Part shown: in pieces, positions 1 to 48,572 of the stretch
How the letters are laid out: each line of letters starts with the position of its first letter
How positions within the stretch are numbered: the first letter of the stretch is position 1
Virus record (IMG/VR): IMGVR_UViG_3300037493_002106
Coordinates: 1-48,572 of that record
DNA: 48,572 nt
Direction: 5' to 3' (one strand)
Source of the DNA: a virus
Notes under the pieces: generated by a model
Seen by the model: only the letters and a program-made list of their open reading frames with translations
Databases searched by the model: none
Told to the model about the DNA's origin: nothing
Program-made: the position numbers and the translations under genes

Positions 1-297
1 TACAGATCCTGTTGCTCCTGTAGCTCCTGCTCCTGTGGCTCCCACAGATCCTGTGGCTCCTGTGGCTCCTGTAGCTCCTACAGATCCTGTTGCTCCTGTT
101 GCTCCTGTTGCTCCTGTTGCTCCTGTGGCTCCTGCTCCTGTGGCTCCCACAGATCCCGTAGCTCCTGTGGCTCCTGTAGCTCCTGTAGCTCCTGTAGCTC
201 CTGTGGCTCCTGTGGCTCCTGTGGCTCCTGTGGCTCCTGTGGCTCCTGTGGCTCCTGTGGCTCCTGTGGCTCCACCTACTGGACCTGTAGGTCCAGC
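1..297. repeat. Nine-base tandem repeat coding collagen triplets
   Basis: Units of the form GGCTCCTGT (plus strand) with GTAGCTCCT, GTTGCTCCT and CACAGATCC variants run from the left edge to about base 297. On the minus strand they encode Gly-X-Y. All units are multiples of three, so copy-number change alters rod length, not frame. Confidence 0.85.
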
Positions 298-603
298 TGA
301 AAAGTCTCCTGCACCTCTTAGTTGTACGTTATTTTTTGGGGCAAAACTTGAATCGTCTTTGAAACTTCTTTTTGTTATTTCAGGATTGTTGGCGGGTGGG
401 TTGAGGTTAACTGGTCTTTTTGTTGGCAGTATTGGTATATTGTTTTCAAGAGCTTCCTTAAGTTCTCTTGTAGACTTTCCGTCTGTGTCAATACCCAAAC
501 TTTCTGATAGACTTTGAATCACCTCACGCGAAGTGGGGCCGCTCGTTCTTAAAGGAACCGCCCGACTCCCTGTGCTTTCACGCTGAATTATCGGATCGTC
601 CAT
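1..603 (-). CDS. Collagen-like tail fibre protein, partial (C-terminus off the left edge)
   Basis: An open frame runs from an ATG at 603 to base 1 without a stop, so only the first 201 residues are seen. The first roughly 100 residues are hydrophilic and non-repetitive (start [10 protein letters not shown]). From about base 300 downward the frame is Gly-X-Y repeats, mostly GAT with some GTA, GPT and GSV triplets, with one broken triplet near the left edge. Such collagen-like stretches form trimeric rods in phage fibres (family knowledge). It lies 12 bases after the stop of the next gene, so it belongs to the same minus-strand unit. No Shine-Dalgarno is visible. The same DNA read in other frames gives long Pro/Ala/Val and Glu/Pro/Gln strings, which are artefacts of the nine-base repeat. 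Adhesin or fibre role is inferred. Confidence 0.85.
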
Positions 604-615
604 ATTTTTATAATG

Positions 616-2532
616 CTACTTCAATACGCTAGCATCTAAAACATAGCAAGTGCAACGTAGCCAACCCCATTTATATGGAGATATCTCACTACGCATTAGG
701 TATTGACCAGCAGTGGGTATTGCTGCTGGACTGGTTGGTGAAAATGAAGACGGGCTAACCGATCCCTTTACGAAATGCCCCCTACGAGTAGATGAACTGA
801 TTGCTTGCCATATAATATTGTTTGGGTTGGCAGGTGGTGGAGCTGCCGCATAAGCAGAAGCTGCTACTGCTACTTCCCGTTTAAGATCACCACTAATCAC
901 AATTGAACCGTGGATGGTGGCTGGTAGCTGGATTGAATCTACGTTGAGTGATACATCTATTTCAGATGATGAACTGGTTGAGCGGGCGTAGTTAAAGGTA
1001 TCGACGGGCGCACCCAAGTTAAATCCAGCTTGTTGATTCCAACCCGATGTCACTGACACACGCGCTTTGCCTCCCGTTAATATTATATTGTGTGTCTGTG
1101 GTTTATAGACTGGCCAGTTGCTCACAGAATATCCAGTAACTTCTGCCAATCGTAATAGCAATTGTGATGCAGAAAACTGTCCGTTGTCAGACTCGGCAAA
1201 AAAAGAATGCACCATTATCGGCAGATCGGAACCCCAAGTTTTTTTAAGGCTGATAATAACGTCAGGTTTTATTGTAGCCGAAGAACTGCCAGTAGATGAT
1301 TCGGACCCGCTTAAAGAAGCAGATTGTCCAGATGCCTCGCCGTCCCAATCACTTCCACCGCTACCACTACCAGAATCCGAAGACCATACAACTTCTATCG
1401 ATTCTAAAGTATCGGGAAGCTGAACATCCAACGTAGAAGGAAAAGAAATAATTTGTCGTTGGAGAGCGTCATATGGAACGGGTCGAACCGTTTTTAATGT
1501 TCTGTCCTCATTGACCGCTTTAAAAGACGTGTTACTTTCCGCTAAGTCTGATTCAGCGGGATCAATAAACTGTTCTTTTGTTATCAACTGAATGTTGAGG
1601 AAATCATCCCATTCTGTTGAGGTAAGCTCAGGCCATATATTTACGTTAATCGTTTCTCTTATAGAGCCACCGTCGCCCGTTGGCGTGACCGTTGATTGGG
1701 AAACTAATAATCCAGAATCAGGAGTCAGGATGCCTGACGAATACGTCTCTACTGTATTTGCTTTGGCGGACTCAACGTAGTTGCGTGTGCCTACGAGAAC
1801 TACATCAGTTGTAGGCTTTGGTTGTACTACGCTCTTTACAAGCTTTACGTTTGGGTTGATCTGGTCTTGAGACGCTTGAAGTTCGTTCGCCGCTAAAATT
1901 GGACTGACGGCTAACCCCTCTGCTATCTCTTCTGTTGTAGTTCTCGGTAGTGACGAACGGAACTTATCAGGAACCAGATCGGGTGCTTGAGTTGTGTACG
2001 AGAGCTTGTATTCTAAGAAAGCCGTTTCAACATACGTATGCGTTTCCTGAACGTACAAAGAATCAAGCTCAGGCTGTTCAGCTTTCTTCTGCTGCTTGTC
2101 GAAGAACACGTAAGACACACCATCAAACGTATCTTGTGGTACGTCTGGCATGACATATCCGAACTCTGGCAGTGCGGGATTGAAATCTGCTCGCGGAGTT
2201 ATGTACTCTCTAACAACTACTCGAAACTCTCGTCCGCCAGCATTGCCAATTACATTGCGGTAGCCTGAAGCAAAGTTGTAGAGATCTTGATTCTCACGGT
2301 CTGCGGCGTAGAAGAACTCAAAGATCCCGTCCCGCTCGATGTCAACGGTCTTAATAAAGATCAGCTTGTGGTGGGGCCACTTTGTTTCGTTAGGGTGCGG
2401 CGTGCCATATGCGGGAAAAGCGTTGCGGGTGCAATCACGAACTTCGCTGAACAAGACATCCGTAGTAAGTGGAGTCGGGAATAGTCTCCGATCCTGCCTG
2501 TACGGTGCTTGGGGTAGTTGGGAGATTGCCAT
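616..2532 (-). CDS. Large virion/tail protein of unknown fold
   Basis: A 638-residue protein with an ATG start. I do not recognise a family with certainty. The N-terminal half is mixed alpha/beta and rich in aromatic residues; the middle carries a low-complexity Gly/Ser linker (about residues 380-430, SGSGSGGSDWDG type); the last 200 residues look beta-rich. There is no signal peptide or membrane segment. It lies between two fibre-type genes, 4 bases after the stop of the 10-residue-repeat fibre gene (2537-3964) and 12 bases before the collagen-like gene. The position in the fibre module supports a tail, baseplate or adsorption-apparatus role. This is inference from context only. Confidence 0.6.
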   Translation of the reverse strand: MAISQLPQAPYRQDRRLFPTPLTTDVLFSEVRDCTRNAFPAYGTPHPNETKWPHHKLIFIKTVDIERDGIFEFFYAADRENQDLYNFASGYRNVIGNAGGREFRVVVREYITPRADFNPALPEFGYVMPDVPQDTFDGVSYVFFDKQQKKAEQPELDSLYVQETHTYVETAFLEYKLSYTTQAPDLVPDKFRSSLPRTTTEEIAEGLAVSPILAANELQASQDQINPNVKLVKSVVQPKPTTDVVLVGTRNYVESAKANTVETYSSGILTPDSGLLVSQSTVTPTGDGGSIRETINVNIWPELTSTEWDDFLNIQLITKEQFIDPAESDLAESNTSFKAVNEDRTLKTVRPVPYDALQRQIISFPSTLDVQLPDTLESIEVVWSSDSGSGSGGSDWDGEASGQSASLSGSESSTGSSSATIKPDVIISLKKTWGSDLPIMVHSFFAESDNGQFSASQLLLRLAEVTGYSVSNWPVYKPQTHNIILTGGKARVSVTSGWNQQAGFNLGAPVDTFNYARSTSSSSEIDVSLNVDSIQLPATIHGSIVISGDLKREVAVAASAYAAAPPPANPNNIIWQAISSSTRRGHFVKGSVSPSSFSPTSPAAIPTAGQYLMRSEISPYKWGWLRCTCYVLDASVLK

Positions 2533-2536
2533 AGTT

Positions 2537-3964
2537 TTAGATAAGGGCTATTGCCGATACATTCATCCAGTCTACTGTTACATCATTTGTGGTACTTGTA
2601 TTCGTAACAAATACTTCAATAAATTCAGTAGTAGCTAGCTCAACAATACATTGGCATGATACATGAGCTAAATCATTAGTACCTTTTCCTGTTACTGAGA
2701 TTTTTGATGTAACCACTACTGCACCATTTTTATAGATTACAAAATTATATTCATCTGTAGAGTCTCCATGAAAAGCTAATGCCGCACTTACGGAAAATTT
2801 ACGAGTTGTCGTTCCTGTATACGTTAAGGTATTACTGGCACTTGTAAAGTTAGACAAAATACCCGATGTAGTAGTGCCAGCAACTTTTACATAAGTATTT
2901 TGTGTTGCTATCGATGTTAGGACAATCGCGGAGATATAATAGTCACCGTATGCAGATTGAGTAACGCCAGTACCGCCGCTAGTGACAGGTAGAGTACCAG
3001 AAATTTCGCCTACAGGAACTGATGCACTCGCAGTCATCACAGCCGTGCCGTTCGCTTTTACATAGCCTGTAAGCGAAGCCGCACCAGTACCGCCGCTGCC
3101 TACTGGAAGAGATCCAGTAACACCAGTAGAAAGCGGCAAGCCCGTGCAATTAGTAAGTGTTCCTGAAGTTGGAACTCCTAAAATAGGAGTGGTTAGATTT
3201 GGGGAAGTTGATAGAACAGCATCGCCGCTTCCCGTTAAGGGAATCCATGACGGAACATTAGAAGATGAGCTAATCTTTAAAACACAATCTTGGATGGGGG
3301 GAGCAAGCTGTGCCAGCGATGACGCTGAGTTCGCGTACAGTAGATTACCAGAAGAATAACTTGAGATTCCAGTGCCTCCAGCTGAAGCAGGGACAGTAGT
3401 TACCCATGTGGGTGTTCCTGTTCCAGCGGATGTTAATACTTGTCCTGAGTTACCTGCGGATACGAACGCAGTGATTCCAGCGTTTGTCTGATAGGCTAAT
3501 CTACCAGCACTGCCACCGCTCAAAGAAGTAGCTAAAGCAGCTAAACCTGATGTTGTAGAGCTAGCGGATAACGGAACGGTTATGGTTGATGGGAGTTCGC
3601 CCGTTCCTAATTTAGAAAGTGCTATAGCGGCGTTCGATGCGACCTTAACATTTGTAATTGAATCTGGTTGGAGTTTTCCTCCGCTTATTGTTAAGTTGGC
3701 AATCTTGTCGCCTGTTACCGCTAAGTTGGCGATCTTGCCTTCTGTTACCGCTAACGATCCGATCTTGCCTTCTGTTACCGCTAAAGGTCCGATCTTACCT
3801 TCCGTTACGGCTAACGATCCGATCTTGCCCGCCGTTACGGCTAAGTTACCAATCTTGCCTTCTGTTACCGCTAAAGGTCCGATCTTACCTTCCGTTACCG
3901 CTAAGTTACCTATAGTGGTGATGACCGATAGATCCGATATTGTTAATGTATATGTATCAGGCAT
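2537..3964 (-). CDS. Tail fibre protein with ten-residue repeats and a jelly-roll-like tip
   Basis: 475 residues in three parts. Residues 19-98 are eight tandem ten-residue units (consensus GxLAVTEGKI), like the KIxxGAVTxxK repeats of phage fibre shafts. Residues about 100-335 are Gly/Ser/Thr-rich with SGGTG motifs, typical of trimeric beta-structured phage fibres. The last 120 residues (from about YVKVAGTTT) form an alternating beta pattern ending in DWMNVSAIAL, similar to C1q/TNF-like jelly-roll heads of fibre tips. ATG start, 2 bases from the stop of the 114-residue gene upstream. A receptor-binding role is inferred from architecture; the receptor is unknown. Confidence 0.82.
   Translation of the reverse strand: MPDTYTLTISDLSVITTIGNLAVTEGKIGPLAVTEGKIGNLAVTAGKIGSLAVTEGKIGPLAVTEGKIGSLAVTEGKIANLAVTGDKIANLTISGGKLQPDSITNVKVASNAAIALSKLGTGELPSTITVPLSASSTTSGLAALATSLSGGSAGRLAYQTNAGITAFVSAGNSGQVLTSAGTGTPTWVTTVPASAGGTGISSYSSGNLLYANSASSLAQLAPPIQDCVLKISSSSNVPSWIPLTGSGDAVLSTSPNLTTPILGVPTSGTLTNCTGLPLSTGVTGSLPVGSGGTGAASLTGYVKANGTAVMTASASVPVGEISGTLPVTSGGTGVTQSAYGDYYISAIVLTSIATQNTYVKVAGTTTSGILSNFTSASNTLTYTGTTTRKFSVSAALAFHGDSTDEYNFVIYKNGAVVVTSKISVTGKGTNDLAHVSCQCIVELATTEFIEVFVTNTSTTNDVTVDWMNVSAIALI
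3671..3910. repeat. 30-base tandem repeat in the fibre shaft
   Basis: Eight 30-base units encode LAVTEGKIG(P/N/S) and variants. The central units differ by only a few bases, while those nearest the C-terminal side (LTISGGKL) have diverged. In-frame slippage would change shaft length. Confidence 0.85.
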
Positions 3965-3966
3965 GA

Positions 3967-4311
3967 TTAAATATTAGTTACTTGGGTTCTTACGCTTATG
4001 GTCCCGAATAAAAGGCGACGTTTTACATCTTCTAAATCCATTACGATATCGTACTCATACGCATCCGTGCCACCTCGAAAAGTATCAGTAACTTCTTCAG
4101 GTAGAGAGATCAACACGGCTCCTAGAGTAGGTTCTGGCACAGAAAAAACAAATTGGGCTACTTTAATTTTTGTTTCTGCATCCCTGATATGACCATAAAA
4201 ACCATAAGTTAGAGGATCAAAATTTAAAACACCATCAACAGTGTTGATAGTGAGAGTGAACGCATACGGAACGGAGCGATCTAAGGTAATGTCGTAGTTG
4301 GCTGCTAGCAT
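3967..4311 (-). CDS. Small beta-sandwich virion protein, paralogue of the 6741-7097 gene
   Basis: 114 residues, ATG start. The pattern YDITLDRSVPYAFTLTI, then an AEIRE-like strand (GHIRDAETK), then AVLISLPEEVTD and a C-terminal LLFGTISVRTQV, matches the other small protein of this module (YDLTIQKGEDYNFSLRI, AEIREASGK, GTLKFSLSRSQT, LLVGYVNV). Small proteins of this shape are common next to phage fibre genes and resemble the N-terminal BppU-type baseplate/fibre-attachment domain (family recollection). It directly precedes a fibre gene in translation order, so an adaptor role between fibre and tail is a reasonable inference. Confidence 0.7.
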   Translation of the reverse strand: MLAANYDITLDRSVPYAFTLTINTVDGVLNFDPLTYGFYGHIRDAETKIKVAQFVFSVPEPTLGAVLISLPEEVTDTFRGGTDAYEYDIVMDLEDVKRRLLFGTISVRTQVTNI

Positions 4312-4322
4312 TGCGGGTTAGT

Positions 4323-4592
4323 TTAAACCGTTACGCCTTTGTAGAAAATAGCTGGTCCGCCAGTAATGGTATGTACACCCGCAGAGGCAGTACTTACGAA
4401 TAAGGTGTTAATAGTTACACCAGAAGGAACTATAGCCAGTGTTCCTGAAAGAAGAGGAGTAGGTACTCCAAATGCTGTAATTGCACCCAATGCGGTCATT
4501 GACACGTACTCTCCTGCGGGGACAAGTGCGCCAGCAGCAACATACGCAGCACCGCCGCGTCCAGCATTTTGTTTTAAGATATAGTCTGACAT
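4323..4592 (-). CDS. Small Ala/Gly-rich virion-type protein
   Basis: 89 residues, ATG start, beta-rich with alternating small and hydrophobic residues (SDYILKQNAG at the start, AIFYKGVTV at the end). No catalytic motif, signal peptide or membrane segment. It lies 11 bases before the 114-residue gene, inside the fibre module. Short proteins of this composition are often decoration or fibre-accessory proteins, but I cannot assign it. Confidence 0.65.
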   Translation of the reverse strand: MSDYILKQNAGRGGAAYVAAGALVPAGEYVSMTALGAITAFGVPTPLLSGTLAIVPSGVTINTLFVSTASAGVHTITGGPAIFYKGVTV

Positions 4593-4649
4593 AAGAGTGG
4601 TATGTTACGGTTATGCGCTTAAGAAAGCAAGCCTACATTTGGGTATGTG

Positions 4650-4703
4650 GTTGAACGCCTTCATTTGAATGATGCGGTCGAACGCCTTCATTTAGGCGTA
4701 GCG
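4650..4703. repeat. 27-base imperfect tandem duplication
   Basis: Two 27-base units (4650-4676 and 4677-4703) agree at 20 positions and share GAACGCCTTCATTT exactly. The second unit covers the stop codon of the Fn3 gene (4688-4690), so the last codons have been duplicated downstream. Confidence 0.75.
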
Positions 4704-4998
4704 GTTGTGATTCGTACTATTTTACTAATGCGAAACCCTTTGGGAATAGTGGGTGTTGGCGGTACGCTAAGGGTTGCAGACATAGCACTTTCGCCAGCAA
4801 TGTTTACGCCCGTTACATTAACATTGGTTCTTCCGTCAGGAATCTGAACCGTGACTTGCGTTTCGGTAGTCGATGCCACAGGTGCGCCATTGACGTATAG
4901 CGTGTATGAGTCCGCATCCCCCGTAGCGTCCCATGCAAAGGTCACTGTGCGTTCTGCCAATGCAGAGGTGGCTAGTGCTAGGAGTATAGTTAGGTACT

Positions 4999-5002
<4 letters not shown>
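4688..5002 (-). CDS. Secreted fibronectin type III-like protein
   Basis: 104 residues. The N-terminus [16 protein letters not shown] has a Lys, a hydrophobic core and an Ala-x-Ala end: a signal peptide with predicted cleavage near residue 16. The mature part begins [22 protein letters not shown] and continues with the strand pattern of a single Fn3 domain (W, Y and final GES positions present). The ATG overlaps the stop of the upstream Glu-Pro gene as ATGA, so translation is probably coupled. A signal peptide is unusual in a tail-fibre module: the product should be exported by the host, or the segment is used differently. An origin in a host secreted protein is possible. Confidence 0.75.
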
Positions 5003-5471
<469 letters not shown>

Positions 5472-5472
<1 letters not shown>

Positions 5473-6740
5473 TATGCTATTTTTGTTAAAGTTACGGTTG
5501 CTCCAGCGAAAAGAGTTGATGTGGTTACGCTTGAAATCGATTGTGCAAATTGAATATTTAATGTTGTGTTTGCCGCACCAACTTTAAATGTTATTGTAGT
5601 AGTAATACCTTTTGCTGTTGCAAAACCACCTGTTCCAACGGTCCCTAAATCGACCGCACTGCTACCCGTTGCTGTTGCAACACCTACAAGAGTACTTGAA
5701 GCAGAAATTTTAGGGCCAACAGCGTAGACTATATTAGACCCAAAAAGAGCTTGAAGCCTATAATATCCAGCACCATGAGTCACTTGTGCAAAAAGCTCCA
5801 GCTTATAAAGACCGTTGGCAAGAAGATCTGTATTGGCATAGCTTAATCCCGCAACACTAACAAAAGTCGTTGAGGTGGACCCTATATTTGCGTTAAAGTC
5901 CGCACTGCTGGATTTTGTGTTTGCAACTTGCACCAAACCGCTGCTATTAGGAAGTGTTGCGATCCGCTGCCCAGTAATCGCTGATGGTCTTGCTAGCGTA
6001 CACGTTTGTGTCCCATCGGTTCCGAGTCTCCAATAAAGTGATCCATCAGATGACTTAATAGATAGACTTGTGTCGGCAGTGCCTCCAAAACGGCAATGGG
6101 CAGCGGGGAAGTCACTTAGATCGCTAACTGCTCCTCCAATTATAATTGCTCCTGTACTTTGTATGGATTCAATATATGCGCCAGCTGAAGAAAAACTTTG
6201 GATAGCCGCTCCGTAATTATACTCGCTAACCAATTGAGTAGTCCCAGTGTAGCTGTGAGTATACAGTGCATGGTTATAATTACTGGAGATTTCGGCTGCT
6301 ATTCCGAAGTCACTAGAGAACGTACAACCGTCATATTCACTATACCCCACAAAGGGAGAATCAAAACTAGTTGTACTTTGAACACCGTGGCCAGAAGATG
6401 AAGCTACTTCTATAGCTGGAAATGTACCACCTTCAACTAGCAGCCTACCGCCGTTGATGAGTTGTACTAGATTAATACCTTGGTCATAAGTAAAATTCTC
6501 GTTTCCACTTAAATTTGTTCCGACTTTAAATTGGATTGATTGAGCTGGTCCACCTGTTGTAACTGTAACTCCTGTAGCTCCTCTAAATCCAGTGGCTCCT
6601 GTTAATCCAGTGGCTCCTGTGGCTCCTTCATTGCCTTCTGGACCCGCAGGACCAAAAAGAGTTATGGATAACTCTTTGTCATCAATAACTTTTAATGAAT
6701 AGCTATTGCTATCAATAACTGATAATGAATAGTTATCCAT
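5472..6740 (-). CDS. Tail fibre protein with short collagen-like segment
   Basis: 422 residues, ATG start at 6740, directly abutting the stop of the upstream gene. The N-terminus has two SLxVID repeats (residues about 4-24), possibly a tail-attachment segment. A collagen-like [16 protein letters not shown] segment spans about residues 30-58. The long middle is Gly/Ser/Thr-rich beta sequence. The last roughly 150 residues ([21 protein letters not shown] onward) resemble C-terminal fibre-tip beta sandwiches. A trimeric fibre is the best reading. It is the third collagen- or repeat-bearing fibre gene of the module. Confidence 0.8.
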
Positions 6741-7097
6741 TTAGCTTAGTACTTTAGAGATGTTCGGTACAACATTGACATATCCTACAAGCAACTTCTT
6801 GCTTGCAGCCGACTTATACCAGAAAAAATCCCATTTGTATTGTTTGTTAATATCAAGTGATAGCGTTTGAGAGCGGCTCAAAGAAAACTTAAGCGTTCCG
6901 TCTGTTGGAGTACCCGATGATACTCCACCTATAGTAAACTTAGCGGATAATGCTTTGCCGCTTGCTTCCCTAATCTCTGCTACCCCATAGGGTGCAAACC
7001 CAAATGTGACTGGTTGGTCAAGAGAGTCTAAAATCCGCAGCGAAAAATTATAATCTTCTCCTTTTTGGATTGTTAAATCGTATTTGGCAGCGGACAT
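6741..7097 (-). CDS. Small beta-sandwich virion protein (fibre-adaptor type)
   Basis: 118 residues from the ATG at 7097 (MSAAKYDLTIQKG). The frame is open to 7136, but a promoter-like TTGACT-N17-TACTTT covers 7108-7136, so the internal ATG is preferred. The sequence YDLTIQKGEDYNFSLRILDS, AEIREASGKALSAKF, GTLKFSLSRSQTLSL and the final LLVGYVNVVPN parallels the 3967-4311 protein. Both precede a fibre gene in translation order, which suggests each pairs with its own fibre. Function is inferred from this arrangement and from similarity to BppU-type N-terminal domains. Confidence 0.72.
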   Translation of the reverse strand: MSAAKYDLTIQKGEDYNFSLRILDSLDQPVTFGFAPYGVAEIREASGKALSAKFTIGGVSSGTPTDGTLKFSLSRSQTLSLDINKQYKWDFFWYKSAASKKLLVGYVNVVPNISKVLS

Positions 7098-7107
7098 TAC
7101 AGAAAAT

Positions 7108-7136
7108 AAAGTATGATAAGCCCGACATAAAGTCAA
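7108..7136 (-). promoter_or_regulatory. Promoter-like TTGACT-N17-TACTTT
   Basis: -35 TTGACT (7131-7136), 17-base spacer, -10 TACTTT (7108-7113). The ATG at 7097 follows 10 bases after the -10. The same TACTTT box recurs at 10162 and 14141. Confidence 0.5.
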
Positions 7137-7173
7137 GCTTATGCGTTAAGTATACTACAGGAAAGGAGAGCGA

Positions 7174-7431
7174 TTAACGCTTACCGCCGCCCATTTCTTT
7201 TTCAACAGCAGCCATGAAGCCGCCGCCTTCAGGCATCTCCTCTTCAGGCATCTCCTCTTCAGACATCTCCTCTTCAGGAGCTTCCTCTTCAGGAGCAGGA
7301 AGATCGATGCCATCAATGGCAACGGGACAGAGCATACCGTCCATAACGGCAAACTCTACGGGAACAATAAACATTTCTCCTTCGTTCTCTGGAACTTTAA
7401 GACCTTCTGGTATTGCGAGCATTCCTTTCAT
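7174..7431 (-). CDS. Small acidic protein with Glu-rich repeats
   Basis: 85 residues, ATG start. The first half is ordinary (MKGMLAIPEGLKVPENEG, FIVPVEFAVMDGMLCPVAI). The second half is a run of PEEEMPEEE repeats, followed by GGGFMAAVEKEMGGGKR. The C-terminus is Gly/Lys-rich. No signal peptide or membrane span. It lies 5 bases after the stop of the 185-residue gene and 76 bases before the next start. An accessory virion protein is possible. I do not recognise it. Confidence 0.65.
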   Translation of the reverse strand: MKGMLAIPEGLKVPENEGEMFIVPVEFAVMDGMLCPVAIDGIDLPAPEEEAPEEEMSEEEMPEEEMPEGGGFMAAVEKEMGGGKR

Positions 7432-7436
7432 AGTAA

Positions 7437-7994
7437 TTATTTGCGTTTAGCGTTTGCCTGTTGGCGGTAGTATTGAAGAGCGATTTGAGTGTCAGACTTG
7501 CCAGAGAGATCGTTGTTCTTTTTAAGAAAATCTTCAAGCTCTTGTTTCTTTGCAATGTCCATACGAGATTTAGGATCGAATGACGGAGCATTTTCATCGC
7601 CAAATACTTTTGAGAATAGCGCGTTGATGTCGCGTCCAGCGGCGGGGGCAGCTGGTGTTGCGGCGGGCGCGGGCGTTGCCTTTGGGACATTACCTTCGTC
7701 AATCTGTTGGAAGCCTCTCTCCAGAGCTACATCTGGAACTTCGGCAACTTGCGAAGGTGAGCGAGCTTCTGGCGAAACATTGCCCATTGTTAAAAAGTTT
7801 CCTCCGTTTGGGAGTACAGCTTGAGGTGCGTAGTTTGGACCTTTAGGGACTGGAGCCTTATTAAGGTCTAGATAATCCACTAGATGATCCCGAACGGTTC
7901 GGACCACTCCCTTATCTTTTGGAGCGGGTTGAGTCGGGTTGATAGGGTTCGTTTGACCTGCTCCGCCGCCCATTGTAAAAAAGTTACCTGCCAT
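7437..7994 (-). CDS. Hypothetical virion-module protein with repeated GNFxTMG motif
   Basis: 185 residues, ATG start. The motif GNFFTMGGG at residues 3-11 recurs as GNFLTMGNV near residue 65. A Pro/Ala-rich linker sits at about 105-120 and a charged helical C-terminus follows (KKQELEDFLKKNNDLSGKSDTQ). The AU-rich leader TAACTAACTACAATT replaces a Shine-Dalgarno. It lies downstream of the capsid gene, where head-completion or head-decoration proteins are often found. No family was recognised. Confidence 0.65.
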   Translation of the reverse strand: MAGNFFTMGGGAGQTNPINPTQPAPKDKGVVRTVRDHLVDYLDLNKAPVPKGPNYAPQAVLPNGGNFLTMGNVSPEARSPSQVAEVPDVALERGFQQIDEGNVPKATPAPAATPAAPAAGRDINALFSKVFGDENAPSFDPKSRMDIAKKQELEDFLKKNNDLSGKSDTQIALQYYRQQANAKRK

Positions 7995-8022
7995 AATTGT
8001 AGTTAGTTAAATATTAAGTAGG

Positions 8023-8088
8023 CCCGCATCCTGTTTCAGGAAACTCTGCGCGTTAGCGAAGAGCCAGAGTCGAGAAACAGGATGCGGG
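8023..8088. terminator. Long imperfect stem-loop
   Basis: A 15-base arm (CCCGCATCCTGTTTC, 8023-8037) pairs perfectly with 8074-8088. Inside, ACTCTG (8043-8048) pairs with 8065-8070 and CGC with GCG around a GTTA loop. It starts 9 bases after the stop of the 156-residue gene. There is no U-tract on either strand, so it may be a transcript-end stabiliser or processing site rather than a classical terminator. Confidence 0.7.
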
Positions 8089-8096
8089 GTAGGGGT

Positions 8097-8567
8097 TTAG
8101 TGGGTGCGATACCAGTTAGTACCGTCGCTAAGAAGGCGAAGAGTCGTACCACTTGTAATACCTGTAAGACTTGAAACAGCGGCGGCTGCGGCAGAAGTAA
8201 ATAGGTTAGTGCCACCGCCAGTAATGTTAAGCGTAACACTACCAGTACCACCAGTTCCAGCACTAAAATATTGAACAATAACGTCGCGCAAAGCTCCAGA
8301 AGGAACTGGGATCGACGCAGTTACAATTCCAGTATTACCAGTAGAACCAGTAATACGAAGCATTCTGGTAGCGACAGTAACCGACGCAGTAGGTGTAGTG
8401 ACATTCAACAAAGTGAAATCAGTAGCACTAAGACCATTGATCTGGTTCAGGGAAACCTTACGCACTTTGGACGAGCCAGTAGCCGTCAAGTCGTAGATTG
8501 GAAACAAGTCATCACCAGTTGGTAAAGCGATTTGAGCAAGAATGGGAAGATCGTCTAAGGTAGGCAT
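8097..8567 (-). CDS. Beta-rich virion protein downstream of the capsid gene
   Basis: 156 residues, ATG start. The N-terminus MPTLDDLPILAQIALPTGDDLFPIYDLT is a common opening of short phage structural proteins. Residues about 55-150 are Ser/Thr/Gly-rich beta strands ending in GTTLRLLSDGTNWYRTH, a phrase frequent at the C-termini of fibre-like and decoration proteins. Isolated between two hairpins, it may be a separate transcript or be fed by read-through from the capsid gene. Capsid decoration or tail fibre is inferred. Confidence 0.65.
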   Translation of the reverse strand: MPTLDDLPILAQIALPTGDDLFPIYDLTATGSSKVRKVSLNQINGLSATDFTLLNVTTPTASVTVATRMLRITGSTGNTGIVTASIPVPSGALRDVIVQYFSAGTGGTGSVTLNITGGGTNLFTSAAAAAVSSLTGITSGTTLRLLSDGTNWYRTH

Positions 8568-8592
8568 CGTTTTATTAAGTTAAAGGATGAGG

Positions 8593-8623
8593 CTAAGGGG
8601 TTCCCATTATGGGAACCCCTTAG
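8593..8623. terminator. Perfect 15-bp stem terminator after the capsid gene
   Basis: CTAAGGGGTTCCCAT, one central base, then the exact complement. It begins 11 bases after the capsid stop. No U-tract follows on the minus strand, yet the stem is very stable and gene-terminal. Confidence 0.75.
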
Positions 8624-8633
8624 CGTTTAGGGT

Positions 8634-9968
8634 TTAGTTAACAGCAGCAGGAGTGACGCTGGTGCGTTGGAAGAGAATCGCATAACCGAAATCGGTTTTG
8701 ATTGGCTTCGACGCGCTGGCAAGAACTCCACGGAAGAATCCGATACCACCATCAGGGTTAGTGATTTCGCTGAGGATGTTGGTCCACTTGAAGTCACCGC
8801 GATAGTTGAGCGGGTTGAATGTAAGACCATTCGATCCGCTGAACGAGGTTGGCACTTGAGATTCCATCACTTCAGGATGGAGGATGAAGGCCAGTTCGTG
8901 GGTTGCGTTCTCGTATGCGGAGCTATCTGTAACAACGGCGAGCGCAGTAATGTCATACGGTTGCTTACGGACATAAGCGTTAGTATCAATGACGAAACGT
9001 GGCGCAAGATCGTCAACCAGATGGTAGAAACCACGGAAGGCTTTCTCAACACCCAACGGAGCGATCAGATCGCTAACTTTGGATGCGTTGTAGCGAACGT
9101 CGTCGCGGAATCCAGCTTCGGTTTGCAGCGCGTAAGATGCTTCAGACGAGCAAACAAGAGCAAAGATCGGGCGACCGTTTTCTTTTCCGTAAGCGTTTGC
9201 ACCAGCACCTTTACGCACCAGTTGGAAGTAAGCTTTATCGAGAATAGCATTGGAGATATTCGCCGTAGCATTTAACTGGTTAGTATTTGCGGTGGTCGAA
9301 GAGGTACTAACAATAAGACCTTCGCGAGCAGTGACGTAAGCGGTAGACGCTGTTTTGCAGACGATCAAGTTGTCGCTGATAAGCTCAAACTCGTCACGAT
9401 TGCGGTTTTCCCAAGTGAATCGGGTAGCCGTAGTCATGTTGTCCATGATAGCGCGGAGCTGCTCTTGGCGATAAGCTGCGAAGCGTAGATCCTCAAGTGC
9501 GATACGCGGCGATTCAATAACGGCACGCTTAAGAGAATAGTTCTTAAGGCGTTTAGCAAAGTTAATGAATGCGCGGTTGTCAGTGCTGTTACCATCTGCG
9601 CCCGTAGTGCCGTTACCTGCACCACCGCGTGGGCCTTGAACGTCGTAAAGAGTATCTTTAAGAAGAGGCTCAAGTTTTGCAGTATCGAAGACGTTATCTT
9701 CAGTGCTAAGAGTTCCCAAGGGTGTCCAATTTACTCCGACAGCCGTGCCGCCGACAGTTTGAACTGGGAGTGCGCGGTCATAAATTAGAGTTGTGAGACG
9801 ATATCCCATGCCATCAGGGAAAGCGGATTGTTTAAGCAAGTCCATCCACGGCGACGTATGAAGCGTGCGTGTGTAGATGTCTTGCCCGATGCGGTTTGCC
9901 TCTTCGGCAAGAATGGTGTTGATGGCGGTAGTGCCTAGTGCGCCAAGATTGAATGATTCTGAAGCCAT
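8634..9968 (-). CDS. Major capsid protein
   Basis: 444 residues, ATG start. The order portal, scaffold, then this gene is the canonical head module. The N-terminal half is helical with long charged segments (EANRIGQDIYTRTLHTSPWMD, RAVIESPRIALEDLRFAAYRQEQL). The C-terminal part, NGLTFNPLNYRGDFKWTNI and GGIGFFRGVLASASKPIKTDFGYAILFQR, has the aromatic/Arg pattern seen near the end of several podovirus-type capsid proteins with an HK97-like fold. A 200-base leader with its own promoter and a perfect hairpin after the stop fit a highly expressed, separately controlled gene. Fold assignment is inferred. Confidence 0.85.
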   Translation of the reverse strand: MASESFNLGALGTTAINTILAEEANRIGQDIYTRTLHTSPWMDLLKQSAFPDGMGYRLTTLIYDRALPVQTVGGTAVGVNWTPLGTLSTEDNVFDTAKLEPLLKDTLYDVQGPRGGAGNGTTGADGNSTDNRAFINFAKRLKNYSLKRAVIESPRIALEDLRFAAYRQEQLRAIMDNMTTATRFTWENRNRDEFELISDNLIVCKTASTAYVTAREGLIVSTSSTTANTNQLNATANISNAILDKAYFQLVRKGAGANAYGKENGRPIFALVCSSEASYALQTEAGFRDDVRYNASKVSDLIAPLGVEKAFRGFYHLVDDLAPRFVIDTNAYVRKQPYDITALAVVTDSSAYENATHELAFILHPEVMESQVPTSFSGSNGLTFNPLNYRGDFKWTNILSEITNPDGGIGFFRGVLASASKPIKTDFGYAILFQRTSVTPAAVN

Positions 9969-10038
9969 AAAATTAGTTAGTTAGAAATTAAAAAAGGGTT
10001 AGATGTAAAAACAGAAGTTAGTTTATACGCTGTATATG

Positions 10039-10067
10039 TAGAACTAATTGATGGCTAGAGCAACCGA
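10039..10067. repeat. 29-base direct repeat, copy 1
   Basis: TAGAACTAATTGATGGCTAG followed by AGCAACCGA. It agrees with 10114-10142 at 28 of 29 bases, 75 bases apart, in the capsid leader. Confidence 0.9.
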
Positions 10068-10113
10068 ACAGAGTATGATTGTGAGAACAGAGCCTCTTGA
10101 CTTCGTTTCCTTT

Positions 10114-10142
10114 TAGAACTAATTGATGGCTAGAGCAGCCGA
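10114..10142. repeat. 29-base direct repeat, copy 2
   Basis: Second copy, one base different (AGCAGCCGA end). It lies just downstream of the promoter-like site, in the presumed 5' leader of the capsid mRNA. Confidence 0.9.
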
Positions 10143-10161
10143 TGAAACTTACGTCAAGAAA

Positions 10162-10190
10162 AAAGTACAAAAAAAGAGTGTTGTTGTCAA
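10162..10190 (-). promoter_or_regulatory. Promoter-like TTGACA-N17-TACTTT for the capsid gene
   Basis: -35 TTGACA (10185-10190), 17-base spacer, -10 TACTTT (10162-10167). The -35 lies inside the terminator stem of the upstream scaffold unit. The expected leader is close to 190 bases and contains both direct repeats. Confidence 0.6.
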
Positions 10191-10201
10191 CACCCTTTTT
10201 T
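10169..10201. terminator. Bidirectional-type terminator after the scaffold gene
   Basis: GTGTTG (10178-10183), loop TTGT, CAACAC (10188-10193), flanked by A7 and T6. Read on the minus strand, a stem is followed by seven U residues, 22 bases after the scaffold stop. Confidence 0.8.
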
Positions 10202-10223
10202 GATTGGTTTACGAAACAGATAA

Positions 10224-11354
10224 TTATCCGCCTAACGCTCGATTGATTGCATCCGTGAAGCTAAGTTCTGATCCGATTGAACCCCTACCTGAACCCGTCA
10301 TCCCGCGACTCGATCCAGTACCAGAGATACGTGGCTCTGCATTCTCAAACTCAGCCAGTCGATCTGTCAGAGATTCGATCTCCTTTTTCTGACTGAGATA
10401 TTCGCGAGCGAGAGACGGCAGCAACTGTGCCGACACAGCGTTATACGCAAAGTCTACAGGATGGATAACGGAAGGATCGCTTTGGGCGGCTTTCTGCTGG
10501 ATGGCGGATACGTCGAGATTGTCAAACGTCTTCAAGAACGGGAGTTTTTCCGTAATGCGTTCCATGACGTTCCGCGTCACGTTATCCCGCAGTCGCGCAC
10601 GTTCAGCCATCTGTGCATTGCTGCGAGCTTCCTCCAGCATTTCGGCTTCGCGTGATGCTTCTTCCACGTTCGCGAAGAGTTCCGCACGTCGAGTAAGAAT
10701 AGGATTTACTTCCTCCATCAGCTTGTAGATACGGGCTTTATCCCGATCCGAAGCGTGGCTCATTATTTCTGAGATACGTTCGTCCTGTTTATCCGCATCT
10801 GCTATAGCGAAAATATCAATGATGGCGTTGGCATCTACATCGTATTTACTTGCGATTTGTTCTGCTTGCTCGATTAACGATGCCAATGGTTTGGTAATGG
10901 CTTCTTCATACGCCGACGTTTTTTCGAGATTGGTGAACATCTGTGCGTGTTCATAATCAGCGATCTTCTTTTGCAGTACTTCGATGTCTTTGTTCTCAAC
11001 CAGACCCGACATCTCTTTAATCTTCAGCTCCTGCTCTGAGCTTAGTTGCTTGAACTGATCCCGCTCTTCGCGGAACGTCTTCATCTCCTCTTTGAGTTGC
11101 TTGAATCGGTTGGCAGCTTTAGGAGTCCATTCTCCGTCTTCGCCCAACTGCTCCAGCAGATCTTCTTCCGAAGCACCCGCCGTTTGAGTTGGTTCTACAT
11201 CAGGCGTTTTGGTTTCTTCTTTTGGTGGAGAAGAGTCATCAAAAGAACTAGATGCTTCAAGTGAAGCGAATGCTGCATCCAACGCAGATCCAAAGGATTC
11301 TGGTTCAACAGCTGACGGAATTTGCTCAGTTACGGATTCGATATGTGTGTCCAT
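10224..11354 (-). CDS. Capsid scaffolding protein
   Basis: 376 residues, ATG start at 11354. The protein is highly charged, Glu/Lys-rich and nearly all helical, with long coiled-coil segments (about residues 85-125 and 225-265) and an acidic N-terminus (SFDDSSPPKEETKTPDVEP). The C-terminus is Gly/Ser/Arg-rich (GTGSSRGMTGSGRG), then FTDAINRALGG. Position between portal and major capsid genes and this composition are the hallmarks of podovirus-type scaffolds, which direct procapsid assembly and leave before DNA packaging. Its start overlaps the 99-residue gene upstream by 25 bases. A terminator follows the stop. Confidence 0.85.
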   Translation of the reverse strand: MDTHIESVTEQIPSAVEPESFGSALDAAFASLEASSSFDDSSPPKEETKTPDVEPTQTAGASEEDLLEQLGEDGEWTPKAANRFKQLKEEMKTFREERDQFKQLSSEQELKIKEMSGLVENKDIEVLQKKIADYEHAQMFTNLEKTSAYEEAITKPLASLIEQAEQIASKYDVDANAIIDIFAIADADKQDERISEIMSHASDRDKARIYKLMEEVNPILTRRAELFANVEEASREAEMLEEARSNAQMAERARLRDNVTRNVMERITEKLPFLKTFDNLDVSAIQQKAAQSDPSVIHPVDFAYNAVSAQLLPSLAREYLSQKKEIESLTDRLAEFENAEPRISGTGSSRGMTGSGRGSIGSELSFTDAINRALGG

Positions 11355-11629
11355 TCATCAATTTGTGGTTGTTTATCAATGGGCAGCTTAGTCAACTTCA
11401 TCAAGTCGCTGAACGCGTCTCGATAACCCGCGAACCACGCGTGCCGTAGATTGTTATTTTCCGCACTTTGTGCGAGAGAAGAGTACGATGGACCCGCTGC
11501 CTCTTTCAGGATACAGGATGCCGTTTGGAATGCATTGCTATCCAGTATGCTGCGTAGTTCCTCTACGTATTTAATGTTGTTGAACCAACGATCCAATGGG
11601 ATCGGGATCGGAATTTGCTTTGATGCCAT
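11330..11629 (-). CDS. Small conserved-position head-module protein
   Basis: 99 residues, ATG start. Helical, with no membrane segment. Sequence features: IPIPIPLDRWFNNIKYVEELRSIL at the N-terminus and HAWFAGYRDAFSDLMKLTKLP near the C-terminus. It overlaps the scaffold start by 25 bases and starts 8 bases after the next upstream stop, so the genes are translated together. A head-assembly accessory role is plausible from position. Not recognised. Confidence 0.65.
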   Translation of the reverse strand: MASKQIPIPIPLDRWFNNIKYVEELRSILDSNAFQTASCILKEAAGPSYSSLAQSAENNNLRHAWFAGYRDAFSDLMKLTKLPIDKQPQIDEWTHISNP

Positions 11630-11637
11630 AAATTAGA

Positions 11638-11901
11638 TTACCATTTCACTTTATTAGCCCAATAAGCCGCGCTCATCACACCTTTTGAGATGTTCTTAGC
11701 GTGGCGGGCTTTAAATGCTTCACGTCTTTTTCTGTATGATTCACTTTCGCCACCTTTTTCGGGCGATCCTTTGACTCCTTTTTGTCCGAAGTGGATAAGT
11801 TTTTCTTTTCCGCTGCTGCACGCTTTAACGACATGAGACTTCGTCGGATGATCAGGAGTTGTGCGTGGCTTATTGCAAGCCATTTTAGCTTTGTCAATCA
11901 T
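11638..11901 (-). CDS. Portal-adjacent small basic protein (KARHxxNIxxGxxSAAYWANKVKW type)
   Basis: 87 residues, very basic. The C-terminal phrase FKARHAKNISKGVMSAAYWANKVKW matches a short protein that sits next to the portal gene in many podovirus-like genomes; its role is not established. The N-terminal half has HVVKACSSGKEKLIHFGQKGVKGSP, also typical of the family. The ATG overlaps the portal stop as ATGA, so it is translationally coupled to the portal. His/Cys/Trp content would allow metal or DNA binding, but that is not shown. Confidence 0.75.
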   Translation of the reverse strand: MIDKAKMACNKPRTTPDHPTKSHVVKACSSGKEKLIHFGQKGVKGSPEKGGESESYRKRREAFKARHAKNISKGVMSAAYWANKVKW

Positions 11902-14132
11902 TGTTGCTCGCGGAACTTGAGTGCTGCTGAAGCGTCACGAATCGATTGTTCTTGATCTGCTTTTCTTTGTCTTATTTGGAAATCAAGTTCTGCCTTCTGC
12001 TGTGCGATCTGCATCTTGATTTGGTGTTCCTGCATCTTGAGTTCTGCTCCGTTAGGCTGCGGCGCACTGCCGTCTTGCGGTTGTGCTTGCTGTTGCGCTT
12101 GATCCCGTTGGATCTTCTGAGCAGCTTTCGTCGTATTGTTGATGGCCTCTTCAGCGTACTGCATGACTTGCTTTGCTTGTCCGACGAGAGAACTAAGCGA
12201 AGGATCTCCGCTGGCAAACTGAAGTGTCTCTCCGATATGCTGATAGAATGATTGGAGAACAGGCAACACTTGTTGCGGATCGGCTCCTCCCGTATTGATC
12301 TGTTCGATAATCTGATTAAGCGTAGGCAAGTGCGCTTGCAAGTGCATTCCGTGCATCTCAGAAGGAAGAACGGGAACAGGCTGTCCAGCCTGAAGCTGTT
12401 GGTTCTCAAAGAAAGCAATCTTAACGTCAACCGTCTGGCGATCTTCTGTATTCTTCGGAACGTAGCGATCTGCTAGATCGTGTCCGACGCGAGTGCTAAC
12501 GATATCGCGAGTCAAGTTGCGGCGACCGACTTCGTCGAACGTGCCAGACATCGCTTGCAATTCGCGAAGTGCAACAACGCGATTGGCTTGTGAGCCGCCG
12601 CCGACGGAACGAACGGCGCGTGTGCGGTCTACATCCAGAGTCTTGATAAATGACTGGCTGATTCCGCGAGCTTCGCAACGCCGATAGAATTCAGCAACCG
12701 ATTTGTCTGGACGCTTAACTTGAACAACGCGACGAACGACTTCGCGCATCAAACGGTTCCACGCTGCGTAAAAAAGATTAAGGCTGGCTCCCGACAAACG
12801 CGTAGCCACATCGATGTCAGATGTGACCTGCATCTGATTCCTGTACGGTGATGCCTGATTCGCTCCATACGTAGAAACAGTATCTGTGTTAAGCTGCAAC
12901 TGATTGGTTAGATCTTCTAACGCTGGCATCACTGCTTGCGAAAGATTCGGGATTGCCTTTTCAACAATCTTTACGTTAGGCGAAACAATAGCGTATGCTC
13001 CGTAGTACGTAAACTGCAACTCGTCTAGAGCGCGTTGCGACTCTGGCTGCAACATCACAGCGGATGACAACATTGCTCCGTCGATCATCTGGCATCTCAA
13101 GCGATTACTCGTTTGGATGTGATTAAAGATACGCTGACCTAATCCGCGAATCGAATGGAATGTTCCGTTAGAACCAACTCCGTAAGTGAACATCACGTAA
13201 GCTTGTTCAGGCGAAGAGTATCGGGAAATCTTTTTGTAGATGAAGTCTTTCGGAGTATCTTCGGCGCAAATGAAATGCGAAACCGTACCGTCCATCTCGC
13301 GAACTAAGAAATGCAAGACGGCGACAGTAGGATTCTGTAATCCAATGTACAGATCGTTGTTTTTGAGTTCCGCTTGAATCGCTTCCCAATCGGTGTAGAG
13401 CGATCCTCCTTCACTGAATCGTCTGCCCGTAGTCTTGACGTTCTTGATGATGATCCGCTTCACTTCGTCAGGCAGCCATCCGATCTTCGCCGCTACGTCT
13501 TCGTTCTTGATGAACGCAAAGAGTTCATGTAGCAGATAGTCGCGACGGATAACGGCTACGTCTACGGCGTTTTCCGTAGAAGCGGTTTGTCTCGGAATAA
13601 GAATGTCGGTAAAGCTGCCGACCCTGAATTTCCAGTCTTCAGGCGAGTCGAAATAAGCGACTCCAACTCCATGCTTAATAAACGTAGTACACAAGCGCAG
13701 ATAACTGCTGTGGAATTCGGGCCAGTTACGCAGCAAGTGCGTAAACTCTTCAGCGACGACATCCTCTTGATACCCTAACTGACTTTTTTCTCCTTCTGTG
13801 CCTTTGACTTCTACCAGAGACTCCAACGAGCTGTAGAGATCGACGTAAGCGGAAAGAGCGATGTCCAACAATCGTTGTGCTTCTCCGAAATTCAAGTTAG
13901 TCTTCAGCTGTTGGTTGGTAGCCAGCAGTTTGGACGAGTCATATGGAGCGGCTCCATCAAACATCGCATCGATTCGGGCGCGTGTGACCGCAGACTTCTC
14001 GTCGCCTCTCCGCAACGAGTTAAAAATCGATAGCGCACTCGCCACATTCTCCAATCTTGTTTCAACTGGCTTTCCTTTTTCGTCCAGAGAAAGAAGATCA
14101 AGTGCTTTAATATCTAAGTGGCTTGATGGCAT
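11898..14132 (-). CDS. Portal protein (head-tail connector)
   Basis: 744 residues from the ATG at 14132 (MPSSHLDIK). A TTG two codons upstream (14138) is possible, but it would lie only two bases after the -10 of the promoter-like site. Length, position upstream of the scaffold and capsid genes, and the sequence pattern (RARIDAMFDGAAPYDSS near residue 50, GVAYFDSPEDWKFRVGSFTDILIPR in the wing, SSPEQAYVMFTYGVGSNGTFHSIRGLGQRIFNHIQTSNRLRCQMID in the core, residues about 335-380) fit a podovirus-type portal. The last 110 residues are a Gln-rich coiled coil (KAAQKIQRDQAQQQAQPQ), which may form the barrel. A portal dodecamer nucleates the procapsid and is the DNA channel (family knowledge). Confidence 0.85.
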   Translation of the reverse strand: MPSSHLDIKALDLLSLDEKGKPVETRLENVASALSIFNSLRRGDEKSAVTRARIDAMFDGAAPYDSSKLLATNQQLKTNLNFGEAQRLLDIALSAYVDLYSSLESLVEVKGTEGEKSQLGYQEDVVAEEFTHLLRNWPEFHSSYLRLCTTFIKHGVGVAYFDSPEDWKFRVGSFTDILIPRQTASTENAVDVAVIRRDYLLHELFAFIKNEDVAAKIGWLPDEVKRIIIKNVKTTGRRFSEGGSLYTDWEAIQAELKNNDLYIGLQNPTVAVLHFLVREMDGTVSHFICAEDTPKDFIYKKISRYSSPEQAYVMFTYGVGSNGTFHSIRGLGQRIFNHIQTSNRLRCQMIDGAMLSSAVMLQPESQRALDELQFTYYGAYAIVSPNVKIVEKAIPNLSQAVMPALEDLTNQLQLNTDTVSTYGANQASPYRNQMQVTSDIDVATRLSGASLNLFYAAWNRLMREVVRRVVQVKRPDKSVAEFYRRCEARGISQSFIKTLDVDRTRAVRSVGGGSQANRVVALRELQAMSGTFDEVGRRNLTRDIVSTRVGHDLADRYVPKNTEDRQTVDVKIAFFENQQLQAGQPVPVLPSEMHGMHLQAHLPTLNQIIEQINTGGADPQQVLPVLQSFYQHIGETLQFASGDPSLSSLVGQAKQVMQYAEEAINNTTKAAQKIQRDQAQQQAQPQDGSAPQPNGAELKMQEHQIKMQIAQQKAELDFQIRQRKADQEQSIRDASAALKFREQQ

Positions 14133-14140
14133 TCGCAAAA

Positions 14141-14169
14141 AAAGTAAGCGAGTTAAAATTATTTGTCAA
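14141..14169 (-). promoter_or_regulatory. Promoter-like TTGACA-N17-TACTTT for the portal unit
   Basis: -35 TTGACA (14164-14169), spacer 17, -10 TACTTT (14141-14146). The portal ATG is 8 bases further, so the mRNA would be leaderless or nearly so. The preceding AGTATTGACAAA phrase is shared with the site at 37454-37482. Confidence 0.6.
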
Positions 14170-14173
14170 TACT

Positions 14174-14626
14174 TTATTCGTTCGGATTAAACATCGATTC
14201 CGAACCCCAAACGTCGCTTACGAGTTTGGCAACCCGTATCGTGCGACGTGAGCCATCCGATTTGCGTACAGAAACGTACCGTAGTCCGCTCGGACGTATG
14301 AATTCGCTGACCATGTAGCAGGAGCCAGCTGAAAAGCCCGTAGAGGGCATCAGGATACAATATATCGCTCCGTACTTCGTAACGGCTATCGTCGGATAGA
14401 GCGAATGTTGTATCGCACCCTCCTTCACGAAGATGAATTCCGCTGAAAGCGTCGGTTTCTGGTTGGCGATCTTGTCTAAGCAGACCATCTTCCGCTTTCC
14501 GTTGTCATCGGTGATCTGCGAATACCATTTTCCGCATCGAAACTTACGGCGAACGGGTTTGCCTTCACGAATCAGGTTGCCCTTTCGGTCAATAGCGTAC
14601 TTTTTGGCGTTCTCAAGTGTGTCCAT
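14174..14626 (-). CDS. NUMOD4-like protein with two half-repeats, no HNH nuclease
   Basis: 150 residues, ATG start. The C-terminal half, YPTIAVTKYGAIY then SGLRYVSVRKSDGSRRTIRVAKLVSDVWG, follows the pattern of NUMOD4/AP2-like DNA-recognition modules (YxxYxVSxxGxVxS ... LxxxKxGKxxxxxVHRLVAxAF) attached to phage HNH homing nucleases. The N-terminal half, YAIDRKGNLIREGKP ... WYSQITDDNGKRKMVCLDKIAN, repeats the same layout more weakly. No His-Asn-His motif follows, so it is probably a stand-alone or degenerate DNA-binding remnant of a homing endonuclease. It lies alone between the portal and a hairpin element. Confidence 0.55.
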   Translation of the reverse strand: MDTLENAKKYAIDRKGNLIREGKPVRRKFRCGKWYSQITDDNGKRKMVCLDKIANQKPTLSAEFIFVKEGAIQHSLYPTIAVTKYGAIYCILMPSTGFSAGSCYMVSEFIRPSGLRYVSVRKSDGSRRTIRVAKLVSDVWGSESMFNPNE

Positions 14627-14697
14627 AGGGCGTATTTGGTTTCATTTTAGCGTCTCGTCAACCTTTTTGTTCAATTATTTTCTGCTTAAGCTTATAA

Positions 14698-14751
14698 TAA
14701 ACTTTATTATTAGTTGGAGTTACATTGATTCTCGCGAAGCAATGTAACTCC
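14698..14751. repeat. 54-base palindromic element, copy 1
   Basis: Arms GGAGTTACATTG (14716-14727) and its complement (14740-14751) around ATTCTCGCGAAG. Outer arms TTATAATA (14692-14699) and TATTATAA (14755-14762) extend it. It agrees with 37547-37600 at 50 of 54 bases. A GGGTTTTTTAGG tract follows on the plus strand. Confidence 0.9.
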
Positions 14752-14822
14752 GTATATTATAAGGGTTTTTTAGGGGGGTAGCCAAATAATTACTTATTGA
14801 AAAATCAATGAGTTACGACTTT

Positions 14823-15113
14823 TCAGTTTTCAATGTCTTGAAAAGCGTCAAGAATTTGCGGTGTTACGTTGATCCTCTGAGCTTTTCCCTCAGCACGCTT
14901 CAGTCTTCTGTTTTCGCGAAGACGATCTCTGTTCTTCAGGTAGTAGTTTTGGTTGTACACATATAGTGCCTCACGCTTTTCTGGATCAATCAAGTTATCG
15001 ACTTCCTTTTTTCGGGATATCCGCTCTTTGTTTCTGAGATAGTATTCCTGTTGATACTTAAGGCGTTCGTCCCGCTTGCTGTTGTAGTATTCCTGCTTCT
15101 TTAGATTGGCCAT
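14823..15113 (-). CDS. Small basic helical protein with YYxxNKER repeats
   Basis: 96 residues from the ATG at 15113 (MANLKKQEYYNSK). The frame opens further to 15236, but a promoter-like site at 15120-15148 argues for the inner start. Three copies of a basic helical phrase occur: EYYNSKRDERLKYQ, EYYLRNKERISRKK and NYYLKNRDRLRENR. Such repeats are common beside or inside phage HNH endonucleases and in small DNA-binding phage proteins. No nuclease motif is present. A DNA- or RNA-binding role is inferred from charge and repeats. Confidence 0.6.
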   Translation of the reverse strand: MANLKKQEYYNSKRDERLKYQQEYYLRNKERISRKKEVDNLIDPEKREALYVYNQNYYLKNRDRLRENRRLKRAEGKAQRINVTPQILDAFQDIEN

Positions 15114-15119
15114 GCCAGA

Positions 15120-15148
15120 GATGTAACCCCAAATTGGAAAAGTGTCAA
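15120..15148 (-). promoter_or_regulatory. Promoter-like TTGACA-N17-TACATC
   Basis: -35 TTGACA (15143-15148), 17-base spacer, -10 TACATC (15120-15125), then 6 bases to the ATG at 15113. The -10 lies in GGGGTTACATCT, which resembles the GGAGTTACATTG box of the palindromic elements. Confidence 0.45.
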
Positions 15149-15406
15149 ATTTTTTTCTACAGAGGGATATATGTAAACGCTCCGCCCCAAAAAAATCAGC
15201 CGACCCACCCGTGGCGTACCCTCCAACTTGTAACAATGTAGGTAATGCGGAGTCGGTGAGCTGTTGCTGGTGAGTGACTTATGGATAAAGCGGCGTGATT
15301 CTTATTTGATTCGATCACCATACTAATAAGAGGGAGCCAGAATCGGGAAGCGGGAAGCCGACTAGCTGCCAGCGGCTGGATGGCAGCGGCTTGCCGTCAT
15401 GCCATC

Positions 15407-15486
<80 letters not shown>

Positions 15487-15508
15487 GCTTAATGCGGACG
15501 CACTAAGC
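15487..15508 (-). terminator. Shared-core hairpin in reverse orientation
   Basis: CTTAATGCGGACGCACTAAG (15488-15507) is the exact reverse complement of the core found downstream of the plus-strand genes. Arms of 9 bases plus a G-C clamp. Confidence 0.75.
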
Positions 15509-15663
15509 CCGTCAAAGCCGCCGACAAAGAAGTGAGGAAACATAAGGACTTTTTCAGGCTTCCCCCTGCTGGCAAGCATTTATATTCGGAGGGGGACGGC
15601 GCGGACAATTGCAGCAAACGGCTGCAACCCGATTCCTGATCCCTCCATCCTGAAACTACCAAC

Positions 15664-16164
15664 ATGAAAAACTACACCGAATCACAAACCGCAATCATCA
15701 CCGCCGCCGCCGCCGCAATCAAAGCCGCCGCATTGGAAAGCATCACCGCCATTGTCAAAGCGAAAGGCGCGTTGACCGTTGTCATCCGCAATCAAGTCTC
15801 CGCGATGGAGAAAGCGGGCATTGGCAAGAAAGACATCGCGGTGACCGTCCGCGACAACGTGGCTGGTGCTGCCAGCGCATCGCACATCAGTCGCACGCTG
15901 ACAGAATGCGGCGTTCGCCTTCGCAGCAAGACGCGCAGCGATGCTGGCTTCCTCCGCATGGCTGACGCTGCGCTCACCGCCGCGATGGAAGCCAAGCCAG
16001 CCGCCGATGACAGCGACGATGACAGCGACGATGACAGCGACGATGACAGCGACGATGACAGCGACAACGGCGGCGGTCATACCGCTGAAACTCTCGCCGC
16101 GCTTCTCGCATCCATTGATCCAGCAATTGTCAGCCGTGCGCTGACCATCGCTGGTCTTGCCTGA
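15664..16164 (+). CDS. Unknown basic/acidic protein with Asp-Ser repeat tail
   Basis: 166 residues, start ATGAAAAAC. Residues 1-40 are Ala-rich helix. Residues about 50-95 (KAGIGKKDIAVTVRDNVAGAASASHISRTLTECGVRLRSKTR) could hold a helix-turn-helix with basic flanks. Residues 113-137 are a (DSDD)n acidic stretch coded by a 12-base repeat, and a helical C-terminus follows. It is the first gene of the plus block and ends at a core hairpin 12 bases after its stop. A DNA-binding regulator of the cassette is one possibility, not shown. The opposite-strand frame here is a shadow: the ATGAA start context and hairpin follow the plus strand. Confidence 0.65.
   Translation: MKNYTESQTAIITAAAAAIKAAALESITAIVKAKGALTVVIRNQVSAMEKAGIGKKDIAVTVRDNVAGAASASHISRTLTECGVRLRSKTRSDAGFLRMADAALTAAMEAKPAADDSDDDSDDDSDDDSDDDSDNGGGHTAETLAALLASIDPAIVSRALTIAGLA
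16006..16065. repeat. 12-base tandem repeat (GATGACAGCGAC x 5)
   Basis: Five near-perfect units encode Asp-Asp-Ser-Asp in the acidic tail of the first cassette gene. Frame is kept by the 12-base unit. Confidence 0.9.
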
Positions 16165-16176
16165 ATCCTGCAACAT

Positions 16177-16212
16177 GAAGCCCGCTTAGTGCGTCCGCAT
16201 TAAGCGGGCTTC
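16177..16212 (+). terminator. Shared-core hairpin 1
   Basis: GAAGCCCG clamp, core CTTAGTGCGTCCGCATTAAG (16185-16204), CGGGCTTC clamp: 17-base arms around TC with one G-U pair. It begins 12 bases after the 15664-16164 stop. GTTTCATC follows, so the U-tract is weak. Confidence 0.85.
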
Positions 16213-16253
16213 GTTTCATCCATCTAATCAATCTCTAATCGAAAATCAACCAT

Positions 16254-16574
16254 ATGAACACCACCACCACCACCACCACCACCGCAATCATCCGCGCCCA
16301 CCAAGCCCTCAATCTGCACCTCCAAGACCGCCAATATTGGAGCTGCGATGCTCCAGTATACAAGATCCCCGCCGCGCTTCCAGCGGCGGTGACGGCGTGG
16401 ATTGCACGCCATCCAGAAGCCGCCGCTGAATCTTCTGGATGGGTTCCCACCGCTGCCAGCTTGGAAAGCTGGAAAGCAAAATTTCAATCTGTGCGATACG
16501 TATTGGACGCGCCCGCGAAGCACCGCGCCGCCGCCAAGCGGGCTTACCGCCGCAGCCTTGGGCTTGTCGGATGA
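16254..16574 (+). CDS. Small unknown protein of the G+C-rich block
   Basis: 106 residues, start ATGAACACC followed by eight Thr codons (ACC repeats). Features: Trp/Tyr-containing centre (RQYWSCDAPVYKIP, TAWIARHPEAAAES), basic Arg/Lys-rich C-terminus (APAKHRAAAKRAYRRSLGLVG). No membrane segment. It lies between two core hairpins and shares a duplicated leader with the next small gene. Not recognised. Confidence 0.6.
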   Translation: MNTTTTTTTTAIIRAHQALNLHLQDRQYWSCDAPVYKIPAALPAAVTAWIARHPEAAAESSGWVPTAASLESWKAKFQSVRYVLDAPAKHRAAAKRAYRRSLGLVG

Positions 16575-16580
16575 TGCCCG

Positions 16581-16606
16581 CCGCTTAGTGCGTCCGCATT
16601 AAGCGG
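16581..16606 (+). terminator. Shared-core hairpin 2
   Basis: CCG clamp plus core (16584-16603) plus CGG. It starts 6 bases after the 106-residue gene. The following CGGGCTTCGTTTCATC and TCTAATCAATCTCTAAT repeat the sequence after hairpin 1. Confidence 0.82.
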
Positions 16607-16637
16607 GCTTCGTTTCATCTAATCTAATCAATCTCTA

Positions 16638-16715
16638 ATGAAAATCATTCTCGCCATTCTCGCGGGCATCAATCTTGCCATTTGGCTTGTGGTGCTGGTC
16701 ATGCACCAGCAATGA
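16638..16715 (+). CDS. 25-residue membrane peptide
   Basis: ATG at 16638, TGA at 16713-16715. The peptide opens MKIILAILAGINLAIW and continues LVVLVMHQQ: one charge followed by a single hydrophobic helix and a short polar tail. It sits between two core hairpins, with the same leader as the 16254 gene upstream, which argues that it is a real expressed unit. Function unknown; small phage membrane peptides act as holin-like, inhibitor or regulatory partners. Confidence 0.55.
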   Translation: MKIILAILAGINLAIWLVVLVMHQQ

Positions 16716-16722
16716 TGCCCGC

Positions 16723-16744
16723 GCTTAGTGCGTCCGCACTAAGC
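16723..16744 (+). terminator. Shared-core hairpin 3
   Basis: CTTAGTGCGTCCGCACTAAG (16724-16743), here a perfect palindrome: the base opposite the usual G-U pair has changed to C. It starts 8 bases after the 25-residue gene. Confidence 0.82.
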
Positions 16745-16833
16745 AACTCGCAACTTTCTCAGAAAAGAATTGACGGTCACGCCGCCCGCCAGCAAAGTGG
16801 CGGCTCCATTGAATAAAAAACAAATACTGAAAC

Positions 16834-17895
16834 ATGAAACTAGCAACCGCAAACATCAGCCAGCTTACCGCGCTGGCTCGCATCGCATTCCAGTCCAATC
16901 GCTTCCTTGCCATCTATGGCAAAGGCGGAGTCGGGAAGACTACCATTCCGAAAACTATCATCGCGCCCGCTTTGGGCTTCGATGAGACGTGGATTATCAA
17001 TCTCAGCGGGAGCCAGCCCGCCGATGCCATCGGCTATGGCATCCCTGACTCGACCACGCGTGATATGTGGTTCTCATGCCCAGAGCAATTCCCCACCGCC
17101 AAGCGGGTAGGAAAGAAGCGCATCCTTCTGGTGCTGGACGAATATCCAGAGTGGGACTTGGGCATTCAGAGCCTTTGCCGTAGCCTGTTCAACCCCCACG
17201 GCTCGCCGCGCATTGGCACGCATGAGCTTGGGGAGAATGTCAAGATCATCGTGACAGGCAACCGCCGCTCTGACGGCACGCGCTCCGCCGTACCCGCCGC
17301 GCCGTTCGTCGAACGGTGCTTGTCGGTTTGCGTGGAGCCGACTCTTGACGAGTGGCTTGAATGGGCGGCAATTGAAGGACTGGCTGGCTCGCCAGTCTAC
17401 GCATTCTTGCGGTTCAGAAACGGTGAGGGAGTCGATCACTTCAATCCTGACGTGCCGATGCCGTGGGACGGCTCTCCTCACGCTTGTCCGCGAGCATGGG
17501 AAGCCGCTTGTCGCATCGATGCCGACGAAGATCCTGCCATGTTCTCGCTCGCTCTGCGCGGACTGGTCGGCGAAGCTAGCGGCTCCGCCGCCTACGCATT
17601 CACGCAGCTAGTCGCGGCGTTCTTGCCGAAGCTTGCCGCCATCCGCGCTGGCACGGAGCCGCTGCCATCTGATCCAAGCGAGCAACACGCTCTCTTGCAC
17701 GCCGCCGTTCGGGTGGCGCGGAAGGAAGCGGGCAAAGATCCAGAAGCCGCCGTTGCCAGCGGTGCGCTTGACTGGCTGGCACGCCTGATCGGCTCCGCCA
17801 GCGGTGAGATCCGCGCTTGGGCGTACACGTCCGCAACCCGCAACGGCGTGCCGCTCGACCAGCACCCGATGCGCTCCGCCATGCAAGGCATCTAA
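16834..17895 (+). CDS. MoxR-type AAA+ ATPase
   Basis: 353 residues, start ATGAAACTA. Walker A GKGGVGKT (residues 29-36), Walker B ILLVLDE (97-103), sensor-1 IIVTGNR (Asn143) and a PFVERC segment that may carry the arginine finger (about 165). The GYGIP phrase after the first strand and the compact core fit MoxR/CobS-like ATPases, which act as chaperones that load or remodel a VWA partner. The next two genes, DUF3150-like and HExxH/VWA, are the usual companions of such ATPases in phages and bacteria. A core hairpin follows 7 bases after the stop. The target of this machine is unknown. Confidence 0.85.
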   Translation: MKLATANISQLTALARIAFQSNRFLAIYGKGGVGKTTIPKTIIAPALGFDETWIINLSGSQPADAIGYGIPDSTTRDMWFSCPEQFPTAKRVGKKRILLVLDEYPEWDLGIQSLCRSLFNPHGSPRIGTHELGENVKIIVTGNRRSDGTRSAVPAAPFVERCLSVCVEPTLDEWLEWAAIEGLAGSPVYAFLRFRNGEGVDHFNPDVPMPWDGSPHACPRAWEAACRIDADEDPAMFSLALRGLVGEASGSAAYAFTQLVAAFLPKLAAIRAGTEPLPSDPSEQHALLHAAVRVARKEAGKDPEAAVASGALDWLARLIGSASGEIRAWAYTSATRNGVPLDQHPMRSAMQGI

Positions 17896-17902
17896 TCCCA
17901 TC

Positions 17903-17932
17903 GGCGGCTTAATGCGTCCGCATTAAGCCGCC
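17903..17932 (+). terminator. Shared-core hairpin 4
   Basis: GGCGG clamp, core CTTAATGCGTCCGCATTAAG (17908-17927), CCGCC clamp. The core here is fully Watson-Crick (A-T in place of G-U). Confidence 0.85.
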
Positions 17933-17978
17933 TCTATTCTCCTGAAACTAACTGAAACACTAAATAGAAAGAAACAAA

Positions 17979-18881
17979 ATGAATACCATCCAAAACTTAT
18001 CCGTCATCAACTCGCTGGTTCTTGTCAAATTTGCAAGCACCGCGCCGTCAACGTCCGCTCTCCACAAGTCGGCGACCGCCAATGTTTGCAACAGTAACGG
18101 TGCAAGCCGTAAGACGGCGCGTGTTCGCGTCACTACCGTCGAACGGGCTGGAACCAGCATCGGCAAAGCCGCATCGCTGGTCACGTCCATCTCCAGCGAG
18201 ATCCGCAAGATCGCGCCACCGTGCCAGCAAATCGAAGGCGCGTCCTATGTCCGCGCTTGTGACGTGGACAAAGTGCAGCGCATCTTTGACGATGGGCTTG
18301 CCAAGCTGGCTGAGATCCGCCGCGATATCGAAGCGGAGTGGTCTACGCTGGTGAGCAATGCAAGAGCCGCTCTTGGCTCGCTCGCCTACGAGATCGAGTA
18401 TCCGACTGGCGCGGACTTTGCCAGCCGTTTCGGGATCACGCTTACGTGGATCGCGCAACCCGCCGCCATCTCTGGCACGGTGTTGGAAAACGTGAGCAAC
18501 GAAGTGGCGGCGCGGGTTCGCGCATCGTCGGAAGCCAGCGTGCGTGCCAGCTTGCTGGAAGCGCACGGCTCGCCCATCCGCGACCTCCTGACTGAGCTTA
18601 TCGGCACGCCGTCCGTCATGGGAACCATCGAGCAACTCTCGACTGGCAAGCGCATCCGCCGCGAGCGGTTTGATTCCATCCGCGAACACGCCGCCCGCAT
18701 CAAGTCGCTCAACTGGCTCCAGCTTCCTGAGCTGGATGCCTTAGTGGCTACGCTCGACGCATCGGTCGAAGGCATCGACGCTGGCAGCGAGCTATCGAAA
18801 GGCACGCTTGACGCATCGGTCACCAAGATCAAAGCCGCCAAGCTGAAAGCGGAAGCCACGCTCGCCGCGCTTGGCATCTGA
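17979..18881 (+). CDS. DUF3150-like partner of the MoxR/VWA pair
   Basis: 300 residues, start ATGAATACC. Mostly helical, with a centre (VDKVQRIFDDGLAKLAEIRRDIEAEWSTLV, then YEIEYPTGADFASRFGITLTW, residues about 88-155) that follows the DUF3150 layout (helical pair, YPs..eF.f.W). The C-terminal half is also helical (RERFDSIREHAARIKSLNWLQL). DUF3150 proteins occupy exactly this slot between a MoxR/CobS-like ATPase and a VWA protein. The assignment rests on context and pattern and needs a profile search. It ends 9 bases before a core hairpin. Confidence 0.55.
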   Translation: MNTIQNLSVINSLVLVKFASTAPSTSALHKSATANVCNSNGASRKTARVRVTTVERAGTSIGKAASLVTSISSEIRKIAPPCQQIEGASYVRACDVDKVQRIFDDGLAKLAEIRRDIEAEWSTLVSNARAALGSLAYEIEYPTGADFASRFGITLTWIAQPAAISGTVLENVSNEVAARVRASSEASVRASLLEAHGSPIRDLLTELIGTPSVMGTIEQLSTGKRIRRERFDSIREHAARIKSLNWLQLPELDALVATLDASVEGIDAGSELSKGTLDASVTKIKAAKLKAEATLAALGI

Positions 18882-18890
18882 TTGCCCATC

Positions 18891-18930
18891 AAACCAGCGG
18901 CTTAGTGCGTCCGCATTAAGCCGCTGGTTT
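18891..18930 (+). terminator. Shared-core hairpin 5
   Basis: AAACCAGCGG clamp, core (18901-18920), CCGCTGGTTT clamp: 19-base arms around TC. The longest of the family. Confidence 0.87.
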
Positions 18931-19008
18931 ACCCTTCACTTAAGAGAAAATAATTTGACAAACCATCCTGCATCCTGCATCCTGAATCTCCAACCTGAAT
19001 CCTGAAAC

Positions 19009-20559
19009 ATGAACACCATCGCAGTAAACATCAACGGCTCCGCCGTACTCGACCAAGCCATGCGGCGCGTCCGCGATCACTGGTCACTCGCATACTCAAA
19101 GCTTCTCGCCATGCGGTGGGAGCCAACCAGCGCGACCAGCTACGGCTGCACCGATGGGCGGACGCTCAAGCTGAATCCAGCTGGACTCGCCCGCATCGGA
19201 GCGACCTCTGATCCAGTCGGGCTGACAGCGTTCTTGCTGGTGCATGAGGCTCTTCATGCGCTGCTCTCGCACGGCGAACGCCTCAGCCATTTGAAGGATC
19301 ACAACACCGCGAACATCGCCGCCGACTACGTCATCAACGCGATGATCAAACGCCGCAACAGCGAGATCTTCGCGAAGACTCGCATCGTGCCTTTCCCATT
19401 CATCGAAGGCATCCTGTTCGATGAGTCGATCAGCAAAGACTTCAACGCAGAGGAGCTTTATCAGCGTCTGCTCAAGAACCAACCGCCGCAACCGCCGCAA
19501 CCGCCGCAACCGCCGCAACCGCCTGATGATGGCAACGAAGGCGACGAAGCTGGCGACGAAGCTGGCGACGAAGCTGGCGATGACTCTGGCGATGGCGGAG
19601 ACGAAGCTGGCGACGAAGCTGGCGATGACTCTGGCGACAACGGCGACGAAGCTGGCGACCAGTCAGGCGATGGCGGCGACCAGTCAGGTGACCAGTCCGA
19701 CCAGTCAGGCGATGGCGGTGACGAAGCTGGCGATGGCGGCGACGAAGCTGGCGATGGCGGCGATGGCGGCGACGAAGCTGGCAGCGGCGGCGGTAAGTCA
19801 AACGAGCGCAAGACAGATAAGGAAATCTTGGGCGACGAGTGGGTCGGCACGGGCGCGGTCGATACCGCCAAGCCTGAGCTGGCTGGTGATGAGACGGCGG
19901 AGGAAGCGGCGGCTGCCATCGATGCCGCGAACGAGTCCATCCTGATCGGCGACGAGATCGATTCCCGCGCTGGCATGGACGGTGCTGGCGGCTCGCGCCA
20001 AGTGCAAGCGCAACGCGCCAAGCGTGACGGCTTGGACTGGGCGGACGTTCTCCGCCAATGGCTGACCGCCCGATGTGCAACAGGATGGGACAAACCATTC
20101 AACGCGCCCATCTACTCCAGCACGGGAACGATCTGCGCGGCACGCTCTGCGCGTGCGCTCCCTGAGATCGTCGTCGTAGTCGATACCTCCTGCTCAGTCC
20201 CTGACTCGCTGCTGGCGGAGATGCTGGCTCAACTCCAAGATTGCTTGGAGAAGCTGCATCCTGAAGCCATCCATTTGGTGGCGTGCGACCATCAAGTCCG
20301 CGAAGCTTACGAGCTGCGCGAAGGCGATACCGTACCGAACAAGCTGCGCGGCGGAGGCGGTACGCTGTTCGCTCCAGCCTTCGAGTGGATGCGCGACAAC
20401 GTGCCGAACGCTGAGGGAATGATCTACCTGACCGATGGCGAAGCATGGGACTGGTCAAAGATCGAAGAGCCGACTTGCCCGATGCTCTGGCTGGACTACG
20501 GCAAAGCTGGCTCCGCCGCCTACCCTTTCGGTGAAGTGGTTTCGTTCACTCACCGCTAA
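19009..20559 (+). CDS. HExxH metallopeptidase-like and VWA domain protein (DUF2201 type)
   Basis: 516 residues, start ATGAACACC. N-terminal domain (1-160): HEALH at 79-83 inside FLLVHEALHALLSHGERL, then AADYVIN (Asp106), the zincin pattern of DUF2201 N-domains. Linker (about 163-268): PPQ repeats, then long Asp/Glu/Gly/Ser repeats (GDEAGDEAGDDSGDGG). C-terminal VWA (about 375-516): DTSCS MIDAS at 392-396, LRGGGGTLF and YLTDGEAWDW carrying the later MIDAS residues. In CobT-like and DUF2201 systems the VWA is bound by a MoxR ATPase. The intact HExxH suggests a peptidase switched by the ATPase, which is inference. The leader has CATCCTG repeated three times. Confidence 0.8.
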   Translation: MNTIAVNINGSAVLDQAMRRVRDHWSLAYSKLLAMRWEPTSATSYGCTDGRTLKLNPAGLARIGATSDPVGLTAFLLVHEALHALLSHGERLSHLKDHNTANIAADYVINAMIKRRNSEIFAKTRIVPFPFIEGILFDESISKDFNAEELYQRLLKNQPPQPPQPPQPPQPPDDGNEGDEAGDEAGDEAGDDSGDGGDEAGDEAGDDSGDNGDEAGDQSGDGGDQSGDQSDQSGDGGDEAGDGGDEAGDGGDGGDEAGSGGGKSNERKTDKEILGDEWVGTGAVDTAKPELAGDETAEEAAAAIDAANESILIGDEIDSRAGMDGAGGSRQVQAQRAKRDGLDWADVLRQWLTARCATGWDKPFNAPIYSSTGTICAARSARALPEIVVVVDTSCSVPDSLLAEMLAQLQDCLEKLHPEAIHLVACDHQVREAYELREGDTVPNKLRGGGGTLFAPAFEWMRDNVPNAEGMIYLTDGEAWDWSKIEEPTCPMLWLDYGKAGSAAYPFGEVVSFTHR

Positions 20560-20571
20560 CAAAAACAAACC

Positions 20572-20602
20572 AACGGGGGGAGCGCATCCGATAACGCTCA
20601 CT
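20572..20602 (+). repeat. Second-class hairpin repeat, copy 1
   Basis: AACGGGGGGAGCGCATCCGA followed by TAACGCTCACT. GAGCG (20580-20584) pairs with CGCTC (20595-20599). It starts 13 bases after the VWA gene and recurs at 21935-21965 with two changes. Confidence 0.8.
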
Positions 20603-20632
20603 AATTGAAACAAGAACCAACCACATAAAAAA

Positions 20633-21361
20633 ATGAATACATTCGACATAAACAACAGCATCCACGCCGCCGCATACAAACAAGCAGCCCGCCACTTCCT
20701 ATCCTCTAGCCATGAGGATTGGAGTGCCGCCCGCCTATTCGATGCCATCGAATCGGATGAAGACAGCGACAACTGGCTCGCCTCCGAACTCGACCGCGAT
20801 CAGGTCTACCCGTGGATCGGCATCGAATCCAGCTGCGAAGACGTGATGCTTGACCCGTGGGTACGGCTCCAAGAGTACATCGTCGGACTGGCAGAAGACT
20901 TCATCGAGTTCCGTTTCTGGACTAGCCCCATGCCGCCAACCAGCCCAAGCCATTGCTGCCGCCGCGAACTCCGCGAAGGCTTCATCGGTGACGTGGCTAT
21001 CAACCACGTCTCGATCTCCATAATGGGGGAGCTTGACTTTGCGGCTCTAGATCTCGGCTCGGTCACTCTCTCCTGTGACGGGCGGGAGTACAAGCTCGAC
21101 ATTGTTGCCTCTTGCTGGGACGTGGAGGAAGGATGCACGGAGATCACCGCCGACCTCACCACGATGGATGAGGATGCCATCTTTGAGGACTGTCCGTTCG
21201 ATCTTACGGGCGATGATCTGTTCTCGTCCGATTTGACGGGAACGATCTTCATCGGAGATGATTACTTGGAGGATACTTCCATCTTACCTGACTTCGTCAT
21301 TGCAACGCTAATCGTCGAACGCGATGGATGCACCCGCGCCATCGAGCTAGCATTTGAGTAA
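20633..21361 (+). CDS. Unknown acidic protein
   Basis: 242 residues, start ATGAATACA after an A-rich leader (CATAAAAAA). Very acidic (IESDEDSDNW, TTMDEDAIFEDCPFDLTGDDLF). The first 100 residues look helical with Trp-rich segments (EDWSAARLFDAIES, YPWIGIESSCEDVMLDPW). The last 140 are beta-rich (VTLSCDGREYKLDIVASCWD, TGTIFIGDDYLEDTSILPDFVIATLIV). No known motif. It follows the VWA gene in the same direction, across a second-class hairpin. A partner or substrate of the MoxR/VWA machine is possible but unsupported by sequence. Confidence 0.65.
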   Translation: MNTFDINNSIHAAAYKQAARHFLSSSHEDWSAARLFDAIESDEDSDNWLASELDRDQVYPWIGIESSCEDVMLDPWVRLQEYIVGLAEDFIEFRFWTSPMPPTSPSHCCRRELREGFIGDVAINHVSISIMGELDFAALDLGSVTLSCDGREYKLDIVASCWDVEEGCTEITADLTTMDEDAIFEDCPFDLTGDDLFSSDLTGTIFIGDDYLEDTSILPDFVIATLIVERDGCTRAIELAFE

Positions 21362-21370
21362 TCCTGAACC

Positions 21371-21469
21371 ATGAAACCTGAAACCTGTACCCGTATTCTC
21401 GCAGCCCAACTCATCACCATGATGGCGTGGGCGGCGACCGCCGCATGGCTATTCGCAACCGCTAACTAA
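21371..21469 (+). CDS. 32-residue hydrophobic peptide
   Basis: ATG at 21371 (GAACCATGAAACC), TAA at 21467-21469. The peptide has a polar Cys-containing head, then AAQLITMMAWAATAAWLFAT, a likely membrane helix. It begins 9 bases after the previous stop, in the ATGAA context typical of this block. Function unknown. Confidence 0.5.
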   Translation: MKPETCTRILAAQLITMMAWAATAAWLFATAN

Positions 21470-21494
21470 AACAAGAACCAAACAAATAAGAAAC

Positions 21495-21740
21495 ATGAAA
21501 ACCAAAATCAATTCAAGCCAACTGATCGAGTCAATCGAGCGAGATCCATCCTCATCCTTCTGGCTGCTGGATCAAGTCCGCCTCATGGACAGGCGTGATC
21601 TCTACGACCTGATGTGGGACGTGGATACGCTCAAGCAATTACTCGACCTCAAGTGGGATGAGACAACCAGAAAACTCCGCGCCGAACAAGCAAAGATGGT
21701 TAACGATTTCCTAGCAGGAAAATGTGAACACCCAATCTGA
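21495..21740 (+). CDS. Small helical protein
   Basis: 81 residues, start ATGAAAACC preceded by AAACAAATAAGAAAC, a leader repeated exactly before the 21997 gene. All-helical, charged: LIESIERDPSSSFWLLDQV, RRDLYDLMWDVDTLKQLLDLKW, TTRKLRAEQAKMVNDFLAGK. Short helical phage proteins of this kind often bind another protein. Not recognised. Confidence 0.65.
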   Translation: MKTKINSSQLIESIERDPSSSFWLLDQVRLMDRRDLYDLMWDVDTLKQLLDLKWDETTRKLRAEQAKMVNDFLAGKCEHPI

Positions 21741-21750
21741 ACCCTGAACC

Positions 21751-21924
21751 ATGAACAAACACCTAGTCCTCACAGTACACTCTGGATGTGTATCATTCCA
21801 ACTCAGTACACCGACGAGAGTATCGTCTGGCTCGCACCCGATGGGCGACGATACCAGCCAACAGGTAATCGATTACCTCATCGGCATCCTGAAGCCTGAC
21901 TCGCACGAAGTCCTGCAAGACTGA
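21751..21924 (+). CDS. 57-residue unknown protein
   Basis: ATG at 21751 (GAACCATGAACAAA), TGA at 21922-21924. The frame is open for 57 residues. It begins MNKHLVLTVHSGCVSFQLST and ends QQVIDYLIGILKPDSHEVLQD: beta strands followed by one helix. It sits 10 bases after the previous stop and before a second-class hairpin. Start context and spacing support a real gene; no family is recognised. Confidence 0.5.
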   Translation: MNKHLVLTVHSGCVSFQLSTPTRVSSGSHPMGDDTSQQVIDYLIGILKPDSHEVLQD

Positions 21925-21934
21925 ACATGAACCA

Positions 21935-21965
21935 AACGGGGGGAGCGCATCCGATCACGCTCGCT
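21935..21965 (+). repeat. Second-class hairpin repeat, copy 2
   Basis: 29 of 31 bases as at 20572-20602. GAGCG (21943-21947) pairs with CGCTC (21958-21962). It begins 10 bases after the 57-residue gene. Confidence 0.8.
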
Positions 21966-21996
21966 TATCCAAACGCAAACCAAACAAATAAGAAAC

Positions 21997-22212
21997 ATGA
22001 AAAACAAAATGAAACTCACGCGCATTCCAGCGGGAACCTACGCGCCGTCAACGTCCAGCCCCATCAGCATCCAAGCTGCGATGGCGTATCTCATCAAGCG
22101 CGGCACGCCGCTCGTCGGCGAACCGCTGCCAGTCATCGGGCGGAACGTCCTGCTATGGCATCCATCTGATGCCGCCGCCGATCTCCCACCACTCACCGTC
22201 TCACGGCTATGA
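21997..22212 (+). CDS. Small unknown protein (first gene of an overlapping operon)
   Basis: 71 residues, start ATGAAAAAC behind the duplicated AAACAAATAAGAAAC leader. Sequence: KLTRIPAGTYAPSTSSPISI, then IQAAMAYLIKRGTPLVGEPLPVIGRNVLLWHP. Mixed alpha/beta with no motif that I recognise. Its stop overlaps the next start as ATGA. An alternative frame from 21927 is rejected because it lacks this start context and spans the hairpin. Confidence 0.65.
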   Translation: MKNKMKLTRIPAGTYAPSTSSPISIQAAMAYLIKRGTPLVGEPLPVIGRNVLLWHPSDAAADLPPLTVSRL

Positions 22213-22562
22213 ACAAACGCATCCAAGCCGTCGAAGCCAAGCGTGCCGCCGCATCGGCGGAGCGATACCATCGGCTTCAATCACTCCAAGCCCACGTCGA
22301 TGGTCTGTTCTATGTGGAGGTGGATAAGGAAGAGAGCATGAAGATGGACAGATGGAACGCGAGTCGGCAAGCCAGCGAATGGATTGCCGCCGTGCGAAAC
22401 CAGATGGGCATCCCTTTCGCCGAACCGATACCGATGGAGAAGCTGTGCGCGGAGATCCGAACCGCTCGCAACATCACCCTCAACATCGGGGACATCGACC
22501 ATGCTACCCGTCTCCGCCTGTTCGCCGCCATCGCAACCGTCTTGACTCCGCCGCCGCGATGA
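22209..22562 (+). CDS. Unknown helical protein
   Basis: 117 residues, ATGA overlap with the previous gene. The N-terminus is a basic coiled-coil-like helix (KRIQAVEAKRAAASAERYHRLQSLQAHVD). The centre has a Trp-containing helix (DRWNASRQASEWIAAVRNQMG). No known domain. It ends as ATGA with the next small gene, so four genes from 21997 to 22941 are translated in series. Confidence 0.65.
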   Translation: MNKRIQAVEAKRAAASAERYHRLQSLQAHVDGLFYVEVDKEESMKMDRWNASRQASEWIAAVRNQMGIPFAEPIPMEKLCAEIRTARNITLNIGDIDHATRLRLFAAIATVLTPPPR

Positions 22563-22660
22563 ATGACAATCTCCGCACCTATGTAGGGGCGGCGGTGCAA
22601 ACCATCCTCCTGCTAGTAATCGGCAGCACTATTCTGGTGCTGCTCATATCAATAATCTAA
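22559..22660 (+). CDS. 33-residue membrane peptide
   Basis: ATG at 22559 overlaps the previous stop (ATGA); TAA at 22658-22660 overlaps the next start (TAATG). The peptide is MNDNLRTYVGAAVQTI followed by LLLVIGSTILVLLISII: a polar head and one strong membrane helix. Precise overlaps on both sides make it a convincing gene although it is very short. Function unknown. Confidence 0.65.
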   Translation: MNDNLRTYVGAAVQTILLLVIGSTILVLLISII

Positions 22661-22941
22661 TGAATCATGTAACACAAAAACTGATAGAGGTCAACGGAAT
22701 TCCCGTCGATATCAAAGCGCGTCTGGAGAAGGGAGCATGGGTCGTGATATCATTCACGCCCATCTTCTCGATCCGCTCGCACAAGCTGCACCTGCCGAAG
22801 GCACGGGACAACTACATCACCGCCATCGTTAGCGCGGCGATGGATAACGATGACGATGAGTATCTTGAAAACTTCAACGCCTCTTACAAACAAGTCAACT
22901 CAACGCTGCTTCTGGTAACAGGAAACTTTAATGTTGAATAG
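22660..22941 (+). CDS. Small unknown protein of the overlapping operon
   Basis: 93 residues, ATG at 22660 (TAATG overlap). Beta-rich start (LIEVNGIPVDIKARLEKGAWVVISFTPIF), then a helix (DNYITAIVSAAM), an acidic DNDDDEY segment and a final strand (STLLLVTGNFNVE). It overlaps the DnaA-like gene by 11 bases. Not recognised. Confidence 0.62.
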   Translation: MNHVTQKLIEVNGIPVDIKARLEKGAWVVISFTPIFSIRSHKLHLPKARDNYITAIVSAAMDNDDDEYLENFNASYKQVNSTLLLVTGNFNVE

Positions 22942-23272
22942 CCAAAGCATTCTCGAAACTGTAGCCCGCCGTGCAAAAGTCACGGCGGGCTTTCTTTGTT
23001 TATCACGCGAGAAGGACGTGACCGCATGGAGGATGATCGCCATCCACATGATGCGGGAAAGCGGGATGACGATGGCGGGCATCGCCGCCGCCGTAGGGCG
23101 GGACGCATCCACTATCCATTACGTTTCCACAAAAATAAATAAGCTGAAGAACCAAAAGTGGTTCATCGAAATGCTGGCATCGATTGAGGAAGAGCAACGC
23201 CTGAGCGTGTTCTGCCGCCAGCGCATACCGATGACGGTGTACGCTGCGGCGTTCGCTGCGTCGGATGATTAA
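22931..23272 (+). CDS. Stand-alone DnaA domain IV-like DNA-binding protein
   Basis: 113 residues, ATG at 22931. Residues 7-70 (SILETVARRAKVTAG, LSREKDVTAWRMIAIHMMRESGMTMAGIAAAVGRDASTIHY, VSTKINKL) match DnaA domain IV: the Arg-rich helix, the IA.h..R helix and the GRDaSTIhY signature that reads the DnaA box. The ATPase domains are absent. Such short proteins could bind DnaA boxes in host or phage DNA, to control initiation or transcription. The stop overlaps the stop of the giant minus-strand gene (TTAA). A terminator-like hairpin lies inside its 5' part. Confidence 0.8.
   Translation: MLNSQSILETVARRAKVTAGFLCLSREKDVTAWRMIAIHMMRESGMTMAGIAAAVGRDASTIHYVSTKINKLKNQKWFIEMLASIEEEQRLSVFCRQRIPMTVYAAAFAASDD
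22963..23001 (+). terminator. Terminator-like hairpin inside a coding sequence
   Basis: AGCCCGCCGTG (22963-22973), loop CAAAAGT, exact complement (22981-22991), then TTTCTTTGTTT. This is the best intrinsic-terminator shape of the plus block. It lies in codons 11-24 of the DnaA-like gene and 21 bases after the stop of the preceding gene. Confidence 0.75.
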
Positions 23273-26200
23273 GGCTCGATCAGAATGTAACGGCTGTACT
23301 TTTTAAGCTCGTCGTTCGCGATCCTCATCCGCTCCATGCCCTGCTCGTTCGTCGGGTCAGCCAGTCGGGCTTGGAAGTCGGGCGTAAGGACGGGGCGATC
23401 CATCATCTTGTTGAATAGCAAGCGGCTTCGATCCTTCCCGTAACCCATGTTCTTGCCCGTCATGATGCTGTAGATTTCCTGAGTCGGTAAGCCCAAGCCT
23501 TCGTACCCGCGCAGCTTGCGGTAGATCTCTTCGTTCATCGCCGCCTTATCCTCCACTTCCGATGTGATGATCTCGCGGATGGATGCCTCATCGATGGGGC
23601 GTTCGCTGAACAGTACATTCTTCCGCTCATTGATGCGGTTGTACACGTCACGCGACTCCGATAGATAGCGGCGAAGCTGCTTATCCAATTCGATATCGTG
23701 ACGCTTAACAGGATAAACCTCCTGTAGCAGGATGCCGATGGGCGAGCTATCGAAATCTGTGTAGTCGGCTCCGACCGCCTGATAAGCTTTGATGGCGCGG
23801 TTCATAACGCTGGGCATATACGCCTGACGGAATACGTGAGCCATTGACTTGACGAGAATGGTTCCCGTCGAATCAATCTTCGGTTCATAGATCGGCTTGT
23901 CAGTCGCGGGATCACGGTTGTCACGCAGCGATTGGATGGCGGACGAGAAGATCTGATCGTCCAAATACTGGTCGAAGATCGCCGTCTCAACCAACGATGC
24001 CGCCGCTTTGGCTGGATCGCCGCGCAGCAGATGCTCCAGCGAACGCATGGCTGGATCGGATATCAATGAGAATGGATTGAGGAACGTGAAATCCCAAGAC
24101 TGTAGCTTGCCATCACCATCGCGGCGGTAGAAGAACGTGTGGTTCCTTAAGTAAGAAGGCAACGAAGCGCGTAAGGCTTCGTCTTCGTCGTCTCCGATTC
24201 CTGTTATCGCACGGAGTACGGCGGGAACGATCATCGAAACGCCGCCGACTACAAACGTCATGCCCCTGAAACGCTTCTGTCCGCGTGCCTTGATGACGCT
24301 GTTGCCGCTCCTCATCTCATCGATGGCGAGCTTGTACGTGTTCAGTACGATGCGCGGGACTTCAGCTTTGAATCGGAGGAACGGCGAGAACAGTAGACCG
24401 ATGCCCGACTTAGAGATCTCCTTCACAATGGGCGGAGCTTGGCTTGCCGACTGCGCTGTCATCAGGACTTTGCTCGCGGCTTCACGCTTCAGCTCGTAGT
24501 CGCTCATCGTTCCGAACCTGCCGCCGCCCGCAGCTCTCGCGCTCTCAAGTACTTTGAGTTCGTTCTCATAGTAGGCGATCTTGTAGAATGCATCGGCGGA
24601 TTGCGCGAGAAGCTGTGCCTTCTCCGTCAGCCATGTGAGCGGCTTCGTCCCTGAATGGGCGGCTTTGATCAGCTTGTCCAACTGACTTTCAACAGACTGG
24701 ATTGTGGTTGTGCCGCGCAGAAGATCCGCCATGACGGTGGCTTTGATTTCGTTTCCGATTACGCCCAACGAAATGAGTTCCGAATGGTACTCATCGATTT
24801 GATTTGGGTCAGCGAGCGAAGAACCAATCTCTTTGCGTGCCGTACCGAGCATCGATCCGAAGTTGTAGAAGCCTTGTGAAGGTCCAAAGAAAAGGATGTT
24901 GCTGGCGATGTTGCGGATGTAGAAGCCTAATGATCCTAATGTCTTCGCCGCCATCGCTCCGCCCGTAAGCTTTGCGAATAGACTCAGCGTCTTAGCCACG
25001 CTTTCTTGTGCGGTGTCCATGTTCTGGTTACGGGATTCCGAAGAGAAGACTTTGTTCAGACCTTCGACAAGTTCGGGAGGTCCAAAGAGATCGCCCAATG
25101 GATCATAAGCGGATGCATCTTTAGCATGACGGATTGTGGTGTAGTTCTTATACGCATCGTAGTCAGTCGTTAGCTTCGCATCCAGCTCTGCTCTGGTCAT
25201 CAACCAACCGCCAGTAACTCCGATGGTCTTAACGTGTTGTAAGAATGATTGGTTAGCAGCCATCGATGAGACGGTTACGAACGAACGGAGCAGGTTGTCA
25301 ACTCCTGATTCGGAACCGTACTCTCCTAAGATACCGCGAAGTTCTTCTGGTATATCTTTCTTCTGCTTGATGTTCTTCAGAAGGATGCGGAACGATTCAG
25401 ACATCGACGATCCAGCGAGAGTGGAGATGCCCTTCTTCTCGTAGTGCGAGATGAATTCCTCCAGAGCGTTCTCTGCAATAGATCTTCCGTTAGCAGCTTT
25501 GTTTGCCAGATCAATACGAGCGTTGTTCTCCGCGTCGGATTGAGTCTCGCCAGCCTTTACACGTCGTGCCGTCTCATACTCCACGAACTGCTTCCCAAAA
25601 AAGTCCATCGCTGCCTGACGTTGTGGTTCGTATGATGGATCGCTGCGTACCGTTTCGGCGAATCCTACTTCGTGGAACATCTTATACGAGCGGGTCAAGT
25701 AGATGCCAAGCTGCGAATCGAATGTAGCTGCAAGCTCAGGCTTGAATCCGTACAGAGATGTTACTCGATTAGATACTTCATCGGTTAGCGTTCTGAGTTG
25801 TACGATGTGTCGTGCAAGATCAGGAGACTGCTTCGCAAGACTCTCCAGTGCAGCATCGCGTGCCGCACGGATCGCATCGGCTTGTGCTGTTCGTTCTGCA
25901 TCGATGGCTTGCGCTTTGTCATCGATGGCAATCTTCCGTGCCGCCGTCTTCTGCCTTGCGTTGAGCGTAGTGTCGATGTCTATCGTCTCAAGTGCTGCCT
26001 GATACGTGTCTTCGATCTGATCGACGATAGCTTTATCCAAGATTGTGCCGCGTGTAGATCCGATAGCGGCTGCGATGTCATCAAGCGGTGCGTTCTCCAG
26101 AGAACCGAAGTCCTTCTCGATGATACCATCGAGCTTAGTCTTATAGTTCTTAACCAGATTTGCAGCTGCGCTCTTGAAGAAGTCGCGATGGTTCTTCAGA

Positions 26201-29200
26201 GTGGTGATGCGCGGGTCAAGTTCTCCTCTGAAGAGACGGTCGAGTATTGTTTTAGGCGAGCGGTACGTACCGACTTCAAGCATCGGCATCTCCAACGCTT
26301 GCACGAAGTTGCTGAAGTCCATCTTGTCCGCATCGAAACGAGCGGGCAGCTGTGAGACATCACCGAAGGATGTGCCTACAACAGATCGACCGTTGATGGG
26401 ATTTGTCGCTTCAATGATCCCATTCTTTACTATTACATTACCATAATGAGCTTTGATCTCGTTTATGTAGTCTTTTGTTTTTCGGTTTTCTTGCCATCCC
26501 TTAGATGTTTTTCTACCCACTCCAGAACGATCACCTTCATACAATAAAAAGTATGAAATTCCATTTGGCTTAACAGCATTTGCTGCTTGCCTAATTACTT
26601 TATCGCGGTTCGTTGCTTCTTGGATTACGTTCAATACATTGTTAACTGTAGTGGTATCTGATTGACCATCTTTTATTTGAGCAGCAGCAGCTGTATTGTA
26701 TTCACTTGATCGATTAAATGGATCAAAAATAATATTGGTTGCTCCTTGAGCTTTTAACACATCAGTTGCGTTATCAAACCTACCTCCTCCAATATCGGCA
26801 TTGATAGTACCTTCAGCAAACTTTACTTTGCTAAAGGTGGCAGCAGTTTTTTTATCGTTAATTGATGTATCTGCGCTTGTAATATCTTGCAAAGGAGAAT
26901 CCCATAAACCGAAGGATGTACCTACAGAGACATTAGTTTGTCCAGTAGCATCTCCAGTTGCGAGTTCGTCATCCCCTCCGCTATTTCGTGGGGTTCGATT
27001 GGTTCTGATGGATTCTGCGATGGTTCTGGCTTCGTCTCCGAATCCGCGTTGCGTTGCGATGTTAATGAATTCTTCGTCATAAGATAGTTTAAGGTTGCTC
27101 TCTTCGTTTCCTGTTAGCTTTGCCCAAAGATCTTTTTCTGGATACCACAGGATGGCTTGGATGTCTGCGTTCGTAGTGTCATATCCTAACGCTTTCAATT
27201 GTAAACGGCTATTGTTGACAATCTTCGTGATCACTCTGCGATCTTGATCGGACGGTGCATCGATGGGATTGAGCTTTGATTTGATGACGCTCGCGGCATT
27301 AGCCCATGATGGCTTAACCTCTTTCATCTGGTCTTTGGTAAGAACCATATCTCTGCCCGCTTTGGCGAACTTCTGCAATCTCCATAGCTCAACAGTAATG
27401 CGCGGAGTTTTGTCCTTCGCCGCCAGCGCATCAAATTTATTTGGCAAATCACTAAGTAATACTTTGCGTTCAGCGTCGGTAAGCTTTTGTTTTTTAGCCT
27501 CAGCGGTAACTTGTTTTGTTTTCTTTGCTATCCAATCTTTCCGCGTAGTTGGAGGAAGATTCCCGCTAGCTGATAGTGCTGCGTATTCTGCGTTGGATTT
27601 TTCGATAAGCTTATCTGTAAGCTTAACGTATTGGTTTAAAGATATCTTACCTGATAGTAAATCATCGGACAACTTCTGGCTTATTGGCAAAGCCAATAAC
27701 TTGTATTGACGTTCCCATTCGGCGTTGAGTTTGAGGGCGGTATCTTCGCACAGTTCCTTGAATTTTTTATCAGTTGAAAGTCTGGCAACTGCGGCGGGTT
27801 CAACCGTTAATCTTGTACTGCCATCCTTTTCTATGAACGGCTTGCCTTTGACGTTGAGGGCAGGAACAAATGCGATGTCACTAAGCTTTTTAGGCAGAGG
27901 AATATTGGCTTCCTTTGCTCCAAGAATTAGGTTAGTCAGACGAGTTTCAGTAACGCCATCACCGACTACATCGCCAGTCCATCGACCCCATGTACGCCGC
28001 ATCCATAGATCAACCGTGACAGGATCATAGACCGACAGTAAATTCTGCAAGAATCCTTGTCCGATCTTCGGACCGAAGATTGCTGCTCCGTTTACTTTGT
28101 CATCGTTAGCTCCAGAGACGGTGACCTTCTTGCCACGGATCTCGCTTGCAATTACCGTCAACTGTTTAACAGTAAACTCTTTTCTAACAAACATCTCTCC
28201 TTCTCCATATCCGTATTTTGCAACTAGAATATTTGCAAGATTGAGATTACTTTTGATTGCTGCGGCTTTTGATCCGTAGCTTATTGTTGGGTCAAATTGT
28301 CCGTCACGCTTCAGCAATGTAAATTGCTCTTCGGCGTATTGAGTATTCTGTTCTACGTTGATGTTCTGCGAAGTGATGGCGAGTGCCATTCGCATCGCGA
28401 AGTTCGCTGCCTGTACTGGATCAGCAGCAGAAGCGAATGCTGGCACAGCTCTCGCTGCGTTGACATCTGAGAGTTCAGGATGGATAACAGCAGCAACACT
28501 CATCGCTACTTCAATCGCAGTGGAGTACCAGTCGGCGGCATTCCTCCCGCTAGCGTTGAGCGCGGCAACAACTTCTCTTGTGCAGTTGTCCGTGATAATA
28601 GCCATCTGCTCTGGAGTAATGCTGTTGCTAGTAACTATACCACCCCAGAATTTAATAGCCATCTCCGCCAGTTGATTGGCAACAACTTTGTTCGTAGCTT
28701 TTTCCGCAGCCTTTTGCGCCCCGTGCAATAATAGGAGAGAAGACATCGGGAACGGAGCCTCTGAAAGTTGGGCAGCTAGATCACCGAATGATGTGCCTAC
28801 TTGATTGGAGAACATTCCAACTACGTCGGATGGATTCTCTGGATCAAATGACATTGAGTTCGGAGACAAACGATATCCCGATTGCAGCGCACGCATCTCA
28901 GTGACGATGCGTTGGACAGCTAGCATTTCATCGGCAGACATCGCGAGAACAGACTTGCCGCGAACGAACGATGCAACTTTGTTATTGATGTTGATATGAT
29001 TACCAAACATCAGGTTGATCATGTTCTTTAAGTAACGTCCAAGAATCTTTAATGTGCTTGGGTTAGTTCTCCAGAAGGCGTAGTCTTGTTCGGTCGTAGT
29101 ATTGCGCTGGACTTTCTGTGCCAGCATCCGTAAGCGTTCTTCAACGAGACGTACTTTCTCCGATCCTGAAACATCAGGATCTTCACTGCGAAGTCTTTCA

Positions 29201-32200
29201 AGAGCGAGCGCACGGTTGGCTTCGTTGCCATAGTATTCGTTCGCGATCTCTTCAAAGTCCGAATCCTTTTTGGCATCGACGATGGCGGCGATCTCAGATT
29301 CCGTGAGTGAGTTGAACGAAGCGACGTGACGCATCTCCTCATCCACCATTGTCTTGATGGCGAGACCCGCTTGCGCTGGAGTCTTGCCGATGATGAGTGC
29401 TGCTACGCTCTGCGGATTCATCGACATCACTCCCGTCTGAAGATCAACTTCAGCCATCGGTATGTCGATGTTCCATCGTAAGGCAATCTCTTTAGGAACC
29501 AGTCGGCGTACAAGAAGCATCGAACGCTTCATCGTTTCGATCATCGTTTTGTTCGTATCCGTTGTAGGATCAAACGCGATACTGGCGGGATCAACATCCA
29601 ACATCAAATCAGAAACCTGAACATCCTCATCAGTTTTTGCTGCGGCTTCTTCCGCTTCGGCGGCAGCGTACTCGTTATTGAGAACAGTACCGTCTCCAGT
29701 AACAGCTCCGAACGCAGTGCCTACACTCTTCGCGTTAGCCAGCAACTCGCTTGACTTGACGGCGAGCTTGTTGATCAAACCGCTTGGAGCGTTAGGCGCA
29801 GAGTGAATAGCTGAACGTGTGAGATCGATCACGTCCGTGAACGCCTGTTGGTAAGCGGACTGTCTTGACTTGCCCATTCCGAATACGTCGAGAATCGCAT
29901 CGACAACGCGAGCAAAGAACCCACGTTGTTTAGCTGGAGGCGTGAGAGTCTTAACCAGATTCTGGAAATCGGTTGACGTAAAGAAGTGTGCAATGAACTC
30001 GTTAAGATTAACTAGACCATCCGTTAGCATCGGTGAGTCGATCCCGTTGTTGGCAGCGGTATCACGTACCAGATTCAGGATTCCGTTCAAGCGTTGGATA
30101 GCAGAACGCTGATCTTCCGTTTGAAGTTCGGTCGGAGCAGACACTACTCTGTTCACGAAAGCGTGTAGATACTCATGCATCAACGCATCGGATAGTCCTC
30201 TGCCGTTGTGTCCATTCAAGTTCAACGATACGGCTGACGTACCGTCTGCCATCACTACGAACTGACCAGCGTATGGTAAGCTGACTTCGTCTAATGAGAA
30301 TGCAACTTGTCGGATAAAGGGTTGGTTCTCCAGTAGGAGTCTAGCTAGAAGCTTCTTGTTCGGATCTGTATCCGTAGCGGCGATGACCTTAAAAGCGTTG
30401 ATGACGGATTGTGGATCACCGTTCTTAAGTCCTAAGCTTGCGACATCTGCGTCGTTTAGATTGCGTGCGAACTGTGCTTGTTCTCCGCGCACGTAGGATC
30501 GCGAGAACAAACGTGTGGCTACTTGTCCGATTGACTTAGCAAACTCTCTGGCTTGTCTGTTCGTTACGGTGAATCCAGATGACGATGAAAGATTCCTTGC
30601 CAGTTCTGCAATGTAATCAGGATCTTGATCAATGCTTCCAGTAACTGATTTGGATGCGATGTGCATGATCTTCAGCGCATCACGCAGAGCCATGCCATTT
30701 TCATAGTCACCGTCTTGAAGACCTCTTTGGAAAGCAATGGCTTCGGGATTGGTAGCGTGATTCCCGCTCGCCATCCACGATGCGAGTTGACTGAACGCGT
30801 CTTGCGAAGTCATGCCGCTGATATCAAATGCACTATTCCCTTTATACAATGTACTACGTAATAGTTTATCCAACGCTGTACGTAACTCAGGATCAGCTTC
30901 GATGGATTCGATGGCATCCGATGCGGTGCGTTGTAACAAACCCTTAGTGAATTGTGACGCTGGGCTAAACAGATTCTTATCAGGAGTAATGTGCTGGATA
31001 GATACCTCTTGATTAGGATCGTATGCTAGATCAGAAATCTTAGAGAGCTTGTCTGGAGACGTTGTCTGGAACAATGCTCTGCGTGCAAATAAGTCTCTTC
31101 TTCTTTGCTGATCTGCATACATATTGCCAACTTTTTGACCAACAGAACGAAAAGTCGGCGGGACGGTAGGAGCGGTGAGGATATGGTTGTTGATGAAGTT
31201 AGCGATAACTAGATCAGGATTTGTTTCAGGATTCACATCGCTTCCGAATGTTTTTTGGAGGCGGGTAGCGATGGTAACTTTTTGGTTGCTTCCTTCTGGC
31301 TTTGTTAATCCGATGAACTCATTGATAGCTGCGTTGACTCTGTCGGGTTTAAGCGAAGGAGAAGCTTCTCCAGAGACACGCTGAGAAAATTTGTCGAATG
31401 ACAAGCGCATGGCGTGCAAACGCAGCGCACGGCGGTACGCCATATCGAACGCAATCGTCGCCGTTTCTTGGAAGTTGGTATCTAATAAACCAGAAAATGG
31501 TTTAGTTGCTCCTACAATAATGTCATTGGATTCATTTCTACTTCTTCTGAGCCTCAAGCGAGCAGCATTCGCACGCACCGCATCTCGATCTCCCTGATCT
31601 TGGAGCTTCTCCATAGCGGTAGTACGGATATTTGTTACGGTACTAAGCGCATCTCTGAGAGTAATCTTTTCGCTTTGATTAAGCGGGTTTGAGATAATTT
31701 GCTCGCCCGCCGTCTTGTTATTAAACAAGTTTTCAAAGTCACTTACCTTCGTAATGAAGTCGTAATCTGGTTCCTCACTAAGAACGGTATCCTGTCTCGT
31801 AAGCGTCGATACGAATCCCGATCCCGTTGCGGGGTTTACTTTGACGATGTCTGTAAGAATATGCTCGCTGCCTAGCTTGCTGTATCGGAATGATGGATTG
31901 ATCTTACTAAGATCAAACCCTTCAGGTATCACAACAGGATGGTTGTTCTCCATCAGTACCTTCATCGTCAACGGATTGTTGTCGAACTCACCAACACCAT
32001 TATCGTTGACATATCCTATAGGCGCAGTTCGGGTTTTCTTATTTAGTTTAGTATCAAATATAGTTACTCTGCTACCTATTACTTTAGTCCAATTTTTCTG
32101 TACGGATAGGGCGATAGACTTGTACATCTCAGCCGTCTTCTTGGCTATCAAGTCAGACTTGCCCTCAAGATATCCTGTGTCGTAGGATGCACGTTTCGGG

Positions 32201-35200
32201 TATCCGTGTAGTTCTTTCGCCTGTAAGCGAACGGGAAACCCGTACCCGATTAGGCGTTGAAGCGTGGAGATTTCTTGTCCAGTAAACTCGTCGTCGATAA
32301 ATGTTTCTTCGTCAAATGTTTCTGGTACTTTTGCAACAGGTTTCTCAGATACCTCTTGCCCGAAGGATGTTCCTACTTTGGTTGACTTCTTGCTAGCTTT
32401 AGTTGGCTTCTTGCCAGCGGCAATGATCGGGACAGATGCGACAGTATCTTCAACAGCGGCTTCAACAACAGCTTCGTTCTCATCTACAGAGCCAGCATGG
32501 TTGCTGCTCTCCATGATAGCTTCTTGAATTGGATCAAGTCCAAGCTGTTCGGCATCAGCCGTCTTGTCTTGGTTCTTGATGCTCCGTCTGGAACGCGGAA
32601 CTTTTACTGGTGGTGCGCCGTTGGCGGATAGCTGGAGTTCAAGTTGTCCCGTTGGGGCAGCTGATGCTTCTTTAAGGGATGCCTCTTTCTGTTCCATCTG
32701 AGCGGCAACAGGACTAACTCCTTTTCTGGCAGCAGTTTTGCGTCCCTTCTTTGCCGTTTCATTCGGGATAGAATCAATATCCATCCCCACATCTGGAGCC
32801 TTATCAGGATCGGTTGCGATGGCGGAGGCAACAGATTCTTGTGACGTGTTTGCGTGTAGCGCAGCAGAAATCTTTTCGACTTCGGCTATCGTCGTCGGCA
32901 TCTTCGGTTTTTGTTTTGCAATCGCTTCTTGATTGTTTGTCAAATCGAGTTGCGTGATAGCGGTAGCCCCTTCGTTGCCGTCTTCATCCGTGTAAGTTAC
33001 TTCTCTAGTTTCTGGATCGTATCCAGTCACTTTAAGTACATCACCAAAACGATCAGTGAGTTCTCCTGCGGAAGCAATATCCGACGTGAGGAGTTCGTGC
33101 ATCACGTCGTAGTCATCGGGAGTCTTGTACTCTGCTTTAGCTACGTCTTCTGTTGCCACTTCTTTTGCTGCCACTTCGATTGCCGCAGCTTCGGCTTCAG
33201 CTGGTACAACTTCAACGGGCGCAGCTTCAGTGGGTACAACTTCAACGGGTGCAGCTTCAGCGGTCGCAGTAGGACGCGACGCTTTCAGCTGTGCTTCAGC
33301 TGCCTTTGCGCGTGTGCGTCGTGGAGCTGACAGGATTCCGTATACGGCTTGAGCCGTTAATGGACTGCCGCTGGCTTCAAGAGAAGAGCTGACTCTTTTA
33401 GCGAAGTCAACTTCAACAGCCAGCTGGCGTTCTCGCGAGCTTTGTTTGAACATCGGCGCAGCAGCCACGCGGATTGCTGGAACACCCGCGCCCATAAACC
33501 CACCGAGAAGTGCAGAGTAACCCGCTTGTTCTAGCCGCTTGAGGAACGGAGTGTTCTGATCTGTCGCCGCATCGGTTATGAATCCGTTAATAAAATCATC
33601 AAGACCTTCTTCTCCTCCTTCGTCTACAAACCCTTTGCCGACTTCTTTGGTTAAGTTTGATCCGTATTTTTTAAATACGTTCTTCATTTCTGCTGCAACA
33701 ACTTTATTGAAGACTTCGTCTTTGATGTCGCTGACGTTGGCAATACGCGCCATAACGGATTTGAGTTCGCTTCGGGTAGCACCCTTAAGCATAGCGTCTT
33801 CAAGACCTCCATGCCCGAATGCTCCGAACGCGCCCGTGATTAAGCCTGTAATTGCTCCTGCTGCTAGTCCCGCTCCCAACGCACGGTCGTGACGTTCTTC
33901 GGGAGTGATGTCTTTATTGTTCTCCAGCTGTAGATACACACCTGCATAGGTAGCACCAGCGGAACGGTTGAATGCGGGGATCGCCATTGCCGAAGTGACT
34001 CCGACTTTTTTAGCCAGCTGGCTATTGAATCCGTTGATAGCCGCCATCGATCCTTTTGTGCCAGCTTCTTTAACCGATTCTTTAATCAAGCCAGCAGCAG
34101 CAATGCGGGATGCCGCTGCTTCTGCTGTCTCTTCTGGTAGCTGGCGCAACGCCCCGCTAACCAAACCTTTAACCAATCCCTTAGCGGTGAGTCTAGCTCC
34201 CTGCTTCGCAGCGAGATATGCAGCACCACCTGTTCCAGCAGCTGGTACTGTTGCCAAAGCTAGAAGCGTCGTAGCAGCCATGTCAACAATCATAGGAGCT
34301 ATTGTCTCAGCTAAATCTTGACCCATGCCGTACTCACGTCCGAACATACGTGAAACCTCCCGTCGGTTCTGCCTCTCTTTGATGTTGCCCACCATGTAAT
34401 CACGCGCCCAATCAGCACCCATCATCATTGGCACGGCGGCTACGAGTTCTCCAAAACCATCAAGAATAGATTCTTTAACGCCACCGACGCGGCTTGTAAG
34501 CTCACCGAAGTTATCTGGATTAGATACGAATTGCTCAAGAGTATCAGAATCTTTCTGTCCGCTGGCACGTCCACTTTGTAAAGTGTTGAGCCATTCGCTT
34601 GAAATTGTTGATTCCGTTAAAATTTTATGGTAGCTATCAAACGAGTTTGCTGCGGCGATTTCACGCTGCGCGTTCAAAGCAGTCCGTTGGTTTTCCGTAA
34701 TCTCAGGATGCGCTGCTAGAGCTTTATCAAACAGCGGCTTGTTCAGCATCAGTGCTGGAGAAACTAACGGCGTACCATAACCGACGTTGCGGACGTTGCG
34801 ACCCACGTCCTCATCTTCATAGAATTTAAATTTGTTCTGGTCGTTCGCGGAATGGTAAGCTAGCTGCGTAAGAGCTTTATCAACTTCTTCGTCACTAAAC
34901 GTATGGCCTGATTTAAGGTTGGCGTTGAGGGAACGTCGGACGGCGGAGATGTCAGGCTTCTGAGCATCAAAGATTTCTCTATCATTCTCATCAGCCCACG
35001 CAAGAGATGTCCCGAAAGAGTCAACAACTTTAGCCGTCTGCTCATCGTTCTTGGCAATCTCGCCAATCATAGCGGCTGCTTCGTTATATCGTGCCACTTT
35101 GTATAGTGGAGCTTTATATCCTAACGGAGTGCTAAGTAGCGACTGCACGTTCAGAGCGTCTGAGAAACCGACTCCGCCTGTTTTACTGGAGCGGATAGCT

Positions 35201-35769
35201 TCGGAAAGGTTCATCGAATCCATCATCGATCCAGCGATGATTTCTTGTTCGCCATCTTCGTTAGTTACTCTAGCGAGTGGCAATTCTCCGTTAAGTACTT
35301 TGATGCGTTTTGCTGTATCAAATCCTTTTATGGCAGCTTCTTCGGCTTCTTGCTTATAACGATCACGCGAAGGAATTAAGTCGGGAGCTAGATTATCAAG
35401 ATCTTGATGGACAGATTTAAAAGTCAAGTAACGATTTGCAGCCGCCCATTCAGGATCACTCGTATCCATTGCGTCCGCCATCATCATCAGCTTCGTGTCA
35501 AGATCTGGCTCTTTAGTCGTAAACAAAGAGGCTACTTCCTCTTTGTTATTTGGATCAATCAATCCAGCTTCAGCAGCTTTGTCTCTGGTTGCAATGTCGA
35601 TCTCGTTTGCAACGGTGCGATTATAGGAATTTGATTTGATGTATTCTCCGCGAACATAGTCAGCGTATCCTTTCCTATTCTCGATAGCGTCTCCCGAATT
35701 ATTTTGCGGCTCCCAATCTTTAAACGAAGTAAAGTCAGGCGTTTTGAGTAAGTCTTCAAGCTCTGGCAT
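23269..35769 (-). CDS. Giant polyvalent virion protein (metallopeptidase-like, methyltransferase-like and LPD38-like regions)
   Basis: 4166 residues, ATG at 35769. Seen in order: helical N-terminus; hydrophobic Gly/Ala segments (about 490-660); a Val/Glu/Ala/Pro repeat linker (about 830-880); HEYLH in DALMHEYLHAFVN (1865-1869), a zincin motif; an EExxH variant (DEEMRH, about 2142); the region with DLWMRRTWGRWTGDV (about 2590) and ILWYPEKDLW (about 2877); a class I methyltransferase-like domain (DIGGG at 2992-2996, DPFNRSSEYN, NVLNVI); and a C-terminal region with LFSPFLRFKAEVPR and a hydrophobic segment, like the LPD38 domain of polyvalent proteins. Five VGTSFG-type motifs divide it (1132, 2016, 2324, 2949, 3131). 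Polyvalent proteins are thought to be packaged and injected to act in the new host (family knowledge). Its convergent stop overlaps the plus block by 4 bases. Confidence 0.85.
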   Translation of the reverse strand: MPELEDLLKTPDFTSFKDWEPQNNSGDAIENRKGYADYVRGEYIKSNSYNRTVANEIDIATRDKAAEAGLIDPNNKEEVASLFTTKEPDLDTKLMMMADAMDTSDPEWAAANRYLTFKSVHQDLDNLAPDLIPSRDRYKQEAEEAAIKGFDTAKRIKVLNGELPLARVTNEDGEQEIIAGSMMDSMNLSEAIRSSKTGGVGFSDALNVQSLLSTPLGYKAPLYKVARYNEAAAMIGEIAKNDEQTAKVVDSFGTSLAWADENDREIFDAQKPDISAVRRSLNANLKSGHTFSDEEVDKALTQLAYHSANDQNKFKFYEDEDVGRNVRNVGYGTPLVSPALMLNKPLFDKALAAHPEITENQRTALNAQREIAAANSFDSYHKILTESTISSEWLNTLQSGRASGQKDSDTLEQFVSNPDNFGELTSRVGGVKESILDGFGELVAAVPMMMGADWARDYMVGNIKERQNRREVSRMFGREYGMGQDLAETIAPMIVDMAATTLLALATVPAAGTGGAAYLAAKQGARLTAKGLVKGLVSGALRQLPEETAEAAASRIAAAGLIKESVKEAGTKGSMAAINGFNSQLAKKVGVTSAMAIPAFNRSAGATYAGVYLQLENNKDITPEERHDRALGAGLAAGAITGLITGAFGAFGHGGLEDAMLKGATRSELKSVMARIANVSDIKDEVFNKVVAAEMKNVFKKYGSNLTKEVGKGFVDEGGEEGLDDFINGFITDAATDQNTPFLKRLEQAGYSALLGGFMGAGVPAIRVAAAPMFKQSSRERQLAVEVDFAKRVSSSLEASGSPLTAQAVYGILSAPRRTRAKAAEAQLKASRPTATAEAAPVEVVPTEAAPVEVVPAEAEAAAIEVAAKEVATEDVAKAEYKTPDDYDVMHELLTSDIASAGELTDRFGDVLKVTGYDPETREVTYTDEDGNEGATAITQLDLTNNQEAIAKQKPKMPTTIAEVEKISAALHANTSQESVASAIATDPDKAPDVGMDIDSIPNETAKKGRKTAARKGVSPVAAQMEQKEASLKEASAAPTGQLELQLSANGAPPVKVPRSRRSIKNQDKTADAEQLGLDPIQEAIMESSNHAGSVDENEAVVEAAVEDTVASVPIIAAGKKPTKASKKSTKVGTSFGQEVSEKPVAKVPETFDEETFIDDEFTGQEISTLQRLIGYGFPVRLQAKELHGYPKRASYDTGYLEGKSDLIAKKTAEMYKSIALSVQKNWTKVIGSRVTIFDTKLNKKTRTAPIGYVNDNGVGEFDNNPLTMKVLMENNHPVVIPEGFDLSKINPSFRYSKLGSEHILTDIVKVNPATGSGFVSTLTRQDTVLSEEPDYDFITKVSDFENLFNNKTAGEQIISNPLNQSEKITLRDALSTVTNIRTTAMEKLQDQGDRDAVRANAARLRLRRSRNESNDIIVGATKPFSGLLDTNFQETATIAFDMAYRRALRLHAMRLSFDKFSQRVSGEASPSLKPDRVNAAINEFIGLTKPEGSNQKVTIATRLQKTFGSDVNPETNPDLVIANFINNHILTAPTVPPTFRSVGQKVGNMYADQQRRRDLFARRALFQTTSPDKLSKISDLAYDPNQEVSIQHITPDKNLFSPASQFTKGLLQRTASDAIESIEADPELRTALDKLLRSTLYKGNSAFDISGMTSQDAFSQLASWMASGNHATNPEAIAFQRGLQDGDYENGMALRDALKIMHIASKSVTGSIDQDPDYIAELARNLSSSSGFTVTNRQAREFAKSIGQVATRLFSRSYVRGEQAQFARNLNDADVASLGLKNGDPQSVINAFKVIAATDTDPNKKLLARLLLENQPFIRQVAFSLDEVSLPYAGQFVVMADGTSAVSLNLNGHNGRGLSDALMHEYLHAFVNRVVSAPTELQTEDQRSAIQRLNGILNLVRDTAANNGIDSPMLTDGLVNLNEFIAHFFTSTDFQNLVKTLTPPAKQRGFFARVVDAILDVFGMGKSRQSAYQQAFTDVIDLTRSAIHSAPNAPSGLINKLAVKSSELLANAKSVGTAFGAVTGDGTVLNNEYAAAEAEEAAAKTDEDVQVSDLMLDVDPASIAFDPTTDTNKTMIETMKRSMLLVRRLVPKEIALRWNIDIPMAEVDLQTGVMSMNPQSVAALIIGKTPAQAGLAIKTMVDEEMRHVASFNSLTESEIAAIVDAKKDSDFEEIANEYYGNEANRALALERLRSEDPDVSGSEKVRLVEERLRMLAQKVQRNTTTEQDYAFWRTNPSTLKILGRYLKNMINLMFGNHININNKVASFVRGKSVLAMSADEMLAVQRIVTEMRALQSGYRLSPNSMSFDPENPSDVVGMFSNQVGTSFGDLAAQLSEAPFPMSSLLLLHGAQKAAEKATNKVVANQLAEMAIKFWGGIVTSNSITPEQMAIITDNCTREVVAALNASGRNAADWYSTAIEVAMSVAAVIHPELSDVNAARAVPAFASAADPVQAANFAMRMALAITSQNINVEQNTQYAEEQFTLLKRDGQFDPTISYGSKAAAIKSNLNLANILVAKYGYGEGEMFVRKEFTVKQLTVIASEIRGKKVTVSGANDDKVNGAAIFGPKIGQGFLQNLLSVYDPVTVDLWMRRTWGRWTGDVVGDGVTETRLTNLILGAKEANIPLPKKLSDIAFVPALNVKGKPFIEKDGSTRLTVEPAAVARLSTDKKFKELCEDTALKLNAEWERQYKLLALPISQKLSDDLLSGKISLNQYVKLTDKLIEKSNAEYAALSASGNLPPTTRKDWIAKKTKQVTAEAKKQKLTDAERKVLLSDLPNKFDALAAKDKTPRITVELWRLQKFAKAGRDMVLTKDQMKEVKPSWANAASVIKSKLNPIDAPSDQDRRVITKIVNNSRLQLKALGYDTTNADIQAILWYPEKDLWAKLTGNEESNLKLSYDEEFINIATQRGFGDEARTIAESIRTNRTPRNSGGDDELATGDATGQTNVSVGTSFGLWDSPLQDITSADTSINDKKTAATFSKVKFAEGTINADIGGGRFDNATDVLKAQGATNIIFDPFNRSSEYNTAAAAQIKDGQSDTTTVNNVLNVIQEATNRDKVIRQAANAVKPNGISYFLLYEGDRSGVGRKTSKGWQENRKTKDYINEIKAHYGNVIVKNGIIEATNPINGRSVVGTSFGDVSQLPARFDADKMDFSNFVQALEMPMLEVGTYRSPKTILDRLFRGELDPRITTLKNHRDFFKSAAANLVKNYKTKLDGIIEKDFGSLENAPLDDIAAAIGSTRGTILDKAIVDQIEDTYQAALETIDIDTTLNARQKTAARKIAIDDKAQAIDAERTAQADAIRAARDAALESLAKQSPDLARHIVQLRTLTDEVSNRVTSLYGFKPELAATFDSQLGIYLTRSYKMFHEVGFAETVRSDPSYEPQRQAAMDFFGKQFVEYETARRVKAGETQSDAENNARIDLANKAANGRSIAENALEEFISHYEKKGISTLAGSSMSESFRILLKNIKQKKDIPEELRGILGEYGSESGVDNLLRSFVTVSSMAANQSFLQHVKTIGVTGGWLMTRAELDAKLTTDYDAYKNYTTIRHAKDASAYDPLGDLFGPPELVEGLNKVFSSESRNQNMDTAQESVAKTLSLFAKLTGGAMAAKTLGSLGFYIRNIASNILFFGPSQGFYNFGSMLGTARKEIGSSLADPNQIDEYHSELISLGVIGNEIKATVMADLLRGTTTIQSVESQLDKLIKAAHSGTKPLTWLTEKAQLLAQSADAFYKIAYYENELKVLESARAAGGGRFGTMSDYELKREAASKVLMTAQSASQAPPIVKEISKSGIGLLFSPFLRFKAEVPRIVLNTYKLAIDEMRSGNSVIKARGQKRFRGMTFVVGGVSMIVPAVLRAITGIGDDEDEALRASLPSYLRNHTFFYRRDGDGKLQSWDFTFLNPFSLISDPAMRSLEHLLRGDPAKAAASLVETAIFDQYLDDQIFSSAIQSLRDNRDPATDKPIYEPKIDSTGTILVKSMAHVFRQAYMPSVMNRAIKAYQAVGADYTDFDSSPIGILLQEVYPVKRHDIELDKQLRRYLSESRDVYNRINERKNVLFSERPIDEASIREIITSEVEDKAAMNEEIYRKLRGYEGLGLPTQEIYSIMTGKNMGYGKDRSRLLFNKMMDRPVLTPDFQARLADPTNEQGMERMRIANDELKKYSRYILIEP
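26362..26379 (-). repeat. VGTSFG motif, residue 3131
   Basis: GTAGGCACATCCTTCGGT. Directly follows the methyltransferase-like domain and precedes the C-terminal 1035 residues. Confidence 0.9.
26908..26925 (-). repeat. VGTSFG motif, residue 2949
   Basis: GTAGGTACATCCTTCGGT. Directly precedes the methyltransferase-like domain. Confidence 0.9.
28783..28800 (-). repeat. VGTSFG motif, residue 2324
   Basis: GTAGGCACATCATTCGGT. Lies between the EExxH-containing segment and the DLWMRRTWGR segment. Confidence 0.9.
29707..29724 (-). repeat. VGTAFG motif, residue 2016
   Basis: GTAGGCACTGCGTTCGGA. The only copy with Ala for Ser; lies after the HEYLH domain. Confidence 0.85.
32359..32376 (-). repeat. 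VGTSFG motif, residue 1132
   Basis: GTAGGAACATCCTTCGGG. Ends the N-terminal, linker-bearing third. Confidence 0.9.
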
Positions 35770-35797
35770 AGCAGAAACAGTTTAGTTGTTAGTGGTG

Positions 35798-36814
35798 TTA
35801 TTTAAATTTATCCGCGATTCCCGATGTTGGTATTCCTACCAGTCTTTTAATTGCTCCAGTTGTGGAGCGATAAGCGTTACGGTACAATTGTTCCGATGTA
35901 TATTTTGATAGATCAGCATCTTCGATCATAGGATTTTGTGTTCGTATGATCTCTTCTAACTGAACTTTATCTTCTGGCTTAAATGTAAATGGCGCGGCTT
36001 GCGGCACTCCATTCTTAGAAACAGGAGCCTTTGCCGATCCGTCTTTGAGAGAACCGACTGCGTAACCTTCCTCTTCTTTTGCCGCAGCCATTTGATCTAA
36101 CTGTGCAAGATTCCGATTCAGGAATGCGAGTTGCCCAGTCATCTGTTGTGTTCTGGCTTTCTCTTCCTCTTCCCGCATATTAAGATCGCTCTTATATTTT
36201 GCGCTGCTTTTAGCGGAATCTTCTTGCTGCTTGTTGATAGCGGCGGCAGCTTCGTAGTACTGCTTACCAGTACCTTCAGAGACATCGCCACCGAATACGC
36301 CTTTAACGGCTTCGGGCAGTCCTTGTGTTGCGAGCGCGTATCCTAACGCCGTCTTCTGTTTCTCCGTTTCGTCTTTGTTCCTAAGCGTATCCTCAGCAGA
36401 AGAGACAAGATTGATAAGGCTCTTGTTGCGAGTAAGGCGACCAGAGTTCTCCATCTTATACTGACCAACAGCTGAAAGTTTTTCAAAGCTGTTCTTACTT
36501 GGATCGTTAACGATTCCAGTAATTATTTGAAGATCATTTGGCAATGTCTCTAACGCTTCACGCTGCGCTTTGGCTTCGTCGGCGGCACTCATCAGGTCAA
36601 GCTGTTGACGCTTAAACGCAATTTGTTGGTACTGCGACTTGAGCATATCCTCTTGAGTCTTGATTTGAGATTGGACGTAAGGGTCTACTTCCGTAGTGTA
36701 CTTGCTCGCTAAGTAGCTGGCAGCACCAGTGGTCAGACCTCTACTTGCCGCCACATCTGAAAAGAAGTTGCCCTTCATCGGAGCAATGGAAGAATCGTAG
36801 GAGAACTCAGCCAT
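35798..36814 (-). CDS. Probable internal virion/ejection protein
   Basis: 338 residues from the ATG at 36814 (MAEFSYDSSIAPMKG). The frame is open to 36880, but the inner ATG gives the usual short overlap (8 bases) with the upstream stop. Almost entirely helical, Gln/Lys/Glu-rich (KTQEDMLKSQYQQIAFKRQQLDLMSAADEAKAQREALE, residues about 50-90). It lies directly upstream of the 4166-residue protein, 28 bases before its ATG, where podoviruses carry internal core or ejection proteins. The assignment is from position and composition. Confidence 0.6.
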   Translation of the reverse strand: MAEFSYDSSIAPMKGNFFSDVAASRGLTTGAASYLASKYTTEVDPYVQSQIKTQEDMLKSQYQQIAFKRQQLDLMSAADEAKAQREALETLPNDLQIITGIVNDPSKNSFEKLSAVGQYKMENSGRLTRNKSLINLVSSAEDTLRNKDETEKQKTALGYALATQGLPEAVKGVFGGDVSEGTGKQYYEAAAAINKQQEDSAKSSAKYKSDLNMREEEEKARTQQMTGQLAFLNRNLAQLDQMAAAKEEEGYAVGSLKDGSAKAPVSKNGVPQAAPFTFKPEDKVQLEEIIRTQNPMIEDADLSKYTSEQLYRNAYRSTTGAIKRLVGIPTSGIADKFK

Positions 36815-37448
36815 TGGTGGTGTTAGCGTACTTGGTGTAGTCGAACGTACCTGCATCAAGATCTTTATTCTGTTGATCAAGTATTCTATTTAGCGTGTCG
36901 CGTTGTTTCTTTTTAAAATCAGCATCAGCTTCCGCTTCGCTAATAGCTGCTCTCTTTGCTTTTTCGTTAAGATCGATGTATGCTTGATTCCTAATTGAAG
37001 GCTCACCTGCTAGTTTTTTGGCGGCTCCCATAGCTGCCAATTGCGCTCCCGCTTGTCCAAAGCCCATCCGTCCAAGCTTACGAGCCATGCGGAAAGCTTT
37101 TCCTGAATCAGATTCAAGACTGCGCGGAGGTGCGCTCAAACCAAAAGTCCCCGTCGGGGAACGCTGCATTTCATCGTAACGATCTAGTAAACGGGTTACG
37201 GGTTGAGTTCCGATTGGGGCTGGCTTCTCTTCAGCATTAGGTTTTGGATTCGCGTATTGATCGTACAAACCCTTTACGTTGTTTTCAGTTAAGCCAATTT
37301 TTTTAGCTTCCTCCATTAACCCTTTCCCAGTTTCTGGAGATTGTTCGGATGATGCCGCAAGCTCTTTAAGAGAAGCCGCAAGAACTTTTCGCCTTTCCAA
37401 CTCCTCATCATTTTTTGGGGCTGTGTAAGCTGAAACAAAGGATGCCAT
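36807..37448 (-). CDS. Probable internal virion protein
   Basis: 213 residues from the ATG at 37448 (MASFVSAYTAPKN). A TTG two codons earlier is less likely because it would coincide with the -10 box. Charged helical protein with a central GKAFRMARKLGRMGFGQAGAQLAAMGAAKK amphipathic segment (about 115-145) that might contact membrane. Two genes (this and the next) separate terminase from the giant protein. First gene of the 37448-23269 transcription unit, with its own promoter-like site. Not recognised at family level. Confidence 0.6.
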   Translation of the reverse strand: MASFVSAYTAPKNDEELERRKVLAASLKELAASSEQSPETGKGLMEEAKKIGLTENNVKGLYDQYANPKPNAEEKPAPIGTQPVTRLLDRYDEMQRSPTGTFGLSAPPRSLESDSGKAFRMARKLGRMGFGQAGAQLAAMGAAKKLAGEPSIRNQAYIDLNEKAKRAAISEAEADADFKKKQRDTLNRILDQQNKDLDAGTFDYTKYANTTNG

Positions 37449-37453
37449 ACACA

Positions 37454-37482
37454 AAATTACCGCAACAAACTTACTTTGTCAA
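37454..37482 (-). promoter_or_regulatory. Promoter-like TTGACA-N17-TAATTT
   Basis: -35 TTGACA (37477-37482), spacer 17, -10 TAATTT (37454-37459), five bases (TGTGT), then ATG at 37448. TAATTTTG also fits the Bacteroidota TAnnTTTG box. Near-leaderless. Confidence 0.5.
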
Positions 37483-37503
37483 TACTGTATAATTTTGTTG
37501 GGT

Positions 37504-37662
37504 GTGTATTTACATTGTGAGTAGCCTTTAAATTTTCCCTTTAATATAAACTTTATTATTAACTGGAGTTACATTGATTCTCAAGAAGCAATGTAACTCC
37601 AACTAACGTAGGAGTTTATAATAGGGGTATGAAATGCCAGTTTACTCACAATGTAAATACAC
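37504..37662. repeat. Nested inverted repeats between terminase and internal virion genes
   Basis: Outer perfect 20-base arms GTGTATTTACATTGTGAGTA (37504-37523) and its complement (37643-37662). Middle arms TATAAACT (37545-37552) and AGTTTATA (37613-37620). Inner arms GGAGTTACATTG (37565-37576) and its complement (37589-37600). The whole can fold as one 159-base cruciform. Candidate replication, packaging or regulatory locus. Confidence 0.92.
37547..37600. repeat. 54-base palindromic element, copy 2
   Basis: 50 of 54 bases as at 14698-14751, same orientation. All four differences fall outside the GGAGTTACATTG arms: two in the AT-rich flank and two in the loop. Confidence 0.92.
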
Positions 37663-37690
37663 GATCTTGCAAATAGCGAATTGCAAGATC
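37663..37690. terminator. Hairpin at the terminase stop
   Basis: GATCTTGCAA (37663-37672), eight-base loop, TTGCAAGATC (37681-37690). The arm covers the terminase stop codon and abuts the outer inverted repeat. No U-tract on the minus strand. Confidence 0.75.
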
Positions 37691-39461
37691 AGTCATAAAT
37701 AACGGATTCGTCGTTCGCTAAAGCGTTGCGGAGCGAAGCGATGGTCGGACGCTGCATCCTGCTTCCGTTATCCTTTTTCTCGAAAGGCTCTACGGCAACC
37801 ATGCCATGACGCTGTCGCGCCAAATCGAGACAGAGGAACGCGGCATCCGCTAAGTCGGGAGATCTTCCGAACTTCGATTTGAATTCGATCTTTGATTCGA
37901 TCTTAACGCGCAGCGACGTTCCTTTGACCAACTCGTAGTTTCTGGCGCAGATCTCTTTGGCAAGATCAACATTGATTCCAAACAACTGCTTCGTTCTGAT
38001 GAGTTCCTTGCCGACGAACCAGAGTTCGGATACACGGTTTATGTACAGCTCCTCTCCCGTAAGCTGGCTGTTGGCACTTACACGCCTGTCAGACGCTCTG
38101 CCGCCGAAGCTGACCCGCAAGAAGGCAGGTGACCACTCTCCCGCCAGAACGTCGCAGAAGGGCGCACCTGCTCCCGTACTGTCCACCGCAATGTTATCAG
38201 GCAGGATGCCGCGTTTGACGCAGTGTTCTTTGATTTGTTGTACAATCTGATACGTTCTTGGGATAGCTTTATTCCTAGCGTCATCATTCAAGTGGATGGC
38301 TTCGCCCAATTCTGTCACGAAATGTCCGTCCTTATTGTACCCGACAAGTCCTGTATAAAGAATCGTTCGGTCACCACCGTTGGTGAACGCTGGATCGATC
38401 CCTGCAATCGGAGTCGGCCTTCCCTGCCACTCAACTTTGTGGAATGCCTGACTGCGCGACAACTCTGCTTCGGAGTAAATCCCTTCCGTCTCTTCCGAAT
38501 CGAAGAAGACGGCGCGGACCATCCGCATATATCCACGCGATGTCTCACCCAATAAGGCTTTGTCTTCCGCCAGCTTCTCTTCTGTAGGAAGCCACGGGTA
38601 CAGTACTTCACCAGCCAGAATGTTCGGAGAACGCTCACCGTCCAATCGGATGTATTTACCACCCCACTTTGTCTCCCACTCATCATCGACTTGGACATCG
38701 ATGCCGTCCCAGCCTCTTTTTGGTTCTGACCATACTCCAAATGCATCAAACCGACTATTCGGATTGGACATCCCGATCATCTGGAACTCTGGATTCTTAG
38801 ACAAGTTAGATAGTCCAGCATTCAGGATGGCTTCGCTCAGTTCAGAAAGCTCGTCTCCAATAAGAATGACGCGCTTCTGCTTGATACCGATGAACTTGCC
38901 AATAGCTTCGCGTGTCTTACTCCGCTCCGCCGCAATCAGCGAAAGACCCGCCTTCTCAATAAGATCACCGTTCTCATTGATGTAAGCGACGTTGCCAATG
39001 GAATCCCGAATCCTGATGGGTGCATCTTCAAGCACCGTCAGCAAGCTGATCACGGAACCCCATATCCGTTTACGCGCTTCGCGTAGCGTTGTAGACGTTA
39101 GCAGCACTAACGTGTCACGCGGTTGCGCTAAGAAGTTCACGATGCCCCAAGCAGCCATCGTATGCGATTTCCCGCTGGATGCCGATCCTCCGATGGCAAG
39201 ATACTTATTCCGTATCGCTGCTTTAATCATCCGATCTGCCCACGGATGTCGGATCATTAGTTGTTCTGCCATGTCAGGTCGATTCCAAAGCTCGTCACAG
39301 ATGCGCCAGAAATAATATTCTTTAGCGATGGGCTTCGTATGGTTCGCAAAACCGTACAGCAATGCCGTGATTAAACTCGTTGGTCTGATCTCCAGACCTC
39401 CAACATCCATCTTTTTTGTTGTGGGATTGATTCTAGGTTCCAGAACATTTTTTGTTTGCAT
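37689..39461 (-). CDS. terL: Terminase large subunit
   Basis: 590 residues from the ATG at 39461 (MQTKNVLEPRINP). The frame extends to 39575, but that part is Asn/Ile/Tyr-rich and overlaps the divergent gene. ATPase: Walker A GGSASSGKS (about 91-99), Walker B VILIGDE (about 198-204), with a TSTT segment between. Nuclease: AGIDPAFTNGGDRT (Asp about 356), AVDSTGAG and a C-terminal SPDLADAAFLC carrying the acidic residues of the RNase H-like nuclease. It cuts and pumps DNA into the head through the portal. Divergent from the small-subunit-like gene across 69 bases that contain a TTACATTGTAA palindrome. Confidence 0.93.
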   Translation of the reverse strand: MQTKNVLEPRINPTTKKMDVGGLEIRPTSLITALLYGFANHTKPIAKEYYFWRICDELWNRPDMAEQLMIRHPWADRMIKAAIRNKYLAIGGSASSGKSHTMAAWGIVNFLAQPRDTLVLLTSTTLREARKRIWGSVISLLTVLEDAPIRIRDSIGNVAYINENGDLIEKAGLSLIAAERSKTREAIGKFIGIKQKRVILIGDELSELSEAILNAGLSNLSKNPEFQMIGMSNPNSRFDAFGVWSEPKRGWDGIDVQVDDEWETKWGGKYIRLDGERSPNILAGEVLYPWLPTEEKLAEDKALLGETSRGYMRMVRAVFFDSEETEGIYSEAELSRSQAFHKVEWQGRPTPIAGIDPAFTNGGDRTILYTGLVGYNKDGHFVTELGEAIHLNDDARNKAIPRTYQIVQQIKEHCVKRGILPDNIAVDSTGAGAPFCDVLAGEWSPAFLRVSFGGRASDRRVSANSQLTGEELYINRVSELWFVGKELIRTKQLFGINVDLAKEICARNYELVKGTSLRVKIESKIEFKSKFGRSPDLADAAFLCLDLARQRHGMVAVEPFEKKDNGSRMQRPTIASLRNALANDESVIYD

Positions 39462-39502
39462 CAGATTATTTTCAATTATTTGATTATTTTTGTTGTAAAG
39501 AA

Positions 39503-39513
39503 TTACATTGTAA
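39503..39513. promoter_or_regulatory. TTACATTGTAA palindrome between divergent terminase genes
   Basis: An 11-base palindrome containing the TTACATTG octamer that also forms the arms of both 54-base elements and the outer inverted repeat. Candidate operator; no promoter is clear around it. Confidence 0.4.
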
Positions 39514-39530
39514 CTATATCTAATCCCATC

Positions 39531-40166
39531 TTGAGCAGCAACCCTAAAGAAAACAAACCGAAACGATCCAATCAAGCCAAATCTGTTGAGCTAAAGAAGC
39601 GTGCGTTGCAAATGTATAAGGACAAATACAAGCAGACGATTATCGCACGCGATCTTGGAGTCCATCTTAACACGGTAGGAGTATGGATTAAGCAAGCAGG
39701 ATTGAAAGATGTTCCGATTGCTTCGATGATCCCTAAAGATGCGGCGGGCATGGAGTTTTCCGAAATGCATGATGATGTCTTTGAAGGAAACCCCAATGAT
39801 CTTACGCACGAAGCGTTAAGAATATTGAAGCACGATGCCGCTCTGGCAGAAGAGAAAGATATCCTCGACATAGCCGAATCGCAAGCCAGTCCAGCGGATA
39901 AGTACCAGCACTACATCGCGGCGGCTTCGATCAAGCTGCTGCGTGACTCGATGAGCCATCTACGTGGACCGAGATCTGTCCGTGAACTTTCCGAACTAGA
40001 CCAACTAATCCGACGTAATTTAGGACTTAACTCTAAAAGCTCTGGCGGAACTAGCAATATGCACATCGACATATCCATTCTTAATAATTCAGCCGCCAAT
40101 AAGAGCGACGGAATAGTTAGAAAAAAAACAACAATAATTGACATCCAACCTGAATCAGAAGAATGA
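39531..40166 (+). CDS. Terminase small subunit-like helix-turn-helix protein
   Basis: 211 residues from a TTG at 39531 (then SSNPKENKPKR). The frame is open to 39456, but that part is hydrophobic and overlaps terL. HTH: VELKKRALQMYKDKYKQTIIARDLGVHLNTVGVWIKQAGL (about 18-57). The central helices (LTHEALRILKHDAALAEEKDILDIAESQ, YQHYIAAASIKLLRDSM) fit oligomerisation. Position opposite terL and the HTH-plus-helical layout suggest the DNA-recognition subunit of the terminase. A different regulator cannot be excluded. Its stop overlaps the next start (ATGA). Confidence 0.65.
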   Translation: MSSNPKENKPKRSNQAKSVELKKRALQMYKDKYKQTIIARDLGVHLNTVGVWIKQAGLKDVPIASMIPKDAAGMEFSEMHDDVFEGNPNDLTHEALRILKHDAALAEEKDILDIAESQASPADKYQHYIAAASIKLLRDSMSHLRGPRSVRELSELDQLIRRNLGLNSKSSGGTSNMHIDISILNNSAANKSDGIVRKKTTIIDIQPESEE

Positions 40167-40450
40167 TTGAACTATTCCCAAAACGCTTACGGTTTACTGC
40201 TAAAATAGCAATCCAAAATCCGCAAGTAATCTTCCAAAAGAAACATGAGAACTCTGACGAGATGTCATACTATGCCGATGAAGTTACGGGAGAATTCTAT
40301 CGAATAATCCCCACATCTGCTCGCGAAATAGATTTCTTTTCCCGATGCAAAAAGTATAGCGAGATATTTGCTCCTGCAATTGGTAACGGTTTGATCGTAA
40401 GATGCGATGTTATTGACTCAATTGATCCTCCAGCAAAGAATCTAAAGTGA
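40163..40450 (+). CDS. Small unknown protein
   Basis: 95 residues, ATGA overlap with the previous gene. Basic N-terminus (ELFPKRLRFTAKIAIQNPQVIFQKKHEN), then ADEVTGEFYRIIPTSAREIDFF and a Cys-containing C-terminal part. No motif recognised. Its stop overlaps the GTG start of the resolvase-like gene, so it is translated in one series with it. Confidence 0.6.
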   Translation: MIELFPKRLRFTAKIAIQNPQVIFQKKHENSDEMSYYADEVTGEFYRIIPTSAREIDFFSRCKKYSEIFAPAIGNGLIVRCDVIDSIDPPAKNLK

Positions 40451-40929
40451 TCATCGGCATCGACAACGGACTCGACGGCGGACTCTGTGCGATCTCAAAG
40501 CACGACGGATCGATCATCGACAAGTTGCCGATGCCAACATTCCTGCGAGCGGGCAAGCGTGAAGTAGATTCTAAAAAGATCTACTACTGGATTCGTAACC
40601 TGTACACTGAACCCTTAATCGCGATTGAGGAGCCGTTGAAGCACGCGAAGTCTTCGCAAGCTATGCGCTCAATGGGCATATCATTCGGCAAGATAATGGG
40701 GATGTGCGAGTCGCACGATCTAAAAGTCAAGCCCGTCCAAGTGCTGGACTGGCAGAAAAAGATGTTGGGCAAAGTCCCAAAATCCCAAACGAAAATTTAC
40801 GCCTTACGTAAGGCGAACGAACTTGTTGCTGGCGAAGACTGGCGCAAGAACGAACGATGCACCGTCCCGCATGACGGGATTATCGACGCTTTCTTGATTG
40901 CACAATATACACGACACACACTACTATGA
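40447..40929 (+). CDS. RuvC-like Holliday junction resolvase
   Basis: 160 residues, GTG start at 40447 (GTGA overlap). RNase H-like fold with RuvC-type acidic residues: Asp6 in IIGIDNGLDGGLCAI, Glu61 in LIAIEEPLKHA, and Asp143/Asp147 in HDGIIDAFLIAQY. The length fits phage RuvC relatives, which resolve branched replication or recombination intermediates before packaging. The context, near the small terminase-like and helicase genes, agrees with a DNA-processing role. The start is chosen because strand 1 begins there. Confidence 0.85.
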   Translation: MIIGIDNGLDGGLCAISKHDGSIIDKLPMPTFLRAGKREVDSKKIYYWIRNLYTEPLIAIEEPLKHAKSSQAMRSMGISFGKIMGMCESHDLKVKPVQVLDWQKKMLGKVPKSQTKIYALRKANELVAGEDWRKNERCTVPHDGIIDAFLIAQYTRHTLL

Positions 40930-41186
40930 GTAAAATTGATGATATGGTTATGGAACTTTTTGACGGAGATGGAGTACTTACGGCTGTTGGCTTCGACGAA
41001 GCGTTCGTAGGAATCGGCGTGCAGTTCAACACGCCTGTCGCCGTATACGACTACGCAAAGTGCCTTGACATTCTTGCTGAGTCAATGGACTACGAAGAGG
41101 CGGTCGAGTACTTTGAGTACAACGTGATCGGCGCATATGTCGGCGAGCAGACTCCGATCTTTTTACGCTACCCAGAAAATTCTTGA
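40926..41186 (+). CDS. Small acidic conserved-type phage protein
   Basis: 86 residues, ATGA overlap with the resolvase gene. Acidic, alpha/beta: AVYDYAKCLDILAESMDYEEAVEYFEYNVIGAYVGEQTPIFLRY. The phrase EYFEYNVIGAYVGExTPxF is one I associate with small phage proteins of unknown role. No catalytic residues are evident. Part of the early-type plus-strand series. Confidence 0.65.
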   Translation: MSKIDDMVMELFDGDGVLTAVGFDEAFVGIGVQFNTPVAVYDYAKCLDILAESMDYEEAVEYFEYNVIGAYVGEQTPIFLRYPENS

Positions 41187-41234
41187 ACTTTTTTCTTGCA
41201 GGTCAGCTTGGGATAAAGTAAGAGCTTCTTCCGA

Positions 41235-42530
41235 ATGAAAACACTATTCCCGAAGCAGAAAGAAACCAAAGAATTTTTTGAGCAACGTATCCGCTGTGGC
41301 GGCAATACGCTGGATAGCTCCAGCGTAGGCACAGGCAAGACCGTTGTAGCCGTACATCTTGTTAAGGATTTGGATCGCCCGTTTGCCGTCATCTGTCCGA
41401 AAGCCGTCGTTCCTGCATGGGAGCGCGAGTGCGAAGCGCACGGCGTAACGCCGTTGTTCGTCCTGAACTACGAGAAACTACGCGGAGGCAAGACTAAATG
41501 GTTGGGCAAAGCTGGAAAGAAGATCATGCGTTGGGATCTCCCAGAAGGCACTATCGTACTTGTAGACGAAATACATAAAGCGAAAGGCCCATATACTCAG
41601 AACGCGCAGCTCATCGTTTCGCTCGTACAGCAGGAGTTTACGGTACACGGGATGTCCGCCACCGCTGCGGAAGATCCAACAGAGATGCGCCCGTTAGGAT
41701 ACGCGTTGGGACTGCACTCACTCAACAAGCCAGAAGGAGATCTGAAAAGCTGGTTCTCATGGATGATGATGAACGGATGTTATCAAGATTCATGGGGCGG
41801 TTGGAAGTTAAGCAATAAACAGAAACTTATAGATTTGAATAAGCAGATCTACGGAGTAAGTGGACATAAGCTCACGCCAAAAGACTTCCCTGATTCCTTT
41901 CGCGAGAATCGGGTCTTTGTCGAGCCAACGCATTTTTCCGATTGGAAAAAGATTGATAAAGCCTACACCGATTTGGGTATCACTCCAGCAATCATTCAAG
42001 AGTTTATTGAGTTGGGCAGCGTATCAAATAGCGAACACGCTCTGGTGAACATACTCAAAGCCCGTCAGCTTGCCGAATCATTTAAGGCTCCCGATCTGGC
42101 GGAGATCGCAGGAGACTACATCAACGGCGGGAATAGCGTTGTGGTCTTTGTAAACTTTTGCGATACCGTAGATGCTCTGTGCCTGTCATTACGTTGCCGC
42201 AAGATCGACGGACGGCAAACCGCCGCTGAACGCCAACTTGCCATCGACCGATTTCAAGCCGACGAAGATCACTGTCTTGTCGTAAACATCGCCGCTGGCG
42301 GCACTGGACTATCTCTGCACGATGTCAACGGCAACCGCCCGCGCATCTCTCTTATCTCGCCCACATTCAACGCAAAGGATTACCTGCAAGTGTTAGGCCG
42401 AATACACCGCAACGGAGCGAAGACTGACGCACTGCAAAAAATTCTCGTTTCCGCTGGCTCCATTGAAGAAGTTGTGATGAAATCAATCGGCGTGAAAATA
42501 TCAAACATGGAAAACCTCCACGGAGCTTAA
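41235..42530 (+). CDS. SF2/SNF2-type DNA helicase
   Basis: 431 residues, ATG at 41235. Motif I SVGTGKT (residues 30-36), motif Ia AVICPKAVV, motif II DEIH (111-114), motif III MSATA, motif V AAGGTGLSLHDV and motif VI QVLGRIHRNG. The spacing and LGRIHRNG fit SNF2/UvsW-like helicases without accessory domains. In phages such enzymes remodel replication forks or branched DNA; pairing with the RuvC-like gene upstream supports recombination-dependent replication. It stands 48 bases after the previous gene with no Shine-Dalgarno. Confidence 0.9.
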   Translation: MKTLFPKQKETKEFFEQRIRCGGNTLDSSSVGTGKTVVAVHLVKDLDRPFAVICPKAVVPAWERECEAHGVTPLFVLNYEKLRGGKTKWLGKAGKKIMRWDLPEGTIVLVDEIHKAKGPYTQNAQLIVSLVQQEFTVHGMSATAAEDPTEMRPLGYALGLHSLNKPEGDLKSWFSWMMMNGCYQDSWGGWKLSNKQKLIDLNKQIYGVSGHKLTPKDFPDSFRENRVFVEPTHFSDWKKIDKAYTDLGITPAIIQEFIELGSVSNSEHALVNILKARQLAESFKAPDLAEIAGDYINGGNSVVVFVNFCDTVDALCLSLRCRKIDGRQTAAERQLAIDRFQADEDHCLVVNIAAGGTGLSLHDVNGNRPRISLISPTFNAKDYLQVLGRIHRNGAKTDALQKILVSAGSIEEVVMKSIGVKISNMENLHGA

Positions 42531-42553
42531 ACAAAAACACAGACAACAACAAC

Positions 42554-43663
42554 ATGAGATTCCACATCTTGGGCGTACCCCATACAAAAACAAACGCAGA
42601 CTACGTAGCTTGTGCTTACACACAAAAAGTATTGAAGTTTGGTAAAATGATGACACAACGCGGTCACGAAGTAATTCACTATGGAGCCGAAGGATCAGAT
42701 CTAATCTGTTCCGAACACGTCACTGTTGTAAGCGATAAAATACAGGAAGAATGCTACGGACAGGATTGGAGGACTACGTTTTTCAAATACGATCTTGAAG
42801 ATAATTGCTACCAAACTTTCTTCTCAAACGCTATCCGAGAAATCTCCGCTAGGAAAAAGAAAAATGATTTCATACTTCCGTTTTGGGGGGCAGGAGTTCG
42901 ACCTATTTGTGACGCGCATGAAGATTTAATTTGTGTAGAGGCGGGAATTGGTTATCCTCACGGATCATGGGCGCGTTGGAAAATCTTTGAATCCTATGCA
43001 ATTTACCATGCTTACGGCGGCATCGAAAACGTCGCACATTGCAAACAAGATTGGTATCATGTTGTCATACCAAACTATTTTGATCCCGATGATTTTATTT
43101 TTGAAGAGAAAAAAGAAGATTATTTTTTGTTCACGGGTCGAGTGTACGCAGGAAAAGGTGCTAACATAGCCATAGAGGCAACAAATCTAGCGGGTGTGAA
43201 GCTAGTGATAGCGGGTCAAAAAGAAAAAGATTATCCGTTACCCGACAACGTGGAGTACGTCGGTTATGTCGGAGTAGAGGAAAGGAAAAAGCTTATGTCA
43301 AAAGCTAAGGCATCGTTTTTGCCTTCGATGTATATCGAGCCTTTTGGTGGAGTTCAGATTGAAAACTTGTTGAGTGGCACTCCAACCTTAACTAATGATT
43401 GGGGAGCCTTTGCAGAAAACAACATTCACGGAGTGACTGGATACCGTTGCCGTACAATGGGAGATTACGTTGACGCGATCAGAAGCATCGACAATATCAA
43501 ACCATCCAACTGCCGTGCGTTTGGCGAGAACTTCACTTTGGATAGAGTAGCACCTATGTACGAAAAATATTTTCAAGATGTGCTAGACGTTTATGAAGGA
43601 CGCGGATGGTATTCAGATGGAAACGATCTTGACGCACTCTACAGATTCTATCCATGCAAATAA
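42554..43663 (+). CDS. Glycosyltransferase (GT4-like, GT-B fold)
   Basis: 369 residues, ATG at 42554. Rossmann-like N-domain (FGKMMTQRGHEVIHYGAEG). Donor domain: YFLFTGRVYAGKGANIAIEATN (about 190-211), LVIAGQ, then EPFGGVQIENLLSGTPTLTNDWGAF (about 260-285), the E-x7-E-type GT4 signature. No membrane segment. The region 42.5-45.2 kb is AT-richer than its neighbours. It forms a unit with the methyltransferase and second glycosyltransferase downstream. Target sugar and acceptor (host surface, capsid or modified DNA) are unknown. Confidence 0.85.
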   Translation: MRFHILGVPHTKTNADYVACAYTQKVLKFGKMMTQRGHEVIHYGAEGSDLICSEHVTVVSDKIQEECYGQDWRTTFFKYDLEDNCYQTFFSNAIREISARKKKNDFILPFWGAGVRPICDAHEDLICVEAGIGYPHGSWARWKIFESYAIYHAYGGIENVAHCKQDWYHVVIPNYFDPDDFIFEEKKEDYFLFTGRVYAGKGANIAIEATNLAGVKLVIAGQKEKDYPLPDNVEYVGYVGVEERKKLMSKAKASFLPSMYIEPFGGVQIENLLSGTPTLTNDWGAFAENNIHGVTGYRCRTMGDYVDAIRSIDNIKPSNCRAFGENFTLDRVAPMYEKYFQDVLDVYEGRGWYSDGNDLDALYRFYPCK

Positions 43664-43665
43664 TT

Positions 43666-44223
43666 ATGAGTGATTATAAATTTGAATCTGAATACTGGGG
43701 AGACTGCACCAACACATTTGACGAAGACCAAAAACACTATGTTTACGCTAGCTACATGGGGCTAGATAAAGTTGGTTATTCTTTTAACGTGCATGGTAGA
43801 TCCATTGTTGACATAGGGGGTGGCCCGACCTCAATGTTATTGAAGACAATAAACATAGGGGAAGCTCTAGTAGTTGACCCATTACAATATCCTGCGTGGA
43901 CGTATGCAAGATATAAAACTAAAGGAATAAACTGTTTTGTGATGCGGGGAGAGGATTTCAACGATGGTAAATTTGATGAATGCTGGATTTATAATTGCTT
44001 ACAACATACGGACGATCCCGCTAAAATTATTGCAAATGCATTACGATCCGCGAAGACATTAAGAATCTTTGAATGGGTAGACATTCCCGCGCATGAAGGA
44101 CATCCGCAAGAGATTACTAAAAAATTTCTTGATGATGCTATAGGTTCTACTGGTGATGTCATCCAGCTATCCCAGTCTGGATGTTTTGGGGCGGCGTATT
44201 TCAATACATACACACAATCATAA
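43666..44223 (+). CDS. Class I SAM-dependent methyltransferase
   Basis: 185 residues from the ATG at 43666 (MSDYKFESEYWGDCTN). Motif I VDIGGGPTS (about 45-53), motif II LVVDPLQYP, motif IV WIYNCLQHTDDP. The first 40 residues (EYWGDCTNTFDEDQKHYVYASYMG) resemble lipopolysaccharide/sugar-linked methyltransferases. Sandwiched between two glycosyltransferases, so O- or N-methylation of a glycan is the best guess. The frame overlaps the end of the previous gene if an earlier ATG is used; the inner start is preferred. Confidence 0.82.
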   Translation: MSDYKFESEYWGDCTNTFDEDQKHYVYASYMGLDKVGYSFNVHGRSIVDIGGGPTSMLLKTINIGEALVVDPLQYPAWTYARYKTKGINCFVMRGEDFNDGKFDECWIYNCLQHTDDPAKIIANALRSAKTLRIFEWVDIPAHEGHPQEITKKFLDDAIGSTGDVIQLSQSGCFGAAYFNTYTQS

Positions 44224-44224
44224 T

Positions 44225-45205
44225 ATGAGAAAACCAAAAATACTAATCTACGGAATGGGGCTGTGGAGTCATGCAAGAGTTTATTGGGATTTGATAAATA
44301 ACTTATCTGATAAGTTTAATTTTACATTTATCAATTGGTCCTTCGATACTAATTATTATGATTTTGATAATCTTGCAGATGCCTATGATGCAATATTGGT
44401 TGACATGAACTCTGCACAAGAAGCTATTGGCGGAGCATTCAGTGACAAAGTACTTAAAAAAATATTACCAGTATGCCACGGCCCGCAGCAAGTAGCTGAC
44501 TACACATTTAATTCAAAACAATCGCGGCTTAAAAACTTGGTAGATCGTGAATTACTATTCAAAGACATGGATGTATTTAAAAAAATACTTTGCGTATCTC
44601 CTAATACAGTTCACGCAGTGAAGAAAGAAGTTCCGAAGATATCTAATAAATTGGTTTTAACTCAATTGGGGGTAGACGAAAACAACTTCCCTCAGTCTAC
44701 CTTTACAAGAAAGTCTGTAAATAATTTAGGATATTTCACCCACTTTGATTCTACTCAAGGTCAGGGAATGGATACAAAGAGGGGTCATCTTGCCGTGACA
44801 TCATCCGAATTGAGCGGAGTCCCGTTGATTATGCGCGGGAATATACCATTCCAAGCAATGGATTTGATGTATAAACAAGTCGATGTGTATATGATGACAT
44901 CAATATACGAAGGAGCATCGACCCCTTTATTAGAGGCATCAATATGTGGGATACCAATTATTGCAGCTCCTGCTGGATTAGCCCCGCAAGTATTGTGTAA
45001 CGGTGGTGGAGTAATGACGGAAACATTTGACGAGCAAGAATACATTAAAATGGCAGTAAATGTATTGAAGTTCTGGAAGGAAAATCCAGATGAATTTGAA
45101 AAAGAATCTAAAATTATTAGGGAAAACGCACTTCAAAACTTCACTTGGAATAGTGTGAAAGACCAATGGATTGGAGGAATATTAGAATTTATTGAAACAA
45201 CGTGA
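44225..45205 (+). CDS. Second glycosyltransferase (GT-B, GT4-like)
   Basis: 326 residues from the ATG at 44225 (MRKPKILIYGMGLWSHARVY). The ATG follows the methyltransferase stop by 1 base. C-terminal signature MTSIYEGASTPLLEASICGIPIIAAPAGLAPQVL, with the E-x7-E spacing of GT4 enzymes. The N-domain is shorter than usual, and a VDMNSAQEAIGG segment and a DTKRGHLAV loop are visible. Lower G+C and Asn/Lys/Ile-rich usage point to acquisition by transfer. Confidence 0.82.
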   Translation: MRKPKILIYGMGLWSHARVYWDLINNLSDKFNFTFINWSFDTNYYDFDNLADAYDAILVDMNSAQEAIGGAFSDKVLKKILPVCHGPQQVADYTFNSKQSRLKNLVDRELLFKDMDVFKKILCVSPNTVHAVKKEVPKISNKLVLTQLGVDENNFPQSTFTRKSVNNLGYFTHFDSTQGQGMDTKRGHLAVTSSELSGVPLIMRGNIPFQAMDLMYKQVDVYMMTSIYEGASTPLLEASICGIPIIAAPAGLAPQVLCNGGGVMTETFDEQEYIKMAVNVLKFWKENPDEFEKESKIIRENALQNFTWNSVKDQWIGGILEFIETT

Positions 45206-45249
45206 CGATTTTTCTTGCCAACGCAATTTAGAATTATATTTTGGCGGCA

Positions 45250-45462
45250 ATGAGTTTTGGAACTGGAGCAGGAAAAGGAAGTTTGCCGCGAGCGGTAAAG
45301 GGTGAAGCATTTCGGGCAGCATACGATTCAATCAAGAAACCCGAATCGTTGGAATTGTTGCTACAGAAGTACCACCAGATGGTTACAGAAGATAACCATC
45401 TGGAAAGCGAACAACTGTACGCACAAATTGAACAACACCCTTACTACAGAGGAAAGCCATGA
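45250..45462 (+). CDS. Small unknown protein
   Basis: 70 residues from the ATG at 45250 (MSFGTGAGKGSLPRAVKG). A TTG at 45241 would add three residues; the ATG is preferred. Gly-rich head, then helices (GEAFRAAYDSIKKPESLELLLQKYHQMV, LESEQLYAQIEQ). Its stop overlaps the next start as ATGA. No motif recognised. Confidence 0.6.
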   Translation: MSFGTGAGKGSLPRAVKGEAFRAAYDSIKKPESLELLLQKYHQMVTEDNHLESEQLYAQIEQHPYYRGKP

Positions 45463-45833
45463 AGACGCACCACAAAGAATTTCTATTCAATGCAATACAA
45501 CGCCAGTACCCGCGCTGGCCCACCACTTTTTCGCCCTGCATTACCGAAGGATGCGAAGAGTTTAGCAGGGGCGGTTCGGAGTGTCCTAAGTGCTTGGAAA
45601 AAGAATTAACTTTCGCCATCGACGCTGCCACCGCTAAGAAGTACATGGAGTTGGTTGCCAAAATTCGGCACTTAGAAATACACATTCTTTTTGATAAAAA
45701 ACAAAACAGCGATGGACTGAACGAAGTCATCCAGACCGATAAACTGGAAAACGCGGGTAGACAACCCCGCTCGCTGACCATTCTATGCACGAACAATACT
45801 GGTACTATGACGAAAACGGACGGCTCCGTTTAA
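45459..45833 (+). CDS. Zinc-ribbon protein
   Basis: 124 residues, ATGA overlap. Four cysteines (C27, C32, C42, C45; CITEGC ... CPKC) form a probable zinc ribbon. A helical segment follows (TAKKYMELVAKIRHLEIHILFDKK) and a basic tail. Short zinc-ribbon proteins in phages often bind nucleic acid or act as adaptors. The partner is unknown. Confidence 0.6.
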   Translation: MKTHHKEFLFNAIQRQYPRWPTTFSPCITEGCEEFSRGGSECPKCLEKELTFAIDAATAKKYMELVAKIRHLEIHILFDKKQNSDGLNEVIQTDKLENAGRQPRSLTILCTNNTGTMTKTDGSV

Positions 45834-45841
45834 GCCGCTGA
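45785..45841 (+). CDS. Possible 18-residue peptide
   Basis: ATG at 45785, TGA at 45839-45841, inside and beyond the end of the zinc-ribbon gene in another frame: MHEQYWYYDENGRLRLSR. Aromatic/acidic composition unlike a random frame, but it is very short and unsupported otherwise. Confidence 0.2.
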   Translation: MHEQYWYYDENGRLRLSR

Positions 45842-45883
45842 AAACATCCATATTGGATATTCCAACACTAAAACAAAAACACT

Positions 45884-46000
45884 ATGAACGAAATACTAAT
45901 ATTCGCGCTCCTCTGGAGCTTAGGCATCTTGGGTATCGTATACCTATGGGACGCAGCCATTAGACGGAACAGCAACGATGATGACTTGCCAAAGCCATGA
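45884..46000 (+). CDS. 38-residue membrane peptide
   Basis: ATG at 45884 (CACTATGAAC), TGA at 45998-46000 overlapping the next ATG (ATGA). Sequence: MNEILIFALLWSLGILGIVY, then LWDAAIRRNSNDDDLPKP. One strong membrane helix and a charged C-terminal tail (likely cytoplasmic). Exact overlap with a downstream gene supports it. Function unknown. Confidence 0.6.
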   Translation: MNEILIFALLWSLGILGIVYLWDAAIRRNSNDDDLPKP

Positions 46001-46260
46001 ACCAAGTACAACCAGAATACTTCTATTGGGAACGCAACGACACCGTTGATAACTCTACGGGTTCAGGATACGCACATTACAAGATGAAATACGCAGACTA
46101 TACGGCTCGCGTTAAGTTTGACGGGAGTTTTCTAATTAACGGATATGATGATCGAACAAGCTTAGTAATGGAAGAAAACCATTTAAGAGCAGATCTCGAC
46201 TGGCTTATTGGCGCATTAACCGAACTACGTGAAATTTCTAAAGAAGTAACAGATATTTAA
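45997..46260 (+). CDS. Small unknown protein
   Basis: 87 residues, ATGA overlap with the membrane peptide. Aromatic-rich beta start (PEYFYWERNDTVDNSTGSGYAHYKMKYADYTARVKFDGSFLIN), then a helical acidic C-terminus (DLDWLIGALTELREISKEVTDI). Not recognised. Confidence 0.6.
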   Translation: MNQVQPEYFYWERNDTVDNSTGSGYAHYKMKYADYTARVKFDGSFLINGYDDRTSLVMEENHLRADLDWLIGALTELREISKEVTDI

Positions 46261-46289
46261 ACTCGCAACTACAAATTAAACTCGCAACT

Positions 46290-47090
46290 ATGAATCCAAA
46301 CGATCCCAAAGGCGCAGCAGGTGCGTTAAAGACTCCGTTAAGTTTAATCCCATCCTATGCGATGGAGCAGACCGCTTGGGTACACAAGTTAGGCTCAGAC
46401 AAGTACGGTCCCTATAATTGGCGCAAAACTGGCGTATGTGCTTCGACGTACGTTAACGCTATCCTGCGTCATTTAAACGCTTGGCGGGACGGTGAAACTC
46501 TGGACCCTGAATCAGGTATCAGTCATCTGGCGCACGTTGCCTGTAGCTGTAACATCTTACTGGATGCCTACCACTGTGGCACGTTGCAGGATGACCGTAA
46601 CGTAAAGCCACCTAATACGCCAATTAGCAAAATGGATAAGTCTACGCCTATCCCATACACAGAGTACAGGTTTCTTGAAGTAGGAGAGCTAATCCAAGAC
46701 GGTGACCAGTTCTATGCTGAATCAATAGATCATTGGTTTTTTACGAATATTGGGCATATGTCGCTTCATAATACTGAAGCGTGTAAGTACCGCCGCAAAG
46801 TTGAACCCGTTGAAATTCCTGCCGAAGAGCCAGAACAACCTGTTGAAACAGAGTACCGTTTTCTTAAAGCGGGTGAGCGTATACAAGAAGGAGATCAGTA
46901 TTACGGCGGTGCTAGTAATTGGTGCAACACAAACCACCATCTGCATGAGAATTATACAGCACCGTACTCAAATGTTTACCGTCGCAAAGATGAACGGACA
47001 CAAGAATGTAGTTGCGGCAGAATCAAGATCAACCACCACACGTTGGGCTGGATCTGCGAGGATTGTGAATGGCACGGTGAACCTTATTAA
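46290..47090 (+). CDS. MazZ-like dATP/dGTP pyrophosphohydrolase domain fused to two repeat modules and a zinc ribbon
   Basis: 266 residues, ATG at 46290. Residues 10-95: LKTPLSLIPSYAMEQTAWVHKLGSDKYGPYNW, RHLNAW, DPESGISHLAH. This is the conserved pattern of the dATP/dGTP diphosphohydrolase N-terminal domain family (formerly DUF5664) to which phage MazZ belongs. Residues 125-142 (EYRFLEVGELIQDGDQFY) and 188-205 (EYRFLKAGERIQEGDQYY) begin two copies of a roughly 50-residue module ending YRRK. The end carries C240, C242, C256, C259, a zinc ribbon. It may remove dGTP (or dATP) from the pool. The repeat module is seen alone in other phage proteins. No PurZ is present here, so modified-genome synthesis is not implied. 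Confidence 0.75.
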   Translation: MNPNDPKGAAGALKTPLSLIPSYAMEQTAWVHKLGSDKYGPYNWRKTGVCASTYVNAILRHLNAWRDGETLDPESGISHLAHVACSCNILLDAYHCGTLQDDRNVKPPNTPISKMDKSTPIPYTEYRFLEVGELIQDGDQFYAESIDHWFFTNIGHMSLHNTEACKYRRKVEPVEIPAEEPEQPVETEYRFLKAGERIQEGDQYYGGASNWCNTNHHLHENYTAPYSNVYRRKDERTQECSCGRIKINHHTLGWICEDCEWHGEPY

Positions 47091-47101
47091 CTACTAATTG
47101 T

Positions 47102-47461
47102 ATGACTGAAGAACAACAAAGAATCGCCATCGCGGAAGCTTGTGGCTGGCAGTTTATCCCCGAGTATTACCACGGCAAAGATGATCCTCCTGAGTTTACC
47201 ACTGTCACTCCAGATGGTCGCCACCTTTGTGGTTACTACCCCGATTACCTTAACGACCTCAACGCGATGCACGAAGCGGAGAAACTTCTAACCGAAGATC
47301 AGATAAGTAATTATGGGTCTTTCTTAAAAGGAAAAGATAATGAAACAGTTAGTTTGTACGCCCCAGAACATCGAGAAATTGCTAAAGTAGCAATGGCCAC
47401 CGCAGCCCAACGCGCAGAAGCCTTTTTAAAGACAATAGGAAAATGGGAGAAAACAAAATGA
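47102..47461 (+). CDS. Phage ABA-sandwich domain protein
   Basis: 119 residues, ATG at 47102. The pattern RIAIAEACGW, PDYLNDLNAMHEAEKLLT and ATAAQRAEAFLKTIGKW is the phage ABA-sandwich family, found widely in phage early regions with no known role. Its stop overlaps the next start (ATGA), linking it to the MSDTPETD series. Confidence 0.8.
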   Translation: MTEEQQRIAIAEACGWQFIPEYYHGKDDPPEFTTVTPDGRHLCGYYPDYLNDLNAMHEAEKLLTEDQISNYGSFLKGKDNETVSLYAPEHREIAKVAMATAAQRAEAFLKTIGKWEKTK

Positions 47462-47844
47462 CTGACACACCAGAAACAGACAGCGAGCATCAGGCAAGGT
47501 CGATGGGCGGATTTACGCTGGATTTTTGCCGCCAATTGGAACGCGAGCGAAACGACGCTATTGAAATGATGAAGAGGACTAAAAATAACTCTGGCGAAAT
47601 CATTGCGTCACAAGTTGTTGAGAACATTATACTTACTCAGGAACGGGACTCACTAATAGCCAGCTTGAAATTTCATGCTGAACTAAATAAAGAACTCGCT
47701 TCCGAGCAGAGCAAATTAGAAAAAACCCTTAGGGCGTTGTCCTATTGGCGGGACATTTCTGAGTGCGTTTGTAGCGACCCGTTGCCAAACGGCGGGTGCT
47801 TGCGTTGCGATTTGGATAAAATAGTTAATGAAACAAAGACATGA
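47458..47844 (+). CDS. MTDTPETD-type coiled-coil protein, paralogue 1
   Basis: 128 residues from the ATG at 47458 (ATGA overlap; an ATG at 47443 is less likely). MTDTPETD start, CRQLERERNDAIEMMKRT helix, long coiled coil, then CVCSDPLPNGGCLRCDL with four cysteines near the C-terminus (possible zinc site). The first of three tandem relatives. The family is common in phages and always unassigned. Confidence 0.75.
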   Translation: MTDTPETDSEHQARSMGGFTLDFCRQLERERNDAIEMMKRTKNNSGEIIASQVVENIILTQERDSLIASLKFHAELNKELASEQSKLEKTLRALSYWRDISECVCSDPLPNGGCLRCDLDKIVNETKT

Positions 47845-48200
47845 GCGACACACCAGAAACAGACCATATCGAAAAAAATTTAGGCAACGCAGCACACCCT
47901 ATATTGTCGTCCTTTTGCCGAAGGTTAGAACGCGAGCGGAATGAGGCGAGGGAACTTTTGCGAGAAATCCGCGACGATGAGGTCAACGCGCAGGATGAAT
48001 GCGACAAATTTTTACGCGATCATGTGCCTAGCGAATTGTCGAAAGTCACCGAGCAGCGGGACAGGCTAGCGAAAATATTGCACAACATACGCTCTGGCTA
48101 CGGAGGTCAAATCCCTGATCCTGACTGCCATTGCGGAGACTGCGAATTTTTAATTAAGATAGACACAGCCCTGCAATTCCTAACCACAACCGAACCATGA
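47841..48200 (+). CDS. MSDTPETD-type coiled-coil protein, paralogue 2
   Basis: 119 residues, ATGA overlap with paralogue 1. MSDTPETD start, FCRRLERERNEARELLREI, coiled coil, and a C-terminal PDPDCHCGDCEFLIKIDTAL with Cys-x-Cys and a further Cys. Same layout as paralogue 1, with divergence in the middle. Same operon. Confidence 0.75.
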   Translation: MSDTPETDHIEKNLGNAAHPILSSFCRRLERERNEARELLREIRDDEVNAQDECDKFLRDHVPSELSKVTEQRDRLAKILHNIRSGYGGQIPDPDCHCGDCEFLIKIDTALQFLTTTEP

Positions 48201-48572
48201 GCGACACACCAGAAACAGACCAGTGCGTGAAAGAAAATAAACATTTAAAATTCTTGCAGGAGGACCACTATGTAGGAACCGATAAAATCACATACGAAAA
48301 TCCAATTGTGTTTTTGTCACAAAAACTAGAGCGGGAACGTGACAGAACACTGGCTGATTTAGAATTCAGACGCGACCTATATAAGCTCCAGTCTGAGCGT
48401 TTAGAAGGAATCGAACGCGAACGTGACGAGGCTGTACGCAGTTGTCACATCTGGCAGACGGGACACGCTGAGTTAGTTGCGGAGCGTGATAAATACTGGG
48501 AACAAGCGGACTATTTTCTTGAGAGGTTGGGGCAAACGCAAATGCGGATGTACGATGCCGAACGGAAACATA
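48197..48572 (+). CDS. MSDTPETD-type coiled-coil protein, paralogue 3, partial (runs off the right edge)
   Basis: ATG at 48197 (ATGA overlap), open to the right edge for 125 codons. MSDTPETDQCVKENK start, then FLSQKLERERDRTLADLE and a long charged coiled coil with repeated ERERDEA phrases. It is incomplete, so the C-terminal Cys cluster, if present, is not seen. Third tandem copy of the family. Confidence 0.75.
   Translation, partial: MSDTPETDQCVKENKHLKFLQEDHYVGTDKITYENPIVFLSQKLERERDRTLADLEFRRDLYKLQSERLEGIERERDEAVRSCHIWQTGHAELVAERDKYWEQADYFLERLGQTQMRMYDAERKH

Follow-up and report, generated by a model that had tools for sequence, protein, structure and literature searches.

The window, that is, the whole 48,572-nucleotide stretch of viral DNA analysed here, carries on its minus strand a gene for the large terminase (terL), and a nested inverted repeat of about 160 bp, site A, lies at the 3' end of this gene. 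Past site A lie a sigma70-like promoter and an operon that includes the gene of a giant protein. A search of the window's own record located a second copy of the core element, site B, ahead of the operon for portal, capsid, and tail proteins. Both operons are putative units whose limits were read from gene order alone. The features of the two sites are as follows.

37689-39575, minus strand: terL, large terminase, the gene upstream of site A (phrog_2, E 1.9e-16)
37663-37672 and 37681-37690, minus strand: accessory hairpin with a perfect 10-bp stem and an 8-nt loop
37504-37662, no strand: site A, the whole nested inverted repeat, from arm search, RNA folding, and an architecture kept in relatives
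37504-37523 and 37643-37662, no strand: outer arms of site A, 20 nt, 100% complementary, 119 nt apart
37545-37552 (TATAAACT) and 37613-37620 (AGTTTATA), no strand: middle A/T-tract arms of site A, 8 nt
37565-37576 (GGAGTTACATTG) and 37589-37600 (CAATGTAACTCC), no strand: inner arms of site A, 12 nt
37454-37482, minus strand: sigma70-like promoter TTGACA-17-TAATTT of the next operon, past site A
23269-37454, minus strand: operon downstream of site A, with a gene order also found in relatives (215 aa, 36807-37454; 360 aa, 35798-36880; 4166 aa, 23269-35769)
14823-15236, minus strand: gene of a 137-aa basic protein, upstream of site B
14692-14780, no strand: site B, second copy of the core element
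14716-14751, no strand: inner hairpin of site B, GGAGTTACATTG-ATTCTCGCGAAG-CAATGTAACTCC
14174-14626, minus strand: 150-aa gene, first of the portal/capsid/tail operon after site B, with conserved order and a weak HNH-like match (phrog_959, E 0.008)

The arm pairs of site A share a common centre at 37582.5-37583, and the outer-arm sequence TGTATTTACATTG occurs without mismatch in the window only as the two outer arms of this site. The original prediction of a three-tier nested repeat near terL was reproduced in its arms, spacing, and single centre, and the repeat exceeds chance expectation in both palindrome score and folding. Its ungapped palindrome score of 20 is the best in the window, compared with 12-15 in five block-shuffled windows, and its RNA folding energy lies far below that of dinucleotide shuffles on either strand (z -10.7 and -11.5; 0 of 200). 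The predicted fold is one interrupted stem, to which the accessory hairpin is added in the window group only. This extra 10-base hairpin at the terminase stop had been noticed previously as well, and its stem is indeed perfect and reaches 2 nt into the stop codon (37689-37691). It is limited to the window and its 98-99% relatives (the L016 group), and a terminator pattern scan picked this hairpin and not site A itself.

The operon after site A begins close to its promoter, with about 5 nt between the -10 box and the ATG in the window. Start codons about 5-8 nt past this -10 box were observed in the window and many relatives, which suggests that the virion operon has a leaderless mRNA. A promoter of the form TTGAC-N16-18-TAnnnT is present within 280 nt after terL in 57 of 69 distinct relatives, a count that takes in relatives without site A, against a shuffled mean of 1.3. 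The element stands where two operons meet, with the end of a gene on one side and this promoter on the other, a position that supports the phage control site put forward among its possible functions. By the same strict rule, a sigma70-like promoter was found in 0 of 11 cases after site B or after the third copy, site C, described below.

Distribution and copies of the element

TerL relatives are encoded by 467 IMG/VR stretches, and the best 80 of these 467 were kept and inspected downstream of the terL stop codon. Nearly all are metagenome contigs and several are partial. Palindromes can disturb assembly; yet the architecture of site A recurs across many independent contigs. The phage group is uncultured, with sequence links to Opitutae and other bacteria, and the host assignment comes from four binned contigs, two in one Opitutae MAG, one in a Blastopirellula MAG, and one in an Altibacter MAG.

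The nested palindrome at site A is present in approximately 47 of the 65 rows of the TerL tree, so that a cruciform originally described as rare is a recurrent feature within this phage group. Where contigs reach, the genomes with site A carry a matching palindrome at B, ahead of the portal operon, and a palindrome scan of whole contigs returned A and B, in constant gene contexts, as the strongest palindromes of these genomes. The sequence of the palindrome is wholly different between clades (GGAGTTACATTG, AACTGATTGGG, TTGGTGCTGTAA, TTCACTAATGTGTC, TTAGTACCTTATAATA, and others).

The 17 tree rows without site A form one group (SH-aLRT 96) in which terL is intact. A further row, L135, lies in the A-bearing part of the tree and lacks a normal site A; an extra small gene follows its terL, and past that gene lies a degraded hairpin (L135:5764-6100). 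Within the clade without A, a clear palindrome persists at B in G032, as do weaker, AT-rich ones in G018 and G021, and a rule of both sites or neither is ruled out by G032. Site B is therefore the more general site, and the restriction of A to one part of the group may reflect either its gain there or its loss elsewhere.

Site B is 93% identical to the core of site A over 55 nt, and the relative 3300032330_001137 also has a copy at this second position. The inner loop is lineage-specific at both sites, being GGTTT..AAACC in this relative and CTTC..GAAT in the window. Across nine genomes, the mean local alignment score of A against B was 71 when both sites came from one genome and 20 when they came from different genomes, with 0 of 20,000 permutations as high. 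The window and G001, the closest pair, are a partial exception, as B scores 71 against B and the window's A scores 53 against its B. With respect to the genes that they precede, B is inverted relative to A in four of the nine genomes (G012, G015, G017, and G030), which suggests that both orientations of the element are functional or at least tolerated. The third copy, C, was found in G024 (L189:1-275), with an equivalent copy in G022 (L191), and the element occurs in two or three copies per genome. Copy C in G024 adjoins tandem TGTCATAAATATGACA repeats that could possibly represent an origin or operator array. The likeness of A and B can result from recombination (copying) between palindromes or from one factor that reads both.

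The position and copy number of the element also bear on whether it acts as a DNA cruciform in replication, recombination, or packaging (an origin, a cos/pac site, or a telomere-resolution-like site), which we regard as very unlikely. A long nested dyad near terL, a RuvC-like resolvase gene nearby, and mismatches that lack a strong strand bias would all fit such a site. However, a cos or pac feature would be needed in every genome using this terminase and A is absent from the clade of 17 TerL rows with intact terL, while a matching copy lies approximately 23 kb from terL; the packaging role that had been proposed is disfavoured on these two counts and was dropped. The proposed replication origin is not supported either, as each genome has two or three copies of the element. 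The GC-skew analysis suggested with it did return a minimum near 39-41 kb, in favour of an origin, but this minimum coincides with a change of gene orientation and is therefore not diagnostic.

The protelomerase target site (tos) of N15-like phages likewise consists of nested inverted repeats about one centre. Unlike tos, the element occupies two sites in one genome, and no protelomerase (PF16684) was found in 12 genomes, some of them incomplete contigs. A tyrosine recombinase (PF00589) was likewise found in 0 of 12 genomes, several of these records being fragments, and telomere resolution and site-specific inversion were both rejected for want of a match to either family.

Two kinds of difference between copies, loop flips among close relatives and one perfected arm, can be expected of hairpins as by-products of mutation. 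In L087 one arm has been made perfect, yielding a perfected palindrome, which fits quasipalindrome template switching (PMC7202029). The hairpin tip flips between copies (L009/L019, L114/L042, and sites A and C of G024), and these flips are better explained by loop inversion, which is known from hairpins, for example as plastid small inversions (PMC6824564). An interior flip between L027 and L028 was considered as a functional inversion and rejected, since the L027 contig ends at the palindrome and the flip may be an assembly artefact. At L073:3173-3308, most of the inner hairpin is deleted in comparison with the near-identical L070.

REP/BIME palindromes and Correia-type MITEs are short palindromes that lie between genes and have been copied within their genome, and REP/RAYT palindromes occur as many scattered copies together with a Y1 (TnpA-REP) nuclease, the original REPs being mobilisable in trans by a host enzyme. 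It is doubtful that the present element is such a palindrome, without a phage function or with a secondary one, and copied by recombination or template switching. It resembles these units as a discrete intergenic palindrome common to A and B, with terminal inverted repeats (a MITE feature present in site A) whose ATGTATTTACAT end is common to two clades and to site B of G012, and the inversions, the tandem duplicate at B in G017, the perfected palindrome of L087, and the deletion in L073 would suit a unit of this kind. In contrast to them, it occupies only two or three fixed positions, of which two are constant in divergent genomes, without scattered insertions; no target duplication is visible by eye, compensatory changes keep its structure, and neither a Y1 transposase nor a tyrosine recombinase was found in the genomes searched. 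The Y1 nuclease family (PF01797) matched in 0 of 16 genomes, a search that covered phage-encoded enzymes in records of which several are fragments, and REP-type mobility was rejected on this result.

Compensatory changes and outward T-tracts

The element is conserved as structure and not as sequence, with compensatory changes that keep its base pairing. Alignment of the window clade gives 93.3% paired cells, compared with 33-45% when partners are slid, although this slide control is biased toward the proposed structures because they were derived from member sequences. Doubly changed cells, which are the stronger evidence for pairing, number 10 in the window clade against 3.0 in shuffles. In a second clade 89.6% of cells are paired, and 35 are doubly changed against 14.0 in shuffles. 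The ratio of G.U to A.C mismatches was 14:10, 10:6, and 7:1 at three stringencies (p 0.54, 0.45, and 0.07), a test that gives no clear RNA-strand signature and does not separate RNA from DNA pairing.

T-tracts point outward from the element in both directions. The right T-run is at least 5 nt long in 48 of 65 elements, as is the left A-run (48 of 65), and tract lengths do not differ significantly between the sides. The A/T-tract runs of the middle arms measure 5 in most relatives and 3 in the window, where the tracts of site A are eroded to UUU on both sides and where A and B alike have only T3 in the sense direction. It is possible that the accessory hairpin compensates for the eroded tracts in this one lineage.

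A candidate insulator or switch at operon junctions

We tentatively propose, with a probability of roughly 0.45, that the element is a cis-acting compound hairpin which insulates or switches neighbouring operons where they meet, in a terminator-like manner and regardless of its orientation; like all functional statements made here, this is drawn from sequence. In its favour are the observed position, the two copies per genome, the pairing kept by compensatory change, the outward T-tracts, the promoter after A, and the tolerance of inversion, whereas termination, its timing, and the operon limits are inferred. Each copy would separate the opening gene of a leftward unit, which is terL in the case of A and the 137-aa gene in the case of B, from a virion-gene operon, which would comprise the giant protein after A and portal, capsid, and tail after B. 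Upon transcription, the RNA would fold into a long interrupted stem, and as the arms carry paired A- and T-tracts, a U-tract would come after the stem whichever way the element is read. Such a hairpin would most likely act by stopping or attenuating RNA polymerase. The virion operon may then be insulated from the upstream gene until its own promoter (A) or late read-through (B) is used. Since pairing is conserved and sequence is not, the hairpins at the heads of the two virion-gene clusters are most likely transcription stops or control points between adjacent clusters and not packaging sites. Most members of the group that lacks A have their virion-operon promoter so close to terL that its -35 box falls on the stop codon, which is consistent with a dispensable insulator.

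The element has much in common with a bidirectional intrinsic (Rho-independent) terminator. Both present a stem with an A-tract before it and a T-tract after it, although the T-tract is short in some copies of the element, both lie 3' of a gene and ahead of a promoter, a stable RNA stem is predicted at the gene 3' end, and by its anatomy the element could act in either orientation. It is, however, much longer and nested, and its outer 20-bp arms extend beyond the T-tract, where they have no role in a terminator. A T-tract of only 3 nt (UUU) makes site A of the window a poor intrinsic terminator, the two copies match within a genome although termination does not need such identity, and the neighbouring genes are arranged in tandem, so that a bidirectional stop is not obviously needed. 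These points count against the proposal, as do the terminator pattern scan, which passed over site A, and the mismatch ratios, which give no clear sign of selection on an RNA strand.

The likeness of the two sites raises the possibility that A and B are operators or antitermination sites, like nutL/nutR of lambda or putL/putR of HK022, that are read by a phage factor, and we consider this unlikely but worth weighing. One trans-acting factor would keep both sites alike, and co-evolution of sites and factor would lead to drift between phages; the much higher A-B scores within genomes than between them, the placement of one site ahead of each of two operons, and the third copy in G024 agree with this. 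Phage HK022 carries two similar put hairpin sites of approximately 70 nt, which share sequence similarity and lie downstream of PL and PR (PMC9378689), and two hairpin sites that are alike within and divergent between phages are found here as well. In addition, no recognisable promoter was found after B, which makes regulated read-through of the kind known from the HK022 put sites an attractive idea, and the capsid genes may depend on it.

Sites of the nut and put type lie downstream of the early promoter whose transcript they modify, and here A and B each come after a first leftward gene. The element forms one interrupted stem and not two separate stem-loops, and its orientation is not fixed; inversion of B in four of nine genomes is awkward for a strand-specific RNA signal. 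No cognate protein was found for it: no N-like protein or other antiterminator was identified among the scanned genes, a scan that would miss a small basic N-like protein, and no gene was found to be shared by every A-bearing genome while missing from the A-less ones. The 137-aa gene was rejected as the trans-acting factor because it also occurs in genomes without A. Other intergenic hairpin families of these genomes also look homogenised. A two-site switch, in which matching hairpins would hold both virion operons early and a phage factor would override them late, with site and factor co-evolving fast enough to give each clade its own hairpin sequence, seems rather improbable.

Further comparisons were made with known repeats. 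The intergenic repeats of halovirus HF2 (29-58 bp) are promoters that lie at gene boundaries, are similar within the genome, and keep their positions within the virus group (PMC8707807); the present elements share these three properties but are palindromes, and at A the promoter lies outside the element. No Rfam family scored above its gathering score for the element, with weak microRNA matches only, and comparing the DNA itself with phage and plasmid collections gave no relevant match. An N4-like virion RNA polymerase with hairpin promoters was considered and rejected, as the 4166-aa protein has no Pfam match (E up to 0.01) and no meaningful PDB match; its only match is phrog_14016, of unknown function.

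For a widespread uncultured phage group, the element serves as a clear cis-acting landmark that marks the starts of the putative virion operons. It also offers a natural case in which structure is kept while sequence is turned over and in which two sites change in step within each genome, and a shared factor can now be directly tested against copying between palindromes.

Additional features of the window

Several further features of the window were observed. The 4166-aa frame (23269-35769) shows by eye an HEYLH motif together with a stretch that resembles a methyltransferase, in the manner of polyvalent phage proteins. A small protein encoded at 22931-23272 is similar to the DNA-binding domain at the C-terminus of DnaA (Pfam E 9.4e-7, slightly short of the curated cut-off), and a TerS-like protein corresponds to 39456-40166. 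A perfect hairpin of 15-16 bp (8592-8624) lies 3' of a 444-aa gene that is a major-capsid candidate (8634-9968), with hairpins at the matching place in G001, G005, and G024. Six near-identical GC-rich hairpins of the GCTTAATGCGTCCGCATTAAGC type separate successive plus-strand genes at 15483-18936; comparable places in G001 and G005 carry versions particular to each genome, and these hairpins represent a second homogenised intergenic family. Finally, tandem TGGTTC repeats at 5008-5140 encode a long Glu-Pro tract at the end of the minus-strand gene 4999-5472.
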